Of a stretch of 64,000 nt of DNA, positions 1-64,000 are shown piece after piece. The notes under the pieces were generated by a model. It was not told where the DNA came from. It worked only from the letters and a program-made list of their open reading frames with translations, and made no database searches. The stretch's first letter is position 1. The number at the start of each line of letters is the position of its first letter. The position numbers and the translations under genes are program-made. The stretch is from contig NW_024881520.1 in assembly GCF_019059575.1 (NCBI RefSeq), forward strand, positions 868,001 to 932,000. The letters are read 5' to 3'. Source of the DNA: Amphibalanus amphitrite. Taxonomy: Eukaryota > Arthropoda > Thecostraca > Balanomorpha > Balanidae.

Positions 1-968
1 AAGGACCCTACGTAGGGACATAATAAACATGGTGTTGCGGACCTCAGAGGGACACGTGAGCTGTGACCCCTCAGATGCCGGCTTGGGGTTAGCAAGGTCT
101 GTCGCCTCCAAAGTTTGACTGAACTATCAGAGGCCAGTTAAGGTTCTCAGAAATGTTCGAACTTCGAAGGCTCGAAGATCCCTGCATGGGCCCTCAGAGA
201 ACATGGACACCAGTGGAACTTTCAGAGGCCGGTTTGGGCCCTCTGAAAGCTTCTTTAGGGCTCAGTGGAGCTCCTTAGGAGCCTTTGTTTAAAGCAAGCT
301 CATGAGCCCTGCGACACTTGTACGGTACTTGAGCCTGTCGCAGACATTTGACGAGAGTTGAGAAATGCCCCTAAGATTTCGTTTCACGCTTTGAACGAAA
401 ATTGTGTCAGCACTCCAAAGCTTATGAAAATAAACTGTAAAATGTAATAAAGAACGAACTAGGAACATGGAATGGATCGCAGCATTGACATTTCCGAGTC
501 TGGACTCGGAGTCTTGAAGATTTTGGCGACTGCGAGTCAGACTCTGGTTTGAACTGCACGCTCCAACCGAGTCTGACCTCACAGGCATTCTCAGAAAGGT
601 ACCCCCATTTTTTCCCGACTCCAAAATCTCATCGGATCTGTATCTATCTCAGGGGGTGCCCGGTCCGAGGTTTGGGGGGGCAAGCTGCCCCGCTTGCCCC
701 CCCCCCCCGTGGCGACGCTAATGTACAATATACATGCATCACATCACAGTCATGAGTTCGTCATAGAATCTGCACGTGGGATAAGGGGTTCTTCAGATAG
801 TGGCATGTCTTTGCATGATAACTGACTGTGGTCTACATATTGTTCAAGGTTCTTTTGTCTTGGAAGCATGTGAAGGTTGGGAAGTGATTGCACGTATATA
901 TATTTGGGTATTCAAAGCAATATTTTAGCGTTAAAGTATTTTGAGATATATGACCACACTTCAGTCAT
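1..968. other. Non-coding sequence with degenerate short repeats
   Basis: I see no convincing exon here. The first 300 bases carry loosely repeated motifs of the kind CCCTCAGAG and GGCCCTCAGA, resembling the minisatellite at 11.1-12.3 kb. A G-run and a long C-run around 672-710 look like a decayed copy of the G/C hairpin ends described below. Upstream exons of the receptor gene that starts to be visible at 6194 could be hidden here, but none is recognisable. Confidence 0.4.
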
Positions 969-972
969 TTAA

Positions 973-2156
973 CCCGCGCCCCACTGGGGGGGCTATTTAT
1001 AGCCCCCCCCTCCCGTTTTTCTGCATTAACTTCCAAACCGCTTGACGTATCAACGCCAAACTTTCAGTACCTTCGGCTGCATCAATTTGACACCTTGTGT
1101 CAAAATTTGAACTTCGTACCTACCATAGGTCGGCCGGAAATGACGTCAGAGTGACGTCATGTTCGGCCGATTTCGACGCAAAACATTGAACCACGGCAAT
1201 CGCTCCCAAGAGCTCAGTTTTTAAGCTAGATCCAATTTCTTTGCATGAGAGGACTACTCAGAATAGACTGCGCTATCAAACTGCTATCTTGGATTTTCGA
1301 AATTTTGAAAATTTCGAAAATTTTAAATAATAAAATTCAAAATTTATATTTTTACAATTTTTTTTCAAAAAGTTTTTGACTTTTCGAAAAAACCGGAATA
1401 TATGTGATAGAACGCATTATTATGACTACCTCTAGCAAGTTTTAGCTAAATATCTTCAAAAATGGCCAAGTTATACGCATTATTGCAAAAAATTAACAAT
1501 TATTAAGTTTTCAAATCAATTTTTCAGCACGAATTTGACATCGTACGCCAATATAAATAGCACCATCGTGTTCCTGAGCTCAAACTGCATCGAATAGACA
1601 CCTTTTTTGTTGAAAAATTTTAACTTCAAAATTTGACCTTTTTTGACCTGAAAGTGACCTGACCTAAGCTAAATTTGACTCAAAATGACCTCGCATGACA
1701 CAGACGACATCAAATTCGAAATGTTTGGCCTAAATGGACCATAAAACATGTGTCACGTGACCGACGGATGATATAATATTTTCGTGACCTGTGATGACCT
1801 GACCTTGACCTGAAAAACAAAGTACAAGTTTGGTACCCTCAGAGTATCTAGAGCATCTGTTCACGAGTGTGTGAACCAAAAATGAGCCTGATCTGACTTG
1901 TAAGACGGCGGCCAGAGCCCAAAACGTGAAGAAGCCAAAATGCTAATAATTTTAGCTTTGACCTGACCTGTGACGTCATCAGTGACCTCGAGGTCAATAA
2001 AATTAGGTTTCGCTCGACAGTTTTTCCGGGGCTATCAGACGGTGTTTGAATTTTAACGATCGGCCCAGTTGTTTCGGAGTTAGGAGGGGGGGGGCTATGA
2101 ATAGCCCCCCCCCCCCAGTAGGGCGTGTTATACGCAGACCCCAGTGGGGCGCGGGT
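973..2156. mobile_element. TTAA-flanked G/C-hairpin element, copy A
   Basis: The left end is TTAA followed by CCCGCGCCCCACTGGGG. The right end is the reverse complement, CCCCAGTGGGGCGCGGG, followed by TAA, so one T of the TTAA is lost. Just inside both ends is a G-run, a short loop (TATTTATA or TATGAATA) and a C-run, able to fold as a hairpin. The interior is rich in TGACCT, AGGTCA and TGACGTCA and holds no transposase. TTAA flanks and a CC-beginning terminal repeat suggest a piggyBac-like or Kolobok-like non-autonomous element; this assignment is inferred. Confidence 0.75.
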
Positions 2157-2189
2157 AACGATGTTTTCAGACCACGCCACCCACCGTTT

Positions 2190-3073
2190 GCTGGGGGGGG
2201 GGGGCGTTAAACGCCCCCAGCCGATAACTCGAGAACCAATAGGCGCAGCGAAACGCACGAGGCGGCAAACGAAAGAGCGCGACGAGACGCTTCAGATGAG
2301 TACTTTAAAGTTGAATTTTGAGGTCACAGGTCGGGTCAAGGTCAGGTCAAACACCTGAAATCGGGCTTTCAGTAGCATGGACTTCAGGACTTCGCAATGG
2401 GCGCCTCTCGCCATAAACTCTGTGAAAACGGTGCACAATCCATCTTATAAGGCCTACAAGAGTTTCAGCTCCATGTAGGGGTCAGTCAAGCATAGGTCAG
2501 GGTCAAGGTCAGGTCAACCGGGTAGGCACATTTCCCCGAAAATCAAAACTGATATTCGCAGCCTGTGACACATGTTTTATAGGTAATTTGGGGCGTAGAA
2601 CACGATGGTGACATTCGTTTTATCATATGTGTACGTGTTTGGCTCAAAAAGTTCAATTTAAGAAATTCATGTATCATGGTCGTGAAGTAGTCACGAAAAA
2701 TTGCCAAGATTCAGTTCAAGATTATGGAAAATGATGAACGATAATCAATAATCGAAGATAGCCATTTGATTCATCATGCTATTGGCAGTCTAATGGCGTT
2801 TACGGTATGTCTGTATGTCTATTTTGTGATTTTATATGATTTTTTGAACATATGCCGTTTTTGGTCGAAAACTCAGAAATCATGACGTCACTAAAACCTC
2901 GATATCTCAAAAATTTTCCGACCGATTTTTTTTTAAACTTTGTCACAATAAAGTTCAATCAATTCCCTACAGGTACCCAAAATTTGGCGCGCCTGCGGCG
3001 CGCCGTTTTTATGCTATGGCCCGGTGAAAAAAGTGGGGGCGTTTAACACCCCCCCCCCCCAGCAACTCGCGGG
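2190..3073. mobile_element. TTAA-type G/C-hairpin element, copy B (left end damaged)
   Basis: The right end shows the family signature in order: a GGCGCGCC-type palindrome near 2985-3005, a G-run, GTTTAACA loop and C-run, then AGCAACTCGCGGGTTAA. The left side has the G-run/C-run hairpin (2190-2220) and a partial match (GTTTGCTGGGGG), but the TTAA end expected there is not present. It abuts copy A, so one probably inserted into or truncated the other. Confidence 0.6.
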
Positions 3074-3088
3074 TTAACAAAGACAACT

Positions 3089-4967
3089 GGGGCATTCCAC
3101 GATAGATCGACCAAAGCCGTACACCCTCATATTTTATTTTTTGCTTAAAATTGGTCTAATGGGTTGTGATGGGCGGGGAAGCCAGCTGTGCCAAGGATTT
3201 TTTTCTTCGAACAACGGTTTCCGAGATATAGCCTCAGGCAATTCCTGGAGGTCACGCTGCAGCCCTATGTTTGGCGGCTTATAACTCAGAAACTATTGGT
3301 TTTCTATGGTAAAAACTTTATATGGTTCAACTCGCAATTAACCAACAAACGTTTTGGCTATCTCGGATTTTCGATTTTTGAAAATTTTGATCACGTGACA
3401 TCTTGACCTTTTTTTCGAAGAGTGACCTTGATATTTTCCCAACTGAAAGTCGCAATTATGTCTGATGACGATTAAAGCCTTATCAATTGTCATTCTTATG
3501 CGAAAATAAAAAAAGTGGCTATCGCCCTGCGTTGACCTCAGGTCAGGTCATTTTTATGACCTGTCCATTATAACGAGAGGGAGCGACAGCGAGATCTCGA
3601 GAATAAAGCAAGATAGCGACAAGCAGTAAACGGTACAGGATTCACACGGATAAGGTCTACAATTTTTACTGAGGTCATTTTCAGGTCAGGTCAAAGATGA
3701 CGTCACAGGGGTAAAAAGGAAGTCAAAATAGTTTTAGCTGTACCTTTTGATCTAATAAAGAAAGAGACGTGGAACAGGCACCATTGTGTTTGCTTTCGCC
3801 TAGCGCCAGTTCGTTTTGAATTTCAATACCGATGACCTAAGGTCAGGTCATTTTCTTGACCACCCCATTATAAGTCAATTGGGGAAAAGTCAGCTCCCTT
3901 GTTTTTACACTAAAACGCGTCGGAATTGCCTAATATACCATGAGTGACTTCATATACGACTAACTTTGACTACCTTGAGACCTTTTTTGCTCTTGGTCAA
4001 CTGTGACGTTGCTCTTGGGTCATGTGACGTCATTAAAGGTCACCAAATGTTTTTTCCTAATAACTCCTTACAGGTTTGAGATACAGCCGCGCGGATAGGC
4101 TCATTGTGTTCAGCTCGTCAAGGCCCATCGAATGATATATATGATGACCTCAAGGTCACGTGACCTAAGGTCAACTTTTGACCTTGACCTTTCGAGGTCA
4201 ACATACACATGTTTCGATGCGGATCGACGAGAGGATCACGATGGTGCTATTAGTTTGTTCCTAGCTGGGATACTTTGAAAGTTATTCGAGAAAAACTTCA
4301 TATATATGTAGTGCCGCCATTTAGACTTTCTTTTTACCCCTGTGACGTCATCTTTGACCTGACCTGAAAATGACCTAAGTAAAAATTGTAGACCTTATCC
4401 ATGTGTACCTTGTGCCGTTTACCACTTGTCGCTATCTTGCTTTGTTCTCGAGATCTTGCTGTCGCTCCCGCTCGTAATAATGGGAAGGTCATAAAAATGA
4501 CCTGACCTGAGGTCAACGCAGGCCGAAAGCCACTTTTTTATTATCGCATATGAATGACAATTGATAAGGCTTAAATCGTCATCAGACAAAATTGCGACTT
4601 TCAGTTGGGAAAATATCAAGGTCACTCTTCGAAAAAAAGGTCAAGATGTCACGTCATCAAAATTTTCAAAAATCGAAAATCCGAGATAGCCAAAACGTTC
4701 GTTGGTTGATTGCAAGTTGAACCATATAAAGTTTTTACCATAGAAAACCAATAGTTTCTGAGTTATAAGCCGCCAAACATAGGGTTGTAGCGTGACCTCC
4801 AGGAACTGCCCGAGGCTATATCTCGGAAACCGTTGTTCGAAGAAAAAAATCCTTGCCACAGCTGGGTTCCCCGCCCATCACAACCCATTAGACCAATTTT
4901 AAGCAAAGAATAAAATATGAGGGTGTAAATTTTATTTATTTTTGGTCGATCTATCGTGGAATGCCCC
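3089..4967. mobile_element. Long foldback element with ~630-bp inverted arms
   Basis: The sequence from 3089 to about 3725 is repeated in inverted orientation from about 4322 to 4967, with scattered mismatches. Outer ends are GGGGCATTCCACG and CGTGGAATGCCCC, flanked on both sides by AACT, a possible 4-bp target duplication. The roughly 600-bp loop contains further TGACCT/AGGTCA motifs, including AGGTCACGTGACCT near 4152. No transposase is visible; it is a non-autonomous foldback or MITE-like element. Confidence 0.75.
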
Positions 4968-5172
4968 AACTAATCATGTAAGGTATGACTTAGGTATAAT
5001 AATAATAAAGTTTCAGATAGGTATATCTTATTTGCGTCAAAGAGAAAACGAACGCTCTATTAGGCTGTTATGTTTACTTTGAATCCCACCCTGAGTTTTT
5101 ATATGTGCTGAGTATGGTCCAGCTAATTTTTCCAAGGCATACCATTAACTCCCGATTCATTGGGTCGGAAAT

Positions 5173-5450
5173 AGCCGTTTTCACGACGGGCCATCCGGCG
5201 AGTTCACCTAATTTCACCAAATCTGCACCTAATCTCTTTTACAGCAAATATCTTTATTTTATGAATTTCTTTCAGTGTTTTAATCGATGATAATTGATAA
5301 ATAATATGACAACGCAGGCATATAAGCAATTAGTGCAACCCTAGCTGATAGCTACTAAGCGACACACTGAACCTAATTTGACTAAATCTGCATCTAATCT
5401 CCACCAGATGTGCACCAAATGTGTACCAGATGACCGTCGTGAAAACGGCT
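5173..5450. mobile_element. Short MITE with AGCCGTTTTCACGACGG ends
   Basis: The left end AGCCGTTTTCACGACGG is matched by the inverted right end CCGTCGTGAAAACGGCT 278 bp away. The interior repeats the phrase CACCTAATTT/CACCAAAT several times and has no coding content. No clear target duplication was identified. Confidence 0.6.
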
Positions 5451-5522
5451 TTTATGCACCTATTTCTGTGTTTTACTTCCCAGAATATCTGAAGACAGTT
5501 TCACAATCATCCCGACCGTTAA

Positions 5523-6022
5523 AGGGACTATCCCACCTTCTAAAATGTTGTTAAAACCAGTTAAATTGTGCCCGACTTTATAGATTGGATGACCAGGAAC
5601 ACGGTTCTGGCATTTATTTTTCATTAAACATCTTAGGCTTCCCATATTCCAAACACAAACTTTCAAATATGTGACGTCACAGCCCAAAATTACCTCCTTC
5701 CCCAGGCCACATTACTGTCATAAAGCTGATTCTTTTTACTCTGTAGGCACCACAACAAAGTTCAGACCAAGTTTTAAGCGATTTTTCAAAGAACAAACCC
5801 ATTTAAATCAGAATGACTAAACGAGGTGACGTCACACTAACGGTCGCTAATGTTGAAGATAGGGCCTTGCACAAGGCCCATTTTCAAATGAAGGGAACGA
5901 ATTTCTTCAACACCAAGAGGCCGCGGGGGCTGCAACCTAGTTAGATAGTGGTTTCTGAACAAACCTCGCCGCAAACTTGGCTATCTCAACTCAAACCCCA
6001 TGTTAAAGGTGGGATAGTCCCT
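5523..6022. mobile_element. 500-bp TTAA-flanked MITE (AGGGACTATCCCACCTT ends)
   Basis: TTAA at 5519-5522 is followed by AGGGACTATCCCACCTT. The inverted copy AAGGTGGGATAGTCCCT ends at 6022 and is followed by TTAA at 6023-6026. TTAA duplication plus AGGG-beginning ends fits Kolobok or piggyBac type MITEs. It differs in end sequence from the G/C-hairpin family. It lies only about 170 bp upstream of the first visible receptor exon. Confidence 0.75.
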
Positions 6023-6193
6023 TTAAATACCTACCGGTCAGCTACCTTACTCCCGCGTTGTTGGCGTATGGCTATACATAATTTGATGTACGATGCACAT
6101 TGCGCATTCACATGCTATGAAGTGGTTAAGTGACGGGTGAAATACCTACTGTCACGGTGACTATAAATACCTATTGTTTCATCTCTGTTTTAG

Positions 6194-7608
6194 ACCTGCG
6201 GAGGTACACGATCGAACTCACAGTCACTGATACGGACATCGAGCTCAACAGCTCAAACGTGAGTATTAAAAACGTCAAAAAGGCAAAACAAAAATATGAG
6301 TTTTTTTTGGGGGGGGGCGCTTTACAACGATAATTCAATGCTAATTATAAATCACATTGTAATGCTAATTGCATGATGCCGTATTAGATAAATGTTAGTA
6401 TCTTTTTTCCTGGATGATCTCAAGCGTGATCGATTTGTCTTCCTTGTTCTTGACAGTTCTCAGGGCATGGATTTAAGATAACTATTTGCGTTTTGCAGCT
6501 ATGCCGGCTTCCTCATATTAAGCTTACCTTGGTACCTTTTTAAACTGCACCCTGTTGCGAGTCGTTTTAGCTGCCTTTATTTCTTGGTTTTGACTATTTT
6601 GCAGATCGAGACGAGGCTAGGATTTAACCACTCGATATACAGCCAGGCAGGACCACTTCGTGTAGCTGAATTTGATAACAGGTGAGCTGTCTGACCGTGT
6701 TGTTCCTCTGTGCATCTGGTATCGTCTGTTTCAGCGTGTTCATTGCTGAGTTTTTGTCTGCCCGCAATTATCGCTGATAAGCTCCATTGGCCTCGTGTTT
6801 ACTTCCCGCAGCTGTCTTTATCGAACTACTCCTGGGGGTCTGCTGATCGCTCCCTTTGGCTGTTTCTCCCAGATCTCTGATTGATTTAGTACCAATAGAC
6901 CGCTGACCCTATTGCCCGCTTCCCTTCCTTGCCTGTGCAAATGACTGGGCCGATACCACACTTTCTGACCAGTATGTACCTTTCCCCTGGCGCAGTTCGC
7001 AGGATGCCAGCGCTCCGCGGCGGCTGCTGCTGCTGTTCACGGCTCTCGGCTCGGACGAAACAGCGCTGTACCGCTGGTTTTCCGACGGAGTCAGTCAGGC
7101 CAGGATCGGCGCCGTCGGCGTCAGACCGCTGCAGTTCGCCTTCTCCTCGGAGCCCGAACTGGCCATCACGGTGAGTGTCACTGGTCACTGCGAGGCCATC
7201 ATTGTCTCAAGGACGCGCTATAATGTATTGGAACAGTTGATGAATAATTGGCCATTTACTTTTACTTTGAAGGACAATTCACGGTTTTTACGCTTTTTTC
7301 ATGCGTTTGTTTTCCTATCCCGTCGTCAGTCACTTTGCATGGGCTTTAGTATAATCTTATACGATTGAAGCGGGTGAGTTTCGCTTGAGTGACTATTGTT
7401 TGAATCGTCTTTCGACTCTGTCGGTAGTCACACCTCTAATTTACCTTTCCTACCACTTGCAGAGTCTATCTCTGGACGACCACGGCCGGCCTCAGACGGT
7501 CGGCTCGCGCGCCCAACTCACCTGCACAGTACGCGGCTCAGAAGGTGCAGAGGTGCAATGGTTCAAGGACGGCGCCCGGATCAACGTCACTAGAGCCTCC
7601 CTTCTCAG
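6194..7608 (+). CDS. Receptor exons 1-4 of the visible part (N-terminal region and start of first Ig)
   Basis: Four short exons with good acceptors (TTTTAG, TTTGCAG, GGCGCAG, TTGCAG) and GTGAG or GTGGG donors. Exons 1-3 encode about 105 residues I cannot assign to a domain, including an N-glycosylation-type NSSN and the phrase ALYRWFSDG. Exon 4 (7463-7608) starts an Ig domain with the first Ig cysteine in LTCTV and the tryptophan in VQWFKDG, both hallmarks of the fold. The Ig is completed by exon 5, 28.6 kb downstream. Confidence 0.75.
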
Positions 7609-10600
7609 GTGGGTGGGGTTTGGATTGGGGCGATCTTTTCATAACTCGTTTTTTTGGAAGCTTTTTGAGCTGCTTTGCTATTATTTTCCTTATCAATTTT
7701 TGCTCCCAAGAATTCATGTATTTTGCAGAGCGAAGTTTCTCTTACTCGTGAAGCTACATGCCCTTGAATCTATTTATGGACTGCAGGGAAAGGTATGGCT
7801 TGCAGCTCGGATAGAATTCATTTCTGAGGAGCTAACATTTCCCCTGTGAAAACAATGGAAGCTGGGTGAATGAACCTGTATCTAATTTGTTCGGGTTTTG
7901 TTAGATGTCCCCTGAAAATGGCCTAGCAACGATCATTTGATACATCATGGATCTTTTCAGTAGTCCTGTCAGATTGCTCACAAGTACCAAACACGAGTAG
8001 GTATGTGGCCCAGCAGGGCTGGATTGCCCTCCCCCCCCCCGCCTGCCCCCTTTCTTCTTTGAAGGCCACAACCAGCAGCATCTTGAAACGATATACAATC
8101 ATTGTTTAAACGAACGACGTAAACGACTTTATTTATTTAAACGCTACCATTTTCCGACGAAGAATAATAAACGACTAACGGCAAACTAATTTCTATCAAA
8201 CAAAAGCAACTGCAAACCAGCCTCATGAGTCGTCCAGTTCTCAAAGCAATGGAATTGAAGCTCCCCCGTCCATTTCACGGTGGATTGGCTATCGACCCAG
8301 TGACCACTGGGCCCTCACAGACAATCGCTCACGTTCAGTAGCGACACCGGTCACGGGGGGCAGACGGCCGAACGCGTGATGGGGACGGTCGTCGACATGA
8401 CATGTTAATTGAACTTAGGCAAAATAAGCTTGTTTAAACGATGCGAGCCTCTTTAGATAATTAACGATTTTTCTACGATTTTTGCGCGTCAAATGTGGTG
8501 CTATAGCTTATAGCACCACATAGCTTATAGCTTATACATATAGCTTTGGATGCAAATAAAAATTACATGCCGCAAGTTGATACACACGGGTATGACTCTG
8601 CGAAAACCTGTGAGTTATAATGCTCAATATAGGCAAAGGGTTGATTCTTGCATTATTACGCAACACCACAATCAGCCCATTTGAATATTTAATATCTTTC
8701 TCTTTCAACTTCTTTTGAATGCCTTCAAGTTGAAACGTGTTGATGCTAACTATATGCCTTTTTTTGTAAAATTGCTTACAATTTTTCCAGATGAGTTGGC
8801 CTCAATGGTAATATTTGATGTCCGTTTTTATTTCATACGATACGATAGAAAACGGCGTCCCATCCGCCCTGCCGGCGCCGGATGGGACGCCGACGTCGGC
8901 CGCTGCCGATCCGTCTGTGGTCCGCCGATGATTGGACTCGTGCTGGACTCGTGCCATAACTACCTCCGATGTGACTCGCGGCAAGCTGCCGACGTCCATC
9001 TCAGTCGCCAGAATGCTGCCATCTGGGCCCTCGTTGCTGTCGGCGAGAGTCGCACTGCGAGTGGCCTAACCTCGACCTCCACTGACCTCGGTCCCTGCCG
9101 ACACCGGTGGGACGCCACGTCGGCCGCTGCAGATCCGGCTCTGATCCACCGCCGATCAGACTCGTGCCATACCTACCTCCGACTTGATTCTCAGCAAGCC
9201 ACCAGCGTCCGTCTCAGTCGCCCGTCACAGTCACCAGGATGCTGCAATCTGGGCTCTCGTTGCTTACGGCGCGAGTCGCTCTGCGAGTGGCCTAACCTCG
9301 ACCTCCGCTGACCTCGGACCCTGCCGACGCCGGTGGGATGCCACGTCGGCCGCTGCAGATGATGACCCTGAATCTGAATTGACGCTCTGAAATGACTCTG
9401 AATTGACGCTCCACTGGTCGTGGATGCTGCCGGCCCCGCCTCAAGCGCCGGTGATGCTGCCGCCTGAATGCCGGACTGGGCGCCTTGCCTCGATGTGCGC
9501 GAAACAAGCCCAAGCCCCCGCCCCTATGACCCATCCGGGCCAACCCGGGACTGGCCCCTCCTGTGAGGGGCCGGTCGGCCGGCCGGGCGTGCGGAGCGCC
9601 TACCTAGACGGGTCGACGCTTCGCTCGCCCGGTCGGTGGTTAGGGGGCACCGTCCGGGGTTGCTTGCCGGGCGGTGCGGGCGGGGGCTGGCGGCCCGCCT
9701 GGAGCGCCGGGGAGGTAGCCATCAGATCTCCCCGGCTGGGGAAGCATCCCCCAGCTCTCCCCAGGGCCGTGGACGGCACCGTCCCGGCCTGGCCAGGTGG
9801 GCCGCCGATGGTGAGCAGTGGGGACAGTCGTTTGGGCGATCACACTGCCCCGGTGGTGGCGTGAGGGGGATGTGTGATTTCTCCTCAGCTGCATTCACTG
9901 TATGCACTGTGTGAATCTAATGGCAATGGCGCTGCTCTTACCTACAACCTACTTAACTACTAACACTGACTGACCACTCTAACAATACTAGCATGTACAT
10001 ATCCTAAATCCAACCTCCTTCCACGAGCAGCGCCATCTATCTATTAGAACTGCCATGTACGCCATCTGTTTTCTGTTCCATGGGCTGCTCTCACTCGCTT
10101 TCTTTGTACCTGTTCAAAATATACCACCGGTGGGAACCGGAATGAATGAATGAATGAATGAATGAATGAATGAAAAAAACACTAAAGGGATTTTATATAC
10201 TTAACATAAGAATGGCGCTGTCCTCAGTAACGATTTTAGTACGAGCCATAAGAGCCTCAGCTGGAGGGATCCATGTGATCGCAAGGCACCTCGCAGTTGC
10301 GATCAAACGTAAGTTGAATCGGAACAGATATTGGAGGGATCCATCACATCGTAGGCTAAGTAGATACGCAAGTTGTATCGCAAATGGTGAAGATACGAAC
10401 TAACTTTACGAATCTTCTCGGTCGATCGGAAGGCCGATCGTAGCGAAGCTTTACCTCTTTCTCAAGAGAAAAATATAAGAAATTTTCAAAATTTTCACAA
10501 AACCGAAATATATGTTAAACAAATATGGTTGATGAACACGTGTGCAAAATTTGAAGTCGATTTCTTCAAAAATGGCTGCGCTAGAGCGTTTTAAATTTAC

Positions 10601-13600
10601 ACGTTGAAAACGGTCACTTTCACGTCCTTTTTGTAATTATTTTTTTTTTTAATTTTGAAATTTAAAAAGTGTTTTGGGCAATTTTTCGCGTTAATTGCGA
10701 AAATCTGACCAAAACATGTATCGCACCATCAATGATCCGATACGCCATCAGAGGCCGCGCCGCGGACAGGTGGGCGCGGCGATACCTAGGCCGCGTGGGG
10801 GTTACACTGGTGTTCGGGAAGGGCTATGTCAACGCGAGGCAGGCCGCGGGGGAACAAATACGGACCGTATTTGTCGGCGCTTAACAGTGCAGCGGTGCGT
10901 TTATGGCGGAGGGAGGGGAAGCGGTGTAGTGTCGGCAAGGCCGCACACAGGAGAGGGCACACGGGCCTCCCCCCATTCGAGTTGGGGCCCCTAATCTTTA
11001 GACCGCCGAAGACCATGTAAAATGAACTGAAATGATGATTAAAAAGACCGGGAGGGCCCATCTCGTTCCCCAGCAGGCCCATACGAGTCCATAAATGCCC
11101 AGTAGCGCAGCCAGGGGTATTGTGGTGAAATTTCAATGGCCCTCAAAAGACCTCAAAGGGCCCACAGATGGGGTCACCGGGTCCTCAGATGGTCTCGAAG
11201 GGCCCTCGGTTAGCGTCAAATGGCCCTCATCTGGTGTCAAAGGGCCCTCAGATGGCCAAACGAAGGGCCACAAGATGGCCTCAAAGGGCCCTCAGATGGG
11301 TTCAAAGGGCTCTCAGCCAACGTTAAACCTACCTCAGAAGACCTTAAAGGGCGTCAAAGGGCCCTAAACCTGCGTCAGAGGGCCCTGAGCTCGCGTCAAA
11401 CGACCCTCCGAAGGCCTTAAAGAGACCTTAGCTTGTGTCAGAGGGCCCCCAGCTGGTGTCAGTGAGCCCTCCTCAGCTGGCGCCAAAAGTCCATCTGAAG
11501 GCCTCAAACGGTCGTCAGCTGGAGTACAACGGTCCTCAGATGCCGTCACGCGGCCCTCAAAAGCCTCAAGGAGCCCTTATAAGGTCTCAAAGGGCCCTCA
11601 TTTGGCCTCAAAAGGCCCTCCGCTAGCGTTAACCGGACTTCAGAAGGCCTTAAAGGGCCCTTATCTGGTGTCAGAGGGCCCCCAGCTAGTGTCAGAGGGC
11701 CCCCCGGCCCTCAGTTGGCGCAAAATGGCCATCAGAAGGCCTCAAACGGTCCGTAACTGGAGTCAAACCGCAACGGTCCTCAGGTGGCGTCAAGCGGCCC
11801 TCAAAAAGCCTCAAAGGCCGCTTAAAAGGCAGCAAAGGGCCCTAATATGACCCCAAAGGGTCCTCTGCTGGCGTCAAACGGACCTCAGAAGGTCTCAAAG
11901 GGCGTCAAAGGGCCCTGAGCTCGTGTCAAATATAAAAGCGCCCTTAGCTGGTGTCAGGAGGCCCCCAGTTGGTGTCAGCGTGCCCTCAGCTGGTGTCAGA
12001 GAGCCCTCAGTTGGCATCTACTGGCCATCAGAAGGCCCCAAACGGTCCTCAGATGGCGTCCAACGGTCCTCAGCTGACGTTAAGAGGCCCTCAAAAAGGC
12101 CTCAAAGACCCCTCGGCTGCTGAAGAGGCCCTTAGCCTCAAAGGAAACTCAAGAGACGTTAAACGGCCCTAAAAAAGGCTTGAAAGGGCCCTCTGCTGGT
12201 GGCAAAGGGCTCGCATATGACATCAATAACAGCTTTGTCAAAAACGGACCTGAGAGACCTTGCCGGTCCCTGGTTATAAGATAGATAGATAGATAGATAT
12301 TTATTCACAAAAGGTCCACTCAAAAGTGTGGCTTTTCACTTCCGCACGTCACAAAATAAGACATGAGTAAACATTCACACGCAGCTACTTAAACAGGGTT
12401 AAAAGGTTAAAATGAACTAAAAGAAGATAAAGAGCACCAGTTACATAGGAACATCTAAAATTATTCAGTTACCGGACGCCGACCGCTCGGACCTCAGGTG
12501 TCTTTTCACGGCTGCCCTGTTCACAGTGCCCTGCGTTCTGCGCACGCTGTTATAGCCCTGCACGGCGCTATAGCACAGCCGATTCCGCCCCGCCTCCGTA
12601 TGTATGCTCGGCAGTGACAAGCTGTCGGCATCTCGAGTGTCGTGCTGATGCAGCCGGCTCGCTGGGGGACCAATGGTTTCAGCAAGCACCGCTGGCACAC
12701 GGTGTGTCACAAGTCGATGTACGGACATAATCCTGTGGTACTGAATAAGCTGCTCAGCAGTGAGCCATCTGACATGACAAATGACGTCAGCAACGCGCTG
12801 ATGTTTGCGTCGCCCGCTCAGCACTCGCGCGGCAAAGTTTACCAGCTTTTGTAGCCGACGCTTCTCCGTCTGACCACATACGCCGAACACCGACAGACAG
12901 TACCGCATCGCTGATATCACCAACGCGTCGATCAGATACTTGATCGTGCCGCGAGGCAGGACATGTTTTGCATTGTTTAAGGCGAGCAGCATTCCTGTGC
13001 ATTTGTGAACGATCAGGCTGACGTGAGACTGAAAAGACAAGTTTCGATCAAAAATGACGCCTAGATTTCGCACCTCTTTGGTAGCTCGAATGGTCGATGC
13101 ATTAAATTTCACAGACACATCAGGAGTAAGAGCAAGTAATTGTCTACTCCCAAATACCATCAGCTCAGTTTTTGCAGCGTTCACTTTCATTCCATGGTGA
13201 CAGAACCAGTCAAACAAACACTGCAGAGCAGTTTCGATCCGACTGACCAGGGCAGGTAGGTCGCGTCTCTTTCCACTAGTCCATATCTGTGTATCATCAG
13301 CAAACTGAACTATGCGCACTGAGTCTGGAACGTGCAGGCACAGGTCATTGGCAAATATGCACCAGAGAACGCAACTCATCGATCCGCCCTGGTAAACGCC
13401 AACCAATTCTCCCTGATAGACGATCGAGATACGGATCCAAGAGCACTATTTGTAAGTTGTACTTGTTGGGTATGTCCTTCCAGATAATGTTTGATCCAAA
13501 AAGTGTCTATTCCGTACAGAGACAGCTTTTCTAATAGCTTATCGTGCGGTACCATATCGAAACACTTTGACAGGTCTACCATAGCCCACAGAGTGATTTC

Positions 13601-16600
13601 ACTTCTGTCCATCGCTCCGAGTATGTCGTCTGTCACCACGTGAAGAGCTGTTTCACACGAATGCTGCCTTCTGTATCCGTGCTGCGCCTCGCTCAGTAGG
13701 TGATGTGACTCCATGTATGATGTGAGCTGAAGTTGGGCCGCTCTCTCGGTCACTTTCATGATGGCCGGTAGCAGCGAGATTGGGCGCGTGCCCGACGGAT
13801 CAGATGGTGCCTGCTTCCCCTTCGGAATTGGTGTGATGATTGCACGTTTCCATGCGCTGGGTACTTGGCCGGTCTCGAGGCTGGCGTTTACAGCATCATG
13901 TATGATGTGACCGAGGCCGGGGAAGAAGTCCTGCATCATCCTGACGCTGATGCCGTCGTCACCGGCGAAGGTAGATGGCTTCATACCCTGTACTATAGTC
14001 CACAGCGTCTCCATGCTGACGGGCTGAATTCTCAGGGCTCCAGACGTAACCCTCGGCAGTCTGATGGGGACCGACTTCGACGGGGCAGGTAAGGTGGAGG
14101 CTAGGTCTCGAGCCACCGACGTGTAGTACTCGTTCAGTGTGTCAGCGGTTATACGGCTGATGCCTGACGAGGACTTCTTGGAACCGATGATGGGCCGGAG
14201 AACTCTCCACATGTTGCCGGGACCGCTCCTGTGCAGTTTTTCCTGCAGGTCTCTCCGACAGTCAGCTCGAATGGCCGCGCGTGACAGCCGATTCAGCTCT
14301 TTGTACTCCTGGTGGCGGCCAGCAGAGAGTGCAGTTCGTCGCTGTGTAAGTAGGTGGCGGGTATCACGGGAGACAGGTGGCGCCCCCTCCGGCCGGAGAA
14401 CGACGCGTCTCTCGGGCGCCGTCAAGTCGAGAAGTGGTTTGAAGATGTTGATGAAGGCGGTCCACTTCTCCTCAGGTCCGGCGGCGGTGTAGACGGACGC
14501 CCAGTTGACGTTCAACAGCTGTCGGTTGAACTGTCCTTTGTCTACGTTCGCTAAACACCTTCGCCGGACGACGGGTCCGGCTCGGACCCTGTCTTCGGTG
14601 AGGCGGAGAGCCAGGCGGGTATAGTCATGTGGCGATCCGTAGTGGCATCTGGTGACGCCGGCTCGAGTGACGAGATCGCTCCGGTTTGTGGCCATAATAT
14701 CCAGGAGACTGCCGGCGGGACGGTAGGTAGGCTCAGTGGTATTACATATCTGCAGTCCGTGCTGACAGAGGAGTGAGCGCAGACGGTTCCCTGGACTGCA
14801 GCAGTTGTTCGCGGTCTTGAGGAGGCAGCAGTTGAAGTCACCACCGATTATCACCGTCAGTCCGGGCTGCGCGGCGATCAGATGCTGCAGCTGTGCCTCC
14901 AGATCGTCCAGATCAGCTGTCAGTTGTTGGCTAAGGGACTCCTGTCTCTTGCAGTAACCTGAGTGGCCCACGTTTACTGAGGGGCCCCTGGTTATTGAAG
15001 GAGTCCCTGGTTACTGGAAGGACCCCTGGTTATCAGAGGGTTCCCTGGTCACCTGGTGGGTCCCTGATCAATTGAAACCTCCCGATCATCTGAGCGCCCC
15101 CTGATTGCCTTGGTCTTGGCGTTGGCGTACAATTTAAAGTCGTCGGCACACTGCGGCCTCCTCTTTCTCAACAAGTCCCTCTATTTCTTCTGCAGCGAGG
15201 GCGATTTCGTCAAAATACTCCTATGTACATCGCGAAGCCTCGTGCGCAGACGCAGTCTTCGGGGCGCTCGCTGCGCCAACTCTTGACGCCAACTGACGGG
15301 CTCCAAATGGAACAGATGGACTCCGAAACGAACGTGGGAATGCCGACACATGATCCCTCCAAATTTACAGAGGAGGAGATGTCCCTGACAGCCCATTTGC
15401 AATAGGGGTCACTTTTACACTATAGACGTATGGGGAATTCGACCTTATCGACATGGTACTACGAGGTCAGCTGATCTGCTTGGCATTTAAATCGTAGTAA
15501 AACGGGTATTTAAACGCTGCGAAACAACTTACGTACAGCGTAGCTCCGATTTGCCGCTCTTTCTTTTTCATCCCTCCGATTTTCTTCCGATCAAGAGAAG
15601 TTTCGTACCGAGAGAAGTTTCGCAGCCACGTCCGATATAACTTACGATAGCACGGATCCCCCCAGCCTTAGAGGATTCCCTTCATGAGCCTTCCGTCGCA
15701 ATAAATGCGCCATCTCCCCCGCTGTCCCTCCCTCGCAGCTGGCACTGGCCAGCACTGCCCTCCGCAGCTGGGGACAGCTTTTGCTACCGTCGGTCGGGAC
15801 CTTCGCCGCTGCAAACGCGCTAATGAGACGGCAAGAGGCGAGGGGAGTGGGACGACCTCCGTGACACACTTCCTATCGCCGCGTGGAAACCCGCTGCCGG
15901 CGGGCTGAGTGTCAGGAGTGTCTGGAGAGTGTCAGTGTATCGTGAGCGGGCCGAATTTATCATCGAGTCTAAATTATCTGGACCGTACCGTATCTGCACG
16001 GTATACAGAGAACCGACGCTGCGGGAAGGGGAGAGGGGCAGTGCTTCAGAACACTGGTTCAGGACACTGCAAAGTGCACGGTGCATAGGTTATCAGACCG
16101 TTATGTGACCCTGGCCTGCAATGGAAAGCGAGAGTCCAGCCAGCGATCGGAAATGAACTTGGGTGCTCACAACTCACAAGAGATCATCGCGGCTCCACTT
16201 ATTCCGTTCGGTTTAGATACTAGGTCACCAATATTTAATTAAACACCACACAACATCGACGATCGGCCAGATCTGTTAAAAAAAAAAAACGCGATTGGCA
16301 TGGACAAACAAGCATTTTTCTTTATAGGTGGGTGTGAAATCTCATTACCTCAACTATGGCATTCTCCCCCTAGTTCCTACCCATCCCTTTTACGCAAATT
16401 CTTTTCAAACTCAGACGTACCTAAACTGGTGTGAAGCATGGACTTCCTTGAATCATGTTACACAACCACTCAGCGACTCATCGAAAACACTCGGATAACG
16501 TATGAAGAATGCCTGGAATCGTTGGTAACCCAACCCGGATCGTGTTTATGACCGTGCACAGCGTACTAAGCCGCGATGGGCCGAGCTTCTGGTGTATTTA

Positions 16601-19600
16601 CCGGGTGGGGACGGGGAGGCGACATCGGGATTTGTTTATTGATACGGTCTGACGCTCAGAGCAGCGACAGGAGAAGGCGGAGCCGGAACGATGTATATGG
16701 TTATGGCAGCTGCGATCTGCCGACAGCAGTGGTTCGACACCTGCCGGTCGTTAATATGCGGATAGTTTGTCACCGGCAACACGCTCGCTATCTGCGAAGC
16801 TCTAGCGCGATCAGGGACCGAAAGGCTCGGATGTCCTCTTCGGTTAGCGGTTGGGAAAAAGCCGGGCCAGGACCTTTTTCATAACGCGGACGGCCAGGGT
16901 GTGGAGGCCGTTACGCCACCCCCTACCCCCCTGGCGATTGACTCCTATGGCACTTACGAACGCGCAAAACTCTAGATATTTTGATAAGATAAGCCTTATG
17001 CCAGGGTTATTTTGACAGCGTCGTGGTTTTATCGACCTGGTGGTCTTACCTGACGTCACTTGGACTCAAATATTTTTGGGATGTTCAAATAGATATAGTA
17101 AAATAGATATCTCAAGAAGTTGTCCCAAACTCGGTGGCGCTATATGCCGTACCTTCTTTTACGCTACTCGCGAAAGACTTGTTATTCCAGCGCTGCTAAA
17201 TTATTCAACTTTTATCCTTACTATGTACCGGTTTTGTGACCTGGTGACCTGCCCTAAAATGATTGGGACTTAACATTTTCAGGCAAAGTGCCAAAGAGAT
17301 TGCCCATGATCGGGTGTGCAAAGTTTGGCGGCGCTAAGCACCGCCGTTTCTACGCTATCTGTGAAAACCAGGGATGCGGAGCCGGAGCCGGAGTCGGAGC
17401 CGGAGCCGCCGGAGCCGGCATATTTTGCCCGGAGCCGGAGCCGGAGCCGGAGCCGTGAAACAATATAGCCCGGAGCCGGAGCCGGAGCCGGAGCCGCCAA
17501 AAAAGGGGGCGACTCCGGCTCCTTTTTATTTTTTGAAGAGAAAAAAAATAATTGACCTAGTTCGGTTTGACAGTACAAGGCAGTAAAACATATGGTACTT
17601 ACGTCATGGGCCATCAAGTGAATGAAAAAATCCGAATATCCCCAGTATCCCACAGTACGCAAACAACTTCCTGTTTGCTCTTCCCCCCCCCCCCCCCACG
17701 TCTACTGCATCCCCAGAACATGAGGACCAGTCATCAGGTGACAGCCATCGTTTTCAAACCAGTGCAGTGGACTGCGACTCCCAGCACCGTCTCATCCCAC
17801 ACACCCCCCACCCCTCACCCCCCAATGCAGCCGAGACGGGTGTCAGCTTACGATGGTTCACTGAACTCCGATTCGCGGCGACTGCGTTTCCAATGCCATC
17901 GCTTCCTAGCCCTTTGTTCTGCCAGTTTTCTCCGAGGTGCGTTTGCGCGGGGACGCGGTGAGCCGGTCATGGCAAAGAGTAACGCGTATAACCAATCCAA
18001 TTTTTCTTCCACCCGTATTTAATTGATTGCGTAGGGGATGTACTGAGTCGGAGCCGGAGCCGCCGGAGCCGGAGCCGCCGGAGCCGGACCATTTTACTCG
18101 GAGCCGGAGCCGGAGCCGGAGCCGCCATAACATTTCACCCGGAGCCGGAGCCGGAGCCGGAGCCGATTTTTTTCTCCGGAGCCGGAGCCGGAGCCGGAGC
18201 CGTCTGAAATTTCCACGGCTCCGCATCCCTGGTGAAAACCCTGGGGGGGGGGGGGGGATGAGGGATGCTGCATCAACTCACCTCCCCAGAACGGGCGAGC
18301 ATTAACCTTTGTCCGTCATCTGTACATGGGCACCATGACAATGACAGGCATTTCCCAGGCGAGACGCTCCCTGTCCCTTTGCATAACAGACTCCACCGTC
18401 CTCCTCGACCAATCGCACGCGGATCAGTGCTTTCCCGGCCTGCAACCTTAGGCTGCTGTTCACCCCATGCAAATTCAGTACGATTACCACAGCCTTCCAA
18501 CGCGGGAGATACCCTGGGTGCTTTGTTTGGGTTCTTATTATACTGAAGGCCAGCGTTGGCGTGCTACGTGTTGCAATTGACGTATCCTGTCTGTAGTTGA
18601 TGACATCTTGTACGTATAGCTCATAACGTATTCTAAATTTAGGCGCATGACCCGCGTGATCCTCAGGGCACTGCCCTTTGACATTGATTGACTGCCGGAC
18701 CATGCGGCGAGGCTATTCAATTTACAGACATCCGTGTCTCATTTCACAACAGTCGACACCATTTTGTTGATGGCATGTCGTGCTCAGTATATTGTGGATC
18801 GTGGCTAATATTGGTCAAGTCATGAGACGAGCCACATCTGCTCCGTGATGATACGTAGTTTGCTGTCTGCAGCCACTATTCCAGATAGATGGATAGATGT
18901 CATGCTGTTTTTGGCAGCTGCAGCTCAGCCTAACAGCTTACAGCAGCTGGCCGTAGTCCAGTGCTGCTAAACATAGGAGTGAAGTATAACATGGTATAAC
19001 TTTGCAATGGCCAAGCTCATTGTGTTGCATGCTGATGATGTTTCGCGTGGATTGCCTATGTTGATGCCCAATTACATTCGATGCGGACAGGTTAACATCC
19101 GATGGCTTGTATTCGTGTGATACCTGAGTACCTACCTACATGGGCTTGTGAATCAAATTATTTTACAATAATTAATAAATAAGTAAGTACCTACCTAAAT
19201 GTTATCCTATAGTTATCGTTATTAGCCGCAGGGCATTCGCCAAACCTCACGCGAAAAAATATCGAACATTCAGAAGGGATTCTTTTGCGGGTCACGGAAC
19301 CTCAGAACTCCGAAATTATATTTCACACGATGCTATGGGCTTCGAGTATGAAATAAGAGACCTCCAGACCAGGCCAGGCTGGCAGGACACGTGACCCGTC
19401 CGTGTCGGTCGTTGTGGTTCACGGACGCTGCGGAGTCCGCCGGCTGCGGTCCGTCGCGCCGGCTGCGCAGTGCGCAGTGCCGCGGGTCCGGTCGCCTGCC
19501 CTGCCTGCCTTCTCTAGACGCCACTCCCCGACGGCCTGCGCTCCCTGACCCCTGACTGCCTGCACCCCCCCCCCCTCCGCTAGACACACCTGGCTGGGCG

Positions 19601-22600
19601 CAGTGGGGGGGGGGGGCAGTCGATCGGCCTCCACGACCGGACCCGACCTCACCCCGCCGCGGCCACACGCGTTGTAGACGGGTCGTGGACGCCGACCCCA
19701 GTAACCTACTGTGTAATGGCTCCGTGAGCAGTGGAGCGAGGAGCTACTATTGGCAGAGCCTGTGCAAAACGATAGCTGAAGCAGACAGATAGGGTAAGGG
19801 CGGGTAAGAGTACGCGGGCGATAAGAGTACGCATCAGCTGTTTTGGTTGCTTAGCAACGCGGGCTTGTCGAGTTCATGAAGTGACATGAAGCCGCCAGTG
19901 CGTGCTTGTCACCAACGGAACGTGGGCGTTGAGCGGCGACGCTGTTGAGTTTAACCCTCGCCCGTAAACGGCGATCTGCCACCTTCGCCCATGCAGGGGG
20001 GGGGGGTTGGTGCGACCCCCCCCCCTTGGCGTTTGAAAACGGAGCGTCGTAGAGCTTAGCGGAAAAGACCAACGGATTGCTCTCGCCGAGATCTCGCGAG
20101 TGGTGGTATATTTTTTGGTCCTAGGTCAACATTTGACCTACTTTTGACCGGTCAAAGGTCAAATTTTCGGAAAAATAGACTTTTTCAAATTTTCCGCGGC
20201 GATTGCGGCAAAACGGTGGGAGATATCGACTTGAAACCTTCACTATCGTGTTCCTTGATCAATTCTCTATCGTTTGGTATGTATTTCGTTTCCCTAGCTC
20301 TAAAAATGGCGCGTTGGGAGCGCCGGAAGTCGGCAAGGTCACAGTCGGCGGCAGAAATTCGAAAAATCAAAATTTAAATTTTTGAAATCTGATTGTATTT
20401 TTGGATTTGGGATGTCCATTTGCTCCCTATAGAAGCTAATATTGCTGCATATTCCCATTGAGGTGACAAGAATTAGCAAAATAGTGGTTCGGGCGCTTTT
20501 CAAAAATAGTACCGGACGCTGTTCCTCTTGTGACGTCATAGCTCCGTGACCTGACCTGACCCGGCCAAGTTTCTTATACCATATGATAGCCAATACTTGC
20601 CCCAACATGCATGGGAAGTTTCATTACGATCCATCAACCGATGTCCGTACCACCGGCAGGAAACCTCGGGCGTTGGCACTCAGTTTGTGAAAATCCGGCC
20701 GGAGGCTGTTCCCTTTGTGACGTCATAACTCCGTGACCTGACACGACCCGGTCAAATTTTTTTTATCAAAAGATGCGCAAGGTTTGCCCCATAAGGTACC
20801 CAAAATTTGGCGGCGCTGCGCGCCGCCGTTTTTGCACTATTTCCGAAAAACCTCAGGGGGGGGGGGGTTGCACCAACCCCCCCCCCCCTACATGGGCGAG
20901 GGTTAAGGCGATGAATATTATTTTCGAGCGTTATGATATTATTATAGTATGGTACAATAATTTTGATACTTGGCAGTTGGGATTAGGTACATTTCCGTGA
21001 TTGTTGTGGGAAATTTGTGAGGTTATTTGGGGAAATACTGTGCAGTGCAATATTATGTTTCCGAAGTTTTGCACAACGTTTCGGGGTTGTTTTGTGCGCG
21101 AATTGCATGTACGGTAAGAGGACGCACTGGTCAGGAGGGTAAGAGTACGCAGAATTATACATTAAATCGAATATACAGAAATATAAAATTATTAATATAT
21201 CGCTCAATGACGTTTGTTTTGTAGGTATATCATCAATGGGGCACTGTGATGCAGATGCGTACCCGAAATTCTTCCAAATACGAGTTATTCTCCCTTTTGA
21301 TTGTGCATTTTTTTTTTTAAGAAACACACGACGTGATTATTTCCTGATTTATAGACTTGAAATATTTATTTTAAGTTTTTCTTTTTGGATACTAGAATTA
21401 ACTTAAATATATATATATAGTTATATAGATATATATAGAAATAAATATATATATATATAGATATATAAATATATAGTTAATATTAACTCTTACTATCAGG
21501 GCCTCGTCTAACATGTTAACTGGGGGGGCCATGCCTCCCCAGTCGAGCGGATTGCCCCCCCAGTGGCCAACATTTGCCCCCCCCAGTCAAAACGTGAACT
21601 TCTCACAAAATTACCTTCTCTGCAATGCGTTTTTGTTAGGAGTCTTATACGGATTTAACGAGAAACGTTAAATTATTTGTTCAAAAACTGTTCATGCTCC
21701 ATGACTACGGGAAAAGCCAGAGTTTTGTGATTTATAGACCTGAGTACTCACTGTGATTCTGTGATTTTGCTACTGTGATTCAAGTAGCAAATTGTCAATT
21801 GGCAGCTGCCAGTGACCCAACTTGTGTTTGTGCCCCGCCCCCCCCCCCTCCCACTCAATCAAACGCCCACGGCCCAACACGGATAAATATGTTTAGCACT
21901 GTCTGGTGGGGCAATGTGAGGGGGTAACACATTAATCTTAACTCTCGCCCGTATTAGTGTTTTTCCAGCCGCGAACGTATAGGGGGGGGGGGGAGGCGTT
22001 CTACCTTGGCCCTTGCCGTTTCGCCCCTGATCGAGCTAGAGCTTCGCGGAGAAAACCACCGTGTTGCCCGTCACGAGAGGAAGCCGATGATGCCTCATTT
22101 TAAGGCCTTAGTCTTCGGTCTAAAGTCGGGAAAATCGCGGGACCTGTTACAACGTGGTAAAGGCTGCTATGTTTTTTCGGGGTGCTGATCACGAATATCA
22201 TTTTAGTTAATTATCACAGATAATGTCTTCATGCATTTAGGCCAGGTCGGGTCAGGTCAGGTCAAGTCAACCAGTAAGGGTTTTGCCGGGTATTCGTAGT
22301 AGGTGGCAACCGCCTCTGGCTCCGACAGCTTCGCAACCCAGCAAACATGCCCACATGGTTCCCATATGGGGCCCACATGGGCCCCCCACCTCTTCCATAT
22401 GGGTCCCACATGGGAATGGCAGTGGGTGACACGTGGGACCCATATGGGTCAGCCCACGTAGGCCCCATATGGGACCCACGCGGCGCCCACATGGGACCCA
22501 TATGGGTAGCCCATCTGTAGCCCATGTCCCACGTGGGCCCATCTGGCCCATGTTCACCCCATATGGGACCCACATGGGATGCCCATCTCCAGCCCATGCA

Positions 22601-25600
22601 TGCGTTTGGCCCATCTGGCCCATTTTTATCCCATATGGGGCCCATATGGGTAGCCCATCTGTAGCCCATGTCCCACGTGGGCCCATCTGGCCCATGTTCA
22701 CCCCATATGGGACCCATGTGGGCATGTTTGCTGGGAATATGTTACGAAGGCACCAAAACTACTTCGTAAATGTTCAAATGGTTGCTAAATTCGAATTCAG
22801 AGGCCAGTTTTACCAAAAAATACCAGCCGGCCGCCGAAATAAAATATCCAGCCGAAAAAATAGACGCCACACAGCCACGAGTTTCACCAACAAAAAAATT
22901 CCAGCCGACTTCGGCCGGAAATATTTGTCGCCGGCAGTCAGCTGATATTTTTATATCGATAATGGTCAAGGAGATTGATAAATGATTTAAAACATGTTTT
23001 AATTAAATTTAAGCGCGTTTTTTAATGCAAATAGCACAAATACTTTGCAATATTATTATTGGAAAACATTATATATATTTTTAATAGTTGTAACCGCAAA
23101 ATAGATCATAATAACTTGCCAATACAAGACCACCAAATTGTAAACCTACGTCATTTATGAAGGTGACGATAGGAAGGATCTTTTTTCCTGTCAGCCTATT
23201 ATATTTCATTTTTACAATACTTTCAAGTTGCAATTTACCTTTTTGTCTGCTTTTAGTCGCACCTTGTAGAAAATCATCGTGTCGAACGTGCACGCAATGT
23301 ATGGACCCCCACTCCCACCTTTTATGAGGTGGGGACTATGATAGATGGGACCCGCTCCCGACGGATCCGGGAGTCGCACCTCTTTCCTAGATGTGAAAAG
23401 AGTGGGGAAGAAGCGGCAAATATTGTTCCCAGAGGCGCCACCTGAAGCTGGACGGACAGTTCCGCTGCCGAGCGAGTGAACTGCGGTGCTGCGAGGCGGC
23501 TTCGCGCGCACTGCATTACACCTACTTCTAGGACCGAGGGCTAAGGATTCGCCAAGGCCTATATAAAGCCTTGTGCCAAGGCGAGTGTCTTACCTCAGGA
23601 AGATACCTACCCAGATTAACTGCACCGCGGTCATTGCAGGGCTGAGGGCGGTCGTTCGCCCCACTTCGGCGAGGTGGAGGTCATGCTGCCCGGCTAGGTG
23701 GTTTCAGCTGATATGCAGGCCCCGTTTGCCGGGCCCGGTCAAGACGAAGGAACGCCACAGTCCACACAGCAAACAATATAAGCTCCGGCCCCGCTACACT
23801 GGTCCGGCTCGTAGCAATACCTGCGCTAGCTTCGTCGACCGTCGTTCGACTGCGCCCAGTACCGCTCAGTGGAGAGTCCTGCCGAACTCATCCACGTGTG
23901 CCGAGATCATTCGTTGCGCACGGACACAATCGTCCGACGGAGACCGCTTTACATGATGATCGCGTGGTGACCACCTTTTCGCCGGCTTCCACGCCCAGTC
24001 GAGCCGTCCGGCTACGCCCCAACCTAATGATCGCTCTAAGCCTTTCGACTGGTTTGCGAAACTCGGGTCTAATATCGAAGTATTTGGGAGTTATGACTTA
24101 TGACACGTTAAAACCGTGTTCATGAACAAATATACATTATGCAACTAAAAACGCCTTACTTACTTTAACTTTTCTAGGCTGATGACAACCTATTCATTGT
24201 AATATTTCTAAAATGTAAATAAATCATGAGCGATGAGCATAAAAAGGTGAAAAAAGCGATCAACTAGAAGCTAGTGTGGAAATCCACTGACGTAGGTCGC
24301 CTCGTACTGGCGCAGCTCGTACAGCGGCACCGGCGTCTCCCGCACCCGGCCGTCCGCCTTGCCCGCCTGCGCCATCAGCCGCTGGAAATGGCTGCGCTGC
24401 CGCTCAAACATTAGCGTGACCGCCTGGCCGGCCCGGCTGACGCGCGCCGTCCGACGCACGCAGTGTGCCTTCAACAGCGCCGAGATGTCGTACGACACGA
24501 CCGCGTCCACGGCGTCCACGTCAATAACGCGCGCCATAGCCTCGAGCACACCAGCGCGGCCATCTCAGCTAGCGCGCGCCGCCGCTGGCCCGCCGGCACT
24601 GCCCCAGGGAACTCGGCCTCGCGCGCGCCCAGCACCGACAGCGGTAGCTCCAGCTTGGTGCGCCGCCTCGTTCCAGTTGACCAACACGAGCGAGCGCCGC
24701 CAGTCGGGCTGTCGGAGCAAATTGTGCATCAGCAGCGGCTTCAGCGGCTGCGGCGCCACCACGTTGAACGACTCGCTCAGCTCGGCCGGCGTGGTGAACC
24801 TGCCGACGAACTGACCGGACAGTGCGACGGCGGCGGCCGCCGTGCCGGCAGTGTCCCAAAATTATATTTTGGCTTGGGTGTCAGAGGGGAATATTCGTCA
24901 CAATGTCAGTCAGAAAAGCAGAGAAAGAGGGAAAACAGAGATCATTAGTTTATTTGTGAATTTTGGAGGATGTGGGAGCTGCTTTACCTACCTATAAGAT
25001 TATTGAATCGAATATGGAGTAGGTAAAAGTTACGCGCAGATGCTCTTTTGGTAGAATAGGGAGTGGAAATTGTTGTGGAAAATTGGATGTGGGAGCGGAA
25101 AATTATTTTGATTTGGATGCCCCTTCCCACCCAAACTGGCAGATTTTGGGACACTGCGTGCCGGCCACCAGCAGTCGCGGCTGGAACAGCGACATTCGCT
25201 CCAGCTTCTCCGGCCTCCGGGTTCTGTGACAGGGTGGCCAAGAACGGCAGCTTCTGCAGCGGCAGGTGAGGCGCGCAGACGGCGGCGGCCGTCAGCCGGC
25301 CGGCGATGCAGGGCGGCGGGCCGTGGCCGCCGCCACCCGCTCCACCGCTTTCAGTCAGCCCGTCTCGGCCATCTCGATCACCCGGTCGGCTTCGTCGATC
25401 ACCAGGTAGCGCAGGTGCGCTAGCGAGAAGCCCTCGGCGCTGGTTATGTGATCCATCAGCCAGCCGGGAGTGCTCACCACGATCAGCCAGGGAGACCGGG
25501 CCGCGCGGCCCCACCGCCACCAGTTGGTGCCCCCCTCGTGCCACTGTGTCTCCACCCAGCAGCCGGACGCAGAGCGGCGTGTCGGCGTCGTACTGGCGGA

Positions 25601-28600
25601 ACACGGCGGGCACCTGAGCGGGCAGCGCCTGTGTGGGTAGCACAGCTAGCGCACGCACCCGGCGGCCGGCGCACCGCGGCGCCGCGCCTGCACCAGCGGC
25701 AGCACGAACGCCAGCGTCTAACCGCGGCCGGCCGGCGCCGAGACGCAGAGGTCGGCCGGTGGCAGCGGCGACTCTGCGGCCGCCAGCAGCTCGGGCAGCA
25801 CCGTCACCTGCACCAGGAACACCTGTTCGATGCCCTCGGCGGCCAGCCGGGCGCGCAGCTCGGGGCAGAGCGCCGGCAGATTGGCCGGCGCCGGCCGCCG
25901 GTCGCCAATCGGCTGCGGGTGCGCCAGCCAGTCGGGCAGCGCACGCGGTGCACGGCCTGTCGGCTCGAGCGCTCCACCTCGTCCAGCACGGTGAAGTCGT
26001 CCGCGGCGGCGTCTCCATCCGACTCGGAGGTGTCCTCACTGTCGTTATTGGCGACGGCGGCTGCCGCTGTGCGCTCAGTCAGGTCGGCCATCACAGCAAC
26101 ACTCGCCGATGATTGGCGTCATCGAAACCGTCGGACGACGGTGGATTCACCACCGTTTTTGCAGCAGAGACTGGAAAAACCTCAGCAATAAACAAGGGAA
26201 AACTTCACAACATGCCACAGCCCGCAATTGTGCATATTGTCATTTTATTTCTCACATGACAGAAAATATTGGCTGCTTTATTCTAGGAACTGGCATGAAA
26301 AACATAAGCTAAAATCAAGCTAAGTGAATTATTATTGTATTTCAACATGAGACTGGGAAAAAATCCTTGTCACTGTCAACATGACCAGTGTAATGGTAAC
26401 GGACGGGCTGCATGAACATTTCAGCGCATGATCTGAAAACTCTGTGTGCAGAAATTTCAGCGCTGAGGTGAACAAATAACATTTCGGCCGCAATCTGCCT
26501 GGTGCCTCAATAATTTAGCAAAACTAACTCACAATACTTACAGCCAGTTTTAACACCCTGCATGACTCATGCATGCAAGATACACATGCATTCAATATCA
26601 GCAAAGAGCACACACAACAGTTATGGATTCATTTACATTTTACATTACTATTATTTTCTTTTCCTTCAATATTGGCAGCATGACTTGCTGAGTTCAGTGG
26701 CACAATCTTATGACAGCATTCAGCAAGTTTGTTCGGGTTCGCACCCACGCAAACTTTGCACGTTTTGCTTCAAAAACAAGCCTTTATACATTTCTTTCAT
26801 GCTATTCAATTTCTTTTTTTTTAATTTATTGTCATTTATCTTGAAAATCTTGCCATTTTGGTCTTAGCAATGTCAATGCACCTTCCCTATTCCGCACAGC
26901 TCAAGTAAGTTCCACCCAAAAGTAGTAGTATCAGTAGCTGGTGCCTTGCAATGTCAAATGTAGCTGAATATGTGAAAACAGTGACATATTTATTTAAAAC
27001 CTTGAGTCCAATGAGCCTGCCCTCTCTGCCTCTCCTTCCAGCATTTCTTCAAGCACCTTCAATTTTCAAAAATGACCTTCCATCATTATTTTCCACTTCC
27101 GTGCGAGCAATGAACTTGTAAGCTGACCACTAGTTAATGCGCTATCATCTTTCTGTTGGGTGCTTGTAGCAAAAAGATAATATAAAACGAAAAAACTAAC
27201 ACCACAACACCAAACACCAGTCTTGTTGGTTCCTTTTGGTCCTGCCTGGTGACAAAGGGCCTGTTCCAGCGCCTCCAGAATAAATTCTTGACTGGAGGCT
27301 CTACCAGAGGTTTTACTGGAGGCGCTGGAACGCAATCTGGAGATTTCTGGAGATTGGTGTCATAGATACCAAAAGAATGACGATTGTTCTCTCTTGAAAC
27401 GCAAAATTTGTTTTCAATTTTAGTTAAAAAGATAAATAAAATTATAGCAATGTAATTTTCTTTACATTCAAGTTGTAAAATTATCAGTCAAATGTCCTTT
27501 GTTTACATTCGTGATTGTCACATGTGCGCCATAATTGTAGACCAGAGCCTCCAGAGAAATTTGGACCTCTCAACTCTCTGGAGGCTACTGGAGGTTTCTG
27601 GAGCTTTGGCGAGAGCTTTCTGGAGCTTTCTGGAGGCGCTGGAACGCTCTCTGGAGAATTCTAGAGCTTTCTGGAGCTTTCTGGAGGTTTCTGGAGGCGC
27701 TGGAACAGGCCCAAAGGCTCTTTCTTTACGCAATATCATCAGTATTCCTCTTCTAATCTTGAAGCCCAGATGCTTTACAAATTGGCCATGAATGATACTA
27801 AATTATTATATCAACTGGGAAGCGCAAATCACGATAATTAGTAACAAATGAGGCCAATTGTTCCAACACGACATCGAAAAAATAGACGGGGTCGCCCGTC
27901 TATTTTTTGGGCTGTTTTTCTACAAATAATGGCGCAAAATAACACTCCATTAATGCCGCATTTGCCGTTGGTGAAACTCATTGGCTATTTTTCTGGCTGA
28001 TATTTTTTCACGCCGGCGGATATTTTTTCGCCTGGTTGGTGAAACTCGTCGGCTGGTTTTTGACAGAAAAATTGCGCCGGGCTGCTATTTTTCTGTTGGT
28101 AAAACTGGCCTCAGCTCCAAAAACTGGCCTAGAATCATGTAAAACTCGAAAAAGTGAACCGAAGTCATCAAAAGCCAATGACCTGACCTGACCTCGCGGT
28201 GACCTTGACGCCTACCCTAATGCATGGGAGCAATATCATATTCCATGTTTGAACGCTTGAAACCACGAAAAGACTGCAAACGCGCGGCTAATGCGAGCCG
28301 ACATACGCCGAATCGCGATTCCGGCCAGATATGGTCTCGAAAAGAAGTCACAGGTCAAAGGTCATTACGGTCAGGGTCATGACATTTTCAGAGTAGGTGT
28401 AAAATTGACTAACGCGAGGGTACTGAATGTGTCGTCGCGGTCAGCCGCTTTTACGTGAGTTATTCGTGAAAACCGGGGGGGGGGTCCGTTCGACCCCCCC
28501 CCCCCCTATACGAGCATGGCTCTTTTTTGTTTTTTTTTTGTTTTTTTTTTTTGTTTAAAAAAAAAAATAATGGTCTCAGGGCTGTGACGAAAAACAAGTG

Positions 28601-31600
28601 GCCTAAATCCGGTGAGAAAACAGGATTTGGGGGTACCCTAGGTTTGGGTCCTTCAGTCTCTGCCCCCCAGTGAAAATTCCTTAGACGAGGCCCTGCTTAC
28701 TATATGGTAAGAGTACGCAACTGCAGCGGTTCAGAAAATGTCAGTTTTAGACCACTTCCATTTTCGCTGAAGGATCGTTGCCCCATGGGTTGATGGCTAA
28801 TTCAATGAACTTTAATATTCCCTATTTGCGATTTCTTTCTTTCAAATATTAAAAAAATGAGAGCAAGAAATCCACTAAGTGCGTACTCTTATACGACTTC
28901 ACCCTACGCCCAAGCTTTCTCGTAAGCTTCCCCGCCAGCCAAGTTACCGAAGAGTTACTGGGGGGCTTTCGTTTCGTGTTGTAAAGTTAGCTCCAATTAG
29001 CACTTGGCTGTTACGTAAATGCTATTTGACGCTCGTTCGAATTGTAGACGTCTGGGCCCTTTGCAGTCCTCCGTCGAGGCAGAGGAACGACCGTAAATGT
29101 TTCACATCCTCTTCCACTCTTTACCTATTTATTTTCATTCTGTTTCGGAACTCGGCATGACTGAAAATCAGCGAAAAACTTCTGGAGAAGCCTCTATTTC
29201 TTATGCTGGACGCAGAACGAAGTTCATTTTTAAGCTCACTTTGGAAAACTAAAGGAGTTCCCTGCATGCACTTTATATCTTTGGAGCGCGGCGGAGCACG
29301 AGTCTCCGGTAAGACGACGCCACGGCAGAACTGCTTCCGCTCGGGTCGAAGTCTGACCCGAGATCCGGCCATGTGAGTCCATAGGTCGACATTTACCGTC
29401 ACCTGACTCGCAGGTCAGCCCTGTGATGGCTCGTGGTTGACCATCCCGGCTCGGATGGAGCGTATGTGACTCGAGAGCTGGTCTGTCAGCGGATAAGACT
29501 CCACATTGCTGACACATTGTTTGATGTGAGACGGCATTCGAGTCGCTGTGTGAGCTGGGCGAATCGGCTAGAACTGTCACCCCATATGACGCTCAAGGTG
29601 AGGTCTTACCTGAGAGGGTCCATGAGCCAGGGATCAGCGCTGCGAACTAGGGAGAGGGACAGATTGCACTGAAGAAGACACTGTTAGTCAAGTGCTTATA
29701 AATTTGCAATGACTGCATTGATTATTTTTTTACTTCACTGTTTTTATCTTTTATGACAAAAAATAAATTGATTGTTTATCCATTATCCATCCAAGGCATT
29801 GTGGTCCCTTGAAGCGTAGCGGCAGTAACCGTCTCTGGAACGACGGCGGCAGCAACCGTTTCACTTTTGTGTTTAGGCTGGAGTGGCGAACACGGGGAGG
29901 CACCGTGATCGTCCCACTAGTCACTATTGACAGTTATCGCCTGACCACAGCGCCAGCGGCCAGCGAGCAATGGCCGCCAGTGACCACGGCGAACAGTGTC
30001 AGCGTCTTTCATAGAGCTATGGAGCTATGGAGCTACTGGAGCTCTCCAGTGTCAGCCGATCGCCTCTATCGTTCTCACAAACCCGTGACCTTAGTCGTTC
30101 GGAGACCGTCGTGCCGTCCGTGCCGACCGCACCCCGCCGGCTCAGCCATCAATATTATTGTGTTTGGACTGGAGCGACGCACCGTGCTGCGGCGCGCCGA
30201 TCACGGCGCATTGGAGGGTATTGTGGCGCACGGGCGGCTGTCTCCGGTGTCACTAGGTCCAGGAAAGGTCGGTTTGGAAAACCCCGAACACACCTCGCTA
30301 GTAGCTACAGCCGAAGGGACATTGCCCAACTTCAGACGAACGGGCCTTGTGCGACGCTCAGCAGGGAGTTCAGCTTCAGTATTGCTCCGGTAGCACTGAT
30401 AATGAAAATGCAAATGATGTGGCCTGTGGGTAACTATTGCCTCGAACGGTATGTGAATACCTTACGGCTCCAAATCGCTGTTGGAATGTGATCTTCGGAG
30501 TTGATGTGATTTAGAGTTCATGGGAATATGAGTAATATATGCTCATGACTAGTATATGCTCATGACTGTAGCGGTCTTTATAGAGCCATGGATGCATGAG
30601 TGTTGAGTAACTAATATGATGTTCATAATTGTTCTTCGAAAGGCTAAGAATACCAAACCTCACGCATGCATGTAACTTGTGAGTAGTCTAGGTATCATTA
30701 ACTGTACCTGGATACCCAGTAGCTAAGTATCTACCTACATTAGCGTACCGTTCCGGCGCTTTTAAACGCTCATTAACTTCGAAATTCCACGACATTCCAT
30801 TGTCCTAGTGGAAAAGCAACAAACGCGCGGTACGTGACCTCCCCAGCCATTGCCTCGCGGTCCTCAGTTCCCTGTTCGAAAGGTCACGACACACCGCCCA
30901 CCCGTGGTAGCGCGGCCGCCTCCCACGGTCACCGACGACCAACTACCGGCGGTATGTGCTGCTGTGTGCGGCACGGATAGCGCGCTTCCGGGTGTGAGAA
31001 AACACCTTTTGCACCTATTGCTCTTTTACTGACGTCATGCCCATGCTTACTTAGACGAACACGTGTCTACCTCTAGCACATCTACCTCTAGTCGTCGTTC
31101 ACAATGCAATATGCATTCTCGTAAATTGCAATGCAGCAAATGTAAATGTGACATATATTTACCATTTACCGCCCACATTGGACGTTGGTGCTGACTTTTA
31201 AATGCTAATCCAGCCCAGCCAGGTCGGTGGTCAGTTTGGTGGCTGATATGTCCATATTGCATAAACGTCAATATCAGTTATGGGCTGGACTCGAATGAAT
31301 ATACATAGGGGAAGTTGGGGGAACGCCGAATACTTTTTTTCTGACGCCCGTAGCACGCAAGGTAGACAACATAAGCTATTCTTGTTGGCGTCATTCGAGA
31401 GGCCAGTCTTTTGCCTTTCAAACATACCAGGCGCATTTGATGAATTCGCATACCGTTAAGCGCACAAACTAAAAATATCAAAGAAGTGACTTTTTCGGCG
31501 TTGCCCCGGACTGCGGGGAAAGCCGAAAATGGGAGAAATGATCTACGGGGAATGCCGACATTGATGTTTTGCCACTTTATCTCAAACTTTATGCAGAATT

Positions 31601-34600
31601 TATCAAAGCTGACACGCGTTTTAAGAGCTTGAGGACCCTTGGTGCACACTGGAAGTTATAATTGTGTGATATAATAAGAAAATGTCAGGTAAATAATTCC
31701 TTAAAGGTAACAGGCCGTTGTGTCGGTTGAAAGTATAGTTTGTGTGACTAAAAATTCGCGTTGCTATTCTACAGCAGTAAAGTCCACGTAGCGTGCTTTA
31801 ACGTGCGTAATTGCACGTTTTCGGCATTACCCCAGCCAGCCATACTTTCATTTGCAGGCCCATAACTTTTCAACGTGCCGTATAAATTTCTGAAATAGGC
31901 AGCACACTTATGCAAAGACATGCTGAAGATTACGTGACCGAATTGGCCATACAAACGGTAGCATAATGAGTAAGAAATGCAGCTTCAAAGGCGCATGTAG
32001 TACAAGGAACGCGTACCTTGAAAACGCTCTTGGCGCCCTCACAGCCGAAGTATTCCGAATGACGATTCGTAACAAACATGCGATAATTGTAGTCACTTAA
32101 GCTTCAGAGCATCACTGACAGGTGGCATCCATGTCTTACGGTTTTCGAAATATCTCGAATTTCGGCTTTGCCCCAACTCCGGCATTGCCCCAACTTCCCC
32201 TATGTATCCTGAGTTGGTCTGGACTGCACGTGGGCAACTCCACGAGAATATTGGCGCGGGGCAAAATGGAATCATCTTGCTTGTAAATATCTTAACGCTC
32301 ACTATTCAACCATAAGTAGGTATTCTTCACATTTCAAAGTAGGCTACTACACCTTTTGTCAGTTTATTTCGGTACGTGCGCGTCCATTTTAGACCTAGCG
32401 GATTCTTTGTAGACATACCGCAAAGCTATGTATCAGTATAGCATTGCATGTCGGCCGTTTATAGCGGTGATCGGCATTAGAGCATTTAATTTCGGCGCAG
32501 CAGCAAAAGACGCCCGGTTTCGGCGTGTCCGCATTGTATTTCGGCGATGCTGCTGGAGATTGGAGACGGCCGCACGATATTTAGAACAGCAGCAACCAAA
32601 TTCGGCGATATTCATTCAATTTCGGTGGCTATTTGGAAGCAAGCAGAGACTTCTTGCTTACAAAATTAGCTTGTTGGAGCATTGTTATTAAGTCAAACGT
32701 TTTTCAAGGTGTTTACTGTTGCTACTGTCTCATTGTCTGGACTTGAGTGCATGCCTCCGGCCCTCCACCCTCTCCGTTATGGTCGAATATTCCTTTCGCC
32801 ATCGCCAGCGATGAGCATGATTTCATGTTCGTGCTTTCTGTGGGTTAAACAAACATTACAATGTGCCTATTAATTTCTATCAAGGAAGTACAAATAACAT
32901 AAGTGCATAGGCACCTGCTTATAACGAAGCTGGCGGAGAACAAAACCAGGCCGACAGGGTACGCGACTACTGAACTTTGACCCCGCCAATGCGCCAGAGA
33001 CGCCCGTCGCCCGGTGTCGTCGCGCGGTTGTTGAAAGGATGCGCCGAGCGCCGGATGGACAGTCAGATGCTCAGGGAGGGGGGGGGGGGAATACACCTGC
33101 CGCAACTACGAGTCTTGTCCATGGGACGGGTTAAAATGTTGGCGCTAAGCCTCTGGGTCTGGTGGTGTTCGTGGGGGTGGGGTGGGGTGAGGGGAGGCGT
33201 GATGATACGGTTCGGAATGATTAATTTATTTTCGTGTCCTTCTGCACACAGTAGGTAAGGGATGTTTGATATTTCACGCTGGCAGTTGATTAACACGCGC
33301 ACTGCAGCGGGTCTGAGCCGAACACGAACTGCAGGGGGGGGGGTTGAAAACAACCCCCCCTGAGATCTCAAAAACGGCGCAACGTAGCGACAAGCGGTAA
33401 ACGGCGTTGGATAGGTTAAGATGAGATCGACAAGAAATACAAAGATCATTTTTGGGTCAGGTCAAAAACGAGGTCACCAGAGGTCACCGAAGACAAAATG
33501 TTACGATTTTCACAACAGGAATTTCGCGGTAGTTTTTCTTGAATAACTTGTCTTACACACAAGATAGAGGATCGATTCGAACGCCATCGTTCTTAGCTCG
33601 TCAAGGCGCATCGAATGATATATAATATGACCTCGAAAGGTCAAGTTGAAAATTTGACCTCAGGTCAAGGTCATGACCTGACCGAAATAGGTCATGTTGC
33701 ATATCATTCGATCCGCATTGACGAGAAAAACACGATAAACGTCGAACGGAGTCTCTATCTCTACTCAATATCAAGTTATTGAAGAGAAACCGCTGGTGAC
33801 CTCAGGTGACCTAAGATGACCTGGAGATCACCTTCCAAAGGTCATAAGTGATATGTTTCGGTGAAATCACCAACAGGGACCTGTAATACTATGATCCTGA
33901 GCGTATTGAAGTCATAGGATGGCATTCAGAGTAAGTTGAAATTTCTCCCATTGACTTATAATGGGCCGGTCGCAAAAATGACCTGACCTTAGGTCATCGA
34001 TATAAAAATTCCGAGATATACAAGTTGTAGCTCGTGATGACTTTACTATTTCCTGTGGGTTTCAAGATCATATCTCAACAACTGTGGGCTTGGTGGGATT
34101 GCAAACTTCGAAATTTACGTTTCGAGGTAGGGTCACTTGACCTGACCTGGTGACCTGACCATAGGTCACCTGGGTTCAAAATTTTTACTCAAGGTGTGCA
34201 AAAGTCGTGAGAACAGGTATGCAAAATTTGGCGGCGCTACACGCCGCCGTTTTCTCGCAATTTGCGAAAAACCACAGGGGGGGTTGAAAACAACCCCCCC
34301 CTGCAGTGCGCGTGTTAATAGGAGATGATAACAGGAAGTGCAACGATAACCGATTGGTAGGACTTATTCTGGTATGGCTGAGCTAATTGTGTGTTTGATT
34401 GACGAGGTGATGAGTTGCTTTCAAAGTGAAGTAAAATAACAGGTCTTTTGATAAAATGGGTTCATGTCTCGGGCAAAAACTTGGCACACAGTGACAACAG
34501 CACAGACGTGCTTCAATGAAAGAGAATCGGGGCTTGCCTTGAGTCCAACAACGATTGGCGTTTGCCTTGTCGATCGTCGTCCGCCATGTGCGGACAGGAG

Positions 34601-37600
34601 CGGGTACTGTAATATAAAAAAGAAACCAGCCCACAGATGTTATCTTTTTAGGATAAGTAGTACAAATTCAGTAAAGTTTATCAATTTTCACATCAAAATT
34701 CGAAACGGGAAACAGCGAAACGATCTTAGGTAGGTACTGTGACGCTAAACAAACAATGGCCTGCTTTTCTCCCCCTGAGAATATCTCAAAGCCACAAAGC
34801 TGTATGAGGATTCATTTGATGCTCAAGAAGCGTTCCTGAAAATATGAATCACCTGGGTGCCTCCGGTTACCCGCCGAAATTGAATGAACAGTGCCGAATT
34901 TGGTTGTTACTGTTGCTAAATAGCGTGCGCTACCTCTAAACCTGTGCTGGCGCAGCCGATTCTACTTGCGCTATCGCTGAAAATGGAGCGTTTTGCCGCT
35001 GTGCCGAAATTGAATGCTTTACCGCCGACTGCCTGACCTGCGCCGAGATATTATGTGATTCTTGTACATAATATTGCGGTATGTCTACACACATTTCGTT
35101 AGTTCTAAAATGGACGATTACGCCCCGAAATAAACTGACAAAAGGTGTAGTCCACCACGCTATGATTTTACATAATAAGTTTATTCTAAGCGGTTGAACC
35201 TTCAGTCCAGCCGGAATACCATTTTACGATGAACAGGTCGCCTGAATGGGAATTGGGATAAGTCCGATGTCTTGCTAGTTGCCTGTTTTTCTCTCAATCA
35301 TTGCACACTCCACAATAACTTTGTTTCCTCCGTGTCACCTCGCATTTTGACCAAACAGCAACACTCGTGTGACATCACATCCGGCCTCGACTAGGCCACG
35401 AGCATGGAGCTCGGATTGGGGCTGCATTCCAGCGGCGTTAGTTGGTGGCCTCTGCCCTCGGGAGCTACCCGTCCCCTCATCTCGGCGGGTCCAGGCGGTC
35501 CAAACAGTCCGTGCACGACCCAGACTCAGACGTGCACGACTCTGTAACAGGAGAGCCCCTCTCGACGGTAACCGCCCGTTTTTCCGGCGGCTCGTGTGCC
35601 CGGCGCCGCGCGCTGCGTGCCTTACAGGCGGTGAAGACGAGACGCTGGAACGGGAGCTGCCCTGAGATGGACGGCGGCAGCGGTTTGATGGTGCCGACCC
35701 CTGCCCTCAGGCGCGGCTGACCGTCAGGGGGCGGGAGGGGGGGGGGGGCGCTGTTGTTCGTCGCTGAACTCGTTTTTGTCCAAAGCCATGGTCGGACTTC
35801 TACTGCTTTTCGTTTTCACTGAATGGAATAAGTTTTTGAGTGCGGTTTCGAGAAATTGTCACTCGAAGTACCATGAACCCGAGAGCCGAGGCCATATGGG
35901 AAAAACTCGTTTCCGAAGTTACACGTTCACAACAGAGCATCAAAAGATATGTTTCGAAGCAATATAACGAATTTTATTATCAAATATGTCTTTTACATGA
36001 CCCTTCCCGACATGACCCAATCTTATCGGAACCGACCTGACCTTATCCGATACGACCCGGCCTAGCCTATCCTAACATAGCCCAGCCTGAGTCGACCTGG
36101 AACCCAACTCGGTCCGACCCGACTTTGATCTGGACCTGAAACGTACTGACTTGGCCCGACCTCCCTCAATGCGACGAGACCCTCCCTGACGTCCGACCGT
36201 CTCCGTTCAGGGATCACCACGTCAGTGAGAGCCGGTACCGTCTGGGCGGCGAGTCGCACAACCACTACCTGACGCTGGGCCGGCTGGTGCCCGAGGACCA
36301 GGGCTGGTTCCAGTGTCAGGCCGCTGACAGACACAGCGCCGAGCCGGTGCGGCGCACCATCCAGCTGAGGCTGAGTTCGCTGCAGTTGGCGCTGCACGTC
36401 ACACCGCCGCTGGCCACCGTCCGACCCGTGAGTGACGTGCCAGGGATGTCAGAGTGACGGCAAACCAATGAGGTTAGGCGAGTGAGGTCAGATCTGTCAG
36501 ATCAGGTCCGTAAGGACTGCCAGAGCTGGAACCCGTTGAATGAGCGATGACATTTTAGTGCCATTTAGTGAATGGTGTTTTATGACTTACGTCAATGTTT
36601 TATGATGTTAAATGACTAAATAACGGACGTTAAGCATTCTACCAAACTGGATAGGTGTATATCTGCCATCGTTATGCTAAATTTACGATGCTATTCGTTA
36701 ACGGACTGACGGCGTTTCTGTGTACGACCTCAGGGCCGGAATGTCACTATCACCTGTACCCTGAGGAGCAGTAAACAGAACCGCGACCAGACGACCATCA
36801 GCTGGAGGAAGGCGGTGGGCCGCGGACCGTTCCATCTGCTGACGTCACAGGATCACGAACAGGTGGTCACCTACTGCTGGGGCAGCTCGGTGCTCGTCAT
36901 CAGAGAGCCAGAGGTGAGGATGGCTGGGCCCCATAAGCTTAAATAACGATGTTGTCCGTGATTTTTTTTTCTGAAGAAATCTTAAATGTTCGCGGCCAAA
37001 ATCAAAAAAGGCGCCTGGGATGGACCTTTGGTCACAATCATGCGAATCAGTTCCTACCGGACGATATGATCAATATTTTGATAACCAAGGTTCACTGTGT
37101 GATGTGACTAGTGCAATGGTGTCGCTCAACAAATGCAGTATCAATTTCGTTTTATGTTCAACAGTGATTTGTTTAGTTTGCGCTGACTGTACCGGCGGTA
37201 TATAGGGCCTTGGTACCGGCGTTACGCTTAGATGTCCGTAACGGCAGTAAGTTAGTGCCTCTTGTGCGTTACAATATAAACACAGCATGATTTACGCTCT
37301 TGTTACGGGGAACATAAACTGTTTCTACCATAACATTGATGACTCGCGGGCCATATCAATACGGAAATGGCACTGAAGCCACGCACCCGCCTGCGTAGCT
37401 ATGTTTGGATGGATGGCGGATGCATTTACGAAGTGAACGTCACGCATCGCACATTATTCTCGCATGCTCTTTTCGACTTCTGCGACGAAGCTTGACACAT
37501 TCTTTCGAACGTGGTACCCTCCGTAGTACGGTCATTGTTCATGCCAGTTCATGCCTCGCATCTCCATCTTGCCACCCGGGTCCATTTGCAGACGGCCCGG

Positions 37601-40600
37601 TACGAGTGTTTCGCGCACCTACCGCCAGCAGCCTCTAACCGTGTCACCGCCGACGTCCTGGTGATCACCCCCGGCCAGACGACCTGTCCTGGGGTCAGGG
37701 ACGGTAACATCACCTGGCAGGAGACGGCGGTCGGCAGAGAGGACATCCAGCCCTGTCCCGGGGATGATGAGGACATCCAGCTGCCGGGACGGGTCATCAA
37801 GGTGAATCCCGCTGATCTAGTTACCCAGACACAGGTCACACATTTGCTGATTAGGTTAGGGAGTCATACTTTGGGTGGTATTGGGTGATATATGGCAGTG
37901 GATGGTGTTAGCAAAATAGCACCGTCACAAGCACCATTACCTCCCAACACATTCGTTTGACTACATCGTTTCTCTGTCACTCCTGTCTCCGTTGCGGTGT
38001 TACGAGCCCTCCAGTGATGTGTCGGTAACCTCTACGGACAGGTGCCCGCCCGCTTTGCCCGACGGACGTGTGAGATAGCAGCCACCTCTCAGGCGCACTG
38101 GGGACCGCCTGACTTCAGTGACTGCGTCGACCGAGAGCTGTTCGTGCTGCAAAAACAGGCAAGAGATAGCAACCACGCTGATGTTTACTCTACCAGACAC
38201 TGAGCACTCATAACTGAGAATTGAAGTGGATAAGAACGTATATCCATGCCATTATCTCATCAGATTCCATTGTGTTTGATGAGTAGCTGAAAATGGAAAG
38301 CCTGCGCCACTGTGCAGTTTGCAGTAAACTAGTTGCTTTAGAAAGAATAGCAATGGCCTTTACTTTTAGTATGCAATTATCTGTCGAAATGGGACTCATA
38401 AGAGCTCTTAGATCCTTGGCAGCGTCGATATAACATCCCCCTACCGCATATAACACGCTTGGTATGACGCCATCTCCGGGCAGGTGGATCAGCTGATGGC
38501 CGGATATGACGTCACCAGTCCGGAGTCCGTTCTGGCCGATGTGCACGAAGTGCTAAAGCGCCGTGTGGAGGCGGCGCTGGACCGGCAGCCAGCCCGTCTG
38601 CTGGCTTCCGAGGTGGAGAGCTTCCGCAGTGTGCTGGTCGGCATGTCGTCCTACGTGCTGAAGGTGGCGACGGACGAGCAGCTGAAGGAGGTGGAGCAGG
38701 ATTTTATACACACGGTGGCGCCGCTGCTCGGGACGGAAGGAGACGGACAGCTCAGCGATCAGGTTAGCGAGGAGATGGGTCGTGACGAGTTTAGGTGTGA
38801 CAGGGGCCGACCAGAGGTGATAGTGACTAGACGAAAGCTAGATAGGGGGAGAAAGCTCAGTAACTGAGAGAAGGTATGATCTGGGATGAAGAACTGGGTA
38901 AGTGTCGTGCAGCGTGTGGTTTGGCTCGGACAAGGACGGAAAGAGCGATCGGGATTTAGACGGGGGTAGGTGAGGCTGTAGGGAGTAGGGACAAAGCATC
39001 AGCTCACAGATGGTCGCTTTTCGGCCTTGCACACGGCTGACGTGGGACGTATTGGTCTTCTGATTTTGATTTTATTCTTCCTGCTGCTGCTACCGTGGCG
39101 CTGACCTGCGCCATGCTCATCCCCTCTCCCGCCGCTGACCCCCTCCCGTGTGACCCTCCAGCACAAGGCGGAGCTGCTGGCGGCCAACCTGAACTTCCTG
39201 CTGCGCCGAGTGTTTGTTCGAGAGCCGATCGACCCGCACCCTGACGACATGTTCATCACCACCCGCCTGCTGCCCTACCACGGAGACGGCATGTTCGTCG
39301 TCACGCCCTTCCACATGCACAAGTAAGTGGACTTGAGCCACAAAGCTCAGCGAACGTGATGTAATAGAGAAAGAAGTCAGCTACTCTGAACCTCAACACG
39401 ATCAGAACACCAGCGCCACTCTTCTGGTTTTGTAACGGATGGTGATTTGTTGATGCCGACCCTCCTGCAGTGTATCCACTCCAATCGATACCCTTGTACT
39501 GCTGATGATCTACTGAAACCGATACCCCGCTGCACCTATTTCAGCCGTCCGCGCTGGATGCGGTCGGCGGCAGGGATCTCTCTGGGCCCCACGCAGCCGT
39601 GGCGCTCGCACGTGGTGCCGGCCTCAGAGCTCGGTCTGGTGATGGTCGTCCACCGGCACACGCGCGCCCTCTACCCGCACAGCTACATACCCGACGACAA
39701 GTGAGTCGTACCCGACGATAGGTGAGTCGCCGGGCGGCTGAGTCGTGCAGGGTGGAATCCGATGAACATTCGTGTGTATTGTGCAGTGCATAATGTATAT
39801 ATTTTTAGCTTTCTAACCAATGTTTTGTCCAAGAGGTCGGTGTTAAAAGGTAATGAGGTCCAGTCAGGCCAAACCCCCTTTTCCTGTATGCTGTTCCTGA
39901 TGTCCCCTGCAAAGATCATCGCATTTAAATGCTTTTCCGTTACACCATGGAACCCTGTCTGACCCTGTCTGACCTGTCTGACCTCTTGGCTGCCTCCCTG
40001 ACGCATCGTGTCCCCTGTGCCCTAGCGGCGAGGAGCTGGGTCGTTCGGGAGAGCGGTTCCTACTCGATTCTCACATTGTCTCTGTTGGACTGAGCAAACA
40101 GCCGCGTCTACTGGAGAGTCCATTCCCTCCGTCTGTACAGGTGAGGGGCTGCGCCGCCTTGAAGTCGCCAGTCTTAACCCGGCCGGGCCCGGGGGGTAAT
40201 CCCAACCACCGCAGCCCGGGGGGGGCGTTTTTCGCCCCCCCTGTCTAACTCCGTAAATAAGAGAGCTACGGAAACAAAAGCGATACCAAACGAAAGGTCC
40301 TTACGAGACGATTCTAATGCACCTAAAATTTTTGACCTCAGGTCAATTTTCAAGGTCAGAGGTCAAGGTCAAAGGCCAAAACCGGCACATGTGTAGTGAT
40401 CTCAAAGTAAGCCTTCTAGAGGACGGCAGGCTGCATCAAACCGGCAAAATTGGGTGTCAAACGAAAGAAGAGAATCTGAGAATCCTGAAAATGTGCTCTA
40501 AATCAAAGGTCAAGGTCAAGGTCACGCTCAAAATTGACCTCAAACTTAGCACTTTTTCGCACATCTTGCGTGCTAACTTCCAAGATGTTTTGAAATGTTT

Positions 40601-43600
40601 TGAGGCTTATCAGTTCCCTATTTGTGGTTCATCTTACGATACAAGGCTGCTCAAAGGTCAAGGTCACACAAGAGTATCCCTGCTAGAGGCTATTTCACTT
40701 ATTAAGTTAGTAATAATAAATAAGACAATTTTGCCATCCGGAAGCTCTAAATGAAGGCTTAGAGGAAAACAGATGCCAGATTCGTGATCAGCGGGTACAA
40801 ATCCATCATAAACGACCTTTCATGTGTCAAGGTCAACCAGAGGTCATTCGAGGTCACATGAGGTCAACATGAAACTTGACCTTTTCCAAACAAAATATAT
40901 ATCATTCGACGCGGCTTGACAAGGCGAATGCGATGGTACCACTGCCGTAGCTCTAGGACCATTTTGTCGAAGTTATTTGCGAAAAACTAAAACCACATTT
41001 CGGGGTCGTTGACCTGACCTCTGACCTCAGGTCACCAAAACTATTTTTCTATTTTTCTCTAGGTCAAACTCTACACAGCCGTGCTCGTAATTTGTCTTTA
41101 TCTCTAAAACTCTATTTTTAGCAGCTATTTGAAGTTTGCGTCTGTGACGCCGAAGTTTGCCGTGCAGGGGTCTAGAAAAATGGACCTTGTGACGTCATCA
41201 AGGGGGCTAGGTCCAATTTTTTACTTCAGAAGATGTCAAATTGATGGGAGAAAAGGTACTGAAAGTTTCGCCTTCCTATCCCTAAGCGTTCGGGAGTTAT
41301 CGCAAATATTCGCCAGGGGGGGCGAAAAACGCCCCCCCCCCGGGCCCGCGAGGGTTAAGAGGCTCCCCCATTGAGAACCAGTCTATGCCCAGACCATAAA
41401 CCAGAGTCATGATGTGTATGTGTGCCCGTCTGTGTGTGGTGTAATGAAGCTGGTGCAAGCCGGTGTATGCAAGTCAGCTCATTTAATATAATTGGCGTCG
41501 GTACTCAAAGATCTTTTTTAAATGGGCGATAAGAGAAGGCGATGCTCTATGTTTTGTGTAACAACCTAGCGTTTCGAGATTGGTCTTCATAACATAGGTT
41601 AAAATAAAAGCTATATCTTACATAGAAGCAGTATGCCCCATCGTTTGGTTTACCGTTCCTTGCACCTCCTCTTCCCAGATGACACTGAGCCTGGAGCCGC
41701 TCTCAGCGCGCTGGAACGAGTCCAGTCAGCGCCACAGCTGTGCCCAGCTCTCCAGCGGCGGCCGGTGGAGACTGGACGCCTGTCAGCTCAGTCGCAGCAA
41801 CCACAGCGTCAACTGCAGCTGCCAGGGACTGGGAACGTTTGCGCTGGCGCTGGTCACGCAAGAACCCTCTGTGAGTGGGGAACGGGTCTCGGCGAGAAAG
41901 GGAACCGGGAGGGATGGGCGGTCTGGCGAGAGAAAGAACTGGGAGGGATGGGCCCTGACGTAAAACTTGCTTCTGATAGGTTATTGCTACCCCGCAGAGG
42001 GGTGACATTGATGTATTTGGTGTTAGACTTATCAGTCGATCTTATCAATTGAAAACATATGTCAGTGTAGTAAGCAAGCTTATGAAGACATTTCTCGTCA
42101 ACTTCAGCTGTTTTTTTTTTCATAAGGCAGTAAATGGTCTACTGTTGACATTAAAGGATATCGTTGTATTCGTTACACTGGCTATCGAGCCTTCCTCTTC
42201 CATTATATCATGCCTCCGTAGTCAACAATCGTCACCATATCCCCCGTTCTCCCCCTCAGCCGCTGGATTACATGCTGCTCACTCTGCACGTACCGGTGGT
42301 GGTGGGCTGTGTGCTGTCGCTGCTGGTACTCCTGTACACGTCTCTGGCGCTGCTGGTACACTGGTGGCGCCGCCGCTCGGTGCCAGCCGGCCTGCAGCTG
42401 CAGAGCAGCCTGGTGCTCTTCGCTGCGTTCGCGGTTATCCTGGTCTGCGCTGGCGATACGCATAAGGTGAGGGGACGGTAACGCACAATGTGAGCGGGAA
42501 ACACGAGATGAAGAACTGGAGGCACACGAAGTTTGATGGGAACTGATGGCGACACCGAGTTAGGGAGGGCTGCAGTATACTGTGTAGGGGTGACTGCACC
42601 GAATGCAGGATTGACAGCATCGGTTAGGACCTAGAAGTCTGATGGTGACCATACTCGGTTAGGTGCCAATATGTAAGAGCCTGTGGTGCTGGTGACCAGG
42701 TAGGGTGCGCTGTTAAATACAGGGTGACACAAAAAAAGCGGTCATCACCAAAATTCGAATAACTTCGGAAGTTTTATTCAGATCATCACCAAACTTCGGC
42801 CACTTTAGGTCACACCTATGTAGCAGACATCCACCAAGTTTCAAGTCTTCTCTACGAATACTTTTAGTACAGTGTGTGTTTTACGGACGCTCCACAATGT
42901 GCTCCAGGTGAGCGCCCCGGCGCTGCAGGGCGTAGGCACACCTGCATCCGGCGGGCAAAGTTGCCGATGACCCGATAAGAATAACGTTTCAGGGGTAGCA
43001 CACCCCCTGAGTACTGTCTCCAGAGGCCATTGCACTCTCTAAAGTGCACAGCCACCGGGTTATCGACAACTTTGCCCGCCGGATGCAAGTGTGCCTACGC
43101 CCTGCAGCGCCGTGGCGCTCACCTGGAGCACATTGTGGAGCGTCAGTAAAACACACACTGTACTAAAAGTATTCGTAGTGAAGACTTGAAATTTGGTGGA
43201 TGTATGCTACATAGGTGTGACCTTAAGTGGCCGAAGTTTGGTGATGATCTGAATAAAACTTCCGAAGTTATTCGAAATTTGGTGATGACCGTTTTTTTTT
43301 GTGTCACCCTGTATGTGCTATCTTGAGCGGTTTGTTAGGTTAGCTTGGTCAGGACGTGGCTGACTTTTTTGTTTTGTTGGGTTAGGCCCTTTCGGTCCAA
43401 TTAGACCATTTCAGAGCCGGAAGGATGATAGGAATTAGGGGGAGACATTGGTCTGAGCAGGCACCCTAGTGAGTCACCGGGGCTGAGCCCATCCCGAAGG
43501 ACAGGCCGGCCAGCCCCAAGGTACTCACTGCACCCGGCTACGGGGTGCGCTCCCTCGGGAGCAGCGGTGCCGCTCCAAGGGAGCAGCCCGCATGAGATAA

Positions 43601-46600
43601 AGTTGCCTGTCCAGCCCGGAGGGGGGTTGCGGCGTGGAGGAGAAGGATTTCTGCATCCTGAGGATGGAAGCATGGAACGGTGACGTGGCTGACTCCACGT
43701 GCTGGGTTGGATAGCTTGATAGTTTGACCATGCTCCACCTAACCTGTTCGCCAGTTATGACTGATACGGCACTGTACTGACTGGTATGGCAGTGATGGCA
43801 GCGAACGGTGAACGGTATATTGGTCGATGTCTATCGCTTTTGCAGAGCATCGCCTGGATGGCCGGCTGCGGCGCCTTCCTGCAGTTTCTCGTGCTCTCGG
43901 CAATCAGCACCCAGATGGGCATCAAGATGCACGTCTTTGGAGAACAGCTGCGGCTCAAGCAAATGGGCGGCGACCCCAAGTACTTCAAATTCATCGCCTA
44001 CTTCATTTCCACCGGTAAATGTGGCTCGCTTGCATATTACTTTGATCATTACTTTTTGACGATTTCATTTTTATCGCATGCATTGTAAAACTACGGCTCG
44101 ATTGACTTTTCCTTTTACCGTCTCATTCTTTTTTAAGTGAAGGCGGTTTGCCAAGTGCATTGCATAGCGGGCTTGAAACGGAAATTATCCTGATTCAACG
44201 ACTGTATGTAACACTGTCGTTGACACATCGTGGCTTGTGCCGACAGGTGTACCCGCTCTGGTCACGGCGGCCACCATCACCGTCCAGGTCACCCACGGCT
44301 GGCACCTGCTGCGCTCGTGGTGGATGATGCGCGACTCCACCCTGTTCTACGGCGTGCTGGTGCCGGCCTCCATCCTGCTCATCATTGACACCGTGCTGCT
44401 GCTGTTTGTGAGAGCCACGCTTACAATAGGACTCATCGACCCGGCCGCCGAGGATGTCACCTGTCGCCTCAACGAATGGTGCGTGCTGAGTTATCCTGTG
44501 CACCCCATAGACCCTTGCCGTTAGCGAATTGAGTTTTATTAAACGCTATAGTTTGTGAATGCCGTCTTGCTAGAACTCCAACTGTTTGGGCATTTAAATC
44601 GGGTCTAGAAGTTTGGCTTACGGTTCCTATTTCCTAGTACTACACCGGTTTGTTTGTTTGTTTTTGTTTGTTTTGTTGGGTTAGGCTCTTTCGGTCCAAT
44701 GAGACCATTTCAGAGCCGGGAGGATGATAAGATATAGGGGGAGACGGAGACATTGGTCTGGGCAGGCACCCTAGTGAGTCGCCGGGGCTGAGCCCGTCCA
44801 GAGGACAGGCCACCCAGCCCCAAGGCACTCACTGCACCCGGCTACGGGGTGCGCTCCCTCGGGAGCAGCGGTGCCGCTCCAAGGGAGCAGCCCGCATGAG
44901 ATAAAGTTGCCTGTCCAGCCCGGAGGGGAGTTGCGGCGTGGAGGAGAAGGATTTCAGTATCCTGAGGATTGAAGCACGGAACGGTGTACTGCAGGGTGTC
45001 CCATAAGTTCGTTCTCACCTTATATTTGCATGTAAAACAGAGTACATTGCGTTTTGAAATGTTTATAACCCCTCAATGTGCTCCCCATTTCATATGGCAA
45101 ACACATGAATACATGCTGCGACATGCCAACCGGCATGTTTGGTAGCATAGCAGGCTTGAAGTTAGCCCAGACTGACTTGGCATGCGCCGTGAGCTCCTCA
45201 ATGCTGGAACACCGCTTCGCTTCGACGAGCCTCGATTTCAATATTCCCAACACATTCTTATGAAATTTGGATCCGATGAGTTGGCTGGGATGTGATCTTA
45301 CCACACACGCCTATCACAGTCTCCTGGCACTGCTTCTAAGCTTTGCTTGACCTGTGCACTGATGCACTGTCTTGCTTGAAGATGGGCCTACGACCTCCCG
45401 GATGCCATTTTCTCCTAAAAAAATGTGGTCATACTTGCGGTTCGAGTTAAGCTAGAAAGCTGAAACTCCTACTAGATCTTCTTGGAGAAGCATTCTGCGT
45501 CCCAAGACTGTTTCTGGAGTATCAATCGCAACGTGATCAGTGTCTGGACGCATATTACCCCACATTACCGTGACCCTAGCCTTTTGCATAGGAATAAAGC
45601 GGGATGACATAAAAGCCTTTTCCGTCGCCCATATGGGACCGTTTTGGGGTTTGGACCGGTGTTTTATCTCGAGCACGGACTAGGTAGTCCAGAATATGAC
45701 CACATTGATGTCATCGGCCCTCCAGTTTTTTTAGCCTCAGGCATAACGAAACACATGTTTGGCCATTTTAAGACGTTTTGGACTGTTTTGAGCCCTCCGG
45801 TAAGTAGAGCTTAAGTCACCTTGAGTTAGGTACCCCGAAATGATACTCTTAGACAGCTGGTAATGCATCCTGAAAAGTCTGTTTACCAACTTTCTAACGC
45901 TAAGACCTTTTTGACGGCCATTTTGGCGCCACACAGTTTTAGCCACATGGCTCACTCGTGAAAGCTGACAAAAAAGAGTATAAACTTGCAGCGATTGACT
46001 CCCGACAAATCATCGGCGTCACTTGTTGACTGTGCGTCCAGTTAGCGACAGACATTGGCTACATACTGGATGGCCTCAATCACCCTCAACCGTCGTGAAT
46101 GGCCCAGTGCGGACTAAATACCGAGACGTTCCCGTATCGGAGACCTCTATGTTGCGGCGTAAGCCGTCTGCACAGGAAGTGAACTCTCTGGCAAAAAATA
46201 TTTTGTCTAGACGAATAAGTTACCGTGGAGCACATTCACAGTTGCCATGGCAACCCCAAAAGCTCAGTTACAAAATAAATTAAGCGTGGCTTTAAATAAG
46301 AGAGCCTCTAAAAGAAAAATTTAGGTGAGAAGGAACTTATGGGACACCCTGTCGGTGTAGTATTTATGCTTTGGCCGTGCTATTATTTCACATTGTCGTG
46401 AGTTGACTCGACCTCAGATGTCTGAAAGCCGTCCTGTATGCCTGGTATGAGTTGTATGTCATTTGTCTTCCATGTTCCGAATACTTTGTAGGTATGTCCT
46501 ATACATTCTGTATGTGTCTTGTCGCAGGAGGAGTCTGATGTGGCGGTCTCACATCCTGGAGGCCGTGGTGGTCCTGGTGATGATTCCGGTCAGCGCCCTG

Positions 46601-49600
46601 TACATCAACTTCCCGGGAACGGCCTGCGAGGTACTATTCGGCCTCATCTGCCTCCTCACGGTAAGTCAATTGTAGCTGCAAAATAAGTGCGGTGTTATAA
46701 ACGACCTAGTGTTATTATGCCAATTGAAAATCCGTTTGTTTCCGAATAAAGTCGACCGCTGAATCGCAGGGTCGGGCCGGGCCGTAGCAGGCGAAGAAGA
46801 CCAAGCAGAATCAAAAATCCGATGCACTGTATTGGGGAAACGCCTCCAACCGTGCCAACAGAAAAAGCCACAATGCCACACAAAACCGAAAACAGCTGTC
46901 TGTGCGCGGGCGTGGCACAGCTGCTCGGGGTCAAGGCCAATCACCGCGCGCCACATACCAAAGTCGCAGCTAACAGAGCCACAGTCGGCAGCGGCCACAA
47001 TCCGCACAACCCAATCCAACTAATAGATGTCGCTAGCGGTCAATCACTGTACGGTACAGGCGCTAAACGATACGGTACGGTACTGAACAATATTCAACAC
47101 CCTCCCGCCGACTCTTGGCAGAGCCAATGAATAACAGAAACAGAGCCGTGAACAATGCATATGTTCACTACCTACATCAAATAAAGTGCAAACATTTCAT
47201 ACAGACACACCACTGAAACGTATCACGACTTGATATTTAAAATGCCCACCACTGAGGCAGTGCGCGAGGGACCTGCAAGAGGCACTCAGGCAGGACACCC
47301 GGGTGAAGGAAGAGAGGATGGAAGGACTTCAAGGTTATGAAGCCGCTGTACAGACCTCGTTCTCAGACCACCAGGGGTTCTCACCTCAGCAGACCGGACC
47401 AAGCCGTCCCTCCCAGGGAACACGCGAGTAACCACCCCCATATCCCACTTAAGCCGGGGGGTCCCCTCCTCGTGCACCAGAACAGGTGAGCCCACCTCTA
47501 GCTTACCCTGTCCCTTACCGCTCACTGCGGGCGGTAGAGTCCTCAAGTATTCATTCCTCCAGGCAGCCCAAAACTTGGACAGGCGCATCTCACAGACCCG
47601 TGCCCTGTCACTCAACGCCCGCGCAGTCACGGCAGACGGATCCTCGGCCGCCCTGGCCTGAAACCCTACACTGCGCCCAGTCAAAAAATGGTTTGGCGTC
47701 AGAGGTCCCGGACAATCTGGAGTGTCACCCTGAAAGGTGAGTGGTCGCGAGTTAATGCAAGCCTCGACCTCACTCAGCACGGTTTCCAATTCAATGCGCG
47801 TCAGACAGCGCTTTCCCAGTGACTTACGAAGCGCGACCTTGACTGAACGTATCAGACGTTCCCACCAACCCCCCCCCACCACGGGGAGAGGGGGGCGATG
47901 AATTTCCAACAAGGAGAGAGCCGCCCAAAGTACTTGCGAAGCTGAACGTCGGCGCCTTTGAAGGTGGTCGCGTTGTCGGAATAGACAGTGGACGGCACAC
48001 CTCTCCGAGCAGCAAACCTGCGGAACGCCAGCATGAAATGCGGCAGCGACAGCGATTCGGTCAGCTCCAAATGCACGGCACGAGTGACCGCGCAGGTAAA
48101 TAGACAAACGTATAACTTCTTCCGTGGGAAATCAACAGAAAACAGTGGCCCTGCGAAGTCCACGCCAGTGACTGAAAATGGCGGGGCAGGAGACACCCTA
48201 TCCCGCGGCAGAGGGGCGGTCTGCTGCGAACCGGCCCTGGCATCCTGCCAACGGCACGCCAGACAGCCACGAACAACGCGGCGAGCAATGGCTCTGAGCC
48301 CCAGCACCCAAAACTCAGATCTCACAGCAGTCAGCAGGGTGGCTACACCAGCATGATGCATGAGGTGGTGCTGCTCACGAACGAGCAAGTACGACAAGTG
48401 CCCCTTGGGCAAAATAATAGGATGCTTTTCCTCATAAGATAGCTGACTAAACTGGAGTCGCCCTTGAACACGCAGCAGACCATCAGACAAGAAGGGCGAG
48501 AGCCTGTGAAGTGGCGAGCTGGCTGGAACTCTACCACCCATCCTCAGAGCTGTCATCTCAGCATGAAAACTCTCAACCTGTACAAGGCGAAACAGAGCGT
48601 TCCGCGCATCAGTCATCTCAGCACACGTCAGGTCTTGCTCGCTGCAGCGGTTCACACCACGAGCGTTCCGGACAAATCTCTGAACCCAACCCATCACTCG
48701 GGTGGCCTTGTTCAGTGATCCAAATCTGTCGAGGTCTAACAACCTCGTCTGGACAGAAGCACGGTCACTTGGACCATCGGCACGGGGCGGCGCCGCCGCA
48801 CCGACTCCTCCGTCAGGTGGCGGGCTCACCCGCGGATCTGGTGCCCCATCAGCCGCCACTGCGTCGTCAGAACACAGCAACTTCCCCTCTCCGACATCAG
48901 TGGGGGCACATGGTGCAGCAGCATCCTCCGAAAGGACTGTTTGCACTCTCGCGTCACACAGGACGCCGCGGAGGTCACCGACCTCACGCGCCGGCTCACC
49001 AGAAACAGCCACCATCTCTTCTCGGATCAGAAGCTGCGCCGATTCCGAGGCGTCCACCCAGGACGCCGTCCCGTCGCTGACCTGGAGCGGCTGGGCGGCT
49101 ACACGAAGCCAGTCAGGACCAGAGCGCCACAGCCGAGACACGAGCAAATCATCGGCCAACATGCCACGCGTCAGCAGGTCTGCGGGGTTGTCGGATGAGC
49201 TGCAATGACGCCAGCACGCCACAGGCGTCAGAGACTGGATCTGGCGCACTCGGCTGGCCACGAAGGGCTTCCACCTCCGAGGATCACCTGTCAGCCATCC
49301 GAGGGCGATCATCGAGTCAGACCAGCATGTACACAAGGCACCGTCAGGCAAACGCAGAGCCTTTCGCACCAACTCAACCAGCTGACTGGCCATCAGGCAA
49401 GCCATCAGCTCCAGCCGAGGTAACGTCTGCCTCTTCAGAGGAGCCACTCTGGCCTTTGACATCACCATTGACACAGAACTGGACCCATCAGGCAGTGAGA
49501 GGCGAATGTACACCACTGCCCCATAGCCCTTAGGCGACGCGTCAGCGAAAACGTGCAACTCCTTACGTGCATCAGAGGACCAGTCAGGTCCACCGCCAGC

Positions 49601-52600
49601 TGAGTAGCAGCGTGGGATCCGGTGCCGCTGCAGCAGCTGAAGACCGTCCACCCAGCTCCTGAACAACTCAGCATCGCCGCCCCGAAGCGGCTCGTCCCAC
49701 CCAGAACCCTGCTCCCACAGGTCCTGGAAAAGGCATTTAGCGAGCATTGTGAACGGAGTCAGGAACCCGAGAGGGTCAAACAGTCTAGCAATCAGACTAA
49801 GCAGGACACGTTTCGTTGGGACAACATCATCAGGGAGGAGTTGACCTACAAAGGAGAAAGTGTCGTCGTCGGGCCACCAAGTCACACCAAGCACCTTCAC
49901 GCTGTCACTGACTGAGCCACCTTCGAGCTCACCGAAGAGAACAGCAGAGTTGGACGAACACTTTGACAGCTCCATCCCAGCAGCTCCCATGATGGAGCGC
50001 GCTTCCCTGAACATGGCTACAACCTCTGCCTCCGAGTCCGCTCCTGAAAGCAGGTCGTCCATGTAGAAGTTCTCTTTCATCTCCTGCACCACAGGCTCAT
50101 CACCATACTGGGACAGATGGTGTTGAACAGTTGCATTAAGCAAAAAGGGACTGCAAGCAACACCAAACGTCACGCGCTGGAAGCGCATCACCCTAACTCT
50201 GCCCTCACAGAGCCATAAGAACCTGTGCACGTCCTGGTCCTCACGTGCAAGCCTGACTTGCAAAAAAGCCTTGACGATGTCGGCGGAGAAGCCGAATCGC
50301 CATCTCCTGAACCGCAGGAGAACCTCCGGCAGACTGGGAATCAACGCCGGCCCTAGCTCCACGCAGTCATTCAATGACAAACCATTGTAGCCTCGGGCAG
50401 ATGCATCAAAGACAGGGCGCACTTTCATCCCCCTACTAGTCTCTTTCACCACTGGGCGATGTGGCATGTAATAGACTGGGAATTCAGAGCACATCTCCTC
50501 AGTTGGGACCTCACAAATCACACCAGAGGTCTCCATTTCCCTCAAGGCACAATCATATCTCTCCCTCAGCAGGGGGTTCCCATCTATTTTTTTTTTTTTT
50601 TTTTTTTTTTTTTTAGTGGCCCTAACTTACGTTACCGGCCTCGCGAGGAGGGCGGCGACCTAACTACGCCGCGCAAAACAAACCGGCCGTCCTAACTAAG
50701 ACCGGTGGCCACTTTTACAGCAAGACAACATGGGAAAACCCATATCCATGTACTATGCCATGAATATGGGAAAAAACCCATGAATTTACGTTAAGACACA
50801 TAAATGACAGTGAAACTTACCGGTAAATTGATGTTTGTGAAGGGAGGGAAGGAGGAAGTTTGTGAATGGTAAGGTTACGAGAGTTTGATGACAGGAATGG
50901 TTTGAAGAGTGGGTTAGGTTAGGTTAGGTTAGGTTAGGTTAGGTTAGGTTAGGTTAGGTTAGGTTAGGTTAGGTTAGGTTAGGTTAGGTTAGGTTAGGTT
51001 AGGTTAGGTTAGGTTAGGTTAGGTTAGGTTAGGACCCTCAGCCCTGCCAGACAACACCCACCCAAAGACAGTCTCCTGAGCTACCAGGCCATCCGGACTG
51101 CGGAACAGGCCAGCTCTCACCAGATCCCAGTACTGGTCCTGTCCCACCAGGATGTCTACTCGTATCTGCTGGTCCTGGTCGTCTGAGTACGTATCAGCTA
51201 GCGGCAGGTGTGAGAAGGCACTCAGGAGCTGAGCTGGCACAACAGGGCGTCTCAGAGGTGCGCATATCACTGGTACGCGCACTGCCTCAATCCTGTGAAC
51301 AGATGACACAGACTCATTTGCAGCAGCAAGCTGTAACTCGAACTTATCATAAACACCGTCCTGTTTCCCACCACCAAAGGCAGCATATGCCATCTCGACA
51401 GAGCCCTTCCATGTCCCCTTGACCCTTTTCAGTAGCCCCTCGGACACAAAGGAGCGATCAGCCCCAGAATCCATGATCAGTTTAGCAAACACAGGTTTCC
51501 CATCATTCCCAATCACCCGCACAGTAGCAGTGGGAAGCAACACATGATCCCCTCCCGTATGAGAAGACAGAGAGGCAGAGGCTGTGTCAGCGTCACGGGG
51601 CTGCCTCTCAGTGGGTGCCTCAGGTCCAGCCCTACTCTGATCAGAGTCCCGGACACCCTCCCTTCTGAGACAGCACATGGTGTGATGTCTACGACCACAC
51701 TCCTTACATCTAACAGAGCAAGATCTAGCCATGTGGCTAGATGACAGACAGCTAAAACACAGTCTAGCCCCTCTGACCCTCTCAAATCTTTCTTCACGCG
51801 TTAACTTAAGCCAATCTTTGCACTTATCTGATAGGTGAGGTCCCTGACAGAAGCCACAGGTGGTCTCAGATGAGGCCTGCAGAGCAGCAGCTGTAGAACC
51901 AGCAGGTGGCGGCTTCCCAGTGAACTGCCTGAGGCGGCCGGGAGCCCGAGCAGGGCGGCCACCCAGCCGACCACCAGGCTGTCCAGAAGACGATCGGCGG
52001 CCACCCTCAGCAGGAGCAGCAGCAGCAGAGTGATCCACCCGCTCCAGGTGGCAGTAGTTGCCAGAGCGCTCCCTCCTCTGAATCTCCGAGGCAAGGAACT
52101 GGAGGAGGTACTCCAGATCACTCTCTCTTCCCTCCGAACCTCTTGCCCACTCCAGTCGGACCTCTTCAGGGAGCTTAGAGAGCACCAAGGGGGTGAGGAA
52201 TACTCCGAACTTCTCCCCTTCAACACCAAGGCCCTCCAAACTTCTGATGTGGGACATCAGTTCATCCTGCAGACGTTGCAGATCACATTGGTTCAGGCTC
52301 ACATTCAGCAACGCCTCAATGTGAAGAAAGACGAGTCTCTCTGGGCGGCCATACCTCTGACGGAGGATGTCACAGGCCGCCTTGTAGCTTGAGCCAGTGA
52401 GCACCAAGCCACTGATAGCCTTCAAGGCCTCCCCCTTCAGTAGTGACCGAAGGTAAGAAAACTTAGACACGTCAGGAAGTTCAGCTTGATCCACACAAGC
52501 ACAGAATGATTCCCAAAACATAGGCCAGCCCCTCACATCACCATCAAAGGTCGGCAGTGATAACTTGGGGAGCTTCATTGCCTGTGCATGTGAGGACGAG

Positions 52601-54418
52601 CTGAGAGCCGGCTCCTGATCAGCCGTCAGAGCCTTACGGAAGCGAGCGCGCAGACCGGTGAAGGTGTCACGGAACGCTGCACTCCGCTCGATATCTTTCA
52701 TGAGCTCTTCCTCGTCGTTCAGGCTGGCTTCAAACGCGGCCTGAGCAGCATCAAACGCATCGAGCCGCTTCAGGAATTCAGATTCCACGATCTGCGCCTC
52801 CAAACGCCACTCGTCGGAACCCGCGTCTTCTCGGCATAACAACGCCTCCATCTTGGACCCAGCGCGGGTCAGCCAGCCCTTAGCCGCTATTCTGCTCCTC
52901 TCCTCCGCCATCCCGACAGTTTCGGCACCAATGTTTCCGAATAAAGTCGACCGCTGAATCGCAGGGTCGGGCCGGGCCGTAGCAGGCGAAGAAGACCAAG
53001 CAGAATCAAAAATCCGATGCACTGTATTGGGGAAACGCCTCCAACCGTGCCAACAGAAAAAGCCACAATGCCACACAAAACCGAAAACAGCTGTCTGTGC
53101 GCGGGCGTGGCACAGCTGCTCGGGGTCAAGGCCAATCACCGCGCGCCACATACCAAAGTCGCAGCTAACAGAGCCACAGTCGGCAGCGGCCACAATCCGC
53201 ACAACCCAATCCAACTAATAGATGTCGCTAGCGGTCAATCACTGTACGGTACAGGCGCTAAACGATACGGTACGGTACTGAACAATATTCAACACCGTTT
53301 GTAGTTTAATTATTTACTTTCCCGTGTTTCCCGGGTAGATGGGATATGATACACTCTGAGACCCCGTTATCATGGGCTATCCAGATTATTAAATTTAAAT
53401 CATGTAGAGTTCATGTCACATAATGACTCGTACCATCCGCTGGCAATTACTGATAACCACATCGCTAATGCACCATCTGATGTGTCTTCCAGAGCGTCAC
53501 TCTGCTGATGTGTTACGTCATCTATGGAAACACCGGTGTTCCGACCAGGCCGTGCGGCAAGAAACCTTCGAAGAACACGGACGACGGTGAGCATTACATG
53601 ATCCCTTACGGGCAGGCATGGAAGCGTCGTAGTGTGTTCATCTAATTCCAGATGACTCTCATGATCGTGTGATTACAGCAGTACCAAAGTGACAGCTTTT
53701 CATTAAACAAATACTCGAGGGATACTACTCGGCTCGGCTGTGGGGATTTCGATTATTGGTATATCCAGCACAGCATCGTGGTTTTGAACGCTACAGCGGT
53801 GATACACTTGCTTCGCTCCTCCTTTTATGACCCTATCAAGATAGATGATGACTTTATTTACTGACCTCAGCTGACCTAAGTTGACATTTACCGACCTCTA
53901 CTGACCTCATATCACCCGGCCACCGACCCTAACCGTCTCCCGGCTCCACAGACGGGGGCCATCGGAAGGCGCCTGCCACGCTGCGGTCGCGTGCCGTGCT
54001 GAGCTTCTTTGAGCCCAGTCAGAAGCCGCTGCTGCCGCGCAACGGCTCGCGGCTAACATCAGCCGGCGTGCTAAACGACAATCCCGGCACGGGCACGGGC
54101 ACGGGCTCCGGCTGCGGCTCCGGCTCCGGAGGCTCCGCGGAGACGGAGGAGTGCGCCATCAGCTCGGCTCCCGACTCCTCCAGTTTCAGCTCCAGTGACT
54201 CGGGAGCCTCGCAGCTGCACGCGCCCACCGGCCGGCCGGTAGCCTCTAACGGGTCTCCGGTAGCCTCTAGCGGGGTGCAGAAGATGCAGGTACGGGCGGA
54301 GATCAGTTCAGTGAATTGTGAAGCGTTTGATCCGCCGCCCAAGCCGGGACGCCAGGCGGTGACTCCGACTTGGTCCGGGGTGAAGAGAGCCGGCCCGAGA
54401 CCGGCGCAGAAGTCGTGA
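6194..54418 (+). CDS. Adhesion GPCR with Ig, HormR and GAIN domains (5' partial)
   Basis: Nineteen exons read as one frame of 1129 residues: 6194-6258, 6605-6681, 6996-7170, 7463-7608, 36211-36427, 36734-36913, 37592-37801, 38042-38158, 38484-38762, 39162-39322, 39545-39700, 40026-40140, 41679-41870, 42260-42466, 43846-44014, 44247-44478, 46528-46660, 53493-53586, 53952-54418. Phases agree at every junction; all introns are GT-AG except intron 8 (GC donor at 38159). Visible order: N-terminal region 1-105, Ig 106-215, Ig 216-310, HormR 311-390, GAIN/GPS 396-690, seven helices 697-965, tail 966-1129. The first visible exon starts in mid-codon, so signal peptide and start are missing. It should be a plasma-membrane receptor coupling adhesion or mechanical input to G proteins. 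Ig plus HormR plus GAIN resembles the ADGRA group, but no leucine-rich repeats are seen here. Orthology is inferred. Confidence 0.85.
8870..9365. repeat. ~226-bp tandem repeat, about 2.2 copies
   Basis: The phrase GGGACGCC(A/G)CGTCGGCCGCTG recurs at about 8884, 9109 and 9335, and the sequence between recurrences aligns throughout (for example GCGAGTGGCCTAACCTCGAC and CTCGTGCCATA). The period is 225-226 bp with moderate divergence. The open frame across it is a by-product of high GC. Confidence 0.7.
9380..10175 (+). mobile_element. Possible 3' end of a non-LTR retroelement with (TGAA)n tail
   Basis: A GC-rich stretch passes into a lower-GC region and ends in GGAACCGG followed by a perfect (AATG)n/(TGAA)n run at about 10140-10173 and then AAAAAA. 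Short tandem tails of this kind often end LINE copies. No reverse transcriptase remains, so this is only a suggestion. The 153-residue frame at 9403-9864 has no recognisable domain. Confidence 0.3.
10176..11100. other. Non-coding, partly derived from the TTAA hairpin family interior
   Basis: The stretch about 10480-10620 (ACCGAAATATATGTTAAAC, CTTCAAAAATGGC) resembles 1385-1470 of copy A, so it is probably an old fragment of that family. A GC-rich stretch 10740-10990 follows. No gene is recognised. Confidence 0.4.
11130..12270. repeat. Degenerate minisatellite of the GGGCCCTCA type
   Basis: About 1.1 kb is built of variants of two short phrases: TCAAAGGGCCCTCAGATGGC and GTCAGAGGGCCCTCAGCTGG, with local units of roughly 20-35 bp and higher-order repetition. 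Copies are strongly diverged. The many short open frames here, rich in KGPQ-type repeats, are consequences of the repeat and not genes. Related text occurs at 1-300, and CCCTGGTTA-type repeats occur on both sides of the LINE insertion. Confidence 0.8.
12465..13406 (-). pseudogene. LINE ORF2, RT catalytic core and C-terminal part
   Basis: This frame continues the RT after the frameshift: [12 protein letters not shown] (RT motif 4 region), then the catalytic box QFADDTQIW with its Asp-Asp pair, [15 protein letters not shown], and [11 protein letters not shown]. The C-terminal [16 protein letters not shown] phrase is typical of CR1/Jockey-type elements. The stop is at 12465, about 185 bp before the tail. 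Confidence 0.85.
13376..14971 (-). pseudogene. LINE ORF2, endonuclease C-terminus and N-terminal RT
   Basis: The frame opens in the C-terminal part of an apurinic-type endonuclease: GGDFNC, then [13 protein letters not shown], and [10 protein letters not shown] where the SDH-type motif lies. The reverse transcriptase follows: [21 protein letters not shown], the [13 protein letters not shown] segment and [14 protein letters not shown], which holds the first catalytic aspartate. The N-terminal half of the endonuclease is missing through 5' truncation. Near 13400 the frame is lost and the rest of the RT continues in another frame, so the product would not be functional. Confidence 0.85.
14975..15100. 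repeat. CCCTGGTTA minisatellite on the far side of the LINE
   Basis: About six degenerate units of 20-22 bp of the form CCCTGGTTATTGAAGGAGT. The LINE's other flank ends in GTCCCTGGTTAT, so the array was probably continuous before insertion. Confidence 0.6.
15101..16880. other. Intronic sequence without recognised features
   Basis: Mixed composition, several short open frames without domain-like content, and an A-run near 16280. Nothing here supports a gene or a bounded mobile element. Confidence 0.4.
16881..18256. mobile_element. Right part of a TTAA hairpin-family element, split by a hAT element
   Basis: The segment 17310-17368 shows the family box: TGCAAAGTTTGGCGGCGCTA, the GCACCGCCGTTTCTACGCTA palindrome partner, then TCTGTGAAAAC. 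After the hAT insertion, GTGAAAAC repeats and the family's G-run resumes at 18240-18256. A left TTAA end could not be located, so the left coordinate is approximate. Confidence 0.55.
17369..18231. mobile_element. Non-autonomous hAT-like element with GGAGCC subterminal arrays
   Basis: The ends are CAGGGATGCGGAGCCGGAG and the inverted CGGCTCCGCATCCCTG. A perfect 8-bp duplication GTGAAAAC flanks it (17361-17368 and 18232-18239), the hallmark of hAT transposition. Just inside each end are dense (GGAGCC)n arrays (about 17376-17500 and 18048-18203), which would be multiple transposase-binding-like subterminal repeats. The central part has a C-run at 17685-17698 and no transposase. Open frames rich in RSRSRS or GSGSGS are artefacts of the hexamer. 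Confidence 0.9.
18257..19790. other. Intronic sequence without recognised features
   Basis: No gene or complete mobile element was recognised. A G-run and C-run around 19567-19617 are separated by about 35 bases. The frames at 19333-19668 are GC-driven. Confidence 0.4.
19955..20902. mobile_element. TTAA-flanked G/C-hairpin element, copy C
   Basis: TTAA (19951-19954) and CCCTCGCCCGTAAACGG begin the element; CATGGGCGAGGG and TTAA (20903-20906) end it. Hairpins of G-run, loop (TTGGTGCGA, TTGCACCAA) and C-run sit inside both ends. The family box AAAATTTGGCGGCGCTGCGC / GCGCCGCCGTTTTTGCACTA is at 20808-20840. The interior carries repeated GTGACGTCATA(A/G)CTCCGTGACCTG units and AGGTCA motifs. 948 bp; no transposase. 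Confidence 0.85.
21395..21480. repeat. (TA)n-rich microsatellite
   Basis: An almost pure A/T stretch of TATATATATA and AGATATATA units. Confidence 0.8.
22337..22735. mobile_element. MITE with CCCAGCAAACATG ends and CCCATATGGG repeats
   Basis: The ends CCCAGCAAACATGCCCACAT and its inverse bracket 399 bp made almost entirely of CCCATATGGG, CCCACATGGG and CCCATCTGGCCCATG units. A roughly 140-bp sub-unit is duplicated (about 22497 and 22637). Because the unit is self-complementary, both strands give long open frames of MGPIWG-type repeats; these are not genes. Confidence 0.8.
24271..26091 (-). pseudogene. DDX51-like DEAD-box RNA helicase pseudogene
   Basis: Homologous text runs from an ATG at 26091 (acidic N-terminus with [10 protein letters not shown]) down to a stop at 24271 with no recognisable introns, suggesting a retrocopy. 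DEAD-box landmarks are readable in changing frames: [10 protein letters not shown] (motif II), LFQ-type and SATL-like segments ([10 protein letters not shown]), and at the C-terminus VDAVVSYDI then HCVRRTAR where HRVGRTAR is expected. The nucleotide-binding loop is broken: the codon for the conserved lysine is TAG (25718-25720). Several frameshifts occur, and a 308-bp hAT MITE splits the text at 24849-25156. The C-terminal part is closest to the Dbp6/DDX51 group, nucleolar helicases of 60S ribosome assembly. This copy cannot act as one. Confidence 0.75.
24849..25156. mobile_element. 308-bp hAT MITE inside the helicase pseudogene
   Basis: The ends CAGTGTCCCAAAAT and ATTTTGGGACACTG are inverted repeats. 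The 8-bp duplication CGTGCCGG lies on both sides (24841-24848 and 25157-25164). Removing the element and one duplication rejoins helicase text (LLVAGT). AT-rich interior without coding content. Confidence 0.9.
27257..27712. mobile_element. PIF/Harbinger-like MITE, TCTGGAG-rich
   Basis: GGGCCTGTTCCAGCGCCTCC and its inverse GGAGGCGCTGGAACAGGCCC bound 456 bp, with AAA on both sides as a possible 3-bp duplication. GGGCCTGTT-like ends with 3-bp duplications are usual for PIF/Harbinger. The end motif GGAGGCGCTGGAAC also occurs internally in both halves, and the phrase TTTCTGGAGC repeats many times. Confidence 0.75.
28906..31306. other. Intronic sequence without recognised features
   Basis: The frames around 29809-30491 are open over 150-190 codons in two overlapping frames but show no recognisable domain and no splice support. 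A run GAGCTATGGAGCTATGGAGC lies near 30013. I regard the region as non-coding. Confidence 0.4.
31307..32201. mobile_element. DNA-transposon remnant with AGGGGAAGTTGGGG ends
   Basis: ATACATAGGGGAAGTTGGGG at the left is mirrored by CCCCAACTTCCCCTATGTAT at the right, 895 bp apart; AT or TA flanks could be the target duplication. Internal phrases such as GGCATTGCCCCAACT and CGGCATTACCCCAGCC repeat the subterminal motif. No intact transposase. Confidence 0.65.
32346..35151. mobile_element. 2.8-kb inverted-repeat element hosting TTAA copy F
   Basis: ACTACACCTTTTGTCAGTTT is inverted at the right end. Similarity extends inward for about 90 bases in both arms, including CGTCCATTTTAGA and GTAGACATACCGCAA. 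TTCGGCG-type phrases recur inside. Copy F (33294-34314) sits within, so the element is older than that insertion. No clear target duplication or transposase. Confidence 0.7.
33294..34314. mobile_element. TTAA-flanked G/C-hairpin element, copy F (best preserved)
   Basis: TTAA (33290-33293) plus CACGCGCACTGCAG is exactly inverted as CTGCAGTGCGCGTG plus TTAA (34315-34318). Both hairpins share the loop TTGAAAACAA between G- and C-runs (33335-33362, 34276-34303). The family box AAAATTTGGCGGCGCTACAC with GCCGCCGTTTT is at 34220-34252. The interior has many AGGTCA/TGACCT motifs, including direct repeats such as GACCTGACC. 1021 bp, no open frame of note. Confidence 0.9.
35152..36210. other. 3' part of receptor intron 4
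   Basis: No element ends are recognised. A GC-rich stretch (35390-35720) has two overlapping open frames without domains. A region of GACCCGACC/GACCTGACC-like text (36000-36150) precedes the exon 5 acceptor at 36209-36210 and may be decayed hairpin-family sequence. Confidence 0.4.
36211..38158 (+). CDS. Receptor exons 5-8 (Ig domains and HormR)
   Basis: Exon 5 completes the first Ig with the DQGWFQCQA motif (second cysteine). Exon 6 opens a second Ig (VTITCTL, then ISWRK); exon 7 closes it (ARYECFA) and begins a cysteine-rich stretch (TTCPG, QPCPG). Exon 8 continues it with [15 protein letters not shown], the W-G-x-PD-x-SDC pattern characteristic of the HormR module that precedes GAIN domains in adhesion GPCRs. 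The donor after exon 8 reads CAG|GCAAGA, a rare GC-AG intron; the frame requires it. Confidence 0.8.
38484..41870 (+). CDS. Receptor exons 9-13 (GAIN domain and GPS)
   Basis: Exon 9 is helical, fitting GAIN subdomain A; exons 10-13 supply the beta-rich subdomain B. Exon 13 (41679-41870) has the GPS pattern: a W-N start, cysteines in HSCAQL, LDACQL and NCSCQG, then GLGTFALAL. In cleaving adhesion GPCRs the residues after the last cysteine are H-L-S/T; here that position reads G-L-G. The cysteine framework is intact while the catalytic His and nucleophilic Ser/Thr are absent, so self-cleavage is not expected. Loss of cleavage is known in several adhesion GPCRs. Confidence 0.8.
40178..41354. mobile_element. 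TTAA-flanked G/C-hairpin element, copy G
   Basis: It lies in receptor intron 12. TTAA (40174-40177) plus CCCGGCCGGGCCCGGGGGG and, at the other end, CCCGGGCCCGCGAGGG plus TTAA (41355-41358). Hairpins with loop CGTTTTTCG and CGAAAAACG lie inside both ends. The interior is packed with AGGTCAAGGTCA-type repeats and also has TGACGTCAT. 1177 bp. Confidence 0.85.
42260..54418 (+). CDS. Receptor exons 14-19 (seven helices and cytoplasmic tail)
   Basis: Seven hydrophobic segments are readable: two in exon 14 ([16 protein letters not shown] and [15 protein letters not shown]), one in exon 15, the fourth across exons 15-16, the fifth in exon 16, the sixth in exon 17, and the seventh across exons 17-18. 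A cysteine in exon 15 (MAGCGAF) could make the usual disulphide with extracellular loop 2. The last exon (53952-54418) encodes about 155 residues of tail rich in Gly, Ser and Pro, ending in AQKS then TGA. No PDZ-binding C-terminus is evident. A BEL/Pao element lies in the intron between exons 17 and 18. Confidence 0.85.
42720..43311. mobile_element. Mariner-type foldback MITE with transposase remnants in both arms
   Basis: TA plus CAGGGTGACACAAAAAAA at 42718 is inverted as TTTTTTTGTGTCACCCTG plus TA at 43313, the TA duplication of Tc1/mariner elements. Each arm of about 270 bp also includes [10 protein letters not shown] and GAHLEHIV-like coding text resembling the C-terminus of Tc1/mariner transposases, once in each orientation. 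It is therefore a joined pair of transposon 3' ends. It lies in receptor intron 14. Confidence 0.8.
43365..43681 (-). mobile_element. SINE copy 1, with 12-bp target duplication
   Basis: The 317-bp unit is flanked by GACGTGGCTGAC on both sides (43353-43364 and 43682-43693). On the minus strand it ends in an A-rich CAACAAAACAAAAAA tail. The body includes CACCCCGTAGCCGGGTGCAG and a GC-rich head. I do not see clear tRNA promoter boxes, so the origin of the head is unknown. Confidence 0.75.
44650..44987 (-). mobile_element. SINE copy 2
   Basis: About 330 bp closely matching the copy at 43365-43681, in the same orientation and 1.3 kb away, with a longer (CAAA)n tail on the minus strand. It differs by small indels (for example GGAGACGGAGACATTGG). 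The mariner element begins five bases after its end. Confidence 0.75.
44992..46351 (-). mobile_element. Degenerate mariner-type transposon
   Basis: The ends CAGGGTGTCCCATAAGTTCG and the inverse GGAACTTATGGGACACCCTG are 1360 bp apart, a typical mariner length. On the minus strand the frames at 45737-45955, 45452-45676 and 45020-45304 give transposase fragments: [19 protein letters not shown] and [14 protein letters not shown], then [20 protein letters not shown] and [11 protein letters not shown]. Stops and frameshifts separate them, so it is inactive. TA flanks are not obvious. Confidence 0.8.
46737..47099 (-). repeat. 3' LTR of the BEL/Pao element
   Basis: 363 bp, the same as the other LTR over its whole length by direct reading. 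On the coding strand it is preceded by the purine-rich GGCGGGAGGG (47100-47109), a good polypurine tract for plus-strand priming. Confidence 0.9.
47286..50586 (-). pseudogene. BEL/Pao RT, RNase H and integrase (N-terminus lost, one frameshift)
   Basis: The frame is open right up to the insertion junction at 50586. RT motifs: [20 protein letters not shown] with a catalytic Asp, and FYMDDLL (the YMDD box, near 50060). RNase [11 protein letters not shown]. Integrase: HHLMHHAG with CLACRW (zinc site), [11 protein letters not shown] and VYSDNATTF supplying the first two catalytic Asp residues, then a frameshift in the C-run at about 47868-47880, after which [12 protein letters not shown] supplies the Glu in the frame ending at 47286. 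Compared with relatives, tens of residues between protease and RT are absent (inferred). Confidence 0.85.
50587..51033. other. 447-bp block in pol: poly(T), unique sequence and 24 TTAGG repeats
   Basis: From left to right on the + strand: 28 T residues (50587-50614); about 300 bp of sequence that matches nothing else in the window and contains CTAACT/CCTAAC phrases; then exactly 24 perfect TTAGG units (50914-51033). The BEL frame is intact up to both edges, so this replaced part of pol. On the minus strand it reads CCTAA repeats first and a poly(A) tail last, like a reverse-transcribed RNA. Confidence 0.85.
51034..52911 (-). CDS. BEL/Pao Gag and protease (3' cut off)
   Basis: From the ATG at 52911 the frame encodes a Gag with an acidic coiled N-terminal part, a capsid-like region ([23 protein letters not shown], shortened here: [15 protein letters not shown]), then cysteine/histidine knuckles ([36 protein letters not shown]) that bind RNA, and an aspartic protease with active site DSGADRSF followed by FGWVLSG. 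The frame runs cleanly to 51034 and then into the TTAGG repeats, where it stops after four codons. In an intact element it would continue into RT. Confidence 0.85.
52932..53294 (-). repeat. 5' LTR of the BEL/Pao element
   Basis: 363 bp; promoter and RNA start should lie here. Directly inside it on the coding strand is TTGGTGCCGAAACTG (52917-52931), which has the TGG start of a tRNA primer-binding site; the tRNA is not assigned. The gag ATG at 52911 follows after only 20 bases. Confidence 0.9.
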
Positions 54419-56242
54419 GATGTACAGACATTCTGTGAAGATTGAGATGTTCGAGGGCTCAGTGTGTTAATTTGTGCTGTTTTATAGCATGCATGTGAGC
54501 TACTTGCACTGAAAGTCTGTGAGAATGCAACAGTTGCTTTTTTGCTTATGCATCAGTGCGTACTTTGTGCCATCACAGACGAATGAATGAACGGTTTGAT
54601 GAACGGTTCTGATTGCGCTTACAGCAAATCAGCGTAAACGTTCTCATCATTTGTACAGTGTACACATATCACGTATTATATATAGTTCAGAGGCGAAATC
54701 AAATTCAAATTGATGTGGACAAGCTCTTGGTTAATAGTGTACACACATGATATTGTTAAGAGGCACATGTCCCTGCTGTAAGTAACAGTCCAGTATCAAA
54801 CGTGGTCAGCTAAGGATGTTTCTCACTACTCGTCCTTTCGTGTCGGGAAACCCGATGTGCAAAGCTCTCTGACTGATTGTCAGTAGGTATCCTGGACTCC
54901 TGGCTGTACGGCTAAACGAATAACAGTCCCAACACGGGTCACGGTTATCACCCTATATCTAAGCTGTCGTGGGTTGATGGCCGTATTTCGTGCTATTGGT
55001 CGTGCAGATCAGCTTGCGACCTCCATGAGAGCGATGCTATTTTGTATTGACCCGTATCGAAGCTGTGTTGGAACGGTCAAGATTTGGACCAATGTCGAGC
55101 ATTCCCACGTTTACATCATTTCGAGCTTCATGTGCTGTTTGACGCTGGGGCGTCCTTTTGAGTGGTTTGCCCGAGAGGCCCGTGGTATTAGCGTTGTGCC
55201 GTGCCCTCATGTCACCCAGTGTCACCGGCTGGATGGTTTCGCCACTGCAATTATGGCGCCGTGCTCTGTTTAATACTGTATTTTAGGCGTCGTATTGGAC
55301 GGTCTGTCGGTCGAAGTTTAGCCAACCAATAACTGGCGTTTCCCACCGCACCGCTCCTTGGCTCCTGGCAAGCGTAACCGTCTTATCCACCTCAGTTTGA
55401 GCCAGTTATCGTTTTACCCTACCATAGGGGCAGCTTCACTGTCCCGATTTGCCGCCACTACTCGGGACGAGGTTCAGCCAGTGACTGATCGTCGCTGGTA
55501 TTTTTGGCCAGTAAGTGTGCTACGTTCGCATCTGTGCCCCGATTGCAGAGTTCCGCCGTTCAATAAACGCTCACGGTGTCACTGCAGAGTCTGATCTGAT
55601 GATAATTTTAATCGAAAGTTTAACTTGTCACAGCTGGCTGATGGTGGCATGGTTTTCCGCCTCTAGCGCGGCCCTCTCACCAGCTGCCAGCTGGCTGAAT
55701 ATCGCGGGTCAAACGACGCTGGAACTCCCCGGCCGCGAACTCGCTGCTATCGAGTTACGAGACTGGTGCCTTATCCACTAAGCTACACGTGAAGAGTCAT
55801 GTTCCAAATCGCTGAATGTCAATTTCGGGCCTATCAAATCGGCAGCTCCCTTGTGCTCTTCTGAGTTATTCAGACACGCTTCACTGCACACTCATTGCCT
55901 CGGGTCATCTAGCTTGTATTCAGTAAACAGCGTATCACAATAGGTATACAACAGGGTGCCAAGACCATAGCCACAGACCATCATCAGCATTAGCTCAATC
56001 ACGTAACAGGCAATCGAGGGCCCCAGCGCGGCGCGGTGCACAATAACGTAACAGCGACTTGTTAGCACCAACACAAGAGTGAAACGAAACACAATCTGGG
56101 TAGAAAATGAGAACTTTGCGGCGCACCGACCACGTACCAGTAGCTTCTCTGTCGCAGACAGCGGCACGATCACCTCACACAATACCAGCGAGCGTATCTT
56201 TGCGGGAAATGTTAACAATAAGCATCGTGGATACCCATTCCA
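54419..56242. other. Receptor 3' flank
   Basis: The 3' untranslated region should start here. AATAAA occurs at 55562 and at 56411 (inside the next element); none lies close after the stop. Several open frames of 60-100 codons show no domains. Confidence 0.4.
55700..55795 (-). repeat. tRNA-like sequence, probably a SINE head or tRNA pseudogene
   Basis: On the minus strand the text GTGTAGCTTAGTGGATAAGG resembles the D-arm and A box of a tRNA, CAGTCTCGTAACTCG stands where an anticodon arm would be, and GAGTTCGCGGCC resembles a B box. The anticodon stem does not pair well, so it is not a functional tRNA. Confidence 0.35.
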
Positions 56243-58062
56243 CATGGGCGGCGCCACCGGGGGGGACGGGGGGGACAGGTCCCCCGCTATCGAAAGTTAG
56301 GGGGGTACAGTACCCCCCTATCGGCGATGCCCGTTCAATAGTTGATAATAATGCATTATAAAGCTATCCGTCGCATTTAATGCATCGTTGGTTAATCAAG
56401 GCAGGTTCTGAATAAAGATTGCTGTTGGGATGCACCGCAGGGGGTCCTGGCCATCTGCAAAAGGTGTGGAGCTGTGATGCCTGTAGTTATAAGGTGATCG
56501 GCAGGGCCTCGGGGATCGTGCCCCCTTTTTGGGGCGCCAGGCAGGGTTATTACTTATTACCTCCCCACCCCACTGCCAGACCCCATTGCCGATAAAGCCA
56601 AGTTCACTGAAATTCCATAGATATCCGTTACTATATGAAAATTTTCCATTCCTAATTAGTCAAATTCAAGCATGGCAGTTATACCAAAGGAACCATTTGA
56701 AATCTATGCCATTTAACCCCAGCACTTGTGGGGAGAAGTGTTCGGATAGATCACAGGCAGGACCAAAAAAGCACGCAGTAGCCCAGGACCTTATAATTGG
56801 ATATAGCATCGGCTCCCTCTCGTCAAGGGGTTCGATAGCACTCGTTTTTTTTTTCTGCAAAACTAAGTTCGGTCGGCGGCCGAACGGCTGGGGGTCTAAT
56901 CGAGCCCCCCATCCCTCCCCTTCTTACGTCAGCGGCTGTGAAAATGCCATTACCAGCTGTTGAAACATGGCAGTTGCTTTTGCATGAGTGCACGAAAGGG
57001 TTTTAGGTCCGTGATACGTGAAAGGTTCTACATGAAAATTGAGATACACCAGCTTATCAAATTGTGCTCACTGTGGTGCGCTCGGTTTTACCTGGACTAG
57101 TCTTTGAATTCTGGGGTGAAACAGACCAGTCAAGAAACCTGTTCCATAAGGAGAGCCACTAAATGCTAAAGAGATGTGGGATGAGGTTTCCAGAGACCTT
57201 CATTACCTCCCAAAGGGGGTGCCCCGCCATTTGCCAATCCCTGCTGTAGTTGTTACGATTGGAGGGTGAATATGAGAACGATGCAGGTCGTGCCAGCTCG
57301 ATCATGACGAACACAATGGTGCCGACATCACAGCTCTACTGCCATTTTTGACGAAGTGAATCAACAAGCACCGGAATCCTACCCTGGGGCATTTCACCTG
57401 CAGAGGTCGCCGGACCTGAGACCCTTTCACTCATTTTTTTTTTTTCAACGGTGCATGCGCTCGTTTTTCCCGCGAAGCTCTTGGCAAGAAATCGATCAGA
57501 AAGTGTGGTCAAATAACGGCTGGGGACCTTCCATGACCTAGCCTTTTGAGTGACCACCGATGACATGACCACTGACGGCTAGCCATTAGCTGCACCCTGC
57601 CCGTTGCATATGGATCAGGTGGTGTCATGATTCTGAAATTATATTGCAGTTTTGGCGCACTTGTCAGAGCAGAAGACATTCCCACTTTTCCTCCATTACT
57701 ATATGATGGTGAAGCCCTGAAGCTGACCAGACGTAAGATCGAAAATTTGAAAGTATGAAACGTAAGAATAGCTGGCACTGCTACTCATACCTAAGCAATT
57801 CGCAGCTTGTAGGAAACCAGCTTTGAGTTGGCAAGACTGCAAATTTTGATTTAGAGGCAAGGATGCTTGAAAAGGTGATCGATCTTAGGTGTCCTAGGAT
57901 AAGTTTGGAAACGGGATGCACCATTCGATGTGTTTTGGGCCTTGCCAAGTTTCGCGGCGTTACGTGCCTCGTTTTTTTGCATACACGATCAGTATCTACT
58001 TTTTGGATTTTCGATTTTCGGTCCCCGTCCCCCCCTATCGAAAACCCGTGGCGCCGCCCCTG
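56243..58062. mobile_element. 1.8-kb hAT-like non-autonomous element
   Basis: The right end is CCCGTGGCGCCGCCCCTG and the left end CATGGGCGGCGCCACCGGG (one mismatch to CAGGGGCGGCGCCAC, a common hAT end). The 8-bp duplication CCATTCCA flanks it (56235-56242 and 58063-58070). Both subterminal zones have CCCCCCTATCGA. No transposase is seen; small frames inside have no domains. Confidence 0.85.
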
Positions 58063-59008
58063 CCATTCCACCTTCCATTATACGCACAACCACCGACTAT
58101 AGTTCGTTTTTTTTTTTCTAAAGGACGCTGGCTCCAAGTATATACCAGCGTAAACAGAGCAGAGATCTCCAGTAAAGACAGCGGGACGCGAGAAGTAAAT
58201 ACGTCAGCGTGCACGAAATCACAAGCCACACGGAAAAGTGAAATGACCGCATTAGAGCAAACGGTAGGCGACCACCAATAAATACACTATCGACAGTTCT
58301 GTTAACGCTGCCGTCCAAAGGAAGAAACGCGTAACTCGATTTTTGACATTTTTGTTTTTTTATATCAATCGATAGCCCTTCTCAAGACGCATCCTACTAT
58401 ACCAATTTTGGAACGATCTGATGTTATTTGAAAAAGTTATGACCTATCTTAGTTTGGCAAAATAGCGTCAGTTGCGAGGTGGGTGCAATTGGTCCAAGGG
58501 GCCAAAGGAAAAAACGCGTGAGATTTCACCCGTTTCTTCCATTGCGGTTTACGCTCGTAGCAGCTCGAAAACCAAAGGAAGAAACGCGTGGACCCGGAGT
58601 GGCGTGTTTGATACCAGCACGGCGGAGGATGCACGACATTTTGTCATGTTGTGATCTTGGTAGACTTTTAATCTCATCGTTGATTATTGTGATGTCTTAA
58701 GTAAGTTTATTGTCGTGATAACATAATAAACGAATACACGCGCAGAGAAGGCCTAACTTCAATAATGCCTGAGATAATCATGCTTCTGAACTGTCTAAAA
58801 TGGACACGCTAATTTAAAACCCCATTAAAAACTTGCCGCCTGTCATCAGTACCGAAGCACGTGCTTCACTAAAAAAAATCAAGGAACGTAAACAATAACA
58901 AGTTTTGGCGCCATGGCGGGCAATTTAAGCTGATCGTTTTCGCTCCGCGCTGGCTTAAGTAGTGTCTTTGGTGACAGGTGACAGTTCTTGATCGTGATTT
59001 ATGATAGG
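58063..59008 (+). promoter_or_regulatory. Upstream region with three AAAGGAAGAAACGCGT motifs
   Basis: The 16-mer AAAGGAAGAAACGCGT occurs at about 58318 and 58574 and, with one change (AAAGGAAAAAACGCGT), at about 58505, all in the same orientation. ACGCGT is a known cell-cycle-box core in other eukaryotes, but whether this is regulatory is unknown. It lies 430-690 bp upstream of the next gene's ATG. Confidence 0.35.
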
Positions 59009-62000
59009 ATGGGGAGAAAGCGAAAGAGACCGATACCAGGTGTACCGATTGACGCAGATTTTAAGACACGCAGAGGCAACGTATATGTAAGAGTTGACTG
59101 GGACGACACAAGTCGAGGTGACTATCACTATGTCCCCGTGAAGTCGCTGAAGTGTTCCGGGACTATTGCCGCCGGCTCACGGGTCAGCATGCGACATTCG
59201 GGTGGTCGAGCGTGGACGGGCACCGTAGCGGTCAGCCCCTTGGCCGCACGCCTCCTAGTTCAAGGTAAGATGCCTACATTTGAAGAAAATAGCACGCCTT
59301 CAACATAGGATTTTAACGAATATAGCCATCTTGTAGTCCGTTAAAACGTGCGAGTCTCGTTAAGGATAACATTTCAGCCTCCAGCGGAAAATGACGGGAG
59401 TCCCGAATGGCAGTGTATTCTCTCCGAGGGCATATCAAAGGATGTGTAATGTAAGGTTTCTTACATGCTCGTTTCTAGAATTTGTTATTTTATAAAACCT
59501 ACGTATGAATAATTTCACAAAATAATTGGCGTTTCAGTAAACATGATGAAAAATGTAGGTTATGAGGAAATATATGACATTTAAAATAAATAAAATTTGA
59601 TTAATTATGTGCGCTAATAAAAATGAAACACAAACATTGAGTGATGTGACTCTGTTATCATGGTGCAGATGTGTCAGACGATGAGTTGCCGCTGGCAAAA
59701 GTGCGATGTGCAAGTGCGATGCGGCATGAAGATGCGTCCAGTAGTGCGTCCTGTGCGGTTCTAACGCCCGCACTTGAGCTGGTCTCTACACCGACAGTGG
59801 ACAAACCTGCGGACTCAAATCAACTGGTGAGTGTTACGTCCAAAACGCACCTAAACAACAATTGTTTTTCCCTTTCACATTGGGCGAAATGAGCGGTGTC
59901 CGGTGAATGGCAAATGTTTTCAGCGAAAAAAAAAATCACCGAGGCGGCAATAGCTAGCTTTCCTGCTGGGTCTGTGATGTTCATGAAAATCAGCAATCAT
60001 TGCTATCATTGCAATCATTGCAGCTATCATTGCTGACACTCAATGCATGCCTGACACTCAATACAATAAAATGAACATCAAATCGTATGATCCGATGTTT
60101 CCAGTCCGCCTCCCCTACCAACTATTCCTGAAGGTCACAACTAATGTTTCGCTCAAGGAGATAAACTGAGCATGTTGATCATAACCCACTCGTTTTGCGC
60201 GCAGTTGTATTCACCCGTGGCCAGCGGCTCGACGGTGGCCGCCGGACCTGCTGGTGCTGATGCCGACGGTGTTGATGGACAGCATCTTCAGGCGGCCCTC
60301 GACAGCGGCTCGACGGTGGCCGCCGGACCTGCTGGTGCTGATGCCGACGGTGTTGATGGACAGCATCTTCAGGCGGCCCTCGACAGCGGCTGGACGGTGG
60401 CCGCCGGACCTGCTGGTGCTGGTGCCGACGGTGTTGATGGACAGCATCTTCAGGCGGCCCTCGACAGCGGCTCGACGGTGGCCGCCGGACCTGCTGGTGC
60501 TGATGCCGACAGTGTTGATGGACAGCATCTTCAGGCGGCCCTCGACAGCGGCTCGACGGTGGCCGCCGGACCTGCTGGTGCTGATGCCGACGGTGTTGAT
60601 GGACAGCATCTTCAGGCGGCCCTCGACAGCGGCTCGACGGTGGCCGCCGGACCTGCTGGTGCTGATGCCGACGGTGTTGATGGACAGCATCTTCAGGCGG
60701 CCCTCGACAGCGGCTCGACGGTGGCCGCCGGACCTGCTGGTGCTGATGCCGACGGTGTTGATGGACAGCATCTTCAGGCGGCCCTCGACAGCGGCTCGAC
60801 GGTGGCCGCCGGACCTGCTGGTGCTGGTGCCGACGGTGTTGATGGACAGCATCTTCAGGCGGCCCTCGACAGCGGCTCGACGGTGGCCGCCGGACCTGCT
60901 GGTGCTGATGCCGACGGTGTTGATGGACAGCATCTTCAGGCGGCCCTCGACAGCGGCTCGACGGTGGCCGCCGGACCTGCTGGTGCTGATGCCGACGGTG
61001 TTGATGGACAGCATCTTCAGGCGGCCCTCGACAGCGGCTCGACGGTGGCCGCCGGACCTGCTGGTGCTGATGCCGACGGTGTTGATGGACAGCATCTTCA
61101 GGCGGCCCTCGACAGCGGCTCGACGGTGGCTGCCGGACCTGCTGGTGCTTCAGCGGATGAGTATCAGCTAACCAATGTCAATGCCGTAGGTGCCAAGCTG
61201 CCGCCAGCTACCGACGAGCCACAGCTTGATGATCTGTGCAATCTTGATTATTTTCTTGATACTGGGTCATATAACTTCATTCGACTTTTGGGTAGCCTTT
61301 CCAGCTGTGATCTCATCGATGTTCCTCTATCAGGTCCTAACTTTGACCCCGCCGGTGAAAGTGTCCCCGAACTCGGTCCCACTGATCATCTCGACCTCGC
61401 TGGCCTACCTGTGCGGGCTGAACTCGGCCCCGGCGGCACTGACCCCGGCCCCGCTGGTCCTGAACTCGACCCCGCTGGTCCTGACCCCGGCCCCGCTGGT
61501 CTTGACCCCGGCCCCGCTGGTCCTTACCTCGGTCCCGCTAGTCCTGACCTCGGCCCCGCTGGTCCTGAACTCGACCCCGCTGGTCCTGACCCCGGCCCCG
61601 GTGGCACTGACCCCGGCCCCGGTGGCACTGACCCCGGCCCCGCTGGTCCTGAACTCGACCCCGCTGGTCCTGACCCCGGCCCCGCTGGTCCTGAACTCGA
61701 CCCCGCTGGTCCTGACCCCGGCCCCGCTGGTACTTACCTCGACCCCGCTGGTCCTGACCTCGGCGCCGCTGTTGGACCTGTCCCCGATGTCGGAGCCGAC
61801 GGCGACAGGGGCGAATATGATCGCGGTACGACAAGCTGTCGCACACCCCGCGAAGAAGGCACCAGCTGTGAGCCTTCTACCCCTGGACAGTCTAAAAAAC
61901 GTGCCAGAACGCAGGACTCACAGATCCTGGCCTTCAAACAAAAGCATAGTGTCCGACCTATTCCTACAGCATGTCTCAACCGCAAATGCCGGTTCGAATG

Positions 62001-63555
62001 CACCTCTCACATATCCCAGGCACAGAGGGAAAACATAAATACAACTGTCAACTCACTGCCCAGGGAAGCTAGGCTTCAGTGGTATGCCACCCACGTCACC
62101 GATGAGACCCCGACTCTGACTGACAGCCCTCCGTTAACCGATGTTGCCTCTGCCAGGCGGCGGCTCATCGTTTATCGACTCCCGTTGGAAAATGGCCGAA
62201 ACCAGCGTGTCTGTAAAGAATTCTGCCTAACAACGCTGGGTTTCAGTGAGGCCAGCGATGGGGTGATCTTGACAGCTGTCGGGAAGCTATCCCCCAAAAG
62301 GGACGAGCGTGGCCGCGCCTCGCCGGCTGGCGTGAAACTTCTGGCTACAGAGCTAAAGCAGCACATTGAGCGCTACCATCCGCTGACGCCACATTACCGG
62401 TATTTGCACGCGCCAAATCGCCGGTATCTCCCCATCGACCTGTCCGTGCCCACGATGTATCGTCACCTGGTCGAGGAGAAGGGCAGAATCTGCTCCATGG
62501 AGCGGTTTCGTCAAGCCGTCCGAGAGGCCAACATTGGCTTCACACGACTCGCTGGGGAAGAGTGTGAAATATGCAAGGCCTTTCACTTGCACCTCTCCTC
62601 ATGCACTGATCATGAAACCTGTCAGGTGTGCCAGGATCACGCTTCCCACCTCGACAGGGCCGAGCGGGCGCGGGCGGAATACGCCCGAGACCGGTCAAGG
62701 CCGCGGACGGCAGACGAGATGGTGGTGTCCGCGGACATGATGAGGATTGCCGTTCTCCCAATCCTGCCCCACAAGACGTGTGTTTTCACATCCCGCCTCA
62801 TAGCGTACAATGAAACTTTCGTCTCACTTGGCGGCGGCAAGGGTCAGGGCGTGTGCATCGTGTGGCACGAGGGTGTGGCAGGGAGGGACGCGCCCGACGT
62901 GGCCTCCACATTCATGAAATTCGCGGAACTCCATCGGCACGTGGTCAGCCTCACCTTCTGGGTCGACAACTGTTCGGCACAGAATAAGAATTGGACATTT
63001 CTGACGGCCCTTCAAAACATGGTGAATAGGACTGATGTGGCACTCAACACAGTCACAGTAAAATATTTGGAGAAAGGACATACTAGTATGTCAGCGGACG
63101 CCATTCACCAGGTCGTGAACAAATTTCTTTCAAAGGCTGTAGTGGAGGATTTTTCTGATTTTGTTAAAATCTGTGAACGGTCTGGACGAGTAGTGGAAAT
63201 GTCGCCGGGCGATTTCCGAGACCTGGTGAATGGCGTCAGTACCGCCAAGCTGACGCGGCTTGCCGGTGGTGACATGAGGCCTATGTTGAGAGACATTAAA
63301 GTGGTCCAGGCTCGACGTGGAGACGATCGACTATTTCTAAAAACACGACATGGCAGCCCCAGCTGGGCCGCTTATGACCTGTTCAAGACCACGTACGACC
63401 CAACCACGCAGCCCAATAGGCGAGCGGTCGCTCGTGGAGTAAATAAAGATAAGTTGGACAGGATCCTGAAAGTACTGGCACCGTTGATGACGCCTTACAA
63501 GCGCGAGTTCTGGGAATCTCTGCAAGGAAAGAAGGTGCGCGATTTGGCAGGCTGA
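59009..63555 (+). CDS. Three-exon repeat protein with DUF7869-like C-terminal domain
   Basis: Exons 59009-59264, 59669-59826 and 60205-63555 join in frame (donors CAAG|GTAAGA and ACTG|GTGAGT; acceptors GTGCAG and GCGCAG), giving 1254 residues. I chose the ATG before GRKRKRP because it starts a basic, nuclear-localisation-like N-terminus. Residues 15-75 resemble a small SH3/Tudor-like barrel (inferred). Residues 144-455 are 27-residue repeats; 543-660 are Gly-Pro-Asp rich. The C-terminal 550 residues have cysteine clusters (CLNRKCRFEC; CEICKAFHLHLSSC with CQVC), VSADMM (Asp 982), TFWVDNCSAQNKNW (Asp 1059) and YLEKGHTSM (Glu 1094), a D-D-E-like spacing. Similar domains occur in multicopy, uncharacterised animal proteins. 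It may be transposon-derived; function unknown. Confidence 0.75.
60224..61153 (+). repeat. 81-bp coding tandem repeat, 11 full copies plus a partial
   Basis: Each unit encodes AAGPAGADADGVDGQHLQAA and a linker SGSTV/LD, 27 residues. Copies are nearly identical: changes are few (copy 3 W for S and G for D, copy 4 S for G, copy 8 G for D). The length is a multiple of three and contains no stop in three of the six frames, so long shadow frames appear on both strands (305 codons on +, 294 on -). Confidence 0.95.
61420..61770 (+). repeat. Coding (GPAGPDPD)-like short repeat
   Basis: About twenty 15-18-bp units of CCCCGCTGGTCCTGAC type encode PAGPDPG, PAGPELD and GGTDPG blocks. The Gly-Pro spacing is not the strict Gly-X-Y of collagen; it looks like an extended, acidic linker between the repeat region and the C-terminal domain. 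Confidence 0.85.
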
Positions 63556-63770
63556 GGCTGCACCAGCCTGGCAGCCTCAGCCTCAGCAGTCTCAGCCTGT
63601 CTCAGCCATCTGCGCAGCCGCTGCGCAGATGCTAGGATATGTCGGTGAAGATGCCGTTGTGTCATGTGTGTGTTGGATGGGACAGGGGGCGGTCGCCGTG
63701 ACCCCCGGCGCCGGAGATACCGCCCTCCCGCTTCCAGGCGATTTCTGTCTGTATAATGGCGTTGTGTGTA
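63556..63770. other. 3' flank of the repeat-protein gene
   Basis: It begins with CAGCCTCAGCCTCAGCAGTC repeats and a CTGCGCAGCCGCTGCGCAG near-palindrome (63610-63630), followed by unremarkable sequence. No AATAAA was seen. Confidence 0.4.
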
Positions 63771-64000
63771 TTGGATGGGTGGTGTTTATACAGTGTTATG
63801 TTGTCTTCAGCAACCGAAATATACCCCATTGTTCCCTTCTGTTTTGAATGTCAGGCTGCTGAGTTGATAGCCTTTTGTTGACCCAGCCTTTTGGATGGGT
63901 GGTGTTTATAGTGTTATGTTGTCTTCAGCAACCGAAATATACCCCATGACTGTTCCCTTCTGTTTTGAATGTCAGGCTGCTGAGTTGATAGCCTTTTGTT
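63771..64000. repeat. 120-bp tandem duplication running off the window
   Basis: The unit TTGGATGGGTGGTGTTTATA... starts at 63771 and again at 63891. The copies differ by a CA insertion near 63790 and a GAC insertion near 63949. More copies may follow outside the window. Confidence 0.85.

Follow-up and report, generated by a model that had tools for sequence, protein, structure and literature searches.

TTAA-bounded elements with unequal G-run/C-run palindromic ends in Amphibalanus amphitrite are probably non-autonomous members of the piggyBac superfamily

We analyzed a 64,000-bp stretch of the barnacle Amphibalanus amphitrite genome (C23:868001-932000, here called the window), and searches were extended to the whole assembly (807,550,619 bases in 2,644 contigs). 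Element F occupies positions 33290 to 34318 on the plus strand, with 1,021 bp between the TTAA at 33290-33293 and the TTAA at 34315-34318 and a tip repeat that matches at 14 of 14 positions. The left end, which we call the long end, contains the palindrome G10-TTGAAAACAA-C7 at 33334-33360 (plus strand), the G-run of which starts 44 nt from the TTAA start. The right or short end contains a related palindrome at 34277-34301 (minus strand), in which the G-run starts only 17 nt from the TTAA start. The additional sequence in the long end (33294-33333, plus strand) consists of the tip repeat CACGCGCACTGCAG, a spacer, and a second tip-like copy that ends in ACTGCA.

Four further copies share this plan. 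Elements C (19951-20906) and G (40174-41358) lie on the plus strand with TTAA on both sides, the long end on the left and the short end on the right, and their G-run/C-run hairpins are at 19996-20025 and 20856-20888 and at 40218-40241 and 41316-41341, respectively. Element A (969-2158, minus strand) has its short end on the left and its long end on the right, with hairpins at 986-1010 and 2086-2116, and its left flank is TTAA, its right flank GTAA (2155-2158). A fifth copy, B (2159-3077, no strand assigned), follows A, with hairpins at 2193-2218 and 3035-3060 and a TTAA at 3074-3077 on the right; its left tip was looked for in the window and not found, and its left border is nominal. When the 2,370 window TTAA pairs lying 100 to 4,000 bp apart were compared, six had tip 14-mers with at most three mismatches, where about 0.1 is expected by an arithmetic estimate assuming equal base frequencies. 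The six were F (14/14), C and G (11/14 each), pairs at 3145 and 5519 (elements X and Y below), and an AT-rich pair at 21403. The original prediction had placed A, C, F and G at these positions, flanked by TTAA and with a hairpin of G-run, short core and C-run just inside both ends. The copies and their hairpins are present as described, also in B, and the TTAA flanks hold for seven of the eight borders, the right flank of A being the exception. The inequality of the ends and the clusters of AGGTCA in the interiors had been missed.

Copies of F throughout the host genome support the assigned borders. Of 6,141 candidates 40 were scored, and all of these were F copies with 98 to 100% identity over the whole query, one of them without the last three bases. 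When F and the 20 next best copies were inspected, 21 of 21 ran exactly from TTAA to TTAA within flanks that look unrelated, which is what had been anticipated for genomic copies. Moreover, the 18-base string of TTAA plus the F tip occurred 272 times on the forward and 266 times on the reverse strand, and the same pattern read backwards occurred on neither. Empty sites were sought by joining the flanks of a copy around one TTAA. Two F copies had an empty counterpart with a single TTAA, L015 versus L048 (100% over 173 bp) and L023 versus window 5850-6026 (95% over 177 bp), in both of which one side matches over only about 20 bases because the insertions lie close to a Y-type element tip. A third pair, L011 versus L036, was weaker (73% over 251 bp), and several other matches across the flanks, in some of which no TTAA stood at the junction, had diverged and were nondecisive. 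The elements are 0.9 to 1.2 kb long, present in high copy number, homogeneous and noncoding, as is characteristic of MITEs, and a tblastn search of the window and other loci with three piggyBac transposases (E ≤0.01) returned no match inside them.

To describe the ends, 13 elements were assembled: A, C, F, G, eight from a 200-kb sample, and L022b (L022:1604-2796), which adjoins an F copy. The sample was systematic and nonrandom, a 10-kb stretch at position 300,001 of each of contigs C1 to C21 except C16, and sample and window together make up 264 kb. The end finder covered distances of 15 to 22 and 38 to 56 nt with G- and C-runs of at least 5, and it returned 19 raw pairings. Ten were kept; of the other nine, one was a further F copy (in L022) and eight were discarded as skipping over another element's end or taking a second upstream TTAA (two short/short, four long/long, one 55/17 and one 17/52). 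Three elements were then added by hand, namely L022b after its right TTAA had been moved, A with its GTAA on the right, and L042a, in which the C-run is below the finder minimum, and the right border of L030a, where the flank is not TTAA, was set by hand.

Each of the 13 elements had one short end and one long end. In eleven, the G-run started 17 to 18 nt from the TTAA start at the short end and 41 to 46 nt at the long end, a difference of 24 to 28 nt (26 to 28 nt in nine of them). The exceptions were L042a (18/55) and L022b (29/54), the latter carrying in each end a GT run that has expanded at the corresponding position. Consistent with two distance classes, which are based on these elements and on a histogram of the 264 kb, 14 of 40 G-run hairpins lay 17 to 18 nt from TTAAC and another 14 lay 41 to 47 nt from it; the remaining 12 were elsewhere, up to 120 nt, and control words gave 4 to 12 scattered cases. 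The extra length of the long end is usually accompanied by a repeat of the tip segment, which in 12 elements jointly scored 86 against a null mean of 37 and a null maximum of 55 (0 of 1,000 as high) and was weak in G, L031b and L036a (scores of 2, 0 and 3). Genome wide, 16,812 short and 12,424 long ends were counted on the forward strand, against 2 and 19 for the backwards-pattern controls. Reverse-strand counts were larger (43,148 short and 26,566 long), as among the rows listed a single place was counted for several C-run ends, and all of these counts required TTAAC and thus are uninformative on other tips. The runs themselves were variable, with G- and C-run lengths of 5 to 17 across elements and, among the 21 F copies, G-runs of 6 to 15 at the long end and 7 to 12 at the short end. 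We note that at L035:7121-8301 one TTAA (7121-7124) is common to two adjacent G-hairpin ends, which resembles the tandem arrays reported for CMITE (PMC2872659).

The original prediction also held that each end of a copy resembles its partner more closely than it resembles the ends of other copies, and permutation of the 13 elements, four of which are kin to one another, confirmed it. The distance between palindrome cores, allowing either strand, was 16 within copies, whereas permutations averaged 64.3 (minimum, 37), and that between tips was 18 against 65.0 (minimum, 35); neither value was reached in 20,000 permutations, and this also held for the 11 nt that precede the G-run. Either both ends have to be bound by one and the same transposase, or sequence is converted from one end to the other. 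Some exchange from end to end is suggested by the GT run in both ends of L022b and by the F core, as TTGAAAACAA reads on the plus strand at both ends and so forms a direct and not an inverted repeat. The same-direction core was seen in all 21 F copies, in a few with small changes.

The interiors are rich in the hexamer AGGTCA and its complement TGACCT, with 13 sites in A, 7 in C, 21 in F and 21 in G where 0.3 to 0.6 are expected. In F the 21 hexamers form five clusters between 33459 and 34168, centered, counting from the start of the TTAA at the long end, at about 183, 372, 528, 698 and 862 bp. In the 264 kb, AGGTCA was the hexamer most enriched in elements (193 versus 23.5 expected from outside), and it was found in 12 of the 13 elements at 7 to 21 sites each, L042a having none. 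The first cluster was centered 176 to 199 bp from the long-end TTAA start in all 12 elements with clusters. The best cluster period was 169 bp over ten families including X (0 of 1,000 nulls) and 171 bp over five less related families (0 of 2,000 nulls). X added almost no power at 170 bp (16.4 versus 16.3; 0.0015 of nulls with X and 0 of 2,000 without), and G and L030a alone gave a periodicity equaled by 0.009 of nulls. The spacing is inexact, with gaps of 141 to 196 bp in most elements and 184 to 214 bp in C, and outliers occur in L036a, with three clusters 90 and 70 bp apart, and in L035b, with one gap of 520 bp.

The periodicity was also apparent when element borders were ignored. Distances between AGGTCA pairs in the 264 kb peaked at 160, 320, 500 and 660 bp (20-bp bins) with troughs at 80, 240 and 400 bp, such that 323 pairs fell at 160 bp and 11 at 80 bp; in wider classes, 548 pairs lay 150 to 184 bp and 21 lay 70 to 104 bp apart. 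AGGTCA had the largest phased excess of all 2,080 hexamer classes, and 407 of its 602 sites belonged to 24 chains of at least three clusters, some of them outside recognized G-hairpin elements. Genome wide, 288,562 same-strand pairs were 156 to 186 bp apart from start to start on the forward strand (backwards control, 3,589), versus 35,051 at 71 to 101 bp (backwards control, 5,115). Nine interiors showed no identity peak at a lag of 169 bp, and thus the interior is not a fresh tandem repeat. AT content was about 0.60 at 25 to 45 bp from cluster centers and about 0.52 near 95 to 110 bp, an uneven and weak profile. Other arrangements of AGGTCA were encountered, including clusters stepping by about 143 bp in what is apparently a tandem array at L040:7172-9909, steps of about 61 bp on contig C1, and other off-phase places that are dense, with steps of 5 to 10 bp. 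A quantization of element lengths at multiples of 170 bp was suggestive by eye only and was dropped.

The same genome contains many piggyBac transposase genes. At least 116 matches to PF13843 (DDE_Tnp_1_7, piggyBac transposase), all over the cutoff, were scored from 232 candidates, and 67 of the 116 cover profile positions 5 to 348 or more. One gene lies in an autonomous element, L049:267-2947, which is 2,681 bp long, has a 14/14 tip CCCATTAGTGCCCA inside its TTAAs and encodes a 595-amino-acid protein matching PF13843 (4.3e-76), piggyBat 9c0f (1.7e-27) and piggyBac 6x67 (6.8e-10). Within a G-hairpin element it occupies a TTAA that is found in its empty form in L036 (95% over 325 bp). L049:267-2947 contains two AGGTCA hexamers, and inspection by eye revealed no palindrome at the expected place. 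An autonomous partner that shares the hairpin ends, for which the original prediction had suggested a search, was found neither in the one long F-ended interval that was read nor in ten sampled 451-bp stretches 3′ of other transposase genes. None of those ten stretches contained a G/C-hairpin end and two held only GGGGTCCGCCCC; a recognizable CC-type tip was present in just four, and for the other six the end was therefore not reached or not seen. Three long F-ended intervals occurred among the matches listed (on C16, C77 and C39). The one that was read, C16:990195-997276 (L052, C16:990190-997281), was rejected as a partner, as it is a diverged F copy split by an insert with direct repeats and open reading frames resembling an LTR retrotransposon, which by eye we take to be of the Ty3/gypsy type. 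A tip CCCAGGAACGCCCAAC followed by a palindrome TGGACATTTTTGTCCA upstream of a transposase gene at L051 was likewise dropped as evidence, as no matching 3′ end lay within 1.8 kb and another copy, in inverted orientation, stood just upstream of the gene.

The tips of the G-hairpin elements resemble those of piggyBac in part. The superfamily is characterized by a tip repeat of 12 to 19 bp and a terminal motif CC[C/T]T (PMC2872659). Both ends begin with CCC or CCT in 12 of the 13 elements, F beginning with CAC, and all but five of the genome-wide ends listed start with CCC or CCT. At the fourth position many tips have G (CCCG) and others have T, such that the motif is matched only in part, and the autonomous piggyBac tips examined in this host, which begin with CCCA, depart from it as well. 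By eye and with one gap, the tip CCCTATTAGTGGCA of the G-hairpin element L042:6474-7387 resembles the autonomous tips CCCATTAGTGCC.

The arrangement of the ends can be compared directly with that of piggyBac from Trichoplusia ni, in which a 35-bp left end and a 63-bp right end each contain a palindromic 19-bp repeat that is bound by cysteine-rich domains (PMC7351741). In that plan one end is lengthened by an inserted stretch together with a duplicated segment, and positions 34 to 63 of the right end are almost identical to positions 7 to 35 of the left end. The long-end offset is 27 to 28 bp in piggyBac and 24 to 28 bp here, with a duplicated segment also in most of the barnacle elements, and a substrate with two left ends (LE35/LE35) is inactive in cells with wild-type transposase (PMC7351741). 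The TTAA target, the seamless empty site, the tip repeat and the palindromic repeat at both ends are also common to both. Unlike T. ni piggyBac, the barnacle elements are non-autonomous, their palindrome arms are runs of 5 to 17 G and C, families within one genome differ in core and tip, and the interior carries AGGTCA clusters. The original prediction had known of no described family with this architecture, a view the published piggyBac end plan contradicts, as the layout is the same (PMC7351741). Among the open-access titles and abstracts listed in searches for G/C-hairpin TTAA elements and for AGGTCA phasing in transposons, we found no description of a palindrome built from a G-run and a C-run, nor of the phasing; the end plan itself is already known.

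The elements most probably belong to the piggyBac superfamily as MITE-like, non-autonomous members that are moved in trans by a piggyBac-type transposase encoded elsewhere in the genome. Such a transposase would cut at the tip repeat, excising the element from one TTAA and inserting it into another. By analogy, the G-run/C-run palindrome, which stands where piggyBac has the 19-bp repeat bound by dimeric cysteine-rich domains, may be the binding site of the transposase, and we infer that it is this enzyme that moves the elements. With a palindrome 24 to 28 bp further in and, usually, a second tip-like segment, the long end could accommodate an additional transposase dimer, an arrangement that has been proposed for piggyBac. 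A single binding specificity cannot serve all of the elements, since the palindromes differ between families.

A TTAA target and short tip repeats are equally features of the Kolobok superfamily, which in Xenopus includes abundant non-autonomous T2-MITE families (PMC6004289), and the neighboring element Y fits the published terminal AGGRR motif. Assignment of the G-hairpin elements to Kolobok is nevertheless very unlikely, because Kolobok/T2-MITE tips begin with RR (AG or AGGRR; AG in the ten Xenopus copies listed in PMC6004289), whereas the 13 elements begin with CC or CA (CCC, CCT or CAC), and because duplicated, unequal ends match piggyBac instead. Alternatively, the tips might suffice for transposition and the hairpins might be a separate device, acting for instance through fork stalling or a G-quadruplex. 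Run lengths of 5 to 17 are loose for a protein site, and when four ends were folded as single-stranded DNA, two fell well below their shuffles (z of −5.3 and −4.4) and the others less so (−2.4 and −1.7). We nonetheless consider a separate device improbable, as the two classes of TTAA-hairpin distance and the match of the family-specific core between both ends point to a recognized site where piggyBac has its palindrome.

If the elements are moved by a piggyBac-type transposase as we favor, one genome offers many natural variants of unequal ends, and the puzzle of piggyBac end asymmetry becomes testable by comparison and by simple excision assays; co-variation of palindrome and transposase likewise becomes testable. 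One study, judging by its title, reportedly found piggyBac to be inhibited by asymmetric ends in mammalian cells. The hyperactive piggyBac transposase moreover tolerates equal ends (PMC7351741), and together these reports indicate that unequal ends are not always advantageous. The nearest parallel to the barnacle elements, as far as PMC2872659 describes it, is CMITE of Acropora corals, which likewise comprises TTAA MITEs tied to piggyBac-like transposons, with tandem copies and several families that have different tips and shared internal sequence. CMITE differs in being about 100 bp long with an estimated 1,600 or so copies, and we saw neither G/C palindromes nor unequal ends nor AGGTCA clusters described for it (PMC2872659). 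piggyBat of Myotis lucifugus, also of the piggyBac superfamily, has motif repeats and imperfect palindromes close to one of its ends and differs in being autonomous and in having the palindrome at the left end only (PMC11707139).

The half-site of nuclear receptors is AGGTCA, and the spacing of the clusters resembles a nucleosome repeat, for which 170 bp is a common value. The clusters may mark linkers between phased nucleosomes and may be bound there by a host nuclear-receptor-like protein, and a phased array with clusters in its linkers would keep the element open. We tentatively propose that the interior could be a chromatin cassette in which clusters of half-sites recur at roughly one per nucleosome and are aligned with the transposon ends, such that each insertion would bring a phased array with factor-bound linkers, the ends would be kept open to transposase, and phased half-site pairs would be seeded by hundreds of thousands. 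A duller possibility, which may also account for the pattern, is that all families inherited an ancestral tandem repeat with a unit of about 170 bp and that the clusters are its decayed, functionless trace. The families share homology close to their ends and over some interior segments, and the steps of about 143 bp (L040) and 61 bp (C1) show that AGGTCA-bearing arrays exist in this genome. Against an ancestral repeat, the interiors lack the identity peak at a lag of 169 bp, the hexamer is exact although the families are otherwise largely diverged, and it is AGGTCA that tops the phased excess of all hexamer classes. If the phasing is nucleosomal, the elements are transposons that carry their own chromatin layout, which raises the questions of whether a cut-and-paste element gains from nucleosome positioning and of how a genome deals with about 290,000 phased half-site pairs on each strand.

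Other elements were recognized in the window. Element X (3145-4902) is a 1,758-bp TTAA-bounded element with the tip AATTGGTCTAATGG and inverted ends that are near identical over more than 100 bp. It contains 31 AGGTCA sites in 11 clusters, the spacings of which are roughly mirrored, and a similar chain occurs at L037:1878-3148. Element Y (5519-6026), whose tip motif was considered above, is 508 bp long, TTAA bounded and has the tip AGGGACTATCCCAC; two F copies are inserted in its relatives. An open frame of 1,127 amino acids at 60172-63555 matches DUF7869 (E of 4.3e-06) and by eye has a tandem repeat of about 27 amino acids near its start, and no relative of it was found in viral contigs. A LINE-like reverse transcriptase with an endonuclease domain extends over two frames at 12465-14971, and a BEL/Pao-type retrotransposon with Peptidase_A17, RVT_1, DUF1759 and DUF5641 domains lies at 47286-53214.
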